NCBI GenBank assembly: GCA_010093705.1
Contig: MU006122.1
Coordinates: forward strand, 30,434 to 94,433
Direction: 5' to 3'
From: Patellaria atrata CBS 101060
Lineage: Eukaryota > Ascomycota > Dothideomycetes > Patellariales > Patellariaceae
DNA: 64,000 nt
The notes under the pieces: model-generated
The model's database searches: none
The model's input: the letters and a program-made list of their open reading frames with translations, nothing else
What the model was told of the DNA's origin: nothing
Shown: piece by piece, positions 1 to 64,000 of the stretch
Layout: each line of letters starts with the position of its first letter
How positions within the stretch are numbered: position 1 is the first letter of the stretch
Program-made: the position numbers and the translations under genes

Positions 1-87
1 ACATCGATGTGTAATCGTAATAGTATTATGAAATATAACCTAGCTAGATTACTTCGAGGTCATAAAGAGCAAATGCGAGCCCACTGA

Positions 88-1115
88 TCAATCCCAATCG
101 CTGTCATCACTTGCTTGATCGATCTTGCTGTTCAATCCCTGGGAGGATTGCTCGACGTTTGAACAGGTCCTGAGAAGCTCATCACTACGTTGATCGCCAT
201 GTTGGTGTAGGCGAGGATCATTTGGCCCTAGAGCACCAACCTCTAAAAACAATTTCTCGATGTCTGGGGTGTTCATTTCGTCAGTATCGTTTGGAGCAGT
301 GACATGGCATCCTCCACGTCAAGAGTATTATATTCATTGTCCAGGAATATATAATCAAGGAAATGAATGAAAAAGAGGTATATTACCTTGGTGATTAGTA
401 TGGACTCCACGAAGTTCGCGCAATGTTACCACTTGCTTTTTGATGTTCCCGTCTTTGTATACTAGGATAGTGGGCGTGTTTCGCTCAGGATAACCTTCTA
501 TGCACATATCGGCCTGCATTTGACAGAACTTGATGTCACCGAAGCGTCTGGCCAACACACTCCATGCTTCGACCAAAAGTGCGGTTTCGGGGTCTATGCC
601 GTGCGAGGAAGTGAGGAGTACCAGGACAAACGATTTTCGTGATGCCTCGGTTACATCTTTGGAGTAGTCTGGCTTTTGTAGATGGAAGACCTGGTTGTAG
701 ATAGCAGTCTGCGCTATATTCGACAATTCTTTAACTCGTCGTCTCCTGGATATACCTTCAGACATACCGTTCGAGGGTAGAATATAGAATCAAATGCTTA
801 CCTATACTGCTCAAGAAATGCTTCGTCTTCATCTTCTTCAAGTTCCGCAAGCTCATCAATATCTTTCCCTTCAAGTCTGTTCTCGTGCGCCAAGTTCCTT
901 GCCTCCTCAAGTGCCTCTTGGATCATCGACGTGGGAGAAGGTGGCTTCTCAGGTATCACCCCATGCTTCCTCAAAATATCATTCCTGTAGCAGCGAAGCC
1001 CTCATCAGCTGCTGTTCCATATACCAAAATGACTTTAGATCTCACACACTTACCACTCCGTGTCAGCGTTTGGGTCATCCAAAGGAACGTTGACAGGGAT
1101 ATTAGCGGTATTCAT
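88..1115 (-). CDS. PLP2: Phosducin-like protein 2 (PLP2), CCT chaperonin co-factor
   Basis: Four exons join in frame: 1115-1054, 984-802, 745-387 and 263-88, giving 259 residues. All introns are GT-AG. The N-terminal part carries the acidic helical segment of phosducin-like proteins (TEWNDILRKHG, then a Glu-rich stretch ending EDEAFLEQYR). The middle is the thioredoxin-like fold, starting around HLQKPDYSKDVTEAS and ending RELRGVHTN. The tail is acidic and ends DDSDWD, as in the PLP2/PDCL3 group. Members of this family bind the cytosolic chaperonin CCT/TRiC and help fold actin and tubulin; the yeast gene is essential. No redox CxxC is present, as expected for this subgroup. It is divergent from SEC21, with 461 bp between the two starts. 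Identity is confident; the exon joins are inferred from splice sites and reading frame. Confidence 0.93.
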
Positions 1116-1576
1116 AACTATTATCGGGGCGTAAGGTACACGGTTGATAATACGCCATATGCAGTTTCATATGCTATTTGAACACTCTTGGATAGAATGG
1201 CACCCAACAGTGAAGTATCTTGTACTGTCTGTATACAAATAGGTTTACCGCCTTCTGCTTGGAGCGGCATAAAGTCGGCAGTAAACTTAGTAGACCACAA
1301 GTAAATTCAGGCGGTGAGAGACCTGACACCACGACCAGCCAGATTGCCCAACCGCAAACCGCGTAGTTCATTTCTAGAATTTCTAAGTGTTGGGCACAAA
1401 TATCCTCGTCTTTTTCGTCCGCCAATGCTGCCGCCATAGTTCTAATTGTTGTTCCTGTCTAAGATAAACCCAATTTACATGTTGAATCAACGAACTTGGC
1501 TTAACTCCCATTAGTATCCCGGAATCACCAATTTGCACTATTCAACGGCAATCAAGGACGTTGTGTCCTTCTCACC
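1116..1576. promoter_or_regulatory. Divergent intergenic region between PLP2 and SEC21
   Basis: 461 bp separate the two start codons, so this stretch must hold both promoters and both 5' leaders. A minus-strand ORF of 87 codons lies here (1174-1437), but it has no recognisable domain and looks like chance. I see no convincing TATA box or repeat. Confidence 0.5.
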
Positions 1577-4500
1577 ATGAGTGCCTACAAGAAAGACGAG
1601 GACGCGGATGGGTCGATAGTGAAGGTAGACAGGACATCGGTGTTCCAAGAAGGTACCTTGAACATACGCCTCAAGGAATTCTATATCTACTGATACTTCC
1701 TTCTATCAGCTAGAGTCTTTAACTCCTCTCCCATATCTCCTAGAAAATGCCGTATTCTCCTCACAAAGCTCTCCCTACTGTTATTCACGGGCGAGAAATT
1801 CCCCACGAATGAAGCTACATCCCTTTTCTTTGGAATCTCAAAGTTGTTTCAGAATAAGGACCCCAGTCTGCGACAGATGGTGTACCTGGTAATTAAAGAG
1901 CTTGCCTATACAGCAGAGGATGTGATCATGGTCACCAGTAGTATCATGAAGGACACTGCAGTCGGAAGCGATGTGTTATATCGTGCAAATGCTATACGCG
2001 CACTATGTCGCGTGATAGATGTACGTATACACCAAGATGTGTTTTCACAGTCGCTGACCGATGTAGGCATCCACAGTTCAAGCGATTGAGAGATTGATTA
2101 AGACTGCCATTGTTGACAAAACGCCCTCGGTATCATCAGCCGCGCTCGTCTCATCATACCATTTACTCCCAGTAGCCCGTGATGTAGTCAGACGATGGCA
2201 AAGTGAAACCCAAGAAGCTGCTTCCGCATCCAAGTCCTCAGGAGGGTTCTCGTTGGGCTTCGGTGCCTCTAGCAATCAAGCGTCATTAGCAGCGTCGAAC
2301 ACAAATTTCATGACGCAGTACCACGCAATCGGTCTTTTATACCAGATGCGGTCTCATGACCGAATGGCACTCGTCAAAATGGTCCAACAATATAGCGCTG
2401 CGGGTGTAGTAAAGAGTGCAGCTGCCACCATGCTTCTTGTTCGTTTAGCCGCAAAGCTTGCGGAGGATGATCCAAACTTGAGAAAACCAATGATGCAACT
2501 TCTCGATGGATGGCTGCGGCATAAAAGTGAGATGGTCAACTTTGAAGCTGCTAAAGCAATATGTGACATGAGAAATGTCACGGATGCGGAAGTAGTTCAA
2601 TCTATCCACGTTCTCCAACTATTTTTGACATCACCGCGCGCTGTTACCAAGTTTGCAGCTATTCGTCTCCTTCATAGTTTTGCTTCATTCAAGCCCGACG
2701 CTGTGAGGTCGTGTAACCCGGATATTGAAGCTCTCATCACGAATAGTAATCGATCCATAGCTACGTTTGCTATTACTACGCTTCTCAAAACCGGCAATGA
2801 ATCGAGCGTTGATCGTCTCATGAAACAAATATCAGGCTTCATGGCCGAGATTACGGATGAGTTCAAGGTCACCATCGTTGAAGCTATTCGTACGCTGTGT
2901 CTCAAATTCCCCAGCAAGCAAGCCGGCATGCTTGCCTTTCTCAGCGGTATTCTACGGGATGAAGGGGGTTATGAGTTCAAACGTGCAGTTGTTGAAAGCA
3001 TGTTTGATCTTATAAAATTTGTGCCGGAGAGTAAAGAAGACGGTAGGTGCACCAAAAGCATGATTCTGTCATACTAATTTCTCACAGCGCTCGCCCACCT
3101 TTGTGAATTCATTGAGGATTGTGAATTCACTAAATTAGCTGTCAGAATTCTTCATTTACTTGGGATGGAGGGGCCAAAGACAGCTCATCCCACAAAATAT
3201 ATTCGGTACATCTATAACCGTGTCGTCCTCGAAAACGCGATTGTTCGTGCCGCCGCAGTCACTGCGCTTGCAAAGTTTGGCGTAGGTCAAAAAGACCCAG
3301 AAGTCAAACGGAGTGTACATGTCCTGCTCACGAGATGTTTGGATGATACGGATGACGAAGTTCGCGACCGTGCAGCGCTCAATCTTCGATTGATGGAAGA
3401 GAATGATGATCTAGCATTCAAATTTGTCCGTAACGGCAAGTACTTGATAACTGACGCAACTTCTGGATCCTTTCACTGACAATAAAAAAGATTCAATGTT
3501 TTCACTTCCGGTTTTAGAGCACCAGCTCGTCATGTATGTCACCTCGAATGGCCGAGATACCTTCACTCAGCCATTTGATCTCTCCACGGTTCCTGTAGTT
3601 ACACGAGAACAAGCAGACGCAGAAGATCGTACCAAAAAGCTTACTACGGCAACGCTTACTCTGAAAGCCCCGAGCACTGGGCCCCAAACAGAATCAAGAA
3701 GTAGCGCAGAAGCAGCGGCTTCAGCATCTGCTGCTGCTCGAAAATATGCGGAGCAACTGCAGTCCATTCCCGAGCTGGCAGCATACGGTGCAGTTCTCAA
3801 ATCCTCGTCTATCGTCGACCTAACGGAATCCGAAACCGAATATGTTGTCAGTGCAGTAAAACATATCTTCAAAGATCATATCGTTCTTCAATTTGAGATC
3901 AAGAACACCCTACCAGATACGGTTTTAACGGATGTTTCCGTGATCTCGACCCCATCAGATGAGGGCGAGCCAACTTTAGAAGAGGACTTTATCATACCAG
4001 CCTCCGAACTTGCCACAGATATACCTGGAACCGTTTATGTTGCTTTCAAAAAACTCGCTGAGAATACCCCATATTTAGTGTGCAGCTTTACCAACATTCT
4101 TAAATTCACAAGTAAAGAAATTGACCCGACGACGAAAGAACCAGAGGACAATGGGTACGAAGATGAATACCAGGTTGAAGATCTTGAATTATCTGGCAGT
4201 GACTATGTCATGCCGGCATTCGCTACAAGCTTTGATGATGTATGGGAAGTTGTAAAATCCGGCGAAGAAGCAAGCGAGACGCTACAGCTTGGCAACATCA
4301 GAAGTATTGCTGGTACGTATTATAAATTCTATGAGAGTCAATGTCTCTGAATACCGTTGACTAATGATATTTTCGATGACAGACGCTACTGAACAAATTG
4401 CCAAAATCCTCTCACTACAACCTTTGGATGGGACAGACCTCGCCCTGAGCCACTCAACGCACACGCTCAAGCTCTATGGTAATACAATACAAGGTGGTAA

Positions 4501-4615
4501 AGTCGCAGCGATGGTTCGAATGGCGTATTCGGCAAAGACTGGAGTGACAATGAAAATTGAAGCACGCTCAGAAGAAGATGGGGTCGCTAGCTTAGTAGTA
4601 GCGAGTGTTGCGTAG
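1577..4615 (+). CDS. SEC21: Coatomer subunit gamma (COPI gamma-COP)
   Basis: Six exons (1577-1652, 1710-2020, 2067-3042, 3088-3435, 3491-4312, 4383-4615) give 921 residues, close to the usual length. The first two-thirds is the adaptin-like HEAT/ARM solenoid, with typical stretches such as ARVFNSSPISPRKCRILLTK and LLFTGEKFPTNEAT. A Ser/Ala-rich linker follows at about residues 600-650, then the gamma-COP appendage (beta-sandwich and platform) to the C-terminus. As part of the F-subcomplex of the COPI coat it would act in retrograde Golgi-to-ER vesicle formation. The intron at 3043-3087 has a perfect TACTAAT branch point. The intron at 3436-3490 starts with GC instead of GT (CG|GCAAGT...AAAAAG), which is the only way to restore RNDSMFSLP in frame. 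Identity is very confident. Confidence 0.97.
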
Positions 4616-5201
4616 TTCAAAATGGGCCCAGCATTCTATTGAAATACCTGTTGGTGTGTGTGTTGGGGGGGGGGGGGGGGGGGGGAAGTACATGCTTTGT
4701 TGCGCTTTCAGCCTACACCATAGGTGGGTTATGGTGTTGAGAGTGATCCCAATAGGATAAATTGTGTCCGTTAGAATACGCTCACATCTATCGTCATGAT
4801 AGACGGTAAAATTGTGTTATGATAAATTTACTGTTGTGTATGGTATATCCCAAAATCAATACACCGAACGCAACACCGGGTACATATTTACATTGAAGGT
4901 GGTTTAGAATATCTAGCGTGGCTGTGCAAGGATCATGAAAGTATCAGCACTTCAAAACTGTATAGATGGGCCAGAGTACTGATGACGGAGAGTCCTTAAG
5001 GTATTTCTCAGCATAAATATGAAAGCGATGACGTACAGTATATGTGTAATGCATGACTCGGCGCCAAGTGGTGATGTTGAACCATGTCGAACTCCCCTCA
5101 GGGTGGAATAATAATAATAAGTCAGACTAAATAGAACACCATTGTATTTACAGGGTACTTTACAGTAACCGAGGATTGCTAAAATGAGAGTCTCATCACA
5201 T
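4616..5201. other. Intergenic, convergent 3' ends of SEC21 and GH5 genes
   Basis: No gene seen. It contains a long guanine homopolymer (listed separately) and otherwise ordinary AT-rich sequence. Both flanking genes end here, so it should contain two polyadenylation regions. Confidence 0.5.
4665..4685 (+). repeat. G21 homopolymer tract
   Basis: A run of 21 consecutive G follows a short TG repeat about 50 bp after the SEC21 stop. If genuine it would be in the SEC21 3' untranslated region on the sense strand. The length is uncertain because homopolymers are prone to sequencing error. Confidence 0.85.
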
Positions 5202-7172
5202 CTATACTACAGTCAGGGTATAATTTGCCTCATTACCAGGCACTCTAGGAAATCCTTCTACCGTAATGGTCACATTTTGCCCGCTATTTACCACACTCTC
5301 TAATAATGAACGTCTAAGGATTAAATGAGCTGAGTCCCAGTTGTAATGGCTATCAAATGTCTAGTTTGATTGCGTCAGTTACAGTCATTGTAGGAAAAAC
5401 AATATGTTGCACTCACCAGTCGTCCCCTCTGCAGTGGTCCCAGCCATTGAGTCCAGTCATCAACGAGTATACCACCGTCACTTTTCATAGCACGTACAGC
5501 TGCTGGTTTGGACAATCCCTTCCAGCTGATGGGAATGTATAGGTCTTCGCTAGCATCAACCATGCTAGTTGTTTCTAAGAGGGTTGGAGTGTCCCATTGC
5601 ACTATTCGCAAACAGATGTCGGCTCCTTGTGAGAAGGACAGAACAATTCCGCCAGCTATCCCAATAGAAGACGTAAAGTTGTTCCAACTAGGCCTAACAA
5701 AGTTCGAGACAAAATTGGATTTGAAGGTAATGGAATCGGACGCCACGAAGTAATCCCAATCTTTCTCCAGCACAATACTTCCAGCTGTGACTTTATCGAG
5801 TGTGTTGCCGTTAAACACAAATGGAAGCTTCTGATCGGTGGGCATTGTGCCCGCATGGTGAAATAAGAATGCAGAGCTGAACTGGCTTTCCGCTGCGGCA
5901 TCTTTAGTACTATCTGGAAGACTGTTCACTTCGCCTTTTTGGGCGCTCATCAAAACATCGATAGCAACAGGATCCCGCCAGATATGTACGGTACGATCAA
6001 GCTGGTCTGCTCCATTGTCCCATAGCATAGTCGAGGTATTATACTTTTTTGCCAAACGAATAAAATGGTCGTAGAATTTCCATCTGGCCGCGGTTTCTGT
6101 GTGAATGGGGGATGCAGACCATTCGCCGATAATCAAAGGAACTTGGGTAAAATTATTGCGCACATTGGCGATGTCACTTTCGAGTGCAGTAATATCGGCC
6201 TCGGAGCCCCAAATGGTCTTACCCCAGGCACCAAAGATGAAGTCATCTAGATGGCAGGTTGATAAGTACGTGTCTTTCATGATCCATGGGTGGTAACCAA
6301 AAGGAGCATAGGGTTCAACTCACATGGAGAATAGTAGTGATACTGCAATGCCCATGGATTTGAAATATTCATGGGTGGTTTGAACCACTGAGAAGTTTTT
6401 ATAGTGTCTTCGCCGAGGCCAACAAGCGTTACCACACGCTGAGCGTTGAAACCGCCAGCATCCTGGATGGCTTTGAGGAATATCTCGTTCATTCTATTCT
6501 GTTGAGCGGCGTGTTCCGACGTGCTACCGGGGGGCTCATTTATTGGTTCGAACGCAACTTTGGAAGACTTGCATGCTAATTTAACACCGATCTGATACCA
6601 CAACCGATAGAACTTTTCTTCGATCATTTGCACATCAGCATCCGGTTTAGAAAAATCATACCAATTCCAGGAATCGTGATGCACATTGGTGATGACATAG
6701 AATCCGTACGAGAGGGCCATGTCAATAACATCCGACACCCTTTGAAGCCAATCGGGGTCAACGGTCCAAGTTGGACCATCGGTGATAAAATGGTATGCCC
6801 AGGTTACTTAATCGCGTCAATTCCTTCACTGATGATAAGGTACAATCAATAGTACTTACCTGGTATCCGCACGCTACTGAAACCAGCAGCTCTCGCATCT
6901 TCGAAGGTTACTGACTCCACCTTGGGATTGTTCCAGTCCCCTTCCGTTTGGATTGCGTCGAGCGTGTTTCCCAAGTTCCACCCTGGATCTGAGGCGGCTA
7001 CATAATCTTCCGCTGAGACATGCTCAAACGTGCCTGGGCACTCCGTGCTATTCACTATCTGACGTTGTAAAACCCCTGTGGTCCCTCGCGCACGTGGGTA
7101 AACTTCGTGTGGTTGAGAAGATGAGAAACCTATAAAAAAAGGCGCAAGGACGAAAAGGGATATGCCTCGCAT
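5202..7172 (-). CDS. Secreted GH5 endo-beta-glucanase with X2/Ig-like and CBM46-like modules
   Basis: Four exons (7172-6860, 6806-6324, 6246-5417, 5360-5202) give about 594 residues. The first ATG in frame begins MRGISLFVLAPFF, a clear signal peptide. The GH5 catalytic barrel spans roughly residues 40-370. Visible active-site motifs are PGWNLGNTLDA, NVHHDSW, the acid/base glutamate in EPINEP (about E195), HYYSP, and the nucleophile glutamate in LIIGEW (about E307). After it come an X2/Ig-like domain (LPFVFNGNTLDKV...DYFVASDSITF) and a C-terminal domain resembling CBM46 (DDWTQWLGP...NVTITVEGFP). This GH5-Ig-CBM46 order is known from bacterial subfamily-4 enzymes such as that of Bacillus halodurans, which degrade cellulose and xyloglucan. 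A role in plant cell-wall breakdown outside the cell is inferred; exact substrate is open. Confidence 0.92.
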
Positions 7173-8933
7173 TCTGATCAAGTACTTAGCGTATGAATTC
7201 CTTTCTGTCCAAGAAAGCTAAACACTCCTTTGTGATGATGTGCTGAAGCATTGAGGGAAGCCCCCGATTATATGCGAATTATCATATGGTTCTAGACGTG
7301 CCGACTTAATTTTGGAATACATTGCACGTTTCGAACTAGGGAGAGATTGCCAGATCATCGTATTCCCGGAGTCCAACTACACGAGTTTGAGAGTCACCTT
7401 CAGCAAAGCAAAAACGGGTGGAGATTGTGGGTGTGATCTCGCTAAGGGAAATTTATATTGATGAATATAAACGATCCCTGTCAAATACGATGTCTAGCTT
7501 GTAGATCAAGACCTAGTGAGGATACATAAGCTTCTAGATTCTATCAAATAAATGCAATGATTGGCCCGGGAGAAGGTTAAGCATTTGATCTTGCGCTGGG
7601 TGCACTCGTAATAGCAGTGGCAAGGAGTCGAAGGTTCACCATTGAACCCAGCCAGTTGGTACCGTACGTAAAAGCTGTGTACAGTACAAGGCATGTGGAA
7701 CGCCAGCATTTATAAAAACGTACTATGACTAAATAGAGATCAAAAACAATAGATTTTCTGAGTAAGAAAGGGAGAGTATACGGACACTTCAAAACGTACT
7801 TTTAGACCCGAGCTAACTGTAGGACTACTGTATGCCCAGAGGAGCTATTCAGCAGGAATCTCCATGCGGACAATACATCATTCTATACCAAAATACTATG
7901 TTTATTCACTCAATGGGATATTATATTTCGTCATAGAACACTTAAGGTATTATCCGTATAGGGATTCCTGCCATAAATCGCTCCTCTAGGCCATACAGTA
8001 GTCCTACAGTTAGTTCGGGTCTAAAAGTACGTTTTGAAGTGTCCGTATACTTTCCCGAAAAGGAAATGGAGAAATGATTGAAACAAAAGGATAAGAGAGG
8101 AAAGGGGAACAAGTCGAAGAATTAGAGAGTCAGAACCTCTGAATACGCTAGATTAAGGATTCACGCGGTATAGTACCACGTATAGCGCGTTCACAATGAT
8201 ACATTCAACTTTACGATATTCCCTGCCATTGTTTGCCTCATAAATGGGAACAGCCTACTATTCAATGTAATTTCTTCGAGACTGTATGAACCCTGAAAAA
8301 CGAGGTCAATGAATCTCGTTGTAGCGGCGTGGCGGGCGTACGGTTAGCTAGGCATTATATAATAAGGGAAGGGTAGATATAAAATTAGGAGCTTAGGATC
8401 AAATAAATCACTCATGCAGGTAAGACAGACGTCGATTGCAGTACTCACTGGCGATACACATAGTAGATATATGGAACTGAGGAAGTACCAGCAGAAAGAA
8501 TACAAAAGGTAGAATGAGACACTAAAGTAATGAGATGGATATATAATAGTATACGTTCTATGTCCTCGTACTCCTATTTTACTGTACGTCTACGCTTCAA
8601 GAGCCCAGGAGCTTTTCGACAAAAGTACAGACCGCCGGAGAAGGCGCACGGGGTTTGGATTCTCTGAAAATCAATATGTGTACAGTGAACGTACAATAGT
8701 AAGAATAGTCCCATAAACAGCAGGAAGGCAAATATGATTGTGGTTCATTTCAGGCTCCGTCAGCTATCGATTCTCCAAAATCCGTGACATAAAGTTAGCA
8801 AAAGTAAGTTAGTATCTGCGAATGCACAAAATATTTGAAGAAAGTATTGATTGCCTTTGTAGCTCTATTTGGTAGTCTAACGGCAAGTGCAATACGGTCA
8901 ATTTCTCACATGTCCTTATAATCTTCTTCACTG
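7173..8933. other. Gene-free interval between GH5 gene and COX13
   Basis: About 1.76 kb without a supportable gene. It holds a MITE-like inverted-repeat element at 7779-8047 (separate entry). ORFs of 60-70 codons at 7506-7792 have no recognisable features and lie partly in or next to the element. Confidence 0.6.
7779..8047. mobile_element. MITE-like element with about 95-bp terminal inverted repeats
   Basis: The left arm from 7779 (TACGGACACTTCAAAACGTA...) matches, with few mismatches, the reverse complement of the right arm ending at 8047 (...ACGTTTTGAAGTGTCCGTA). Similarity extends about 95 bp inward on each side through GACTACTGTATG and AGGAATC. The spacer is about 80 bp and has no coding capacity. 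TA dinucleotides at 7777-7778 and 8048-8049 flank the element, as expected for a Tc1/mariner-pogo type target duplication. The size (269 bp), long arms and lack of a transposase make it a non-autonomous miniature element. Confidence 0.85.
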
Positions 8934-9577
8934 TCACTCCTTCTTATGGTAATTGACCTTGTCGTTCCAGAAAAGGGTCTGCATAAGCTCATGTTATTAT
9001 GATCCATTTCAATTAGGGGCGCAAACATTGAAATTGGAGCTTGTGACTCGGACTTCCGAATGATTGGCCATATAAGAAAGAGAACCCAAGCTTACCTTGT
9101 CCCCATCTCCCCAGAAGTAGTTCTTAGACCTTATGTTTTGGTACGAATATTCGGTTTTCTCCTCTAACGGCGGTCCGTGTGCGAAATGTTCCCAATGCTC
9201 ATTCCACAGAACCCACGCATTAGCGCCCGCGATTATGATGGCAGGAATGACAGCGCTCCAGAGATCGTTAGCCTTATCGCAGGTGAAACGAACAAGGCTT
9301 CTCGCTCAAACAAAATGTCGGGGACCGACTTACTAGATGGAAAGTTTACGCCAGGTGTCTGTTAATTCGTAATGTTAGCAATGGAAGCTACCGTCAAGCA
9401 CCTCAGCTTACCGCTTGTCTGCTCTGCATGGTGTTTCACGGCTGCTCTCTCTCGATTGAAGGCATTATCTTGCACACCCGTAAGCTCGCTGGCGTAAGTG
9501 CGACGGATCACAGTACGTAGGGGGGGAATGCGGATGGCTCGCAAAGGAGGCCGCCCGAAAAGATTTCGAGAAATCAT
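8934..9577 (-). CDS. COX13: Cytochrome c oxidase subunit VIa (Cox13)
   Basis: Four exons (9577-9412, 9358-9334, 9255-9096, 8978-8934) give 131 residues. The second exon is only 25 bp. The N-terminus is a basic mitochondrial presequence (MISRNLFGRPPLRAIRIPP). A single membrane segment follows (AVIPAIIIAGANAWVLW), then the family signature NEHWEHFAHGPPLEE, YSYQNIRSKNYFWGDGDK and TLFWNDKVNYHKKE at the C-terminus. The subunit sits at the dimer interface of complex IV in the inner mitochondrial membrane and modulates activity. It is head-to-head with APN2; COX13-APN2 adjacency is a conserved flank of the mating-type locus in many Pezizomycotina. Confidence 0.95.
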
Positions 9578-9883
9578 GATTGAAACTGATTGTAGGGGTC
9601 TAAGATTTAATGAAGATTTCAGTATGTTGATGTTCTTCGTCAATTGTTGATGCGTCCTTCGGATGTCAAGAAATGGGGTGAGGTCAGTGAACTGACCGGC
9701 CAAGAATGGACTTGGCAAAATTGGTGCAGTACAATAAGAACCTGCTGACTAAGAACTTAAGAACCAACCACCGAGCCGCCTAAACTAAAAAACCTAATCA
9801 CCCACTCAGGTGGGACAAATACCCTCAAATGGTCAAATTCCGACGGATAGTTGAGTCCTCGTTTTCTATACAAGCCCATCAAA
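9578..9883. promoter_or_regulatory. Shared COX13/APN2 promoter region
   Basis: 306 bp separate the two divergent start codons, so both genes must be driven from this interval. No specific binding site could be assigned by eye. Confidence 0.5.
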
Positions 9884-11925
9884 ATGCCTCTTCGCATTAC
9901 GACGTGGAACGTAAATGGCATCCGTAATCCTTTCGGCTATCAACCATGGAGCTCGAACCGAACCTTTGGTGCTATGTTCGATATCCTGGACGCTGACATT
10001 ATCGTTATGCAAGAGCTGAAGATTCAACGGAAAGATTTACAAGATGATATGGTTATTGTTCCGGGATGGGATTGCTTCTTTAGCCTTCCGAAGCACAAGA
10101 AGGGTAAGGGAACATTATTGCAATATAATGCTTGAGTACCGAGCTAACGCAGTAGTTTAGGGTATTCAGGTGTGGCTATATATACCAAGGAGTCTGTTTG
10201 CGCTCCCATCCGTGCAGAGGAAGGCATCCTCGGCGTCCTGTGCCCCCCTGGTTCAAGCACAGCATACAGAGACTCTCCTTCCGAGGCCACAATAGGCGGG
10301 TATCCCTCGCTAGAACAGACCGAAAACTTTAAAACAGATTCCTTGAGTCTCGACTCTGAGGGACGTTGCGTGGTTCTTGAATTCCCCGCGTTTGTATTGT
10401 TTGGCGTTTACTCTCCGGCTAACAGCAATGGACTTCGTGATGACTTTCGGTATGCTTTTCTCAGCGCGCTTGACATCCGAGTCCGTAATCTGGAACGCAG
10501 TGGGAAGAGAGTCATCATAGCAGGAGACTTGAATGTATTAAGAGCGGAAATTGACTCAGCTCATGCAGAAGAGACTTTGCGCAAGGGAGTATTAAATCAT
10601 GAGGAGTTCATCTCAACCCCTAATAGAAGAATCTTCAACCAATTGCTTGAGGACGGTGAGGTTATCGGTGAGAGGGATAAGGATAGAGAAGAACCAGTTC
10701 TATGGGATATTTGTCGAGGATTCCATCCGACACGGAAGGGGATGTACACACAGTGGGAGCAAAAAATCAATGCCAGGCCAGGCAATTTCGGTAGCAGGAT
10801 AGACTTCATTCTTTGCAGCCGCGATATGAAAAGCTGGTTTTTATCAGCGGATATCCAGGAGGGACTTATGGTATGCTTGTCAAGGAATTTCTATGGCATT
10901 CTTATTGATTATATTAGGGCTCAGACCACTGTCCCGTTTACGCAGATTTGCATGATAAGATCATGCTTGGCGATAATGTTATAGACTGTCAAGACATCAT
11001 GAATCCTGTTGGTACTTTCTTATATGGGACGCGGGTAATATCTCCCAGCACAAGAGAACCTCTCCTTTTATCGGGAAAGCGGCTACCTGAGTTTGACACA
11101 ACAAAACGTAGGAGCATAAAGGACATGTTCCAGAAGAACTCCAAGTTCTCCCCACTATCTAGTGATGAAAATACGACTACAGGGATAGAAATGTCAGACT
11201 CGAACTGGAACGCGTCTTTGAAGAATGTAGCGAAGCACTACAAGCGGAAAAGATCTGTAAAGCTAATGGTCGAGGGGAATTCAAAGTCTCGATTATCCTA
11301 TACTGCTTCTCGCCCAGGAGACCAGAAATCACTTGAAGACTTTTTTTCGAGACGAGTTAATAAGACCGCTCGTAAACCGCTCGTGCAGCCAGTCCTCACA
11401 AATAAATTTACTACTCTTTGTGACTCCGTTATTGCCTCAGAGCTCTGTTCTAAGGATTTTCATTACACTAATCCCGACGAATACGGCATTCCCTCTACTA
11501 CCAAACCTGAGATGAGTAACCCGTTTAATCTGAGCATAGATCACGCAATCAGTAATACACGTTCAACTGCACATGGCTCGACCGAAAAACCGAGCTCGTC
11601 CTTTTTAGAGCAGGATGTTAGCCTCGCCGGTCATGCTCAATCGAGTTTTTCATGGAGCAACCTTCTCCGCAAACCTGCACCCCCTCGATGTCAAGGTCAT
11701 CATGAACCATGTATCATGCTCGCAACCAAGAAAAGCGGAGTGAATTGTGGCAGGCGCTTTTGGATATGTGCCAGGTATGGATCCATCCCTTTTTTTTTTT
11801 GAATTGAACATATGCGCATTGCTGACTCCATCTATGTTTATAGACCTGTTGGACCCTCCGGCATCAGAGAGTCTGGTTCAGAATGGCGCTGCTCAGCATT
11901 CCTGTGGGCAAGCGATTGGAAGTAG
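9884..11925 (+). CDS. APN2: AP endonuclease 2 (class II, exonuclease III family)
   Basis: Four exons (9884-10103, 10161-10870, 10918-11774, 11844-11925) give 622 residues. The ExoIII-type nuclease fold covers about residues 1-340: MPLRITTWNVNGIR at the start, the metal-binding glutamate in MQELKIQ, IAGDLNV, and the catalytic GSDHCPVYADL recovered only after splicing. The middle is low-complexity with a PCNA-interaction-like stretch (QKSLEDFFSRR). The C-terminus is a GRF zinc finger (CQGHHEPC...NCGRRFWIC...). The enzyme cleaves abasic sites and trims 3' ends in base-excision repair. It lies immediately beside the interval where mating-type genes usually sit, and its 3' end is 142 bp from the end of the convergent Zn2Cys6 gene. 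Confidence 0.96.
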
Positions 11926-12067
11926 GAGATCATCCTTTTAATGGACATCAAATTCATAAAACCTATATCAAGTCGCCATATCCTCACAAGAACAACACAT
12001 CTTATTGATGATTGATGTGAAAAGCAGTAAAGTACAAATTTGGCCATAGTAGACTTGATAAAGAATG

Positions 12068-14036
12068 CTAACCCATGATCGTTTGCCAGTGGTTATCAAA
12101 CATAACATTGATCCAAAATACATCCTCTTCGCCGTTGTCGAGACGGCGCCAGACCTCTTTGATTAATACTAGCATCTGGCGGAGGGGTTCCGCCGGTAGT
12201 TTTCGACAAAACTCTCTTAGCCGTCCTTCCACAAATCGCCGTGCATACGAGACCTTAGAATCGTTTGCATGGAAATCATAATAGTCCAATGAGGCCACAT
12301 ATCTCAATTCAGAAGATGCAGTTACTAGAAGAATTGGTTGAAGGCAGCATGTCCCGGAGGATAGGGGCAAGCTTTCGAGGGTTTTCAGTATATATATCGC
12401 GAAGGAGTTGACCCAAATTTGCATATCGAGGGGACTATCATTACAGTCAGGGGCAAACTGTGGTAGTCCATACGTGCAACGCCTTTCATCAATTTCACTC
12501 CCCGAACCAAGGCGTTGCCTGAGAATTTGTGGGAAAATACGATAGATCTCCAAAAGCCCCGCGCACCGGTAAGCTTCCCCAATAGTAATAAAGTGTTTCT
12601 TCGCTGTGTTCTCATCCCCTGGGTCAATCAGATCATCTAGCGTAGGTAATTCAAGTTCCAGAAGCTGTTGTTCCAGCGCGGTAGCCCAAACGAGTTCCAC
12701 GTCATCATTCAGTGATATATAATCGCATGCACGATTCCTATTCAATCGCTGCTGACGCACAAGGCGTCCAACTTCAGCGAACAGCATCTGAGTTCTTGGA
12801 CACACGCCTGTCCAGGGGTGTGGAAGGATTTTATCCTTCGGTTCGTTGGAGTCCTTGCATCTACTCAGGTTACCAACACCCAACCAGGGATCCCAAACAT
12901 ATGTGCAAGATTCCTGAGAAACGAACCCCAACAACATTTCCCAATAAATTAGACTCTCTTTAAAGAATTGGTTATGTCGTTGGGTTGTTTTTTTCGTCTG
13001 AGGGCCTATTCGAGTAAGTTTAGGGTAAATGAGATTTCTCGCCGCATGAAGATGTGCTAGTCCAAGATCTCTGCAATCGTGCCAGGCCGCAGAAAGCCCC
13101 AGCAGCAATATAGCCAATAGTATTCTGTCATTAGGTTGTTTTTCCGTTTCAACTCGTCGTAGTTCCTCATACAAACATGAATATGCACTTTGTTGGAGCT
13201 TGAGCCCGCGAAGTTTCATATGAGGGAATATGTTGGCCAGTTGTGCGGCGGCCATGCTCTGTATAGCATAGTAGATCGAGGGCGTTTCCTGCCATATCTG
13301 ACCAACAGATACTCGAAAAGGGTTTAGAGTTCCGTCATAGGAGGAGAAAACAATGCATACTTCTTTGAAATAATGTTCCACCAGATTTGTTCCAGGTCCA
13401 TGTAAAGGTCGGCGGGGATCAAAACGTATTCCAGAAGCCGGGATATGCCAATCAGATGCGTCCGTACGAGCTCTCATATCAGCCTTAAGCTGATCCACAT
13501 ATCCCTTGCTACCGTTTGAGTTGCTACTGTCATTGTCGGCATGAATCTCCTTTGGGGGAATATAGCGATTGTTATGTGCCGGGAGACACCGCGTTCCAGT
13601 GTTAGGACCTATATTCGAGTTTGCTGCAAAATTTCCGGTCATGCTTCCCTCAGCTATCCTGAATGCTTCAGCCACTGATGGGTGAGGAAAGCTTGATCCC
13701 GCAACCTCCCTCTCATCTCTAATACCCCTGAATGGAGATCTCTGTGACTCGGGGTAGGATGTTAACAGTTCATATTTTGTTGACCATTTCAGCGACTTCT
13801 TGTATCCTGGGCAAGTTATGTCGCGGGTTAAACAATTTGTACAGGAGGGCTTAGTTTCATCGCATTTGAGCTATTCACTCATCAGTGTTCATAAATACCT
13901 TCAAAACGATATCAGGCGCTCTCACCCGCTTATCCTTACAATGCAGACAGCCGTTGCGGGACTTTGCCAGTCTCCGGGCATTATGTGATGTGTAGCTAGT
14001 GTCTTTGTCCGCTACCGCAGAATACACACGTACCAT
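12068..14036 (-). CDS. Zn2Cys6 transcription factor with fungal-specific regulatory domain
   Basis: Two exons (14036-13926 and 13870-12068) give 637 residues. The intron splits the zinc cluster after KDKR. Joined, cysteines at about residues 30, 33, 40, 47, 50 and 57 fit C-x2-C-x6-C-x6-C-x2-C-x6-C exactly, followed by a basic stretch (GYKKSLKWSTKYE). The remaining 550 residues look like the alpha-helical Fungal_trans_2 type regulatory domain (LVEHYFKEVC, LLLGLSAAWHDCRDLGLAHLHAARNL, ...YEMLL-type helices). It would be a nuclear DNA-binding regulator; target genes are unknown. It occupies the APN2-SLA2 interval in place of a mating-type gene. The start at 14036 is the only ATG in frame before the zinc cluster. 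Function beyond the family is not inferred. Confidence 0.9.
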
Positions 14037-15445
14037 TTTGGCCGATTAGAGTGTGACCTGATGAGAAGACAATTGCCTTATATATCGCAGTCTCCAAGTC
14101 TGGAGACGATACCTCAGATACTCGAACTACAGATCAGGCGTCGACGCGGGTTTGATATTTTTCCTAAATAAAGTGATCTTGCCGTGATCAATATTAAATA
14201 GTCGCACCGGATCAGCATTTATTATTTTGCGGGAATTGGTCGATAAAAGTTTCACGAGATACTCCAGTATCATGCTGTAGTTCAACCAGACTAGATCTAG
14301 AACTAAAACGGGGTAGTTCTATAGAACTGAGATCCGGTTAGAAATCTCTGCTACGTTGTCGAACCCCTCGTTACTTCAGGACCAACTGGATGATCCTCAT
14401 TACATAAAGGAAATCAAACAATGATACTATTCGTGCGACTTTACCTATGATCTTACAAAAACTGCCTATACCTCCTCGCGACGTTGAATTTGTTCCGAAT
14501 TCGGCGAGAGCGTACAGCAAATACATAGCAGGTACTGTACAGTACAACATAGTTCTTTGCTCTTCATGTCATTTTATAGATTGTGCTCCTTTCGTGGTAC
14601 TCCCGATCTTAGAGAAAACGATGGAGTTGTGATCAACTCCTTACAGACCGTAAATCGATAATGTACACTTCTTGCTACTCATACAGCACACGTTACTCGT
14701 CCAACTCCCTCGGAAGCGACCAGGCACTCTGTTACCATCAGTATGCCTCAACCTGTATACTAGGCTAAAAATTGGTGTCAGAGCTGTCAGGTCCGATGTG
14801 TAATAGATATGCATAGTCAATTTAACTAAATTAGTTGTCCGGTTCAGGTAATTCCTAAGGCCTCGGCTCTCTGCTGCAATAAAGATTAGGACGATTAGAA
14901 AATGAGGGTAAGGGATGGATATCTTGTTGGAACACTAGACGGTAAAGCTCTTTGTTTATCTCTCAACAACCAAAAGGGTCAACCTTAGCAGCGTACGACT
15001 CATGGTTACTATAGTCCTCTGGGCCCTCTGGGGAGTCCGTTACTACTAAACATAAGGTACATCGTGAGACATATTATGAAGTATTTGACAACCCGAAAAA
15101 GCGTCACATATTGAGTAATATGCGGGTATGCAAACGTCAAGACCAGCTGTAGTGTGGTGTAGAGTCGACACATACCGCTATTCCTCTAATTCAGAAATGA
15201 CGTTCTCTATTAACCTATGCTTAGCTTGGTTCACGACGTTAAGAACACCCATAGTTCGATATGCAAGAAATATAACGGTCATAGCCACGTTCTTGACCAT
15301 AAGTTCCATTATTTACATGTTCGCGATAAGAATCAACAGTAAGCGGCTCCTATAAACGTAAAATGTGGTGTTGGAGTATATTTAAGGAAAGAGATTTCGT
15401 GAAAGACAAGTGTAGACTTTCACCTGCACGTCTGCAAGTAGCGCC
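14037..15445. other. Gene-free part of the APN2-SLA2 interval (expected MAT position)
   Basis: 1.4 kb between the regulator's start and the SLA2 stop. I looked on both strands for an HMG box (PRPxNAxxxYR-like) or an alpha box and found neither; the longest ORFs are 60-75 codons without domains. Several copies of the GTACTGTACAGTAC-type palindrome occur (for example 14531-14545). It must contain the promoter of the Zn2Cys6 gene. Confidence 0.6.
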
Positions 15446-18400
15446 TTATTCTTCTTGATAGGAGATTTTGCGCATCTCACCGAGCCTTTGTCGTGCTTGA
15501 GCAAGACTATTCTCCAACTGTAAAATCTCGACCTAAAGGAAAATTGTTTTAGTAGGAATACAAGTTGCGCAGGAACGAGTGCGGAATAGCGTAGCGGGAG
15601 ATATACCTGTTGCTCCATCTGTCTAACCTTAAACTCATGGTCACTGAGTTTACTGTAGTCCACAACCTCGTTCTCGTCTCTATTTCTCTGTGCAATGATA
15701 TCTTGCACCTGGCGTACGAGTGCGCGACAAGCGAATGTAACAGCTTTGCTGGCGCCCTCCAGTCGATCTTGGGTCTTGCTCATGAAAGAAGCTTTAACAC
15801 GACTGGCGGCAACTAACTGCGCGGTGCTGGCAGCAACGTCATTGCTGGCTACTATCAACTGCTCTGGAGAATTGCGGCCGCTTATCACACCATCGGCCGT
15901 TTCAATCAAGGTGTTGGTGGAACTAGCAACAGCTTTGGCTGCACTGATCAATCCCTCCGTCCAGCGATTATGTTTTTTGTAGAATGCGGTCTTGGACGAT
16001 GTGCCACGCCCCTCACGGACGATTTCTTGCTGTGATGCTGTAGCGGCTTTGATCAGTTGCGCAATTGCGTTTGTGACGGCAATAGCAGCTTCCAATATAG
16101 AACTAAGACATGCAATTAGATAACGGCGGCTTAGGTGATGGATGGCTGACTTACTCATGTATTCGAAGTTCGTACGTCGAGTATGAATCCCTTGGCTTGT
16201 TCATCAACTTCGTCAGTTTCTCCGTTGCTGCTTCAATAGCCTTTGCAGCGTTGGTCATTTCCCGGTCAACGAGATCGCCCAAGTCCCCCTGGGCTGAGGT
16301 GATCTTGCTCTTAGGCGCGAACGCATCCGCAAGCTTGGAAAGCTTCTGAAGATTGACTTGCACCTCATTGTTGTTATTGATTACGACATCCGTTTTCTGT
16401 ATATCCTCTAAGCCGTCCAATCGAAATGATTGCAGAGCACGGAAGAAGTTCACAGTAGACTGTGCCGAATGTCTCGCTGCATTTATCAGTTGATCGGCTT
16501 TCTTCTCATCAGAGGCAAAGCGCGTAAGGCCTTTAGTATTGCTAAGAACGTCTGCAACAGAACCAGAAAAGGTATTGACGGTCCTGATGATTTCCGCGTG
16601 AGTGCTATTCGGGCCATCGGCGATGAAGTTATTGAAAGCAGTAGAGAATTCCATAGCAGTAGTCGATGCTTTTTCTATCTGGGATAATACATACGGTCCC
16701 GAAGCATTCTGATTACCAGCTTGCATCGAAGAGTCGAGTTCGTATAATGCATCGTCTACGCGCTGCACACCACTTTGCAGCACTGAATCAACAATATCGT
16801 TTATTTTACGAAGATTATCTGTAACCATAGTATCAATATGGCCATCCAATGCATTATCAGTCTCCTGATGAGTTTGTTTCAGTTCATTAAGTTCAATCAG
16901 CGTTTGGTCCATGCCGGCTTTGAATATTTCTAGTTCTTCTTCCTTCTCACGTAATTGGCGTTCGAGGTCAGAATCACCTTCTCGGTATTTCATCGATATG
17001 TCATCCAATGCCCGTGTTTTACTTCGTAAAGATTCTTCTAGATCGGCAATTTCTCTGTTATGCCTTGATAACATGGCAGATAGCTCAGAGCCTTTGGCCC
17101 GTTCCGCGTTCTCTGCTTTGTCGAGTGCAAAACGTAATTCTCGCTTCAGCTTCTCTAATTCCTCACGGTGGCCACCTGTCGTCCGGTCTCTATCGTGTAA
17201 CGCTCTATCCCGTTCTCTGATCATATCGGCGAGCTCTAGATTCTTCGTCTTGAGTTCCCGCTCAAGTTTCTCTCGTCGGTCGATCGCTTCTTGTGCTGAT
17301 GCGGCTTTCAACTGGATTGACTTGAACTTCTGTAGTAGTTCGAGATGCTCGTGCCTTAACTGCGAATATAACTTAGCGAGCGCCTCATACTTTGTCCTCC
17401 AAGTGTTCAGTTGCTCCTGTAGAGCTCTAATTTGATCATCTTTTGACTGTGACTGCTGCGCAAAATTACTATTCAACTGCTGTAGCTCCGTTTCCAAAGC
17501 TTTCATTCGTTGATCGTATTGCTGCAACATTAATTGATCAGTCTGATATTGCGCCTTAGCAGCAAGATTTTCGCGCTCCAGCTCAGCTAATCGTCCTTGA
17601 GTCTGCTGTTGGTATTGTTCACGCAGTAACTGCTCTTGTGCTAGTCGTTGCTGTTCCGCTTGCAATCTTTGTTGCTCTTCGAACTCACTCTGTGCTTTGA
17701 GAGCAGCTTGTTGTTGCTGTAACTGTGCAGCCGCCCATTGTTCCTGTAGTCTTCTCTGTTCTTCCGCGTATTCATCTTGTTGCCTTTTCTGCTCATTTTT
17801 CCAGAACTCATTGATTGGTTCCGGGTCGACTGACGCAGTCCGCGGAGGCGTCGGTACGGTGACCGATTGTTCAAGTTCTTTCGCAGGTCGAGCTGGCAAT
17901 GCCGGTCGGTCTTCATCATCGGAGAGAAGGTTCGGAGGTTCTTGCGGTAGTTTGGGCACAGTAATTAGACTCGTAAGGTATCTCAGGTTTGAACATTCAT
18001 AATAGAACTTGACTAATCTGTAATGTTGAGCATCGTACCGTCCTCGAAGCGGTGATAGAGCTTCGTCATCACCAAGCGCTATGTTCTGTTAGCGATGATT
18101 TGGGTAGCAAGAAGGCGGTAATTACTTGTATGCATAGCTCTCAGCATGCTCGTGATAAACTTGTAGATACCATAACTTTCTTGAACTAGCGGTACCAGTG
18201 CCGAAATCCTGCATTCATTGTTCGCACCAGATCTAAAGTGAGAGAATATCAACTTTTGGAAGTTTTCAATCTGATCCTGAAGCGTCATTAAATCTGATAT
18301 TGTTTCATACCTAAAACGGTGTCAGTATTCTATGACTCGTCTTGACGAACCGAGATACACACCCTTCGTTAGGATCGTTGATCGACTTGAGACTGATGTA

Positions 18401-19168
18401 TTCTTCATACTCGAAAGTGCCTTTTCTGGTATAAGCAGATGAGAAGCACGATCTCCCGGGATGTCTTACCGTTGAATTCAGGATGCTGTTTGTGGAACGA
18501 GAGCTTGGCTAGCAAGAAGAAGATGTACTCTTGTATAAGAGGTCCATAGCCTATAATTTCGAGTCAGGGGGTCCTATTCGCACCAATATGATAGGAAGTT
18601 ATGCGCACCGCGAAGCCCATCACCTCCTGCAACACCACGAGTTAGGCTTTCCAACCAGCTGGTATTTGCCTGCGCTTCCCTCAATGCGATCGGGTGACCC
18701 TCTTGTAGGACTTTATGTACGGTGATTAAGGCCTTAAATGTTTGAACCTCGTCGGCGAGGATTGGTTGGCTACGTGTACCTATGTTAGCGCTGGAGGTTG
18801 ATCACAGCAAATCACTGATACTGACACTTTCATGCCCGCCCAGAACGACTGAGAGGATTTATGATCCCATGTATATACAATAGCAGCCCTAACATGTTTC
18901 CCTATCCCAAATAAGCTTTGTCCGCTGAGTTCAGTGAGAGAGAAGGAAGGTGATGGTACGTTTAGGTGCTGTTTCTTCTACAATGAATTTAGTGACGTGT
19001 TGAACTAAGGGAAATGGAAGGTCAAGTACCTATACTGGTGGCCTTCTTAATATTTATAGCAAGTTCCGATTCCTGCCTGAGTGTGTTCAGTATGTCATAA
19101 TCCAGCCGTAGTACTTAAGATGCGTACTTTCCCATATCCACGTTACGCGTGGAACCATACATAGCCAT
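15446..19168 (-). CDS. SLA2: Endocytic adaptor Sla2/End4 (HIP1R family: ANTH, coiled coil, I/LWEQ)
   Basis: Eleven exons join in frame: 19168-19128, 19076-19030, 18977-18960, 18901-18826, 18769-18609, 18550-18470, 18420-18363, 18310-18126, 18078-16155, 16102-15607 and 15532-15446, giving 1057 residues. The N-terminus is an ANTH domain (LAINIKKATS, HVRAAIVYTWDHKSSQSFW, ALITVHKVLQEGHPI). A Gln/Glu-rich coiled coil covers about 280-600 (ERENLAAKAQYQ region). The C-terminus is a talin-like I/LWEQ actin-binding module. The third exon is just 18 bp and encodes EETAPK. Sla2 links the clathrin coat and PIP2-containing membrane to actin during endocytosis and polar growth. SLA2 is the classic second flank of the ascomycete MAT locus. 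The exon 1 start (MAMYGSTRNVDMG) is less certain than the rest. Confidence 0.95.
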
Positions 19169-21082
19169 GACGAATGCGGAAAGACGAGTTACCGCGCTGA
19201 GATGGTAAGCTCTCTAAGGAAAAAATACAAATCCTGGTAATAAACCCAGAGATACGAGAAAATGTAAAAGTGTGCAAGCTCCTGAAACTTGATGATTCTT
19301 CTGCCTTTGAGCTTGTGAAAGTGTGACGCTTACGGTACATGTTGTCTTGGCATTGAGCTATATGGTGCACATTACTACCAAAGGTATATTGTTTCTTCTC
19401 CTCTATTCTGGCCTATAATCTTTATAGTTCTACTACTTATTGCTATCTACTATACAGTAAGGCTATAAAAGTATTACTCTCCGCTGGTACTTAACCTTCC
19501 TAATACTCAAGACATAGGTACGACTATTATAACAGCCTAAAATACATATCTCACGGTCAAATCCAGTAGAGAGTAGAAAGAAAACAATACTGGGCTCTCC
19601 TTTAATATATATACTTGATAATTTTGCTCTTATTCTTTTCTCCCCTTTCTTTCTCCCCTTTCTTCTTTGCAGCTCGAGAAGCATCTAGATACCGCTGTGA
19701 AGACGCTCTCCCCCGAAGGCATGTAGACTCTGTTAAGAATAAACAGCGTATGATCTGCAAGCTTTAATTCTAAATCTTCCATTTGTCTTCCACATATCGG
19801 TTTGGAGAGAGGGTGAAATCAATTACTCCCTAGGGGTATATATTATTTAAGATTGGCCACTGAAGCAAAAGACCGACCTCAATGCCGAGTAGTACGACTT
19901 ATATCTAACAATCGGGAACTTGAAATAGAAACTTGTGGACACAATGCTTACCTTAGCTTGCGATAGGCGGTCCATTGTTCCTGGCATATATCTTCAGCTG
20001 TAATGTATGAATGAACCAGGTATGCCTTTAGCTAAAATGCATGTAGAAAAGGTATATACCTCCAGGTATTCTATATATCGTGGTGGAATACGGGAAGCTA
20101 TATGTATTATTCGTAGAATACGTGCTAGCAGTAACATTATAAAACCACACCTCAGTTATAGCGCTATAAACCCTAGAAAACACGTATTGGATGGTAACCA
20201 TGCAGCTGCCATTCCAAAGACCCCCTCCCCCTCCTCGCTAAGGTATACATCCAGCCATGGTTATTGTAACGTTGGATATACCTTACCGTGTTACGTATGT
20301 ATACACTAAAGAGCCCTGGATAATGCCTTGTAAACAAACCCTGTGGACCCCATTTGTTCTTCGTGGGGTTGGCACGCTAGAAGCACCGACCGATGCGACC
20401 ACACGAACCGCTGTGGAGGTACCTTAGCCAAAGCTATCCACAAGCTCAGTATCGAGCTATGAAAAGAAGAAAACAAGAAGAGGAGAGAAGGAGAAGAGGA
20501 ATATAAACCCCTGAAGAGTAGGTAGTCCTATTCCGGGCCGACTTCGGCTATTTCCCAGCCAATATAGGCCAGAAGCATGAGGAAAAATGCCGTAGTTCTC
20601 CCAGACTTATGCGTAGTAACCAAAATTGCCGGTGCTGACATGTCCTGGTGTGTCTCTTAGTCTTGCTTACTATCCCAGCCAACTCAGGCGTACTCTGTAA
20701 TCATAATATGCAAGATGGCAAGCTTGATGGGAGTGTGCATTAACCCCGTTGACAGCAAAACTTTCTAGGACTTATCTCCCGTCTTCATGCCTAAAGGATT
20801 CTTTCCTCCTTACCAGCACTTCCAACACAGTTCACTTTGCGTTCATCTCGAGCTAAGGGTTCGTCTTTCAACCCCCAACTAAGGTTTGCATAGCTTTGAG
20901 AGAGGAGATTCTACAAGACGTAAAAGGAAAGAGAAGGGGAAAACTAGAAAGCATGAAATAACTGAGGCTACCGGAAGCAGACTTACACTTTCTACCTGCC
21001 AAACCATGTGGATCTCAATATCCAAAGTCCCATACTTGCACTGCTAATATCAGAAAGCGCCTTGAAACCGACCAGTCACCGT
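19169..21082. other. Gene-poor interval upstream of SLA2
   Basis: 1.9 kb without a supportable gene. It contains pyrimidine-rich and AT-rich stretches (around 19640-19670) and an ORF of 100 codons at 20007-20309 with no domain. Part could be decayed mobile DNA, but no terminal repeats or coding remnants could be proven. Confidence 0.5.
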
Positions 21083-21403
21083 ATGCAGACAGCTTCTCTC
21101 GCCGTTGATACCCCTGTATTCCAACTCCGCTTGCGAGCTTTCCCCAAGCATATCGAGTCTACCAAAAGATGGGACATCTATCATCTGCAGAATCGCTTAC
21201 TTGGACCAAAGAAGTTACCCTCATGCGGGTTTTGGGGCAACATCCATGAAGACAGACTCACCGTAAGTCCTCCATATGCCTACCTCTGAAATTTCCTGAC
21301 GGCTACATCACTACAGGAAGTATTGCTTCTCAAGACCCCAGATGATATGGAACAAATAAGCTGGAGCCACACCAGACTCGTCTACGCGTACAGCGGTAAA
21401 CTT
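21083..21403 (+). CDS. Hypothetical protein fragment, two exons recognised
   Basis: From ATG 21083 an open frame reads MQTASLAVDTPVFQLRLRAF and continues to HEDRLT, where a good donor (GTAAGT) occurs at about 21262. Joining to the acceptor CTACAG at about 21317 keeps the frame open through EVLLLKTPDDMEQISWSHTR to LVYAYS, where another donor-like GTAAAC occurs near 21395. Composition and the fit of frame across the intron suggest real coding sequence. I could not place the remaining exon(s); a segment ending GVFLATV before a TAG near 21800 is one candidate. No family is recognised. It could equally be a decayed gene. Confidence 0.35.
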
Positions 21404-22254
21404 GCCTCATTAGCAATATCTTCTATCAAGGTTGACCAGATCCGAGTGACAAGCTTCTTGAACATGCATACAGTATGTCACGGATGACTTGCCAAGGGAA
21501 AGCTGATTGCCTTGTTCTCGTACATGTACATAACAGGGCGTACGTCGCCATCCTGTATGTCTCTTCCCACAAGATCACTTCACCATCCTAGCAAACTCTT
21601 CCTGCCATCGCGATGTCTGAGCTCGAAACTTGGCACACAGGCCACATCCAACCTTCTATACATTCCTAATCATTTTTCTAACTTTCAAACCTGGGTTTTG
21701 ATATTGACGGTGTAGTCCACGGAGACTATTGTAGCATCCAATTCCTCTCCCAGCCCATCATCGGAGTATTCCTGGCTACTGTATAGTTTCCCTGTAAGTA
21801 TTTTCGAAGGACTGTCACTTCTTTGGTCATGACGCCAGTTTAGTCGGGGCGAAGGAGAAATGATGAAGAAGGTAAGAGCTTAACTTTGTAAAATAAGGAA
21901 TAGGGGTGTTTGTGTTGCTGGTGGAATAGTTAGATATACCTGGGATTCTGCATGACAGTGTGGATGATTGATGTAATGAAGATTTCCACATCTTCATTGA
22001 ATCGGTTCTTCAGTGAATACAAAGTAGTTGATGAAATTTGTACCATATGCTTCCATTTCCCTATCCACATGGGACCAACAAAAGAACTCGAAAATAACAA
22101 TCGCCTAAACGCGCAGATAGTTTTCGTTTCACAAACAATCGGGGGTATATACAACCGCCTCATCCTCATCATCCCCGTCCTCATCATCCCCATCCTCCTC
22201 TTTATCATACCCTAATTACAAAACTCACCATTTTTTTTTAATCATCATCCCTTA

Positions 22255-23218
22255 TCATATCAACTCATCTCCTCCAGCCCTCCTACTCTCTTCGACCGCC
22301 CTCCACACCTCACCCTCGTCGAACACGGGACCTTGCCCATTACACCTCGCCACCCGTTTTAGCCGCTCCGTCACATCCCCGATATCCACAAGGCCCTGCT
22401 TGACCAGCGGATGGGCCTGAATCAGATCCCACGTCGCGCCGGCGGGTAGCATACTCCCGGCAACGTCCCATCCATTCCCATTCCGCATGCTCGAACTACC
22501 CGACCTTGTCAATCCCGCGGTCGTTGCCGTGTAAGCCTCGGGCGGCGTGGTGGGGGATGGGGGGAGAGATAAAGTGGAGGAAGTCGCGCGTAAGATCTCG
22601 TTCTCGGTGGTTGCGCGTTGGAGGGCGAGTTTGAGGCGCTCGTTGTCGGATTGGAGAGAGGAGGCGCTAGATTCGAGAGCGGAGAGCTTGGCCTCGAGGT
22701 CTTTTACGTGGCGTTCTTTGCGTTCGCGAAATGCTCGTTGTCTATTTCACCCTTATCCTCAGCATTGAAGTTAAATTATACGAGATTCACAGGAGGAGAA
22801 GAGGGAGGGAGGGGCTTACGCGGCTCTATTCTGGGCCTTTCGTCGGCTCTGGGCGGGTGTGAGGGTTTCCTTCTCTTCGCTGCTTGCTCGTTGCTCTCTG
22901 TCCGCTTCTACGGGAGTGGGGTTTATGGAAGCGGTGGGGAGAGGGGTGTGAGAGCTCGAGGGCGGGGAGGCGGGTATTAGGGGCGCGGTTGTGGTGGGTG
23001 TGAAGTGGAATTGGTCGTAGGCGGTGGGGATGAATGATGTGTCAATGTGATCCTATCATGGGAATAAGGTTTAGTATGATCTATCTGATCGAAGTACAGT
23101 ACAACGATGTAATATGAGATGGGAAACTTACCTTTGGTTCTTCAGCATAGGAAGGTCCTTGTGGGAGACCCACGAACTGGAATGGTTGAGGAGAGGCGTA
23201 ATAAGAGGTGAAGTCCAT
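22255..23218 (-). CDS. Yap/AP-1-like bZIP transcription factor
   Basis: Three exons (23218-23132, 23052-22820, 22741-22255) give 268 residues. Exon 1 begins MDFTSYYASPQPFQFVGLPQ. The basic region and leucine zipper span roughly residues 95-150: RRKAQNRAAQRAFRERKERH, then heptad leucines in the following 30 residues. The second intron splits the basic region after NRAA. The NxxAQxxFR pattern of the Yap/Pap1 family is present. A short conserved-looking C-terminal block follows (MLPAGATWDLIQAHPLVKQG, then DVTERLK). The AP-1 type cysteine-rich domain (nCRD/cCRD) is not evident; a single Cys is seen (VARCNGQGP), so a direct redox sensor role is not supported. It is likely a stress- or metabolism-related nuclear regulator related to fungal Fcr3/Yap proteins. 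Confidence 0.9.
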
Positions 23219-25567
23219 GACCGACAGATATACGGGACTGCTATCAGGTTCGAGAGGTTGTAATACAGAATGGGTGAGGTGTAACAGTATGAAGCTGGAG
23301 GAAGGTCTCTCTCGTGGGATGCGGCGGTAGGGGTAACAAATATATAGATGTAGAGTACCTTACCCGATCAGCTCGACCCTCTACCCTACCTGTACTACTA
23401 ATACTGTACATAGGTATCTTATTTAGTTATCTATTCTGATTTAGTGGCTTACTGCATCTCGCGCATACTAAGGTAGCCCCCAGACAAAGTCGCTAGTACT
23501 GAGCGAGGAGTAAGGTATGCAGCTAAGCATACATGTATCAACTATCAATCAACTGTACCTTCAAGTTCACCTAAGGTATCAACGTGCTGGTCTGGAATCA
23601 GGATGAGGTGTCCCGTCGGGTAGGGCAAGATGTGAGGTATCAACCCATGCATCGGTACACCCGATATACTGCCCCGTATTAGAAAATTATACCTTGATGA
23701 TAACTTTGGTTTTGTATGATGGACGTTGTATTTAATAAGAACCAACGGCTTCCATGTCGAGCTGGTAAGGTTGGTAAAAAGCGCCCAGTTACCGTTAGCA
23801 TCCAATGAAAGTTCGAAATCTGCCATATCTCAGCCGGTCTCAGCAAACGGCCCGGAATCTCGGATGATGATCGAAGGTCAGCCTTGAGCTTAGACTTTTA
23901 CAATCACGACAATTTGGAGAAATTGTGAAATACTCAGAGGAGATTTATTACCATTTTATTGGGGGCTGATTCTCTCCGAAACTTGATCATTGGTCCGACT
24001 TTCTAATTAATCTCCCCGAATATATACCGTCAACTTTCTTGAATCGTAACTACTTTTGTACAAGCGTGCTTGGTACTTTGTTCTAAAATACAAGAGGAAA
24101 GGCGTCATCACGATGTCGGGTACAGTACAATACATCTATACGGTACCTTACAACCCACTCGGGTATAGTGGGTATAGTAAGTTCAGTAAATGGAATGGAT
24201 GTCACCTTACGTTACATTACCTTACTATCCGATTAGAGCTCTCTTACATTTGCTTTCGGTACATTAAGGTAGTTCTACTGTATTTTTAAGGTATCAACCT
24301 CCCGAAGATCATTCTAGGGCTACACTACCTTAGAAACTTTGATTTACTGGTCTTGAGTACTTTACCTCAGTACTATCACTACTCATAATATCTACCTTGC
24401 CGAGGTTGAGGTGCCCTGTCTCTTACCCTAAATCGTTGGCTTTACCGTTAGAACTAGGCCTCGTGTCCCTTTTCTCCCGAGGACTCCATCTCTCGGGTAG
24501 GGTGTAGCTTGACAACGGCCTGAGGGGCCAAGGGGCCTTAACAGGTTGGAGAATTTGGAATAGAACCACTTCCAAGTTGTTGGTGGCTTTCCACCATCCG
24601 AATCCTGAAAAGTACAGTACTTATGTTAATAACTTGTTGAAGGATAAGTTACCATTTTTGGATGCTTTTCCCCAACATGCTTCTCACCCGTTACTGACTC
24701 AATAATAATCAATCACATCTCGCCATTCCTACTATACGAATAGTGCTGGATACTGAACGGACGTCCAAGTGACCGCATATCATTTTATTAGTTCTGAAGT
24801 GTCGAGGTTAAAAGCTTTCGTCAGCACTAACCTTCAGCCTCAAATGCTCCACCATCAATGCATCAACCATAAACTTCACCAGATCTCACACCCTCCTCGG
24901 GAAGTGGCACGGCCAGGGAACCAACAATTATTTTAACCGCCATCTCTGGATTCCTTTCACCTATCATCCCCCTTGGACTACACACAATACTTACTTGAGT
25001 CATCTCTGTAGGTATAATAACGAATATTTTCCCCGGTCCTAAAATTTACTCCTATTCTCTAGGTAGGAAAAGGGGTTCGATCGAGTCTGATTGCTAGCCC
25101 TCCTGATATTCATCATCCAATACATCGAGCGCCCATGTAGTGGGAAAGGACCTTCGATATCATTATTATGATACGTTACCACATTGTGTCAATATTCCTT
25201 ACAGAGTCAACAAATGACAAATGACTATAGACCTGGCCGAGTATTATTGTACACAAAACTCTATTCAAGGGGTAATACTCCATTTGAATTACCCCCATCC
25301 TATTCAAAAAATTGTACAGATAGATACTTCCTCCTAAGGCTTTGTTGAATGTTTCCTTGGATGGTCAGGTCGTGCTCATCGTCCTTCGTAAAAGCAACTC
25401 AAAGCTGCCTACATCAAAAATTTTGAACTCCGAACAATTCCCAGCTTCCGAAATAGATGTATGCCCAAACGCCAGTATCTCTAAAGCGAGCATCCAGCCA
25501 AAGTTTTGAAATTCAGGGATATTCCTTCCCGTAATTATTGCATTTCTATTCCCTGTTACTATCGCTC
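23219..25567. other. Gene-poor interval between bZIP and LIP5
   Basis: 2.3 kb. The only noteworthy ORF is 23826-23545 on the minus strand (93 codons, begins MADFELSLDANGNWALFTNL); it starts with ATG and has balanced composition, but no family is recognised and I leave it as doubtful. The rest carries many short GTAC- and AAGGTA-rich motifs (24118-24320) and no other coding signal. Confidence 0.45.
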
Positions 25568-27005
25568 TCAAGTTGTAACTTCTTTGACCGAATTCGATTC
25601 GGAAGATAGAGCAGTCGTGCTTTGCAGCTGTATCCCTTCCCCTCTCTGCCCCGTCACCGCGCGTTTCTTCAAAACGTTTTCAATAAATGCTTCTCCTGCT
25701 TTATAGCTCGAACGAACGAGTGGTCCGCTAGCACAGTATAGAAAGCCCATATCTAGAGCGCGCTGTTGCCACATCTCGAACGTCGCAGGTTTGACATATT
25801 CGTACACTTTCATATGGCGCTTGGTGGGCCGCATGTATTGACCAAAGGTAATGACATCAACGTTTATCGTGCGGAGATCTGCATCGACGACGACCGTTAG
25901 TGGATGTCTAATTCGAGCTTTCAATCACTTAGCTATACCTTTCAGTGCTTCCCAGATCTGGTCTTCAGCCTCCCCCAAGCCTAGCATCATGCTCGTCTTG
26001 GTGATAAGACTCGGTTTGGCAGCTTTTGCTGCTTCGAGAACCGCAATACTCTGCTTGAAGGTAGCTCTACGATCCCGCACTTCGGGTGTCAAAGCCTCGA
26101 CGGTCTCGACGTTGTGAGCGTACACGTCTAAGCCGCTATTTGCCACCAACGCGACCGACTCCAGGTCGCCCGCATAGTCTCCTGTAAGGGCCTCTACTAG
26201 CATTGTTGGTGCCTTCCTTTTGATAAGTCTGATCGTTTCCGCGAAATGACTCGCCCCCCCATCGACGATATCGTCCCTGTCAACCGAAGTGAGGACGACA
26301 TAACCAAGGCCCCAGCGCGAAAGGGCTTCCGCAGTATTCTCGGGTTCGTTTGGATCGAGTGGAGGAGGTTTGCGTGATGTTTTGACGCTGCAAAACCGAC
26401 ACCCACGGGTGCATGTATCTCCCATGAGCATGATAGTCGCCGTAGCTGCTGACTTCGACGAGCCGCCCCAACAATCTGATATATTCGGGCAGCGAGCTTC
26501 TTCGCATACTGTGTGGCGAAACTTCGAGTTAGCAGTCTGCTACAGTAAATCTGCTTGCTTCCAATGCGATAGATCTATCGAGCTCACAGTGGATGGACTT
26601 ACCAGTATGCAAATTCAGGCCTCTTAGGTCGCTCTTGATCTTCTTGAAATTCTCTCCAACTGGTATAGGCGTTTTGAGCCATTCCGGCAACCTCGCTATC
26701 TGCTTCTGTCGCCCTAGCGGTCCTACCATAGCGGTTCGCAATTGAAATGCTTCGTCCATGCCTAACGCCACCTTCTTCTCACCCACAAAATCAGAGAAGG
26801 ACGGACCAGCATCAAGTGATTGTGAAAATGCGCTTGACCGTTGTTTCTGCGGCTTGTTGTCTTCAACATTCTGCTGTCCCGAAATTGTGGCAAGGGTTCT
26901 ACGCTGCTTGGAGGGTTGCAGGCGCAGGGTTCGAAGGGGGAGCCTAATAGGACTGGATCGACAGAGTAAACAGCGTGTCTCCAAATATAAAGAGGTCATT
27001 GTCAT
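25568..27005 (-). CDS. LIP5: Lipoyl synthase, mitochondrial (radical SAM)
   Basis: Three exons (27005-26603, 26508-25939, 25878-25568) give 427 residues. A basic presequence ([19 protein letters not shown]) points to mitochondrial import. Both iron-sulfur cluster motifs are visible: the auxiliary cluster [12 protein letters not shown] and the radical-SAM CTRGCRFC. The LipA C-terminal serine ligand motif is seen as VRSSYKAGE. Other family blocks are [30 protein letters not shown] and [13 protein letters not shown]. The enzyme inserts two sulfur atoms into octanoyl groups on lipoyl domains of pyruvate and 2-oxoglutarate dehydrogenases and the glycine cleavage H protein. An alternative ATG lies two codons downstream of the chosen start. 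Confidence 0.97.
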
Positions 27006-27470
27006 TATTCTTGAAAAATATGTGCCTCAATATAATAAGAACAACGGCGTTGAGTTGAGAACTGAACGACTTATACGAGTTACGAGAGGTCCAAGGTCCA
27101 AGGGTCCTCCTTCCGTATGCCGCATAATGCCGGCCGCTAGCATCGGATGCTAAGGGTGACCGGAATTCTCCGTATTAGTATCTGTGTTCACTGATTGGAC
27201 CATACCTTACGGAGTACTGTTCTACAAGGCAAATGCTCTGTCCTGTACATGAAGGTAAGGTAATTTTCACGCCATTTATGGATGTATTCAAGGTTGGTAC
27301 AACACCTTGGCTGTGTTGATGAATGTGTGATATACGTGCAAATTCCCAGTAAAAGTCTCTGGAACATGAATTCAACATTGCTCGCTTGAACGCTACAGGA
27401 TATGATCACACTAGAATTGCGAATAGACATTTCGTCCAGAGACATTTGACGAAAATTTGAAGTTGATTTA
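27006..27470. other. Intergenic between LIP5 and MED12
   Basis: 465 bp containing the LIP5 promoter and the MED12 3' end. No gene or repeat recognised. Confidence 0.5.
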
Positions 27471-30400
27471 TCAACCTTTCCTAGCGCCGAAGAGTAACAA
27501 ACTTAGTGCAGTATCGTTGCTACCTGCATTCGATGTGGGGTCTGGTAGTATCTCCCATCGGCGAAGTGGGACGGGAATAGTACGCATCTCTGAGCGGAGC
27601 ATCTGCTGAGTAGGAGTTGATCGTTGCGCCGGAGAGCTAACACGTGCAGGTATAGGAGACTGTTGTACCTTAACAGCACCATGCTGCTGCCCGCCAACCG
27701 CTCTCGGAACGTTGGGAAGATTGAAAGGAACGCTTTGCACTGTCGAGGGGTGAATAAGACCTAACCAGTCATCACGGTTCGCGGAACACCCAAATAAAAA
27801 GAATAACCGTCGATCCCCATTGAGCCTTAGAGTATCAGATTTTGAAAATAAGGTTCGAAGTTCATCTGGCAAACCTGTTGGAATTAGTTCCCAGTTGAGT
27901 CTCACAATCTTCAACATAGCTAAGAACTCACCATCCGAAAGGTAAGACAACACGTCAAATACAAATTCAACCGTAGTGTGATGGTTTTGAAGCTTTTCGT
28001 TGACAAGCAAGCCGCTCAGAAGAGGTAATATAGCAACACTATCAGAAAAGCCCGTTTTTAAATTTTGAAATGATTCATAATGTATGACTGTAAGTCGCAA
28101 AAGAGCGTGAATACTGCAGGACAGATTAGCCTCGGGAGCCACTTTATAATTTAGAGATACTCACCAAGCACATATTTGAATGTAAGCCCTTTTCAGCTGC
28201 TCGGTTTCGCCATTCAGCACAGTTCCAATGCCTTGCAAGCTTTCTGCTATAGCCTTGAAACCGTCCAAGATCCTTGAAGCGATAGTGTTACTAGCTCGTG
28301 GTGTCGGTAGAGAAGCAGTACCATCTAGCATAGACAGATAGCCACGAAACGTTGAGATTTCAGTATCTGAATCTGTAGGATTGCTTGAATCGAAGACGGA
28401 GGGTAACCTTTGGGTTGCAATTGCGTTAAGAATCTGCTCCTCAACATAGGATCGTATCTAAAAACTTTTAGCTGGTCGTAGCAGGATAAGTGCCAAAAGC
28501 ATAGCCTACCTGCTCTGCTACCTCTACTTCTAATCCGACAACGAAATCAATACAGTCAGTTGAATTCCTTCCCAATCGCTCATTGGTCGTCTCTAAAAAG
28601 ATAGCAATCAAATTATTACGATCTTCGGTTGATCTTCCAGCAATTCTGAATATGTGGTTGATTTGGAGAAGGCAGAATGGTAAGGCAAGGTCGTCTGCAC
28701 ACTGGAGTACTATCTTCATTTGTGCCCCGAGGTCCAATTTTGGTAAACCTGTCCTTGTAAGCACATTATATAATGAGAAAGGAAGTGTGCTAGTCACCAA
28801 GAGAACCCAATGGATCAAAGATCTTATCAAGTGTAGTCTTCAGGTAACGCATGGTAACTGGGCTGAGGCGAATTGTAGGGCTTTCTAACAGTCCCAAGAA
28901 TACCTTTGGCTGTTGCAGAATGAGTAAAGTCAAGAAAGAACGAAACCTCATATCATCCCCCAAGATCCTCATAGACGTGGAAACGTCAGTGCCAGAACTT
29001 GCAGCGAATGACTCGACCGAAAGCCGAAAGATGTCTATGATAAGACCTCCCTGCGTAGATATGAAAACCCGCTGCCGATTCCGATAACGGTATGTATCCT
29101 ATAACTGTGTTAATCAGAGCACCACCGTAGCCTAATGTAAACTCACATCCGCAAAGTTGATCATCCTGTCATCGGCTGGTAATAGCGCATCGAGGACATT
29201 GGTTGCTATCCGCACTGTCAGGTCAGAGTTCGAGCTTTGTATGAGACCAAGGGCTTTCTTCGCGGAGCATGCGAAAGTTTTCAAGGTTAGACAATCTGCC
29301 ATGACCAAGGAAGGTAGAAGCGATATAGTAATCTGCCAATTGCCTTTGAGCAACATAGCAAATATCCAATCGTGTATCAATTGATCAAACTTGTTACCGT
29401 CGAACTGCCTTAGTCGATAAAGCCATGTTCCCAGCTTTCCGTAGTTCCGATCCTCTTTGACATCTTGAACCTGAATCCAATCTGCGATCTTAGTGAAAAC
29501 ACGGCCAATCATATGTTCATCCATGCTGTTGCCACTTGATAAGATGGACTCTATTTCTTCATCTACACTGATACTCGATGAGTGTAGAACCTCAGTCATG
29601 TTGTCAGAAGCTGGCGAACAGACGGCAATCGTCGCTTTCTGATCCCCCCTAGACAAGTCATACCTTAACTGGGCAGTGATATTGAGATCACTGTCAACCA
29701 CCCTGGCCAGCATAAGCAGGGAGCTGAGGAATGGTTTATCGAGAAGTCTATGAGAACGAAGGTGAATATAACGCAGAAAGAGAGAAGAACTAAGCTCCTG
29801 TAAAGCTCCAACTGCAGCATAAGTGAGATGGTGGTTACTGAGTGCATCGCTTATGGCCGTGAGGATCGCTTCATCCTGGGAAAGAATAGCGAGCTTCATA
29901 ATGTCGGCGAGGATAGGAAAATCACCAATTATCTCAAGAATGTCTCGTAGACGACAAAAGTCGGTCGAAGTGAAAGATACTGTTGACTGGTCCTCTTGTG
30001 AACTGGATAGGAAGTTAATAAATATATGGATGTACTTCAAAGGCGACACTAACCCTTTAGAGCCTCCCATAACGTCAAAAATACGCATACGGAGCCATTG
30101 GCTAATTCCAAATCGGCTATTAACACCAAGGCTCTGCAATCCTGAGAAAAACGACCGAGAAGCCTCCGTAGAATGTTTGGAAGGTACGTGGAAAACAGTG
30201 GGGAGATGTTGAGGGATCTCTTCCTGGAACCGCGCAATGGTTCCCCTTTCCGCACTGATATCGAAATTTACACCACGCAGGAGTGTTTCTCGAAGTCTTC
30301 GCGTGCGTGGCGACAATACATGATCTGGGATTTCCGCTAGGAGCCTCAGATGACATTTACTCGACTGGAAGATAATTAGCGCCGTTTCCGATAACGATGA

Positions 30401-32597
30401 ACATATCTTACCTTGCTGAGATCACCTACGTCTACCAAAGCACCGGTGGCAATCAGCCATTGTAGATATCTTCCCACGGAGAAATGACCTGAACGGGTGA
30501 TTTCCGCAAACATCCTGTAGACGGAATTTGAATCGATATCGTATTCACCTGTGGCGTCAACAACAAAGGTGAGCACAGCTTGATCAGTATCCATTTCAAG
30601 TGTTCTCCATTTACGGATTAACCGCGCAGCCACGTAAATACGATGATCTCCAACACGATGGGTAGAGCATGCCCACTTCAGAAGTTGGACTACTAATTGG
30701 TCAAAGTCCGGGAATAGTGCTAGACACACCTTCGACAAAGCCCGTATGTCAGAGGTATGTGTAAAGGAGTCCAGAAACTTGATGAGTTGTTTACTAGGAG
30801 AGTAGGCTATGATACATGATTCAGCGCTACTAGTAAGAATTAGTTGGTTGTTTCTGCGAGTTATCCTTGAAATAATCAGCGGCAAGATGTCCGACTTGAC
30901 AAAGCTGGTTAGATCCATGACTGTGCTCTCGTACTTCTTCCAAGTCTTCGGAAGGATAAAGCAACCTTCATGTGACAGTAGAAGCGTCACACAGAGGTGC
31001 TGCAATTTCTTGAGCATATCTTGATGAGTCTCGAAGAGGGGATCGGAGCGTGTCTTCACAAGGTTAGCAACACCCCGCAATGGATAAAGGAATCTTTACC
31101 AGTCCAATATGAGCAAGCAAACATTCTGCCAATCTCCGCCCACGTTTACGGGCGGATACTAAGTCTTTCCAGAATATTTGGGAGATCAATAACCAAACGG
31201 GTAAACGCTCGGGTTGGGTTTGTTCAAAAGATGAGAGAAGCCAATCGAGGAAGTGGTCTCTATCTATGATGTTTTCCGCATAGATATGAGAGGCTAAGCG
31301 AATGCTGTGAAGAGTAATTGTAAGAATATGCCTTGATGTGAAGGGGCAGAACTTACACATATTCCATCTTCGATTGCCAGTTAGCCTGACCACAACTCGA
31401 GATGGCGCCTTCTACTACTTGCTCAACGTTACTCGTCCACTCTCTGATCCATTTGAGCTCTCCGCCAGCTCCGGTAGTACCGGAAGCTCCTTTCCGCTTA
31501 AACGCGCGCATTTCATTTGCGCCCACACATTTAGCGAGCCACACCGCCCTTGCAGAGGGTATACACTTATTGATACATTGTTCTAGTAAACCCTTCCCCG
31601 TGATTCCGTACGGTATAGTCCTGCTCAATCTACGTAGAGCTACGTTCGGATTAGCAAGTTCGCGAAGCCAACCCTCTCTTTTGGTATCTGTCAAGGTTAC
31701 TCTGGGTGGAGGTTTGAAGGTAGAGGGCGAGGATAAACGTCCCAATGACTGTCTTTTCTCTAGAACGGTAACGAAGAGAGATGAGAGACTTTGCATGCCA
31801 GATTTATTTTTTAGATGGTTCCAAAGGGAGGGTCGAGCAGTGTTTGTTTCATTAGAAATTTGCGCCTTGGTCTGGAATCCGTGTTTTACAATATGCTCGG
31901 ATAGGACATCTTCGGGATGATTCCCTATCCAAGGCGAAAAGTCCACAGAACCTGTATATTTGTTAGTATAAAGTCTCACGGAAACTAATACGTATCGCTG
32001 ACCTTCATGCGGGAGCCTCAGGGAAATCGGTGGCGTATCAAGACCTTGAGTTTTCGAAATATTTTCTCTTAGATCTCTCCGTAACTGAGAATCTTGAATA
32101 TTAACAACGGGTTTCGGTCGGAGCTGGGTAGCATATTGAGGCTGAAAGAGTGGTCGGGAAGGATGGGCCAATTGTACATTGGATGAATGTAAGAAAACGT
32201 GTGGTTTCACAGGATACGAAGTTTGAGTTGCATCCTCCCATGACTGACATGTGCTTGCTTCGAAGTACTCTGCGAACTGTAACTTAGGTTTCCCTCGTGA
32301 AGCTTGGGAGTATGTATGACCCTTCACGATTGGTACGCCATCCCTTGAATCTAAATTACTATCAACGGTTGGAAGAGACGGGGTAGAGTGTGCTGATTGG
32401 AATTCCGCGGGAGAGTCGAGTAAAGGTCCTGGGTAGTCATCACCATCGAGTGTAAGGTCAATGTAATGCTCTTGTGATCGGGCGCTCGTTCCGTTTGATA
32501 TGGTTGTACTTGGACGAACTCGGGAGGACTGTCGACCTCCCGCGCTCGGTGTGCGCTGAGGAACATATGGGAGCCCTGGGGCAGGGCGTGAAGTCAT
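27471..32597 (-). CDS. SRB8: Mediator complex subunit 12 (Srb8)
   Basis: Nine exons join in frame: 32597-32003, 31951-31357, 31304-31100, 31053-30412, 30364-29147, 29098-28798, 28748-28510, 28457-28165 and 28113-27471, giving about 1576 residues. The N-terminus is typical (TSRPAPGLPYVPQRTPSAGG). The Med12 domain motif VDFSPWIGNHPEDVLSE appears around residue 200, with long alpha-helical repeats after it and the conserved end PLRRWEILPDPTSN...LLLFGARKG. The first intron (51 bp, GTCAGC...CTAACAAATATACAG) is a multiple of three with no stop, so unspliced RNA would stay open. Med12 belongs to the CDK8 kinase module that reversibly regulates Mediator and RNA polymerase II. Several joins rely on branch-point plus frame and could shift slightly. 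Confidence 0.93.
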
Positions 32598-33827
32598 CGC
32601 ACTGGAGGCGTAGACATGTTCGAGAGGGCAAATTGCGCCTTATCGGGTGAAGCACTGGATCCAGCGCGAAGGACGACGTGATTCTGTAGGGCGGGCACAC
32701 ATCTGGGTGTGAGATGGAAGTGAGTTGTAGGTTGAAAACACTGCTATAAGGATAGATTAGCTGATCAGGAGAGTATTGAAAGGAATCTGTATATGAGAGT
32801 AAGAGTAGAGGCGGGTTGGGGGTTCAAATGGTCAGTTGGTGTGCAAGCGCAAGCAAGAACTGGCCATGGCTGTATGGAGCCGGTAAGTTACGGCAGCATG
32901 GTAGGGCAACAAGGGACGAGAACCGGAGCGTGGGGAGACTGCCACCAGTTAACCAGTAGCGCCTACCGTATGTGAACAAGACACTCAAGGAAGGAGTTGC
33001 GGCACTGTGCAGATCAGCCGTGACAGCCTAATCCCCTTCAAGAATTTTTATATCAGGGTCTGATATGTTATACCTTAATAGAAATCCAGTACCTTCACAG
33101 TACTTCCGTCGGAAGGTACTGAAACGGGGTACGATGGGAACTGTACAGTAATGTAGAACTATGGAGCAGAATCGTTCAACAGAACTCAACAGCGCTCTTT
33201 CTTTTAACACCGAGACTACCCAAGCTACCTTGTTAATAACCTAGTGAGTCTAAACGGTAAAGCTCTACTGTACACAAGTGCGGCGCGGCCTTCCCGTGGA
33301 CTACCAATCATCGTGGCTTGATATAGGGTATCATTTTGTTACTGTTGTTGCTTTTGGATGTATAATACAGGACAGAACCTTACCGTACTCTCCGGGTCCC
33401 TTGCGGAAGCCCTTATTTGACTCCGGAAAGCCAATTCGTTCTTTCACCGTCAAAATAGCAATGACTAATACGGTGGAACCTTTGAAAACGCTTACTGATT
33501 ATCGTATCAATGACATTTCTATCCCGAGCAGTCCCAAGATGGAGAATGTACTGTACATTGCCTCCTTTAATCAATAAAAGCAACACTCGGCAGTGGAGTG
33601 CCCGGAGTTCCATTTTGAGCGCGCTTGACTTGCGGTTGCATCGGCTTCGGCGTCAACATCCACTAGTTCTGGTCCTAATCGCGGTGGGAAGTCTCCTTGG
33701 CTGCTTATTCAACTGGACCTTGGACCTACAACATCCCTCAAAGCCCAATAAGGTACCTTTGAACAGAGAGCGAATCCACAGAACCCATTATTTCGTACTA
33801 GTGAGAGAACTGGTCGTCAAAGTGACA
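32598..33827. other. Intergenic between MED12 and the Asterix-like gene
   Basis: 1.2 kb containing both divergent promoters. A near-perfect hairpin is visible (CAGTACCTTC at 33087-33096 against GAAGGTACTG at 33112-33121). No gene supported. Confidence 0.5.
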
Positions 33828-34602
33828 ATGGCTTCGAAGAAAGATATGCGTCGGGATGATCTCAGTATGCTTCTCGAGATTCCTCAGAAGGTGATACCCA
33901 GTACATGGAGCTTTTACTAACAAAATGGCTTTTGAAGTTGTTCCATATCTGGAACCGGAAAAGGATAAAAGTGAGGGTGATATGATGGGTCAGTGATGTT
34001 CTAACCCATGTCTCCAAGAGAACATTGCTAATCTTATGTAGGGACAATGTCCAGTACCTTGCCAATGGCCGCTGTAAGTTAAATGAACTGTAGCCCTGTG
34101 CTCGACAACGATTGATATATATGACTATAGATCTTCACGAGGAATAAGTATGAAAACCGCTGCAAACACTCCCGTTTTATATAACGTGTCTACTAATTAC
34201 GACTCACTTCAACACAGGATGGTTGGTTGGTAGGTTGCACAACCCTCGTATTGTTCCCTATACTGCTGAAATTGATTAACTTACGACCAAAGGACTGCTG
34301 TACTTTTTGCTCTTCAAACATGGCTGGCTGAGACTCCTGAGACAAGACGAACGTCGAACACCCCTGGTTACTTTTCCGTTGGAATGGCTGGTAAGTTCCT
34401 CGAACCCGTTTTGTATCACTAGTTGACTAACCGCAATGTAGTCATGTCTCTATTTGTCGTGAGTCCGATAAGTACCTCTCACCGTATGTAATATTGCTGA
34501 CATGTTTAGACATACCTGCCCCTTTTCCTACCGCCAGGGCCGGTCAATCGTGCTGCAGGCGGATCCGGAACAGAGGCACCTGCAGCCGTTCCCCCAGCTT
34601 GA
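33828..34602 (+). CDS. Asterix-like PAT-complex subunit (WDR83OS/CCDC47-partner family)
   Basis: Eight exons (33828-33864, 33938-33988, 34042-34073, 34131-34147, 34218-34229, 34293-34390, 34442-34458, 34510-34602) encode 118 residues. Several exons are tiny (17, 12 and 17 bp), so no single long frame shows the gene. The spliced protein has the family hallmarks: charged N-terminus (ASKKDMRRDDL), VPYLEPEKDK, STLPMAAIFTRNK, a hydrophobic segment ending ALQTWLAETPETRR, NTPGYFSVGMA, a second segment, and YLPLFLPP. In animals Asterix is an intramembrane chaperone subunit of the PAT complex that helps multipass membrane protein insertion at the ER. The same role here is inferred. All introns are GT-AG and every join keeps the frame. 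Confidence 0.9.
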
Positions 34603-34955
34603 TGCTGCACATTTTATCAGTTGCTTATTAAACTTATAAAGATCTTATTTGCCTCTTCAATTGTTAGGACTATCTGTTTCATGATAGTTGTATATGTGTA
34701 TGGGACATGTTATTCAACAGGGGTAATTTCAATACTGTGCCCTAATGTATTTAGAAGTATGAATAATTTCCAAACAGATAATCTTAAGAAAGCATTCCAG
34801 TTCTAGGTAACAGTTAACCATGTGCAACTATGTTAAGGTATAGAGGTTCCTAGAACAGAAGCAAAAGTAATTAAGTTTACAGTACTTTGTACATTTATTT
34901 CTAAAACATACGACCTGTTCATATGTCCACATCAACTAGCGTCGTTGCTCACTTG
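34603..34955. other. Short intergenic between convergent genes
   Basis: 353 bp of AT-rich sequence between the ends of the Asterix-like gene and the Mba1/mL45 gene. Nothing recognised apart from likely 3' untranslated regions. Confidence 0.5.
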
Positions 34956-35958
34956 CTATCTATGTTGCGTCAATCTCTCCGCAAAGGCCTCTTTGTCCCT
35001 TAACCAATCACTCCATCTTGTTTCTTTAGCCATACCCCAGATCGACCATGGCTCTTCCACTCCCATCCACATTTTCCTCTGCAAGACGAGATATTCAGTG
35101 ACCTCTTTCACCTTGTCCTTGGATTCTGCTAGATCATGATCATGACCCGGCTGAGGGGATTCTTTCGGATTCCGTAATATCAAGCGCTGCTTACTCACGA
35201 TTCGTACTACCACCTGACGCATACCGCATGCTCTCGATGGATCTTTCGAATCGTTCCCTACGGGTAAAGGGGAGGCTTTATTACTGACTACTCTAGTCTT
35301 GAGCCGACTGACGCTTTCCAACCTCCACTCGTATTGTGAACTTGGACTTCTCTGAGAAATTCGAGACCGGAATGAGTTGTAGAGACCATCTGCGCACATC
35401 TCTCGTAAACGAGCCACATCACCTGCCGCGAAGGCCAGGTACATCTGTGATTGTAGGTCGAGCGTTATACGACGGAGGGACCAGTTTTGTAACGAGGGAC
35501 GCGGCTTGGACCTTCGGAGGACGAATTTATAGTAGAACTGACTGTACTTGGAATTAGCGGTCCTCAAAAATGCTGAGTCGAAAAGCCGATGACCTGAATT
35601 TGTCCACGAATCTGGTCTTCACCCTCTGCAGTTCTAAATGATACCTCTCAGTAGGGTTCTGAAAGATTGAAGGCTTGTTTTTCCCTGTGGGCATTATGAA
35701 TGTCTCTATTATATTTATTAATTCTCTATACCCTCTGAACGTGGAGGAGATCGGAATGATCTTACCAGGAAACAAGCCAATGTCGTTTGGGAATTCTTTC
35801 TTCTGTCTTTCGGCCGCGGCTACTCTCAAGCTCTGCGGCGGTTTACTGATCCGCTCTTTCGCAAGCGCCCGCTGACTCTTGTTCTGCGCATTAAAAGAAA
35901 TATTGCGAGTGTATTTCAGGATTCGAAGGACAGGTCTTGTCCCAAGGTTTAAAGCCAT
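34956..35958 (-). CDS. Mitochondrial Mba1/mL45-like protein (Tim44-like domain)
   Basis: Two exons (35958-35594 and 35511-34956) give 306 residues. The N-terminus MALNLGTRPVLRILKYTRN is a likely mitochondrial presequence. A block DIGLFPGKIIPISSTFRGYR is typical of the fungal mL45/Mba1 family. The second exon holds the Tim44-like fold: NWSLRRITLDLQSQMYLAFA, RLREMCADGLYNSFRSRI, and a C-terminal part ending in LRDKEAFAERL. Members sit on the mitochondrial ribosome near the tunnel exit and support insertion of mitochondrially made proteins into the inner membrane. Whether it is a ribosomal protein proper or a receptor (Mba1) is not decided from sequence alone. The ATG at 35958 was chosen because the presequence starts there; an in-frame upstream extension lacks such character. 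Confidence 0.85.
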
Positions 35959-36487
35959 TGGAACGGGTAAGGTAAGGTATCGATGGTTTTGGTCTCCGCT
36001 TATTTTATTCGTAGAGACCAGAGTACATACCATAATTCTAACCTAACCATAATTAGCCAAAGGGGTGGGATGCGTCAGCACGTGATCCCCACCGTCTCAC
36101 AACCTTCCTGTGACAACGCTGAACCCCACGAACTCACATTGTCATGTCCCCGATTATCTACTCTTCGTGCATAAAACATTTACAGTCCTCGCTCACTAGA
36201 AGGCAGTTATATTAGGAGCGTAAGCTCGCAGCTTGCGTTTTTCTGATGGAACTCGGCGGGTTCTGTTTCACGCAGGCCTTCGCGAGGGTGTTCTAGTACC
36301 TTGGCTCATTTCTTCTTCTATCGAATATCATGTCCTTATGCATGAAGAGTATTCTGCTTTCAAACTCTTGAAAAATTTTAGCACGTTGTTATTGCTCCTC
36401 GGCAGCATATGCCGTTAGATCTTCGTTGAAACTGGCGACAGCTCAGCCAGCAAGGCCAGTTATACCACCGCCTCCGTATCTCTCTAA

Positions 36488-37318
36488 GGTAGTTCTACAA
36501 GCTCGTCTTCTACCGAAAGCAGTCTGAATAATTCAAGTCAGCTTACTGTCGCGAACGCAGCATCAGCTCTCCGTCCTAGAGTCGCCGTTCTCTTGGGAAT
36601 TGATAAGAAGTGGCACTTACCCTTACTCTTATGCCGTGGTCTATCAACTATTCCTCCAATATGGTGGGGCTTTCAATGCACCGGATTTCTTGTCCGGTAC
36701 CGCACTCGAGGCGCCATAATTGAATCATCTACTGGAAGGTTTACTCTAAAAGAAAGGCTGGTACTTACAGAGATTCTGCTGGCAATCCTTTGGGTAAGTG
36801 TACCGTTCGAGGTCCTGGATGGCGTACTGATGTATGATATAGTGTACTGCGTCAGCATACTTATCATTTTTCTTCGCTGATTGTCTAATGTCCCGCTGGT
36901 AAGGATTAGACTGAGTCTGTTAAGGTGTAAATATGCTTAAATTTGGTCTCTTTCGATCACAGGTTGCTTCATTACACACCATCGGCCACCCTTGTACGGC
37001 TCTTCACCATTAATGCGGTATACATGTACCTCACGTCATGGACTTTGCACCTCTCAGGGGCAGCAGTAAAGCCACAACTTCTCCTCCCTGCGTGGATTAG
37101 CATTGCACTTGTTAGTGAACCGCTGGTGTCAGTACTTAAAATAGAAATTTTCTCGCATTCTAACATGTACATAGACTCTGACGGTCTTGTACCATCTTAC
37201 GCAACGCAAGAGCAATATAAGACGGGAAACATCGGCTGCAATCCGTGTTTTTTGGCTTGCGAGCTTCATAAGCATGTGCCTTTTGTTGATACAAATCCAT
37301 TTACGCACCGAGGACTAG
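36488..37318 (+). CDS. EOS1: N-glycosylation protein Eos1 (5' end unresolved)
   Basis: Four coding segments join in frame: up to 36793, 36843-36898, 36963-37110 and 37175-37318. They read LRPRVAVLLGIDKKWHLPLL, LCRGLSTIPPIWWG, LTEILLAILW-C, SAYLSFFFADCLMSRW, LLHYTPSATLVRLFTINAVY and a C-terminal hydrophobic end. These are hallmarks of Eos1, an ER multispanning protein needed for N-glycosylation and oxidative-stress tolerance in yeast. The N-terminal Ser/Thr-rich part (SSTSSSTESSLNNSSQLT) has no ATG. An in-frame TAA at 36485-36487 lies directly upstream, and beyond it the same frame continues as Ser-rich sequence (SSASKASYTTASVSL). Either an unrecognised intron removes the stop and brings in the start, or the gene is broken at its 5' end. 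Body identity is confident; start coordinate marks only the open frame. Confidence 0.75.
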
Positions 37319-37868
37319 GTCGAAGCTTTCTATCAACCAGCCCTGTTCCCTCCATCCTATCCCCTCCCTGTTTCCGCCGTTGTACCGCTGTACAATCATA
37401 TTTTGAGATTTCCCAACTTTCAATGTATAAGTCGATACTGTACGAACAATTGGGATCCTGGACTGAGACGTACTCGCCAGTACACCAGTATATGCACAAC
37501 AAGTGCACAAGAGATGCATAAAAATCTAGTAGATTTTGTCTGAAAATGGCGACGATACGTGTATCTATACTTCTGGGTGTTTCGAATTATACTTCCTTTA
37601 TATTTATAAGGCACATCGTATTTCGGTCAGGTCTTGATGGGAAATGGGCAAATTTGAATCGCGGAGAGATTATAGCCTAGTCGAACAATTGATTCATGAA
37701 ATATCACTGCAGTCATAAGCTTAAATCATTTAAAAGCCCATGCAGGTCACCGAGGTACCAAAATCAGAGCTCGATCGCCCACTCGAGCAGATAAAACAGC
37801 GCAAACGCTTGACCCGAAGAGAGATAACGCAGCAAAAGATTACATTGAAAAGCCAGGCTAGTGCGTGA
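37319..37868. other. Intergenic between EOS1 and SNX3 (convergent)
   Basis: 550 bp with no gene recognised. The EOS1 frame ends at 37318; longer reading frames across 37320-37520 are in a different frame and show no family features. Confidence 0.45.
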
Positions 37869-38351
37869 TCAGAAGGCGTTTCTGTCCCAGTTTGGATCTT
37901 GATTTCTGTTAGTGAAATATTCAAGCAGATAGTGGCTCTTGTTTAGACTACCTTGAACGAAGGCACCAAGCACCTTTGAACCCGTCTGGAGTAAAGGATG
38001 CCCTACTACTATCTGTAGAAACCGCTGGAGGCCTTCTCTGCGATGCTCGATCACGTCGTCACTGAAGCGGTTTGTAAACACCTTTCCAGGCAGCGGCGGG
38101 ATCGTAACTCTCGCGGACTCTCGCTCAAGGATATCTCGAAATGCCTCAAAGTCCGAATACCGCCGGCGAACAGAAGAGGACTTGAGTTTGAAGGCAGGGA
38201 TGTTGGTTCGCATGACAATCTCGTAAGTGGTGACCTGATGCCTACCCACACCCGAAGTAATTGGATTTTTCACTTCGATTTCTAGGAAATTTTCAGGTGG
38301 CCCGTACAACTCTTCGTAGGACTGTGTCCGTGACTCTGGGAGAGATTGCAT
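37869..38351 (-). CDS. SNX3: Sorting nexin 3 (Grd19), PX-domain retromer cargo adaptor
   Basis: A single exon of 160 residues starting [20 protein letters not shown], the usual N-terminus of fungal Snx3. An in-frame upstream extension exists but is not family-like, so the internal ATG at 38351 is preferred. The PX domain spans about 25-145: [20 protein letters not shown], the phosphoinositide-binding [22 protein letters not shown] and [19 protein letters not shown]. It binds PI3P on early endosomes and recruits retromer for return of cargo to the Golgi. The C-terminus has an unusual short tail ([13 protein letters not shown]). Confidence 0.95.
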
Positions 38352-39208
38352 CGTGTAAACGTAGTACTGTGGAAATGAGACGAAGGTGCGGTAAGGTTTA
38401 CAGCTCAGTTTCCAGTTGATATCAATCTCCCCGCAGTCTAAAATACTTTTGTTGTTCACCTCGTCCTGGTAGGTGCACCCGAGCTTTATAGCGATATCTT
38501 TTTCTGGGAAACTGTCAACGTGACTCTTTGATGAAGACTTGGAGATCGAAGTAGAACTAACTTAGGTCGATATTATTTGATATGAAGAAATCAGCAACTT
38601 GTATCAGTTTCCGCTAGTTTTCTAGAACTATCCAGCGAACCGACATTTCAGGTTATCTAAAAATACCAAGTTATGTATTTTATCATGCCGCGGGGTCTGC
38701 TTAATACCTTATCTAATCACATGCAGGTGTAATGGTGTGATGTGAGGGAAAGCTGAACAACCACGAGGTACTGTACATAATCATTCCCGTCAAGGATACT
38801 ACATTCTGCAAATTGAGCGGGATAAGGTTGTTACTACATCCCAATTCCCTGCTTAGAATCTCGTCAGCTTATTTGTCTTTATAACGGTATCAAAGTCACC
38901 CCGTAACCCTCAGGTCACCACAATCCAATTCTCAGCATGTTTTTATCGTCTTGTTAGTCATTTAAAATATCCCGGTGTATTATCCCGTTTCTAAATACCA
39001 CACCTCTTTACTGAGTGGGCATCCCTACCTTATTGCCTACATCCCAAAAGCTAGCCCTGACCTCGACTTCAAAAGCGAACGTCTCGCACGTCTGGAAATT
39101 ATTCTTGCCAAAAATTCTCTTAGGTTCGAATTTGCCGCTTTATTCAAAGAAGGCCGATAGTCCTATCAAGTGGACCTGCTCAGTTTGAGATGCGTAGTGT
39201 GGTGTAAT
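38352..39208. other. Intergenic between SNX3 and the DUF7704 gene
   Basis: 857 bp containing two divergent promoters. No gene, clear repeat or RNA recognised. Confidence 0.5.
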
Positions 39209-39734
39209 ATGTCCAACAGACTACCTCTAATACCATGGTTCGTCTTCACAATTTTGGAACCATTCTCGACGTATGTACGACTAGAACGTCATCGGCACTC
39301 ATTACTTACTGTATCACGAATGTAGGACATGCGCTTTTCTCGGACCACTGCTATATCCAAAGGACTTCGTTTCTATGCAACTTCCTCACGAGGTACCTCA
39401 TGAGTTGTTACCATCTGAACGCATTTTAGCGCTTCAGCTTGGAAACTGTTATCTATTACTGTCATTTATTGGTCTCTTTGTACTCAATACTACAACGGAG
39501 CTTCGGGTCATTCACGCGTTTCTAATGGCTCTCGCCTTAGGAGACATAGGTCACTTGGCCGTGACAGCATCTGTAATGGGACCCCATCCCTTCGTCGACG
39601 TGTACAAGTGGTCTTTAATAACCTGGGGGAACATTGGGTTCACCCTTTTTCTTCTTCTCATGAGAGCATCGTATTTTGCAGGGGTTTGGGATATTTCTCG
39701 TAAAATGGAGCATAAAGAGGTGAAGGCCCAGTAG
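39209..39734 (+). CDS. DUF7704-type small membrane protein
   Basis: Two exons (39209-39270 and 39326-39734) give 156 residues. Exon 1 reads MSNRLPLIPWFVFTILEPFS, the opening typical of this fungal family. Exon 2 carries three further hydrophobic segments (YLLLSFIGLFVL; VIHAFLMALALGDIGHLAVT; WGNIGFTLFLLLMRASYFAG) and the short motif LGDIGHL. Four membrane spans with a short charged tail are predicted by eye. Function is unknown; the family is widespread in filamentous ascomycetes. The recognition is from memory of the family pattern, so the name is held with moderate confidence. Confidence 0.7.
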
Positions 39735-40822
39735 ACCAACAGCCAATTCAGAATATATCTCTTCCTCAAATTCGCATCCACGGTACAAAGTGATTGAAGT
39801 ATTTCAAACATCACAGTCTCATACTGTTCAACGATTTCAGAAGACCCCGGTTACTCTTCTCGCACATTAATATAACACCAAAATGCTCTCACTTATCCCA
39901 ACATCCTAACCTTAACCGATGTTCGATCCTTAGGACAAGATCATCTACAGAATGACGCATTGTGTAGTTTTGTGTACTGTTCAACTTACTGTACAGACTT
40001 GAGATGCTCTAATCCTTTCGCCGGCGGATGTACTGCTCAGCATGCTGTTTTCTATTGCTGCGGATCAGATAGGTTCTCTGCCTTTGGTTCTCCAGCTTTT
40101 TGTAAGATTATCCCTTCGCTGTCTCTCTGACCCCCTCGTAGAAATGGTGCACTGGGTATAGCTATTTATAACCATTTTTATGCGTACGGCTTAGCTGGGC
40201 GCATCATTTGAACCGGACGTTCTTCCATGAAGGAAAAACGCCTCTTTCGTACAGAGAACATATAATTATCTGATAAGTTGCTACGCTAATTAGTGCTTTG
40301 TATAAGGCTAGTCAAGTAAATTGAACACTTGGTAAGTTGGGCACAGCGCATACGTACAGCCAATGCTTGATCACGGTGTCTCTTCTCATTTCCTGTATAA
40401 TATTGCGACACAGAATTGAATTGTTCATTGTACAGCTGTGACTACATGGAATCTTTCTGGGTTGTGCAGCTTGTTCAGAGGTCCTCGAGATCATCGGTTC
40501 CCACCTAACTAGTGACTCTTGATATGATGATTTTAAGCACCGAGATAGCCGTGAGGATCGTTGGGAGCGAAGGCGCAGTGGAGGATGGATGTAAGATTCT
40601 TGAATTTCAGAAAGATCGCTCTGCTCTCTTTGCTCAATACGCAGATATGAATAAACAGACTATGTTTTTTGTTCTTCCCTAACCATTCTAGTAACCTCTG
40701 CTGGAAAGGTGATACCATGTTTTGCACAAACCTCTAACACCAGAAATACTCCTTTCCTCTAATTGTGTCTTAGTAGAGACCCTTACACGGAAGCCTGTAC
40801 TCCTAAACCGCGTTTAACACCC
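39735..40822. other. Intergenic between DUF7704 gene and PPOX-like gene
   Basis: About 1.1 kb between the convergent ends. No gene recognised. Confidence 0.5.
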
Positions 40823-41605
40823 TCACAATCCGTTTACCGTACCTGTTCCATCCCTACTACTTTCCGAAATCTCAATGACGAAGTCTTTCAGTCCGCCCTT
40901 CCAGTCCGAAATCCTTCCGTCCTTAATCTTAACCACCACAACTCTCACTTCCTCCGGTTCAACCCAGCTCCCTCTTCCACCATCTCCTAGCTCCTCTTGC
41001 CCACCACCAAACAGACTAGACCCAAAACCCGCGCCGCCATCGCCCTCAAACGTATTGTTCTCTAGGTGCCGGCTTTTACACCACTTCTCAATCTCTCCTC
41101 CCGCCTCCAAGATCTCTGCTAGGCCGTTGATGGTAACACTGATCCTCGACAAAGCGGCTGAGTTAAACCCGGCCAGCAGATTGTGGAGGGAACTGCGGGC
41201 AGGGCTGGTTGCGCGACCAATGGGACTACCACCTTCGACGGCGGAGAGCGTCGGTGGACGGTGGGATACCCAGTCATGTACGAGGAGGGAGACACGGGGG
41301 TTTTCAAAAAGATTGGACGTCTTCTGTGAGGATGGAGGTGTAGTCATTATAATGGTTGGTTGGGAGGACCAAGGGGTTGATGGGAGGTAAGTGTAGTTCA
41401 TGAGAGAGATGTGGGGTATTTGAGACCTGCATGTTGCGAGATGGAGCTGCCAGGGGTAAGTTAACGGTATTTACTTTGAGCAAGGCGAAGGACTCACAAA
41501 TCGCGCGTTTTGTAGACATTGAATCACTTCTTCTGGGAGAGAGGATGAGCTTTCGGTGGGGTGTGCGGGGGGAGCATTTGTATCGATTTCCGGGAGGGTA
41601 GGCAT
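40823..41605 (-). CDS. FMN-binding split-barrel protein, pyridoxamine 5'-phosphate oxidase family
   Basis: Two exons (41605-41498 and 41446-40823) give 243 residues. The join yields VIQCLQNARF-LHLATCRSQI followed by PHISLMNYTYLP, the typical first strands of the PPOX-type split barrel, then IIMTTPPSSQKTSNLFENPR and VSLLVHDWVS. Yeast relatives are YPR172W and YLR456W. The family binds FMN or a related cofactor; a true PNPO activity is not implied because the PNPO C-terminal phosphate-binding domain is not seen. A Gly-rich loop (FEGDGGAGFGSSLFGGGQEE) separates the last strands (EVRVVVVKIKDGRISDWKG). Cytoplasmic location is assumed since no signal is visible. Confidence 0.85.
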
Positions 41606-41928
41606 GTTGGCAGTCACCGTCCTGTGACAGTTCTGTATGGAATAGTCACAGAGTTACTAAGTATGATGACGGAGACTTGATGAAGGGTTTCTGATTTTTA
41701 TGGTATTACTTTGTTTAAGGTTTTGAGGTTTGAGGTTTGAGATTTAGGTTTGAGGTGTGAGCTTTACCTCAGTAAACTGAGAGCAGGGGTCACGGGGGAA
41801 CTTGCGCGGCGTCTTTTGCTCAAAAGCTTAGACCATCTGCACAACGTCTGTACTGTACGTATAGCGGCAACTCGCCAGCCCTCTTCGCAACGCACTCTTT
41901 CACAATCCACAAATCTACAATTAGCAAC
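41606..41928. promoter_or_regulatory. Divergent promoter region between PPOX-like gene and RGD1
   Basis: 323 bp between the two start codons. At about 41716-41760 lies a short degenerate tandem array of GAGGTTT-like units (TTTGAGGTTTGAGGTTTGAG...). No other signals assigned. Confidence 0.55.
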
Positions 41929-44387
41929 ATGTCTGCCGACACAAAAGACCCTCATCTCTATGGAACTGGTGGCGCTGTGCAGGAGCTCCCAGCTCATTCA
42001 AATGGCGCAGACACAGGTGGAGATGTAGGCGCGCATCCAGTAGATCCAACCGTAGGTAGACCAAGCCAGGATGAGAGCATTACGAAGGCAGTGGATAGTA
42101 TTCTGTACTCAGATGTAAGTCTTGCGCGATCGTCTTAGATGCATACTGACAGCTTACCAGATTGGCGTCAACACCCTGCTCAACCGCCTAAAGCAAAGCA
42201 TTGCATCTGCACGAGTATGCGCCAACTATCATCCTCTGAAAAACACCCATATCCTGACTTAAACTCAATAGGACTTTGCGGGGTTTTTGAAAAAGAGGTC
42301 AACCTTAGAGGAAGATCACGCTCAAGGCATCAAGAAGCTTTGCAGAAGCACTCATGAGTCAATACGCCGACCCGACGCGCGCCATGGAACTTATCTCCAG
42401 CAGTTCGAGGAAGTAACCAAACTCCATGAGCGTATGGCAGACAACAGTATACAGTTTGCGCTCTCCTTACACCAAATGCATGAGGATCTGACCGAACTAT
42501 CCAACAACATGGACCGTGGCCGAAAACACTGGAAGATCAATGGTCTAGCAGTCGAGAAAAAGGTGCAAGATGCGGAGGCGCACATGGAAAAGGCCAAAAC
42601 CAAATACGATAGTCTTGCTGAGGATTTGGATAGGGTGAAGACCGGGGATAAGAGTGCGGGTAGAGTCTTTGGAATTAAGGGACCAAAATCTGCGGCGCAA
42701 CATGAAGAAGATCTACAAAGGAAGCTACAAGCAGCAGACAGCGATTATGCCTCGAAAGTGCAAATCGCACAGGCTCAGAGACAAGAGCTTGAGACCACCT
42801 TAAGACCACAAGCGATAAAGGCGATTCAGGACCTGATTGCAGAGTGTGACTCTGCCTTGACTCTTCAGTTGCAGAAATTCGGTGAGCACTCTGTTCAAGT
42901 ATGTGCAGTGTATCATTTGCTGACCATACCTAGGGACATTTAACGAGAAGCTTCTCTTGGGTAATGGTATTCTGATTGCCCCAATCAAAACTCCAGACCA
43001 TGTCGGACCAGATGTACCCAGTCTGCGTGATATGGTTTATAAAATTGATAACGATAAGGACTTGCACTCATATCTGTTGAGCTACACATCCAAAGTTCCT
43101 CCAAAGCATCATGAGATCAAATATATTAAGCATCCAGTATGTATACCCTACCGCGTCTCCATACCCTTATTAACATATTCAGACTCAAGCACCAACAACC
43201 GCTCCAGCACCAGCTCCCGCGCCAGCGTCTGCAGCCACAGCAGGTCACACATCCCTTCAACTTCAGCGAGACCCAACCGTTCCAATTTCTTCAGGCCCAC
43301 CTCATCTACCTTCGTTCTCCACTCAATCCCCTGTACAGCAGCGACCTTCTACCCCACAGGGTTCTACTTCTCAACATCCTCAACAATCCTTCGATGTATT
43401 CAACTCCTACAAACAACCACCTCAGCAGCTTCAACAAGCCCCTAGCTATGGAAGTCCAGGCCAACAAACGCCGCAAAGCTACTATCAGCCACCACCTCAA
43501 CAGCACCAGGGGTCACCACAGAACTATCCTTCGTCACAGCCACCGCATGTGCAGCATCAAGGTACTCCACAGTTCAATCCGCTCTCTATGCATGCGCCTT
43601 CTCCTCAGGGAACGGGTGACGTTCCTTACTCTGCAGGACCTTCACCGACTAAACCGGTATTTGGAATGACACTCGCAGAGCTTTTCGAACGGGATGGTTC
43701 TCCAGTACCCATGGTGGTTTACCAGTGCATTCAAGCCGTCGACCTTTTCGGTCTTGATGTCGAGGGAATCTATCGAATCCCAGGCACAAACTCACACATC
43801 CAGCAACTGAAGCAAATGTTCGATAGTAGTACGTTAATCACATCCCACCTTACATGCCCCGCTAAGGTTATATTGTTATCCCTCGAAGCTAGCTAACATC
43901 GTATGATCAGACTCAGCAAATATCGACTTCCGTAACCCCTCCGCCTTCCAGCACGACATCAATAGTGTCGCTGGCCTTCTGAAGCAGTTCTTTCGTGACC
44001 TACCTGACCCTCTCTTTACCGCAGAGCACTACGGCGCTTTCATCGACGCCGCGCGCATCGACGACGACACGGTAAGAAGGGATAGCTTACACGCCATCAT
44101 TAACGCACTTCCGGATCCGAACTATGCGACACTGCGTGCGCTAGTTCTGCATTTGAATCGTGTGGCGGAGCATGCGGAGAGAAATAGGATGAATTCAGGA
44201 AATTTAGGAATTTGTTTTGCGTGAGTCTATTTGCTATTATTCTCATCTGTGATATTGTGGCTAATATGACCTTGAAAGACCGACGCTTATGGGTCCGCAT
44301 CGTGGGCAGATGGCAGACGCAGGACTTCAAGCTAGAGTGCTAGACACGATCTTGCAGAATACGTACCAGATATTTGATGAGGATTAA
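41929..44387 (+). CDS. RGD1: RhoGAP with N-terminal F-BAR domain (Rgd1 type)
   Basis: Seven exons (41929-42114, 42161-42214, 42272-42881, 42934-43136, 43183-43828, 43911-44220, 44279-44387) give 705 residues. The F-BAR domain covers roughly residues 50-350 (SARDFAGFLKKRSTLEEDHA, KLHERMADNSIQFA, coiled-coil helices). A Pro/Gln-rich linker follows (about 352-500; many PQQ and QQP stretches). The RhoGAP domain is C-terminal: FGMTLAELFERD, the arginine-finger motif EGIYRIPG (R about 549), and NLGICFAPTLMGP. Rgd1 stimulates GTP hydrolysis by Rho3/Rho4-type GTPases and links membrane curvature to actin and polarity. Divergent from the PPOX-like gene. Confidence 0.95.
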
Positions 44388-45042
44388 GTTCTTCAAACAA
44401 TGTGATGGTCATGCGCTGAGCCGGGTAAGGATAGCATTTGAAAGCTGCGAAATCCACATGCCATGCAGTGATAGAAAGCATCGTAAACCACGTCGGACCT
44501 TAATCCTCGTCGGATGGTAATGCTGGATTGATTGTAATATTAGCCTTTGCCGTGAGAGAGGGACATAATGATTTCGAATGTAATCAAATAGCACACTACG
44601 TAGTGAGCGTAATTTACATGATATGAGCTATAACCCCAGCTGATTTTAATGAATGCGAGACCTTGACGCGAGACAATAAGCAAATCCAGCATCCATATCG
44701 ATGTGTTACCTCCCTCCTCGCGGTTCGCATTCCTTGGCCTTCGTACCCTCGCTGATTTGTTACCAGTTGAAGTATCAAAGATTATCCATTGTCAGTGCAG
44801 TCAAGCTCTACGTACGCTTGGAGAACTCCTTGTGTTTTCGAATTTTTGCGGATGCATCCTATACTCTTCCTTTCCCTGTACAACAAACCCAGTGACGCTT
44901 TTCACGACCAGTACAAAAGACTGCTCATCCAATCAGTACTCGTAAAACTAGGGGGCGAAATTGAAAACGGTAACTATCAAAACTGTAACACTTCCGCCTA
45001 ACTGCATAACCTAAAGAGATAGCACAAGAGTCCTGACGTGAC
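44388..45042. other. Intergenic with possible gene remnant
   Basis: 655 bp. Two overlapping plus-strand frames at about 44703-45001 read RFAFLGLRTLADLLPVEVSK and LYNKPSDAFHDQYKRLLIQS, which look coding-like but lie in different frames with no clear start or stop partner. They could be exons or a remnant; I cannot support a gene. Confidence 0.35.
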
Positions 45043-45844
45043 CTATAGTAGCTCAGGTGAAGTAAGCCTATAGCATTCGAGAATGACATCCTTAAAGTTT
45101 CCCAAATCGTGTTGTTCTTCTTCAGTTATTCCCGCTATCATCACCTCCTTCCCCTCCCTGTCTGTACTAAATACACCCCTTGAATTTATGTCCTGATGAA
45201 TAGGGGGTAAGGGCCACCAAATTTTCTCACTGAGTACGCATGACCGTGTAATGTGAGTGTAACTCTCGCTGTGGATCCAAGTACATTGGGGGAAGCACGA
45301 CATGTCCATAAGTAAGGGATAGATTGCCAACGGGCGATGGGTGCATGGTTTGGGAGGAGTAACTGACGTAGGATGTTGCTGGGGGATACGGAGTAGGAGA
45401 AAAGGTTGCTGAAGTTGACATGGTATAATTGGTTGCTGATGGCGGTAATTCGAGGGTTCCGACATTATTGAACTGGGAGAAGTGTTTGTCTAAAGCTTGC
45501 GGGTGGCCGGTAGGGGGTTCCGAAGGGTGGTTGCTTACTAGTGGACTAGTCAACGGCGAGACTTTCGGGGAAGAAGCGTCGGGAAGCTTTGAGACATTAT
45601 GGCGGCGTGGTATAGCCGCTGGCGGGGAGCGAGTGTGGGATTTGTCCTTGTGCTCGTATCTCGGTTTCTGTTCGTGCGACTGTTTCAATCTCTTCCTCTT
45701 TTTGAGCCTCCGTTCATTTTTTTGACGGGCGAGTTGGCCTATGCTGCGGTTTGACAAATTCGATGCCTGGGAGTCAGAGTGGGAGCTGGTGTTATTTCTT
45801 GTAGGCTTATTCGATTGATGGGAATCGCATCTAGATTTGCCCAT
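45043..45844 (-). CDS. Hypothetical low-complexity protein
   Basis: From ATG 45844 the frame runs 205 codons to a TGA at about 45227 (MGKSRCDSHQSNKPTRNNTS...). The first 80 residues are basic and Lys/Arg-rich (RLKKRKRLKQSHEQKPRYEH), resembling a bZIP-like or nuclear localisation stretch, then Ser/Pro-rich sequence. A second open frame on the same strand, ending at 45043, contains a better-structured piece (SEKIWWPLPPIHQDINSRG and TEEEQHDLGNFKDVILECYR). An intron probably joins the two, with TACTCAG as a likely acceptor near 45240, but I could not fix the donor. No family recognised. The basic region followed by Ser/Pro-rich sequence would fit a fungal nuclear regulator, which is only a guess. 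Confidence 0.5.
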
Positions 45845-46770
45845 GGTGGGTACGGAATTGTGACTTGGTAATATTCGTGGAATCTACATATGTTGATATT
45901 GCGTAACTGTGAGATGGATAAAAGTGAATCACAATCCAAGTTCTGCGAACTATATCTACATTTATTGGGGGAAAATCGTAATTTTGACTGTGATATGATA
46001 AGGAGAGCCTAAATCCATTGAATAAAGTAAGAAATAATCATTTTGACTGTGACATTGCTGAACGAGCCTCCCTCTAATCATTCATGGGTTCTCGTATGTG
46101 ACAACAAAGGCTCCCGAGTCGCTTGAATATGGTTCTACCAAAATATTCTCAATATCTTTTGCCGCACGAAGTAACAGCCACGGATGGACGGCTTTGGCAT
46201 TGGAACTCATTACTGAGATACATCATGTATAGGAATAACTGCAGAACGGTAGGAAAAATGGAGCTTTCCCGAGAATATGTTTTCCGTAGTCCCTTCATTT
46301 CTTTTTTAGGTAGTTTGATCCACTGGTTTCATTATTCGTAGAACGAATAAAAGGAACTCGAAAATGATAGGTAAGAAAATCGGTGGAAGATGCTACTTCC
46401 AAAGTCAGATTATTTTCTGATCAAGGTCAAGGTTAAGACGACGTCTCCAATATGTTTATGCAATAGTAAAAGTCGACACTAGTTCTTTTGTGGGAAATCA
46501 ATTGTTGCCGGGATATTAACGTCTTTAATATCTTCGTGTAATAATGGAAGTTGATACTAGATCTCTCATGGTATCAATCGTTGTCGTCTTTAATATCCTC
46601 GTGGAACAGTGACAGTTGATATTGGCCTTGAAACCTTGCCTATTTTAAGCCTAGCTCTCCCTCGAAAATTCAACCTGAGTTTGCATCTTTTCCAAATTCT
46701 TTCAGGAATTACAAAATACAATTGCACTTTGTGTACGAAATTTTCACGCCCTATCGCCATATACTGAACT
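45845..46770. other. Intergenic with degenerate direct repeats
   Basis: About 0.9 kb. It contains a pair of similar segments around 45975-46005 and 46040-46070 (both TTTTGACTGTGA... ending GAGCC) and a three-unit array at 46441-46630 (separate entry). No gene recognised. Confidence 0.5.
46441..46630 (+). repeat. Three degenerate tandem units of about 70 bp
   Basis: Units start near 46441 (ACGTCTCCAATATGTTTATG), 46519 (ACGTCTTTAATATCTTCGTG) and 46584 (TCGTCTTTAATATCCTCGTG). Each continues with an A/G-rich stretch and AGTYGAYAYTAG/G-like sequence; the first two also share a CAATYGTTGYC end. Identity is roughly 65-75 percent by eye. Confidence 0.65.
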
Positions 46771-48032
46771 ATGATGGAAAGTGTTCACTTTGAAAGCTTA
46801 CGTTCCAATTGACTAACAGAGAGTAGAAGCGGAAGTATGAGCAGCACGAGCACGAGCATGAGCAACTCAACACTTCAAAACCATCGGCATTCTTCAAACC
46901 TGTAGCTGGGAGAAAACACACCCTGACTGTGGCATTACCTGGTAGTATTATCGCCAAGTGATGCTCCCTATAGGCAATTGGAAAAAAGCATGTGATCAAT
47001 ACCTAGGCTAACACACTTTTCTGTAGTGCCCAGAATCATGATCTGAAAACTTACCTCGCTGGCAAGATTGGTCGCGCGCTTGCTGTCTTCTGCGTGGACG
47101 AGATCGTTATCTTTGATGACGGCCAGAGGCAGAATCATCGACAAGCTCAGAATCGCACTCATCAGTCAAGGCGCCACGACGACAACGATGATGAATACAG
47201 TGGATGGTCTGATCCTGACCATTTTCTGGAACACCTTCTGTCTTACTTAGAGTGTCCGCCGCATCTTAGGAAGTCACTCTTCCCAATGCATCCAAATTTG
47301 AGCCAGGCGGGCAAATTACCTAGCCTGGATATGCCGCATCATTTGCGGAGCGATGAATGGTGTCCTTATCGCGAAGGTATTACAGTAGATCAGGGTTCAG
47401 CAGACTCTTCGGAAATTAAGAAGCGTAAACCGTCTAATATCACTGCCGGTAATACTACTTTAGTTGATGCTGGATTCCCTTCCCTTGTCCGGCTCGAACC
47501 TCCTCCACTTGCTTCAATTCCGGTCAACACCAGGTTGACTCTGAAGTTCCGATCTGAGACAGATCCTGGGATATACACTAACTTGACCGCGGAAGCCGTC
47601 GGCCCTGATACACCTCGAGAGGAAAAGGGGTACTATTGGGGATATAGCATCAGACGTGCTTCCGGTATCCATGCCGTCTTCTCCGAATGTCCCTATTTTA
47701 ATGGGTACAGTTTTTCAATTGGGACTTCGGAACGTGGTCAACCTATCGATACTTGTATATCACGTTTATGTGGGCTAGCGAAACAGAACGAGATGGGCGG
47801 CGAACCCGTGTTCAAAAATGTCTTGATAGTATTTGGAGGGGTCGCGGGACTTGAGGCTGCAGTAAAGTTTGATTCAGAGAATCTTGCAGAAATCAGCATT
47901 GGGAGAGACAATCCGACAGAGCTGTTTGACCTCTGGGTAAATCTCCAGCCAACTCAAGGTAGCCGAACAATACGGACTGAGGAAGCAGTTTGGCTGGGGT
48001 TAGCGAAGTTGGAAGGGTTGGTGAGGATGTGA
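46771..48032 (+). CDS. SPOUT-type RNA methyltransferase (C9orf114/YMR310C family)
   Basis: Two exons are secure: 46827-46957 (KRKYEQHEHEHEQL..., RKHTLTVALPGSIIAK) and 47027-48032. The join gives AQNHDLKTYLAGKIGRALAV then FCVDEIVIFDDG, the family opening of the SPOUT fold. Later blocks include FLEHLLSYLECPPHLRKSLF, the OB-like insertion (PPPLASIPVNTRLTLKF), YYWGYSIRRA and the terminal knot motif VFGGVAGLEAAV. A short first exon starting at 46771 (ATGATGGAAAGT) with a weak donor is the best guess for the start; it is uncertain. Human C9orf114/SPOUT1 methylates 28S rRNA and binds RNA; nuclear action here is inferred. A microsatellite-like GAGCAC repeat encodes the EHEHEH stretch. Confidence 0.88.
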
Positions 48033-49123
48033 TACACAATATTGGACGAGAGTATGTAAACTGCGTAAAGTCATAGACCTTAGATAAATTTAAGCTAATA
48101 TTGGTAAACTTTTTATGGATCAGGGGTAGCCTTTAATCCAACTGATGACGCACCACTTCTGTATAGCAAATTTCGACTCCCAACATGCTGTAATCACAGT
48201 AACTTTCCCCCCTTGAAACTTTAAGCATAACAAAGTATCACCTAATGCCGATTACTTTTGCTTTATGACATTGCAATTGTGCGGTGCTAACCTCGGCAAG
48301 CAAGCAAACATGGTGAGGGAGAGATGGAGATGACTTTTGCCTGTAACGGGCCTGAACCGGCGTCGAGGGGATGCATCATGGGCGTCACGCTGTCACCGCT
48401 TGCTAAATTGCTGTAATTTCTTATCACTTTTCTTCAACTGCATAGCTATTAGTCCGTTTCCCCTAGCACGATATTTATATCTTTCTTTGACGTTCAAATG
48501 GCGGATTTACCTAGTCTAACCCCGCGATATACTGTTGTTCCCGTCATAATCGACAGATACCTAGACCGTATTCCCAACGCCACAGCTAATGGAAAGGATT
48601 AGCATTTCTTTAACTTTCCTGACCGGTGTGTCCCTCCCCATGCTAAGAACAGAATTGGCCGTAAAATGCTTTCCTCAATACCTATAGCAGTCGTATATAT
48701 TAAGCGGTTTACCGCTTGAAGTCTTCCGTTCGTTAACCTTTATTTTTTTTTCTGTTTCGGCGCCACCCTTTGCAAAAACATACCCATATTTTCGAGTTCT
48801 ACTTCTCTTAAATACTCTCTCTCGTCTAGTGATATATAGACGGTAAAACTACTCGTTCAACAGCCAGCGGTTGACTTTCATTTATATTCTCCTATTCATC
48901 ACTTTGATTAGCCTCACTAAGAGGGATTGAATCGGATAACTTGATGGAAACACCAGAATGCTGACATACAAGAGCCTCTTCTACTCTATCAGAGCGGAAT
49001 AAACCCACAACTCCACAGCTTCATAGACTATTCTCGGGCGCTCACTTAGACGATCAGTCAATCTACCATGATGATCTTCATGACGGAGATATTGAAGCCA
49101 ATTCGGAAAGAGAGAGTGAAAGT
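48033..49123. promoter_or_regulatory. Upstream region of the MFS transporter gene
   Basis: 1.1 kb. No separate gene recognised. The transporter's frame is open upstream of its ATG back to a TGA at about 48959; an ATG at 48944 in the same frame lies just beyond that stop (see findings). Confidence 0.5.
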
Positions 49124-50744
49124 ATGAAGAGAGATAGCAATGACTCTGGAAGCGAAGCAGATTCCGCTGAAGAGGAGAAGAATTCCAAAGCAGAACTAGA
49201 AGTTAGGGATGGCATTGCAGATGAGCATGATGTCGAAGCCCTTCCAACACACTTGGAAGAGAAGCACACGAATGGGTCAATAAAAGATCCCAACCTTGTG
49301 ACCTGGGAATCCCCCGAGGATCCAGCAAATCCAAAGAACTGGCCCATGAAACGTAAATGGGCTGCCACCTTTATCGTTTCTGCATTTACCTTCATTTCCC
49401 CTGTCTCGTCTTCCATGGTGGCTCCCGCTTTGAATTCAGTAGGCACAGATTTTGGGATACATAACGAGATTGAGATAGCTATGGTATTATCAATATTCGT
49501 CCTTGCGTACGCGATTGGACCTCTCATACTAGGTCCTTTATCTGAGATATATGGCCGAATTGTAATTCTCCAGCTCGCGAATTTATTTTACCTGGCATTT
49601 AACATCGGATGTGGCTTTGCGACCTCAAAAGGGCAAATGATGGCTTTCAGATTTTTGAGTGGACTCGGTGGCAGCGCGCTCCTGGCTATTGGCGGGGGCG
49701 TTTTATCGGATTGTTGGACAGCGGATCAAAGAGGAAAAGCTGTTGGAATATACAGTCTGGCACCATTACTGGGTCCCGCAGCGGGTAGGCTCTACCTAAG
49801 CCATCTCCTGACTATTTGCTAACCTTTATGTAATAGGACCGGTCGCCGGCGGCTTTATCACTGAAAATACGACCTGGCGCTGGGTATTCTGGGCAACGTC
49901 CATTTTAGATGCTGCTATACAGATTGCTGGCCTTTTCTTCCTCCAGGAAACGTATGCTCCCACACTCTTGGAGAGAAAGGCGCAGAGACTTCGTAAAGAG
50001 ACTGGAAACAATGCTCTACATACTGAGTACGATAACAAGAATAAGGCACTCTCAAAAATTCTCAGCACAGCCCTAGTCCGTCCGTTTCGCCTTCTCGGGA
50101 CCCAACCGATCGTTCAGGTTCTAGCGGTGTACATGGGCTATCTGTACGGCACCATGTACCTTGTACTTTCCACCTTTCCTGCACTCTGGGAGATACGTTA
50201 CGGCGAGTCAATCGACATTGGAGGTCTCAACTACATTTCCTTGGGTCTCGGTTTCTTCATGGGCGCTCAGATTACAGCCCCGCTCAACGATATCATCTAT
50301 CGAAGGCTAAAAAAGCGGAACAACAACATTGGGAGACCAGAATTCCGCGTACCGCTCATGGTGCCTGCCGCATTCATGGTTCCCGTTGGTATATTTTGGT
50401 ATAGCTGGAGTGCTCAGGTAAAAATACACTGGATCATGCCTAATATTGGTGCGTTTATCTTCGCCGCGGGATCTATTGTTGGGTTCCAGGGCATCCAGAC
50501 ATACCTTGTGGATGCATATACCAGATTCGCGGCATCTGCAGTTGCTGCGGCGACAGTGTTAAGATCCATAGCTGGATTTAGCTTCCCATTATTCGCGCCA
50601 AACATGTACAAGGCGCTGGATTATGGATGGGGGGGTAGTGTGTTGGGTTTCTGTGCAATCGTATTGGGCGTTCCTGCACCTTTCTTGCTCTGGATGTTTG
50701 GAGAAAAGTTAAGGGGGAAGAGCAAGTTCGCTGCTGGCTCTTGA
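49124..50744 (+). CDS. MFS transporter, DHA1 drug:H+ antiporter family
   Basis: Two exons (49124-49784 and 49837-50744) give 522 residues. After an acidic Ser-rich cytosolic N-terminus comes the family lead-in LVTWESPEDPANPKNWPMKR, then twelve hydrophobic segments. MFS motif A is visible as LGPLSEIYGR between spans 2 and 3, and a motif C-like Gly-rich stretch (LAPLLGPAAGPVAGGF) is formed across the intron. The ending LLWMFGEKLRGKSKFA is typical. Relatives export toxins and fungicides or take up polyamines; the plasma membrane is the expected location. The substrate cannot be told from sequence. The true start may lie further upstream, because the in-frame sequence before the chosen ATG is coding-like. 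Confidence 0.92.
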
Positions 50745-51124
50745 ATATCAATCTTCGTCTCCTATCCTGTTTTGACACTGTGAGGTAATGTTTCTTCTGA
50801 AGGCCAAGTTACCTATTGGCCAATAACCTATCACACCTCTCTCGATAGATGCATCCCAATCTAAATGATCGGGTCTGGTGGGTGTGGAAGTACGGTAAGG
50901 CATCGAAGCATCATTACAAGATACGCAGTATTGTCTCCGTCATCAATAACACGATGGTGGCTTGTATATAGTTCCAATATGATGTATGATATGCAAGTGG
51001 AAAATAAAAGTTATCAAGGACTTGGCCTGATCTCATTGGTTTATATTGTCATCCTAACAAGTCAGCATGGTTTTCCGAACTTTACCCGTCTATTACCTGT
51101 AAATCGCCAGAAATTTAAATAGAT
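50745..51124. other. Intergenic between MFS gene and SCO1
   Basis: 380 bp with nothing recognised beyond a likely MFS 3' end and SCO1 promoter. Confidence 0.5.
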
Positions 51125-52415
51125 ATGTTTACATTGTCTGAACTCTCAAACTTCATCCATTCACACACCTTCGCTCACCGAATTCTTCCCACGATGGTAA
51201 GCTTCAATCCCCCAAACGCAAGGGTATTGACGATGAGGCTCCGGTGTTGGTCTAGTCCTCAATGCGAGCGGATAACATCTGGGTATTCAACTACACCAAC
51301 GACGATGACTTGCAGGTCAATACACACATCGAGAACGCTATCGCAACGACCCTTCATCACATCAGATTTTCTACCAACCGGATGCCCCCGAAATTCGACC
51401 TCCCTCCCCCAATCCTACCGCATCCTACCCCTCCGACGGCCGTTCCACGCCTCTGGACGCCACCAGGCCAAAACAATTCAGCAAACTAGATCACGAAATA
51501 GGTCCGGGGTGAGTGGCATCTGGCACAGATATGAGTCTGTGCGCATAGTGGTCAAAGGTGCGCTGACATGTGCCTCTTATTACACTCGACAGCCGTTCTC
51601 ACCACAATCAGGGATGCTCTTCCTGGCGACAGGCGTATGCATGATTGCATACTTTACAATTGAAAAGGCGCGGATGGACAGAAAACGAGTAGCCGAAGCT
51701 ACCAAGGGGATCGGGAAGCCGAAAATCGGCGGCGAGTTCAAGATGGTGGATCAGGAGGGACGACCGTTCACGAGCGAGGACATGAAGGGGAAGTATGCGC
51801 TGGTATGTATCTATAGTACCTTCGTTTACGGTAAGGGGTACACGGCATATCGACGTCAGAATTGAGTGCACACTTGGGAGCTGGGTTACCGATGGCTAAT
51901 ATGATGTTGTTTTGATGCAGGTCTACTTCGGCTTCACCCACTGCCCCGACATCTGCCCGGAAGAACTGGATAAAATGGCCGCCATGATTGACGGTGTGAA
52001 AGAGAAATGCGGGAACGTGATGCGTCCGATTTTCGTCACTTGCGACCCAGCGCGTGATACACCTCTGGTCGTAAAGCAATATCTATCAGAATTTCATCCG
52101 GATCTAATCGGATTGACGGGTAGTTATGAAGATACGAAGAACATGTGCAAGGCGTACAGAGTGTATTTCTCAACACCGCCCGAGGTAAAACCAGGTCAGG
52201 ATTATCTGGTGGATCATAGTATTTATTTTTACCTCATGGGTAAGTATATTGCGGGTTAAAATTTTTGTAAACGAGCATGAACTGACGTGATTATCGTCGT
52301 AGATCCTGAAGGCGACTTCGTCGAAGCGATAGGGAGGAACTTTTCTGCGGAGGAAGCCGTAAATGTCATCACGAACCATATCAGGGATTGGGAGGGATAT
52401 CTGGATCGGAAATAG
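51125..52415 (+). CDS. SCO1: SCO1-type copper chaperone for cytochrome c oxidase
   Basis: Four exons (51125-51508, 51593-51802, 51921-52239, 52303-52415) give 341 residues. The first exon supplies a Ser/Thr/Arg-rich mitochondrial presequence. Splicing out 84 bp at 51509-51592, a multiple of three without stop, restores KTIQQTRSRNRSG-PFSPQSG and the membrane anchor MLFLATGVCMIAYFTIE. The thioredoxin-like domain carries the copper-binding CPDIC (about C206 and C210) and the distal histidine in VDHSIYFY (about H297). Other blocks are YFGFTHCPDICPEELDKM and VTCDPARDTP. It delivers copper to the CuA site of Cox2 in the intermembrane space. The start ATG could be at an internal methionine. Confidence 0.95.
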
Positions 52416-55400
52416 TGAGGTCATTGCGATCACCGCGAGATCAAGACGTATTATACAGAACCGATTAGTGCCAACAAATTCCGTTCACTAATCTGGAAGC
52501 AATATTGGCGCGATTATTAGGGTCATTTCCACCACAACGCTACTCAGCTATCTGTATCGTCGATTATTGTACATATTATTGTATTAAAGACATATTTTTA
52601 TTCAACTTACTTTTGGAAGTTCATTCAGCTTGTAACCGAATAGGTATACTAGCTATACTGACCGACCAAATCTTTCTTCGGTACCAGCGGCATTTGAGGT
52701 ACTTCCTTAGACTTGTTCAGTCCAAGTCCCTGGTACTTTGTAGAATCCTCGACAGTGGGTCCAGGTGCAAATAGGGCAACAAGCCATGCTTACAGGAACC
52801 AACAAGCAATCATTGGCAAGCTTGAAGAGCTTCTAGAATTTCGACTAAGTGAGATGGGGCAAGATGCTTGATGGGCTTGGATTAGGCCCCGCTGTGGATG
52901 TATGTAAGACATCGTACCTATACCCTTGTTTGAAGATCCGCTCGGACGGGTACTGTATAAAGTTTCTTCTGTTTGTTTACTTGGAAAGGTTTGATATTGT
53001 GATGACGAAGAAAGAAGAACGGTGGAAACGATTACGAGAACGATCTCACAATCGGGTACGTTACCTAGATGATGATACGAAGCAACCCAAGCGGTTCTTT
53101 GTGAACTACTTATGGGGTTTGCTATGCACATGTACCTTTCCATATCCGGAGCTAGATTGCCCGAGGCAAAAGACGGAAGATAGTACCATGATCAAGAGAA
53201 CACTGGATCAAGAAACAGGCCGAGGGAAACTCAGTCTAGCTGAATATTCAGAATACGGTGCCGCTCGGATCTCCCTCTGTTGTACTGTACAATGGATAGA
53301 ACCTGCTATATCGGGAAGGCAATAGTGAATGGACTGATAGTAGGACTTAGGAAAGATATCGCGTGAGCGAACAAGTACCAACCTTGAAATAATTGGAGAA
53401 TAATAATAATAGATATATGCTAATAAGGTACTAAGCTACCGTGATTTTTGACGCTATGGGGTGGGCCGTCGTGGCGGCTTGCGCTCAACTAAAGTATTTC
53501 GTCCACCGGACAATAAAGTAGTGTCGAAGTTAATACTGACAACAATTATTAAAAGAAGATAGGGAAAAGTACAGTAGATGAGAGGAATAATAGAACTATG
53601 GTGCAAGGGGCGTCAACGTCGAGTGGAACTTTTTAAGCCTTGGTTCAAGATCATCGGTAGAACTACAGTATCTTTGAATAGCGGCGACGGAACGGGGGAT
53701 ATTCTACTGGTGGTCTGATGATAGGAAAGGGTATGAAAGACTTTGTAGGGTGCAAGGCAAGGGTACATGATTTACAGGATGAGGCGTGGATGAGGTGGAA
53801 TAGTTCTAAACAAATCGGAGGGGATTTTAGGGAGTCGGGGGAGAGTCTGACGGGAGCAGATGAGAGTAAGGTAAGGTATCAATTGATCACCTTCCCCATC
53901 GGGACTTGTACTCCATCATGGGATTGTCGGCATGTTGATTGGGTGCATAGTAATAAAAATCATCGCCAAAACTGACCGGGAGGGGCCCTTGATTGCATCC
54001 ATCCAGATCAAAAGACTTGTCGGTAGAGGATGCATCTCTGCTAAATATTATTGCGGGGGAAGTGATGAACATACCGTTATCATGGTAATCCGGTCCGTCT
54101 TTACTCCTACTCAAAATGATGGACCTAATGTGGAATGGAAGGTAACGTCATCTATAAAATACTAAAGAGTTACCTTCAAGCTTCTTAAAGGTTCAAAGAG
54201 GAAGCGACGATGACGTTGAATTGGTTCGAGCGTGCTTAAAGAAAGAGCGTTGCCAGTTGCAACTTCCACCGTCATCTTGGCCACCAAAAAACAACCACGG
54301 AAAGCGCCGAGTGCGGACAAAGTTGTACCGAGGCAACAACCTAAAGCTTATAATCATGGGTAGTGATCGAGCATCTTATGGATGATCCCAAAACCTATCA
54401 CCATGTTTCCAAGATATTCCTAAAATGCATAATCGCAAGTAAGCTTCCGGTACAAGCTCTCTTCTACAAGATAAGGTGTGCCACTTTGGTCCTTCCAGCC
54501 AAGGAGTCTTTGGGGCGCGTTTAGAACTAGTTCTAAGGTTCGCTAGACTGCTCAATTCAAGAACTAATAACCATACCAACGATACAATTATACCGTCTAC
54601 CTCAGTACAACTACTGTAACTTACAGTACCTTATATTACCTTAGAATTCGGAGGTGGACTTTATCAAATGTAATACTGTATCTACTTCATCATTGGTCGA
54701 TTATAGTAAATAACCGCCACTACTGTACGGTATTATGCAGGCCCGCCCACCACACCGAACCTGGCTAGGTACTGATAAAGGTACTAGGCTTTTACTCTGA
54801 CAATGTGTTACTACCCCACTGATATCCAGCTCCTAAACACCATTCTCAATGTAGGTATTTGCCCGCGACACAGATCACACGAAGGAATCTCAAGGTGAAC
54901 AACCTTTCACCAGAACATCAATCTCCCCTTGACCTCTTGCCGATTTCACGTACGTTCGCCGATCCTTCCGTCACCCAAGCCCATGCCGCACCCCATAACC
55001 ATGCGTGCTCTGCTAAAGGCTGCCAGGAGTGGCAGGCGATTATCTTTCTAGACGACCTTTCTATGCAGGCATGGAAATAAATGCCACCGATAGCGATTAT
55101 CATGGGTTTATCTCGATCCTTTATCCATACAAAGTATTCTTTTACCCCGTTCATATCCTGGGTCAATCACTTTCACCGGGCCAATATACGGGAGTACGAG
55201 TACTGTAACTTGTTCTTTGATGACCCGGATCTACCTTGGTGATTAGGCAAGATCCCTGTTGAGCGTGATAGCTCAGGTCTGGTACGAGTACCCAGGGTAA
55301 GCGTGGTAGGGTATGTATACATTAACTAATTGCACAAAACGGAGTTTGATTACTTGGTTACCGTCCAAGAGGGTACGAAGATATGACCAGCTTTGCCATA

Positions 55401-55559
55401 CCCACGGTATGACTATATTACGGACCCTTCACCCCCCTCCCCCAACTGCACGCTTTTGACCCTTGAATTCATCTGCCAGTCTTTGAACTGCAGTATTTCT
55501 TTTAAACTTCTTTTCGTTTCTCTTTGCTGAAGGGGAAACTTCTTCAAGCTTTGTTCAAA
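52416..55559. other. 3.1-kb gene-poor interval between SCO1 and the OPT gene
   Basis: No supportable gene. A 158-codon ORF at 52849-53325 overlaps a 117-codon antisense ORF and shows no domain. The interval is rich in GTAC/TACTGTAC-like palindromes (53284, 53569, 54600-54730). ORFs around 53718-54165 and 54859-55080 are under 90 codons and featureless. Confidence 0.5.
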
Positions 55560-58020
55560 ATGAACGATGCAACTGAGGTTGCGGTGAACCCCATGGGTTT
55601 CATCAACCCTCACGTGTGAGTAGATTCTATTACCAGCAAGCTTTTCAGTACCGTTCGTGATGGCGAATAATTACTATGGCAAGCTGACGTCAATAGTCCA
55701 CCAACTACGCAGAAGGAGAATACGTTCAGAACGGATGACTCCAAAGAGTTTGTAAGAGCTTCTATCGAGAAGAGGGGAAGTGTAGAGGTGAACTTGGATG
55801 AGGCGCACGAGGAGAACTTCTTGCTCGATCCTTATCATCCATTCCACGGTCTCCCGGAGGAAAAGCACAGAATCGTCACCATCCGAGCAATCGTCGTTGG
55901 TATCATTTGCGGCGCTCTCGTCAATGCCTCCAACGTTTATCTGGGATTGAAATCCGGGTGGACCTTTTCGGCCAACTTATTCGGCGTAAGTAAATCACCA
56001 TACCCGTAAGAAATCCTCATGGGTGCTCATAAATATGCGTAGGCCATCGTAGGATTTGCTGTGATCAAAACATGCTCTAGGACTTTCGCCGAGAACTTCC
56101 CTATCCTTGGAGGAGACTTCGGTCCCCGCGAAAACAACATCGTTCAAACAGCTGCGACAGCCGCTGGTGGCATGTCCAATGTCTTCGTCTCCGCCCTTCC
56201 CGCTCTTTACCAACTTGAACTCATGAACACTCCCAAGGCAGATTTCTGGCGCATCGTCTCCTTCACCGCTGTTGGAGGTTACTTCGGTTTCTTCTTCTCC
56301 ACTCCTCTTCGGAAGTTCTTCATCATCTACGTCGCTCGAGAATTGAACCTGATCTTCCCCACCGCATCTGCGACTGCCATGACTATTCGTAGTATGCACG
56401 AGGCCGTCAATGGTGAAGCCGTTGCGAAACTCAAGATGAGGGCACTTGGAGGGTCTTTCGTTGCCGCTTTCCTCTTACGAGTGGTATCGCAGTACGCTGT
56501 CGGTATCCTCTGGGATTGGCACATCTTCACATGGTTCTACATCTGGGGTAACTATAACAACAAGGCCATATATTTCGAGAACTGGTATTGGTATCTCGAA
56601 TTCACCCCTGCTTTTATTGGTTCCGGTATGCTCGTCGGTCTCAACGTCTCTATTTCCTTCTTTATGGGATCGGTCATCGCCTGGGGTATAATCGGCCCGA
56701 TTCTCGTCCAGACGGGAACCGCCTTCGGCATGTCTCCCTTAGAAGGAGACCCTAAGTGGGGTGAATGGGTTAGCTACGGTTCTCTGGGTTTGGCCTTCTC
56801 AAATAAGGAGCACCCATCACCTCGTTTCTGGCTTCTGTGGCCTGGTGTCCTTTGCATGATTGCAGTATCCTTCACCGAACTTTTCCTACAGTGGCGTGTC
56901 ATCATCTACGCTGGAAAGGCGCTTTGGCGAGGAGTCTGCAAAGGTATCTTTATCACTGGCCGTAGGTTTGGACAGGAATACCTTTGGTTCCAGAGGCGAG
57001 GCGAGCAAAAGGAAGATGACATGGTCGAGGATCCTGCCGTTCCTGAGGAGCTTGTCAAAATGTGGATGTGGCTTCCTGGCCTGCTTGCTACCATTATCTG
57101 CATCTGTGTCGTTTTGGGCGTTCAATATGGTATGCCTGTTGGCGAGTCGCTTCTCTCTGTTTTCCTTGCTTTCTTCTTCTCCTTCCTTGCCGTACAGTGC
57201 ACTGGTGTCACCGGTGAGTTCCCTCCGACAACCTTACGTTATGGGTTCTCTCTAATATGCATTAGATATCACTCCTCTCACCGCCGCTTCCAAGGCGTCC
57301 CAAATCGTGCTCGGCGGTGCCACGAAATCTGAAGGTTGGGAGATCTCCAAAGCTCAACGCCTGAACTTGCTCGGTGGTGCAGTTGCAAACATCGGTGCGA
57401 ATCAAGCTACCGACCTTGTCGCCGATTTTCGTGTCGGTTTCCTCCTCCGCACACCTCCCAACCAGCAATGGTTGGCTCAGGGTATTGGTACCATTTGCGC
57501 TGTCTTCCTTGCTCCAGCCATGTTCATGCTCTTCGCCGAGGCGTATCCTTGCGTTATCGATTTGAACGTCGAGAAATGTCAGTTCGCTCTACCCTCAGTT
57601 GCTGCATGGCGTGCAACCGCTGTCGCTGTCACGGATCCCAACTTCCCCGTCCCCACCTCATCTGGTATTTTCGCCATCGTCTTCGCCTGCTTCGGCTCTT
57701 TCCTCGTCTTCGTCCGCCACTTCGTGTGGGTAGGCAAGTGGGAATTTATGAGGAAATATCACCCGAACATGATGTGCATTGCCCTCGCTTTCACCATCAA
57801 CGCTTCTGTGTATGGTTCCGCCATGTGCATGGGTTCGTTTGCTGCTTGGATCTGGGCTAAGAAGGCACCTGCCAGCTTCGATGTCTACGGTTATGCGGTC
57901 GCCGCTGGTTTGATCGCCGGTGAGGGCATTGGTGGTGTCATCAATGCTATCTTCCAGGTTGCAGGTATCGCAGGTGATAAATACGGTACTCAAGTTGCCT
58001 GCCCTGGTGATTCGTGCTAG
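55560..58020 (+). CDS. Oligopeptide transporter family (OPT) membrane protein
   Basis: Four exons (55560-55615, 55697-55985, 56043-57213, 57266-58020) give 756 residues. After about 90 hydrophilic residues come many hydrophobic spans (about 14-16), beginning TIRAIVVGIICGALVNASNV, YLGLKSGWTFSANLFG. Typical OPT stretches are TFAENFPILGGDFGPRENNI, QTAATAAGGMSNVFVSALPA and VTDPNFPVPTSSGIFAIVFA. The gene resembles fungal OPT proteins of the YGL114W/YSL-like branch (PF03169). These import small peptides, glutathione or metal chelates; substrate is not predicted. The spliced-out stretch at 57214-57265 rejoins TGVTG-DITPLTAA. Codon use appears more GC3-biased than neighbours, which may mean high expression. 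Confidence 0.93.
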
Positions 58021-58661
58021 ACGGAAGAAGTGGTAATTTAGTTTGTAATTTTTATATGAGGGAATAACTATTCATGTTCATGAGCTGGTTGTACGATCTA
58101 GCGTTTTTAGGGATATTTGGATGATACCCTCTCTTTTACGCAGATATAAAAGGGAATCCACACATCAATCGTTCATTCCGCTTTCTGGATCTCGAACGAG
58201 AACCGTATGAACTATCTACATAAAATCTCTTGGTCCGTATGGATGACGTGTTGAAGTGACAGTTTGAAATCCCCTTATAGCGGTTGAATTCAACATTTCC
58301 TCAAAAAAAAGGTTAGTTCTTGTCTAGCACGTCTGGGAAGGAAAAGCGACGACTTCCTCATCACGAGTCTTTGTTGACCTTGTTTCTCCAAAATTAATAA
58401 GCTGAGCCACGAACTTGATGTACAGAACAGGGGGAACTAACAAGGCAAGCTCCTTGCGCATCCTGTTATAGTAGAACTACTGTACATCACATGCCTACCT
58501 GCCTCGCCAAATGACGCAGCGGGGCGCAATGCGAAGATCATGGTGAAGCATCAAAGTTTGAGTATGGGCGCGTACAAAACTACAAAGTACCAACTAATAA
58601 TATCTTTTATCCTTCAAACGAAAGCGAAACCCTTTTCATTTAGTCCACCAGGCCGTCCGGA
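58021..58661. other. Intergenic between OPT gene and the proline-rich protein gene
   Basis: 641 bp; OPT 3' end and the next promoter. A TACTGTAC palindrome occurs near 58480. No gene recognised. Confidence 0.5.
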
Positions 58662-60965
58662 ATGAGCCATCAACCGTCCGAATATAAACCCTACAGGCCA
58701 TCAGAGTCAGACGAAGCTCCTTCAAGTAGACCACCTACATACCCTACTATACCTCTTCCCTCGACCTCCATCGAGTCAATACCTATACAGACAGAAGCGC
58801 ACAATGTAGGACCTGTCGACCCTTACGCGTTTTATGCTAGTGAGGTGCAGCAACCCCCACCGTTACAATTCAAGAAAAAAGAAAGGGAACAAGCACCTCA
58901 TTATGAGCCGTATCATCCTCCTGTGTCGCGACCTTCCTCTCGAACTGGTGATTATGGGGAATCGCAGCATTATGCCGCATACGTCCCTCCCGTGGTCGGC
59001 CCTATAACTCCTCCGACAGCGCAGATCCCGGATTCAGGAAATGCGGAGGCAGCACATGTCACAAACCCGGTCCCCTCAGAGCAGCCACCTCCGAGACCCG
59101 CAAAAGAGCCGATAATTTCTTCAGAAGGGCAACAGGAGATGATACAGTCACCACATGCAATTTCTATCACAGACACGGAAGCTTGGGGAAGGCAAGGTAA
59201 AGTTGTGGTGGATGACGCATATCCGAGCAAATCGAATGAGATTGGGACAACGGATACACGCCCTCCTTCATACACCACGGATTTGCCTGTTCAGGCTATG
59301 CATGAAACAAATCCTCCCTTAAATTCATATGTACAGTATCCGCCGGAAAACGGGAATGTAACCTCCAGCCCACCTGCTCATTCACCCCCTCTTTACACGG
59401 ATACTGCATATGGCTCTGAATACCCCCCTGAAAAGGGATCTGGAGGCTTACCTAGCCCTCAAACTGCAACCTCGTCCCAACAGCCGGCCTACGAGAATAC
59501 AGACGATCCGGCAGCATTCAAGTCGGAAAAACCAAAGGTAAGTTTTACTGAGCCGATGACATCCACTTCCGAGGAACTTCCTGGATATGAAGCTGGTCCA
59601 AGTAGCTATTACGGATACCCTCCTGAGAAGGCTCCAGCCAGTAATTCTGATCCATCCCATGCACCTTCTCAACAGCTTCCAGAGTATGAGAAACCGAGCA
59701 GTTACTATGGCTCTCCTCCAGAAAAGGCTCCTCAGAATGCCGTTTATGACGAGATACCACCCCCAAAGCCTCCGCGGCCAGTAGTACATGTGCCCGATGA
59801 ATTATACGACGAACCGAACGCATCAGAATACCGACCGCCACTACCCCCGCGCCGCCCTATGTCCAGCCAAGGCCCCCAAGACCCATCTGCGACCATGTAT
59901 ACGCGCGATCCACACCGCCTTGTCGCCTATCTGATTCCCTTTCCCAAACCTTACATTCATATGCCAGCCGGCGTATCCGTTCCAGAACGTTTTCTGATAT
60001 ACACTCCACCACCCCCACCTCTAACCTTACCCTCGGAAGGTGAAAGGGAAGAGCGTTTCCACAAGCTACAGCGGAAATGGCAGGAAGAGGTCCGCGCAGC
60101 CAAGATTTCGAACTCGAAAACCGCGAGCTGGAAAGGTGTTAAGGACAAAGCGACAATCGGCATTAGCAAAGCTATAGATGCGACTAAGAACTCGAACATT
60201 GAATTTTTAACTCGTCTCCCCGAGCACCACCGTAATCACTCCCGTAGCCGCTCGCCGAACCCAAAGGTCGACACGTATGTTAATGATGGAGTTCAGGAAG
60301 ACGATATGACGCACAAGACCGTCGGCCTACAGGAAATTGTCCTCGTTCATCCCGCTAGCATGCAAGGCACCGAGGCCCAGATCCGGTTAGAGTTCATCAA
60401 CTCAATGCTGCGTACTAAGTCTAAAGCACAGCGCGACGGCATTATTGCAACAGGTCTGATCCCCGTCGCAGCAGCAATTGATCTCCTTGCCACGGTGGTT
60501 TGGCCTTTCGGCGGTCTACTCGAGATCGACTCCGTCTGGGCATATACCTCCTTCCGTGGCGCTAAGACTGCGAGATCTGTCACCAGGCGTCTGACTTCAA
60601 GTTCCGAGAGCGGTGATCACGAAAAAGATACGCTGAAGTTGACGTTCACTCCGTCGAGAAGGTTAGGGGTACTGGAGAGCTATTTGGCGGATATTTGTCA
60701 TAAGAGGGACGGCAAGTTATTTTTAAGCGCCGGGGTGCCGCCGACTGATGGGCAGGTGTTAGATGCTATTGGGTGGAAGGCGATGAGGAGTGGGGAGACG
60801 AGGAATTGGGAAAATGAGCAGTGGGAGTGGATGGAGGTGAAGGAGGATTTGAGAAGTGTGATGGGGAAGGGGGCTAGGGAATGGGGGAGGTGGTGTAGAG
60901 AGTTTGAGAAGGATCCGAGTAAGGCTATTAAGAAGTTAGGGGTGGGAGAGGGTAAACGGGGGTAA
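58662..60965 (+). CDS. Large proline-rich protein with conserved C-terminal domain
   Basis: A single uninterrupted exon of 767 residues from ATG 58662. Residues 1-420 are Pro/Ser/Tyr-rich and look disordered. Two near-identical units (SSYYGYPPEKAPA and SSYYGSPPEKAPQ) and several PPEKG/PPENG copies are seen. Residues about 420-767 are better structured: DPHRLVAYLIPFPKPYIHMP, RFLIYTPPPPPLTLPSEGER, a basic segment, IATGLIPVAAAIDLLATVVW (a hydrophobic helix) and PFGGLLEIDSVWAYTSFRGA, then a charged end. The C-terminal half matches the general pattern of a conserved fungal protein of unknown function. PPxY-like stretches could bind WW domains; this is inference. It is the last gene before the AT-rich block, whose edge lies less than 100 bp past the stop. 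Confidence 0.85.
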   Translation: MSHQPSEYKPYRPSESDEAPSSRPPTYPTIPLPSTSIESIPIQTEAHNVGPVDPYAFYASEVQQPPPLQFKKKEREQAPHYEPYHPPVSRPSSRTGDYGESQHYAAYVPPVVGPITPPTAQIPDSGNAEAAHVTNPVPSEQPPPRPAKEPIISSEGQQEMIQSPHAISITDTEAWGRQGKVVVDDAYPSKSNEIGTTDTRPPSYTTDLPVQAMHETNPPLNSYVQYPPENGNVTSSPPAHSPPLYTDTAYGSEYPPEKGSGGLPSPQTATSSQQPAYENTDDPAAFKSEKPKVSFTEPMTSTSEELPGYEAGPSSYYGYPPEKAPASNSDPSHAPSQQLPEYEKPSSYYGSPPEKAPQNAVYDEIPPPKPPRPVVHVPDELYDEPNASEYRPPLPPRRPMSSQGPQDPSATMYTRDPHRLVAYLIPFPKPYIHMPAGVSVPERFLIYTPPPPPLTLPSEGEREERFHKLQRKWQEEVRAAKISNSKTASWKGVKDKATIGISKAIDATKNSNIEFLTRLPEHHRNHSRSRSPNPKVDTYVNDGVQEDDMTHKTVGLQEIVLVHPASMQGTEAQIRLEFINSMLRTKSKAQRDGIIATGLIPVAAAIDLLATVVWPFGGLLEIDSVWAYTSFRGAKTARSVTRRLTSSSESGDHEKDTLKLTFTPSRRLGVLESYLADICHKRDGKLFLSAGVPPTDGQVLDAIGWKAMRSGETRNWENEQWEWMEVKEDLRSVMGKGAREWGRWCREFEKDPSKAIKKLGVGEGKRG

Positions 60966-61261
60966 GAAGAATGGAAGGGGATAAAGGCTTACTAGATTAT
61001 ATCGCTTTCTTATATATACTAAAGTTAAAGTTAACTTTATTTAAGAATAAATAGCCCTTTTTTTTTTCTTTTTTTTTCTTTTAATTCTATTAATTATATT
61101 ATCTATAATATTATATATATATAACTTTTAAAGTATAATATAATTTTTTATTATAATAAGTATTTTCTAATATAAATATTATAATTATAAATTATAAAAA
61201 GTATATAATTATTAAATAAAGAGATAAAAAAATTATATAATATAATTATAAAAAATATAAT

Positions 61262-61297
61262 AATATATTATAATATTAATTCTATATTTTCTATATT
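61262..61297 (+). repeat. 36-bp partial copy of the repeat start
   Basis: The segment matches the first 36 bp of the copy beginning at 61305 (both start AATATATTATAATATTAATT). It lies 43 bp ahead of it and appears to be a short local duplication. Confidence 0.7.
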
Positions 61298-61304
61298 ATA
61301 TAAT

Positions 61305-61995
61305 AATATATTATAATATTAATTCTATATTTTCTATATTAAATATTTAATTTATTTATAAAAGATCTTTATTAAATTAAATATAAAAAAGATCTTTAAA
61401 TATTAATTAATTAAATAGAAAATAATTAAATTAAAGTTTAATAAAATAAAATTATTATATATAAATATTTAATTTATAATATTATTATTTTTTAATTTAA
61501 TCTCTATATTTAATAATTAGTAATAAAGATAATTAAAATATAATTATTATAATTATATTATATTATTATATTAAATTAAATTCTTCTTTAATAGTCTTTA
61601 AAAAAATAATATAATATTTTAATTAAAGTATAATATTAGTTTAATCGATAAATAATTATCGAATTAATTAGAAATTTATAAATAATTAAGCTTTATTAAT
61701 AATAAAATATCTAATATTTAAAAGTATTAATATTAATAATAATAATAATCTAATATTTAAAAGAGATTAAAATTAATAAATATAAATTATTTAAAAAAGT
61801 AAATATTATAATAAATTAAATAATATAATTAAATATTTAATAATTTTAATAAAATAAATAGATAATAAATTAACTATAAATTTAAAAGTAAAAAATAATA
61901 TTAAATTAAAAGAAAAAGAAAAAATATATTAATATAAATTAATATTAGAAATAATTAACTAATAAATTATCGATAATATTTTAGAAATATATAAT
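61305..61995 (+). repeat. RIP-mutated LTR-like repeat, copy A
   Basis: Copy A aligns with copy B (from 61996) over about 650 bp with only scattered differences, mostly C/T and G/A. Its first 260 bp also align with the unmutated copy at 63735-64000, with G and C of that copy replaced by A and T at nearly every position. Confidence 0.88.
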
Positions 61996-62645
61996 AATAT
62001 ATTATAATATAAATTCTATATTTTCTATATTAAATATTTAGTTTATTTATAAAAAATCTTTATTAAATTAAATATAAAAAAGATCTTTAAATATTAATTA
62101 ATTAAATAAAAAATAATTAAATTAAGACTTAATAAAATAGAACTATTATATATAAATATTTAATTTATAATATTATTATTTTTTAATTTAATTTTTATAC
62201 TTAATAGTTAATAATAAAGATAGTTAAAATATAATTATTATAATTATATTATATTATTATATTAGATTAAATTTATTTTTAATAGTTTTTAAAAAGATAA
62301 TATAATATTTTAATTAAAGTATAATATTAGTTTAATTAATAAACGATTATTAGATTAATTAAAAATTTATAAATAATTAAGTTTTATTAATAATAAAATA
62401 TTTAATATTTAAAAGTATTAATATTAATAATAATAATAATTTAATATTTAAAAAAGATTAAAACTAATAAATATAAATTATTTAAAAAAGTAAATATTAT
62501 AATAAATTAAATAAAATAATTAAATCTTTAATAATCTTAATAAAGTAAATAAATAATAAATTAATTATAAATTTAAAAGTAAAGAGTAATATTAAATTAA
62601 AAGAAAAAGAAAAAATATATTAATATAAATTAATATTAAAAGTGT
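61996..62645 (+). repeat. RIP-mutated LTR-like repeat, copy B
   Basis: A direct tandem copy of A, offset by 691 bp. It retains a few G:C pairs that A has lost and vice versa, so the two were mutated at least partly independently. Similarity ends near AATTAATATTAAAAG around 62640. Confidence 0.88.
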
Positions 62646-62699
62646 AATAACTATTATCTATTAATCTTTCTACTTTCCTATATTTAGCGGGTTTACTTA

Positions 62700-62990
62700 T
62701 ATTTAACTTAATTATATTATTAGAAAATTCTATTAGCTAATAAGGTTACTTAAGCTTATAATTATTATTTATAACTTTCTTTTTTCTTTAATTTAATCTC
62801 TTTACTCGGTAGTAGTTATATATAGCTAATATTAATAGATTAGCTCTTAGTATTATAAATATTATATTAAATTAAGTTCTATATAATTATAGTCTCTAGA
62901 AAGGCGATATAATATTCTAATTAAAATATAATATTAATCTAGTTAATAACTAATTATAGATAATTAAAACACCGATAGATAGTCAGCTTT
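62700..62990 (+). repeat. Diverged partial repeat copy C
   Basis: The segment TTCTTTAATTTAATCTCTTT...ACTCGGTAGTAGTTATATATA and the stretch around 62865-62990 (AATTAAGTTCTATATAATTA, GCTTTATTAATA) align with parts of copies A and B. It has more G:C left than A or B. Borders are approximate. Confidence 0.6.
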
Positions 62991-63479
62991 ATTAATATAA
63001 AGAGAGAATAAGTATTAAGATTTATTAAAAAGTAAAGACTTATTATAATCACTTATAGAGAGTATTTATAGAGTAAAAGAGAGTAAAAGTTAAAAATAGC
63101 TAGACTTAATAATATTAAAGAATTAGAAAATAGAATAATCTATAATAACTCCTTAATAATAATACTAGAATAGTAATAAAGCGATAAAAGAAAGTAAAGA
63201 AGCTTTAAATATTTAAGATAAAACTTAATAATATTATTAATAAGAATTATTACTAAGGAATTTATAGTAGATAATTTTTAATAAATATAGAATAATTTTA
63301 AGGATAATTTCGAAAGTAAAGTATAATATATAAAGACGACTATTAGCCTAGAAAAAATCCTTTATAATATAGAAGATATAATAGAATAGATAGAGAAGGA
63401 ACTATCCGCGATCGTAATAAAGTATATTAAGATGATATTATCTATAATAGTATAATACCTTTAGATTAAGAAGATTACT

Positions 63480-63734
63480 AACTTATATAATAAAATATAA
63501 GAGGATTTATAGTTAAAAATAGACGTTCTTAAAAAGAATAAAGTAGTTATTATAAACCTTTAAAATAAAGTTAAAATACTATAAGAATAACTATAATAAA
63601 CTAAAGGATAATATTCTATCTACTTTATATAGTTCGAATTCGGAACTTCTAAGGCTAGCCGTAAGAGGTTAAAGAAGTTCCCTAATCTATCTATTTTAAC
63701 TAATAGTAAAGATTCTACTTATAAAGTCTATGAC
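63480..63734 (+). pseudogene. RIP-inactivated gag-like ORF fragment of a retroelement
   Basis: One plus-strand frame reads as a charged, coiled-coil-like protein (VLKKNKVVIINL, SRKRLKKFPNLSIL) interrupted by about nine TAA/TAG codons. The stops cluster where glutamine (CAA/CAG) would be expected, the product expected from C-to-T mutation. The pattern resembles the N-terminal gag of fungal Ty3/gypsy-like elements; this assignment is from general resemblance. It runs directly into the unmutated repeat copy at 63735. Confidence 0.6.
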
Positions 63735-64000
63735 GATGTGTCACGATGCTGATCCCGTATTTCCTATGCTGAGTGTTTGGTTTATTTGCAAGAGATCTTT
63801 GCCGGGTCGGACGCGGAAAAGATCTCTAAGCGCTGATTGGTTAAACGGAAGATAGTCGGGCCGAGGCTTAGCAAGGCGGGACTGTTATATGCGGATATTC
63901 GGCCCACGATATTATTGTTCCTTAACTTAATCTCCACACTTAGTAGTTAGTAATAGAGATAGTCAAAATACGATTACTATAGCTATACTACATTGTCACA
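63735..64000 (+). mobile_element. Unmutated LTR-like repeat, copy D (runs off the window)
   Basis: Base composition jumps back to normal here. The sequence (GATGTGTCACGATGCTGATC onward) aligns base for base with copies A and B, differing almost only by G/C in D versus A/T in the others. TGTCAC at 63739-63744 would fit the 5' end of a fungal LTR. It continues past 64000, so its full length is unknown. Confidence 0.85.

Follow-up and report, generated by a model that had tools for sequence, protein, structure and literature searches.

Gene order at the APN2-SLA2 interval

We analysed a window of 64,000 nucleotides from Patellaria atrata CBS 101060 that contains no N. It corresponds to positions 30434-94433 of contig C34 in an assembly of 28.3 Mb and 46 contigs (a genome size of 28.7 Mb is given for the species in PMC6110257), and coordinates without a contig name refer to the window. 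COX13 (approximately 8936-9577, minus strand) has four exons in the model used, and its spliced protein matched PF02046 (COX6A) with 171.8 bits; the unspliced single exon scored 23.5, which is under the cut-off. APN2, encoding AP endonuclease 2 (9884-11925, plus strand), has a spliced model of 622 amino acids with introns at 10104-10160, 10871-10917 and 11775-11843. Its unspliced middle exon matches PF03372, and the protein is 100% identical to a P. atrata CBS 101060 record. Then come a Zn2Cys6/Fungal_trans_2 gene (12068-14036, minus strand; intron 13871-13925) with an intact frame of 637 amino acids, and non-coding DNA (14037-15444) from the start of this gene to the 3' end of SLA2. SLA2 (15445-18977, ends approximate, minus strand) carries ANTH and I/LWEQ domains. 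Spliced models and domain matches bear out the order COX13, APN2, Zn2Cys6 gene and SLA2 given in a preliminary description of this DNA, as well as its statement that the APN2-SLA2 interval holds only an intact Zn2Cys6 gene and non-coding DNA.

The common arrangement of Pezizomycotina, with MAT1-1-1 or MAT1-2-1 between APN2 and SLA2, was not found here. No alpha box or HMG box was detected in 11926-15445: whole-genome searches with PF04769 and PF00505 gave zero matches on C34, and the genome's own MAT proteins had no tblastn match to the interval at E<10. The 1.4 kb between the Zn2Cys6 gene and SLA2 contained no long open frame in a six-frame reading, and searches of 14037-15444 with the MAT locus of P. 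atrata as query (tblastn and blastn) found no MAT sequence. The earlier statement that the whole window lacks a MAT box held for the interval but not elsewhere, as a probable degenerate piece of MAT1-1-1 lies upstream of SLA2 (20349-20401, minus strand). This piece matches positions 22480-22539 of contig C7 and is weak on its own (tblastn E 0.016, blastn E 0.003). Its local score was 41, whereas 500 random windows reached 26 at most, and it shares 21 identical bp with a better relic on C3.

Other features were noted in the window. Open frames with a CBM_X2 carbohydrate-binding domain at 5375-7217 (minus strand) probably belong to a cellulase gene, judged from the look of the sequence, and those at 22258-23359 (minus strand) include a basic leucine-zipper-like stretch and perhaps encode a Yap1-type regulator (by eye). 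An inverted repeat at 7770-8056, with 68-nt arms that are 96% complementary and spaced by 151 nt, looks like a small inverted-repeat mobile element.

Mating-type genes on contig C7

PF04769 had two matches in the whole genome, at C7:22440-22820 (93.1 bits) and C3:341799-341981 (63.7 bits), and PF00505 had ten, of which two were halves of a single HMG box (C7:18359-18613). MAT1-1-1 (C7:22160-23189, plus strand; intron 22386-22440) has an intact frame of 324 amino acids and is 100% identical to a P. atrata record across 78% of its length. MAT1-2-1 (C7:~18772-17954, minus strand; intron 18519-18472) also has an intact frame, of 257 amino acids when counted from the start codon at 18772, with several in-frame starts further upstream. 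The spliced domains scored 111.3 bits for MAT1-1-1 (cut-off 28.1) and 77.7 bits for MAT1-2-1 (cut-off 25.4). We named MAT1-2-1 from its HMG box, from the assignment of this box to the sequence-specific HMG class, with SRY/SOX-type proteins as nearest solved structures, and from its place beside MAT1-1-1. An NCBIfam search gave no match for the MAT1-1-1 protein or the Zn2Cys6 protein.

The two genes are 3.4 kb apart and divergently transcribed, and intact MAT1-1-1 and MAT1-2-1 are present together in one haploid genome, as in the homothallic type. Judged from sequence, both genes are probably functional, and their layout predicts self-fertility (homothallism). To account for the missing MAT gene, the preliminary description had considered relocation, loss in an asexual lineage or a new idiomorph, and had proposed tblastn and profile searches across the whole assembly; these located the intact pair on C7, none in the interval, and agree with relocation. 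Loss in an asexual lineage does not fit because the MAT genes on C7 are intact. The idea that MAT function was lost draws on several broken MAT pieces in the genome, but one intact copy of each gene persists, and we regard it as highly improbable.

RPL21 (C7:17260-17595) flanks the pair on one side, and the neighbour on the opposite side (C7:24904-27096) is a gene encoding PH_11 and MMM1 domains. We take DUF2404 to be Pfam's MMM1 model, so that the latter would be the PH and DUF2404 gene that stands beside MAT in a Botryosphaeriaceae-like neighbourhood. APN2-COX13 was not found at the opposite side of MAT, as such a neighbourhood would have it, and a COX13 pseudogene alone remains. It consists of two stretches in C7:20934-21751, between the MAT genes, which are 68-75% identical to live COX13 and its upstream DNA. 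An in-frame TAG interrupts its frame, and it retains intron DNA, indicating that it arose via copying of DNA and not of RNA. No second APN2 lies beside it, and genome-wide the only match beyond the APN2 of the window was a single weak one on C1 (E 0.008). The pseudogene suggests that MAT and COX13 were formerly adjacent; located near MAT1-1-1, it would be a physical scar of the broken link and helps to trace how mating-type loci move.

C34 and C7 both carry one degenerate repeat family near their starts, and the MAT locus is ~18-23 kb and APN2 ~40-42 kb from these contig starts. The separate contigs may thus overstate the chromosomal distance between the loci, and MAT may not be truly relocated: the two contigs would adjoin across unassembled repeat-rich ends, and repeat growth or an inversion would have pushed MAT from APN2-COX13 on the same chromosome. 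However, a related repeat stretch is also found on C8, so the shared family is no proof of adjacency, and we consider this arrangement rather unlikely. It would also leave the emptiness of the interval and the verdict on the Zn2Cys6 gene unchanged.

The Zn2Cys6 gene and its relatives

After removal of a 55-bp intron, the Zn2Cys6 protein shows a complete zinc cluster and a Fungal_trans_2 domain, and it is 100% identical to M501DRAFT_1020927 of P. atrata CBS 101060. The gene had been proposed as new mating-type content, an idiomorph replacing or joining the MAT genes, and it does occupy the exact interval that normally holds them and does encode a transcription factor. However, it is not limited to the MAT locus or to a single lineage, as 735 of 7997 candidates scored matched it at E<=0.001. 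Among the 120 of these 735 matches that were listed, the close named relatives were Dothideomycetes with 38-55% identity, mostly over ~70% of the length. The other matches in the P. atrata genome at E<=1e-4 were only paralogues, with 36-55% (C5) and 26-55% (C6) identity.

We also compared the contigs of the Zn2Cys6 gene and APN2 in the 34 species or assemblies present in both homologue listings, the Zn2Cys6 listing again holding 120 of the 735 matches. P. atrata itself was left out, as were species listed from different strains (Parastagonospora nodorum, Pyrenophora teres, Paraphaeosphaeria minitans and Macrophomina). Among the matches listed, the two genes share a contig in 14 of the 34 assemblies (Byssothecium, Saccharata, Phyllosticta citriasiana, Zopfia, Massarina, Paraphoma, Ophiobolus, Boeremia exigua, Dothidotthia, Ampelomyces, Ascochyta rabiei, A. 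lentis, Neocucurbitaria cava and N. sp. VM-36), while ~0.9 such pairs were expected from the contig share of a ~40 Mb genome. The genes were on separate contigs in the other 20, many of which have short contigs (Trematosphaeria, Delitschia, Lepidopterella, Lophiotrema, Lindgomyces, Bimuria, Polyplosphaeria, Lojkania, Amniculicola, Didymella heteroderae, Setomelanomma, Massariosphaeria, Pleosporales sp. CAS-2024a, a second Boeremia assembly, D. pomorum, which may be two strains, Pleomassaria, Macroventuria, Phaeosphaeriaceae sp. PMI808, Decorospora and Coniothyrium). By gene tags the distance between the two genes is 69 in A. lentis; for N. sp. VM-36 it is ~46, assuming tag increments of ten.

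In relatives, therefore, APN2 tends to have the Zn2Cys6 gene in its chromosomal neighbourhood, and most simply, reshuffling brought the gene into the APN2-SLA2 gap. We rejected it as MAT content given its Dothideomycetes-wide relatives (~40-55% identical among those listed), its linkage to APN2 at a distance in relatives and the presence of both classical MAT genes on C7; a mating-type role seems extremely unlikely. It is most likely an ordinary regulator, and nothing found links it to mating.

The APN2-SLA2 interval is thus very probably an emptied mating-type seat, with the MAT pair residing on C7 together with the PH/MMM1-domain gene and the COX13 pseudogene, and with an ordinary Zn2Cys6 regulator in its former place. 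MAT and COX13 would once have adjoined, and their link may have been severed by DNA duplication and rearrangement; the Zn2Cys6 gene, coming from the same chromosomal neighbourhood, would have entered the gap via local reshuffling. APN2 and SLA2 are common landmarks for finding MAT; in P. atrata, a search guided by them would arrive at a transcription factor and give the impression that MAT is absent.

Scattered pieces of MAT and COX13

With C7:17000-22799 as query, 50 matches were obtained in the whole genome, self included. Many of them stem from a repeat family at C7 ~20.5-20.9 kb, which was excluded from the count of pieces; a repeat family in the window (61240-62900) and at C7:20633-20763, between the MAT genes, has many more genomic matches. 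The remaining matches, together with finer local searches, gave degenerate pieces resembling MAT1-1-1, MAT1-2-1 or COX13 at 11 places on nine contigs (C2, C3, C8 with two places, C9, C11, C13 with two places, C16, C20 and C34). In C7 coordinates, MAT1-2-1 and its upstream DNA are represented by 18033-18343 on C16, 18345-18393 on C20, 18422-18471 on C3, 18515-19069 (gapped) on C8 at 280 kb and 19049-19145 on C11, and MAT1-1-1 by 22068-22359 (one gap) and 23156-23185 on C8 at 908 kb, 22480-22539 on C34, 22518-22871 on C3 and 22881-23166 on C16. The C13 pieces and a second C11 piece correspond to DNA between MAT1-2-1 and the pseudogene (19626-19998, 20117-20164 and 20189-20253). The COX13 pieces, in window coordinates, are 8854-8974 on C3, 9102-9207 on C16, 9187-9251 on C2 and 9399-9641 on C9. 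In the C16 relic (C16:612845-613129) a MAT1-1-1 piece and a MAT1-2-1 piece form one open frame of 136 amino acids. Beside the pieces, C13:551515-551611 and C16:610135-610309 match each other at ~80% in inverted orientation and are possibly further parts of a lost locus.

Pooled identity to C7 was 1540/1744 (88.3%) for 16 MAT pieces, pooled without the C11 and C13 pieces and without four further rows that were weaker or lay upstream, and identity of the four COX13 pieces to live COX13 was 456/528 (86.4%). Three of the COX13 pieces are closer to live COX13 (83-89%) than to the C7 pseudogene (71-81%), so the lost copy was not merely a copy of the present C7 locus. RIP was rejected as the cause of the broken copies: relative to C7, the pieces carry 41 G>A, 31 C>T, 40 T>C and 18 A>G changes, with no one-way excess. 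As a gauge of whether the lost copy had ever functioned, changes at codon positions 1, 2 and 3 numbered 46, 30 and 43 in MAT1-1-1 and 20, 15 and 37 in MAT1-2-1, counted against C7 reference genes that are presumably under selection themselves.

The total overlap between pieces of different places is 75 bp, as compared to a mean of ~715 for random placement within the three genes, and an overlap of at most 75 bp was reached in 2 of 200,000 random placements. The count was 4/100,000 when pieces of one place were merged, and again 4/100,000 when the window piece was dropped. A weaker null, with one long C7 axis and without COX13, gave 643/100,000. Repeats of one stretch occur within single places (C3, C8 and C16), and the overlaps between different places are 11-22 bp, which would match what filled-in staggered breaks leave. 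On C3 as well as on C16, the pieces run COX13, MAT1-2-1, MAT1-1-1 along a single strand, an order from which the second C8 place departs. We infer that the pieces derive from one further MAT-COX13 copy that was fragmented and dispersed, and the APN2-SLA2 interval is possibly its former seat.

The pieces may instead be several independent partial copies pasted elsewhere and not the remains of a single broken locus. Most of them are only 30-375 bp, copying is possible since the C7 locus itself is intact, and on the single long axis the low overlap is merely moderately rare (643/100,000). The near-exclusive tiling inside the genes (2/200,000 and 4/100,000) and the same gene order and strand in C3 and C16 speak against such copying, and we give it a real but less than even chance.

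Control searches at E<=0.001 returned self matches only for 9600-19000 (APN2-Zn2Cys6-SLA2) and for 23000-32500 (an unrelated 9.5 kb), and C7:22800-32399 returned itself and two MAT1-1-1 3' pieces, with no pieces beyond MAT1-1-1. As these neighbouring or unrelated gene blocks were untouched, the break-up of a single further copy could have been aimed at or confined to the mating-type locus; the controls are three single-copy blocks, a small set that does not gauge how often duplicated DNA breaks up here. When 219 kb were compared, 29 pairs were linked to MAT or COX13 and 46 were others, in a biased set much of which was drawn from around the pieces. The 46 comprised contig-end repeats, local repeats, the set-aside repeat family, a repeat in the C16 relic and two short C13-C16 flank matches. 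No short direct repeats flanking the pieces at their present sites were seen by eye at C2 and C20. The full scenario, in which staggered breaks dismantled a second MAT1-1-1/MAT1-2-1/COX13 locus, no stretch survived more than once and the remains were dispersed over 11 places on nine contigs, in a break-up aimed at or confined to this locus, is doubtful and we put it forward tentatively. If confirmed in relatives, the mosaic would represent a second mating-type locus dismantled and dispersed while a working copy survives, and would record a change of mating system.

Comparison with known mating-type loci

A literature search found no paper combining 'Patellaria atrata' with 'mating-type', and the top two papers combining the species with genome and MAT1 cite it, in the portions consulted, for genome size or tree position alone. 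The sole match for mating-type locus, Zn2Cys6, APN2 and SLA2 was a paper on Morchella, where, in the portion consulted, Zn2Cys6 genes are only counted across the genome. Homothallic layouts and truncated MAT genes are well known in the literature surveyed; when fragmentary, relic or dispersed MAT genes were searched for, none of the titles or opening lines of abstracts described a mosaic like the present one. In Phyllosticta (PMC6859488), a PH-domain gene is likewise among the genes of the MAT locus and both MAT genes occur per genome in P. capitalensis and P. citrichinaensis, but the consulted sections make no mention of scattered MAT pieces.

According to PMC8905617, MAT in most Botryosphaeriaceae lies between the gene for a PH and DUF2404 protein and APN2-CoxVIa-APC5-CIA30, and detached MAT genes have already been reported in Neofusicoccum. 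P. atrata resembles this 'third type' in having MAT off the APN2-CoxVIa block and both MAT types per genome, with a PH-domain gene belonging to the family's MAT neighbourhood. In Neofusicoccum, however, MAT1-1 and MAT1-2 are not together (PMC8905617), whereas in P. atrata 3.4 kb with the COX13 pseudogene separates the pair, and a Zn2Cys6 gene occupies the old interval. The APN2-MAT-SLA2 trio is also described as broken in the Dothideomycetes Aureobasidium and Cladosporium fulvum, and in Aureobasidium, too, a single locus carries both MAT genes, oppositely oriented (PMC4227064, PMC9453070). By these accounts APN2 stays by MAT in the two fungi and SLA2 is 70-500 kb or 1.43 Mb off, whereas in P. 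atrata APN2 and SLA2 remain together and MAT is gone.
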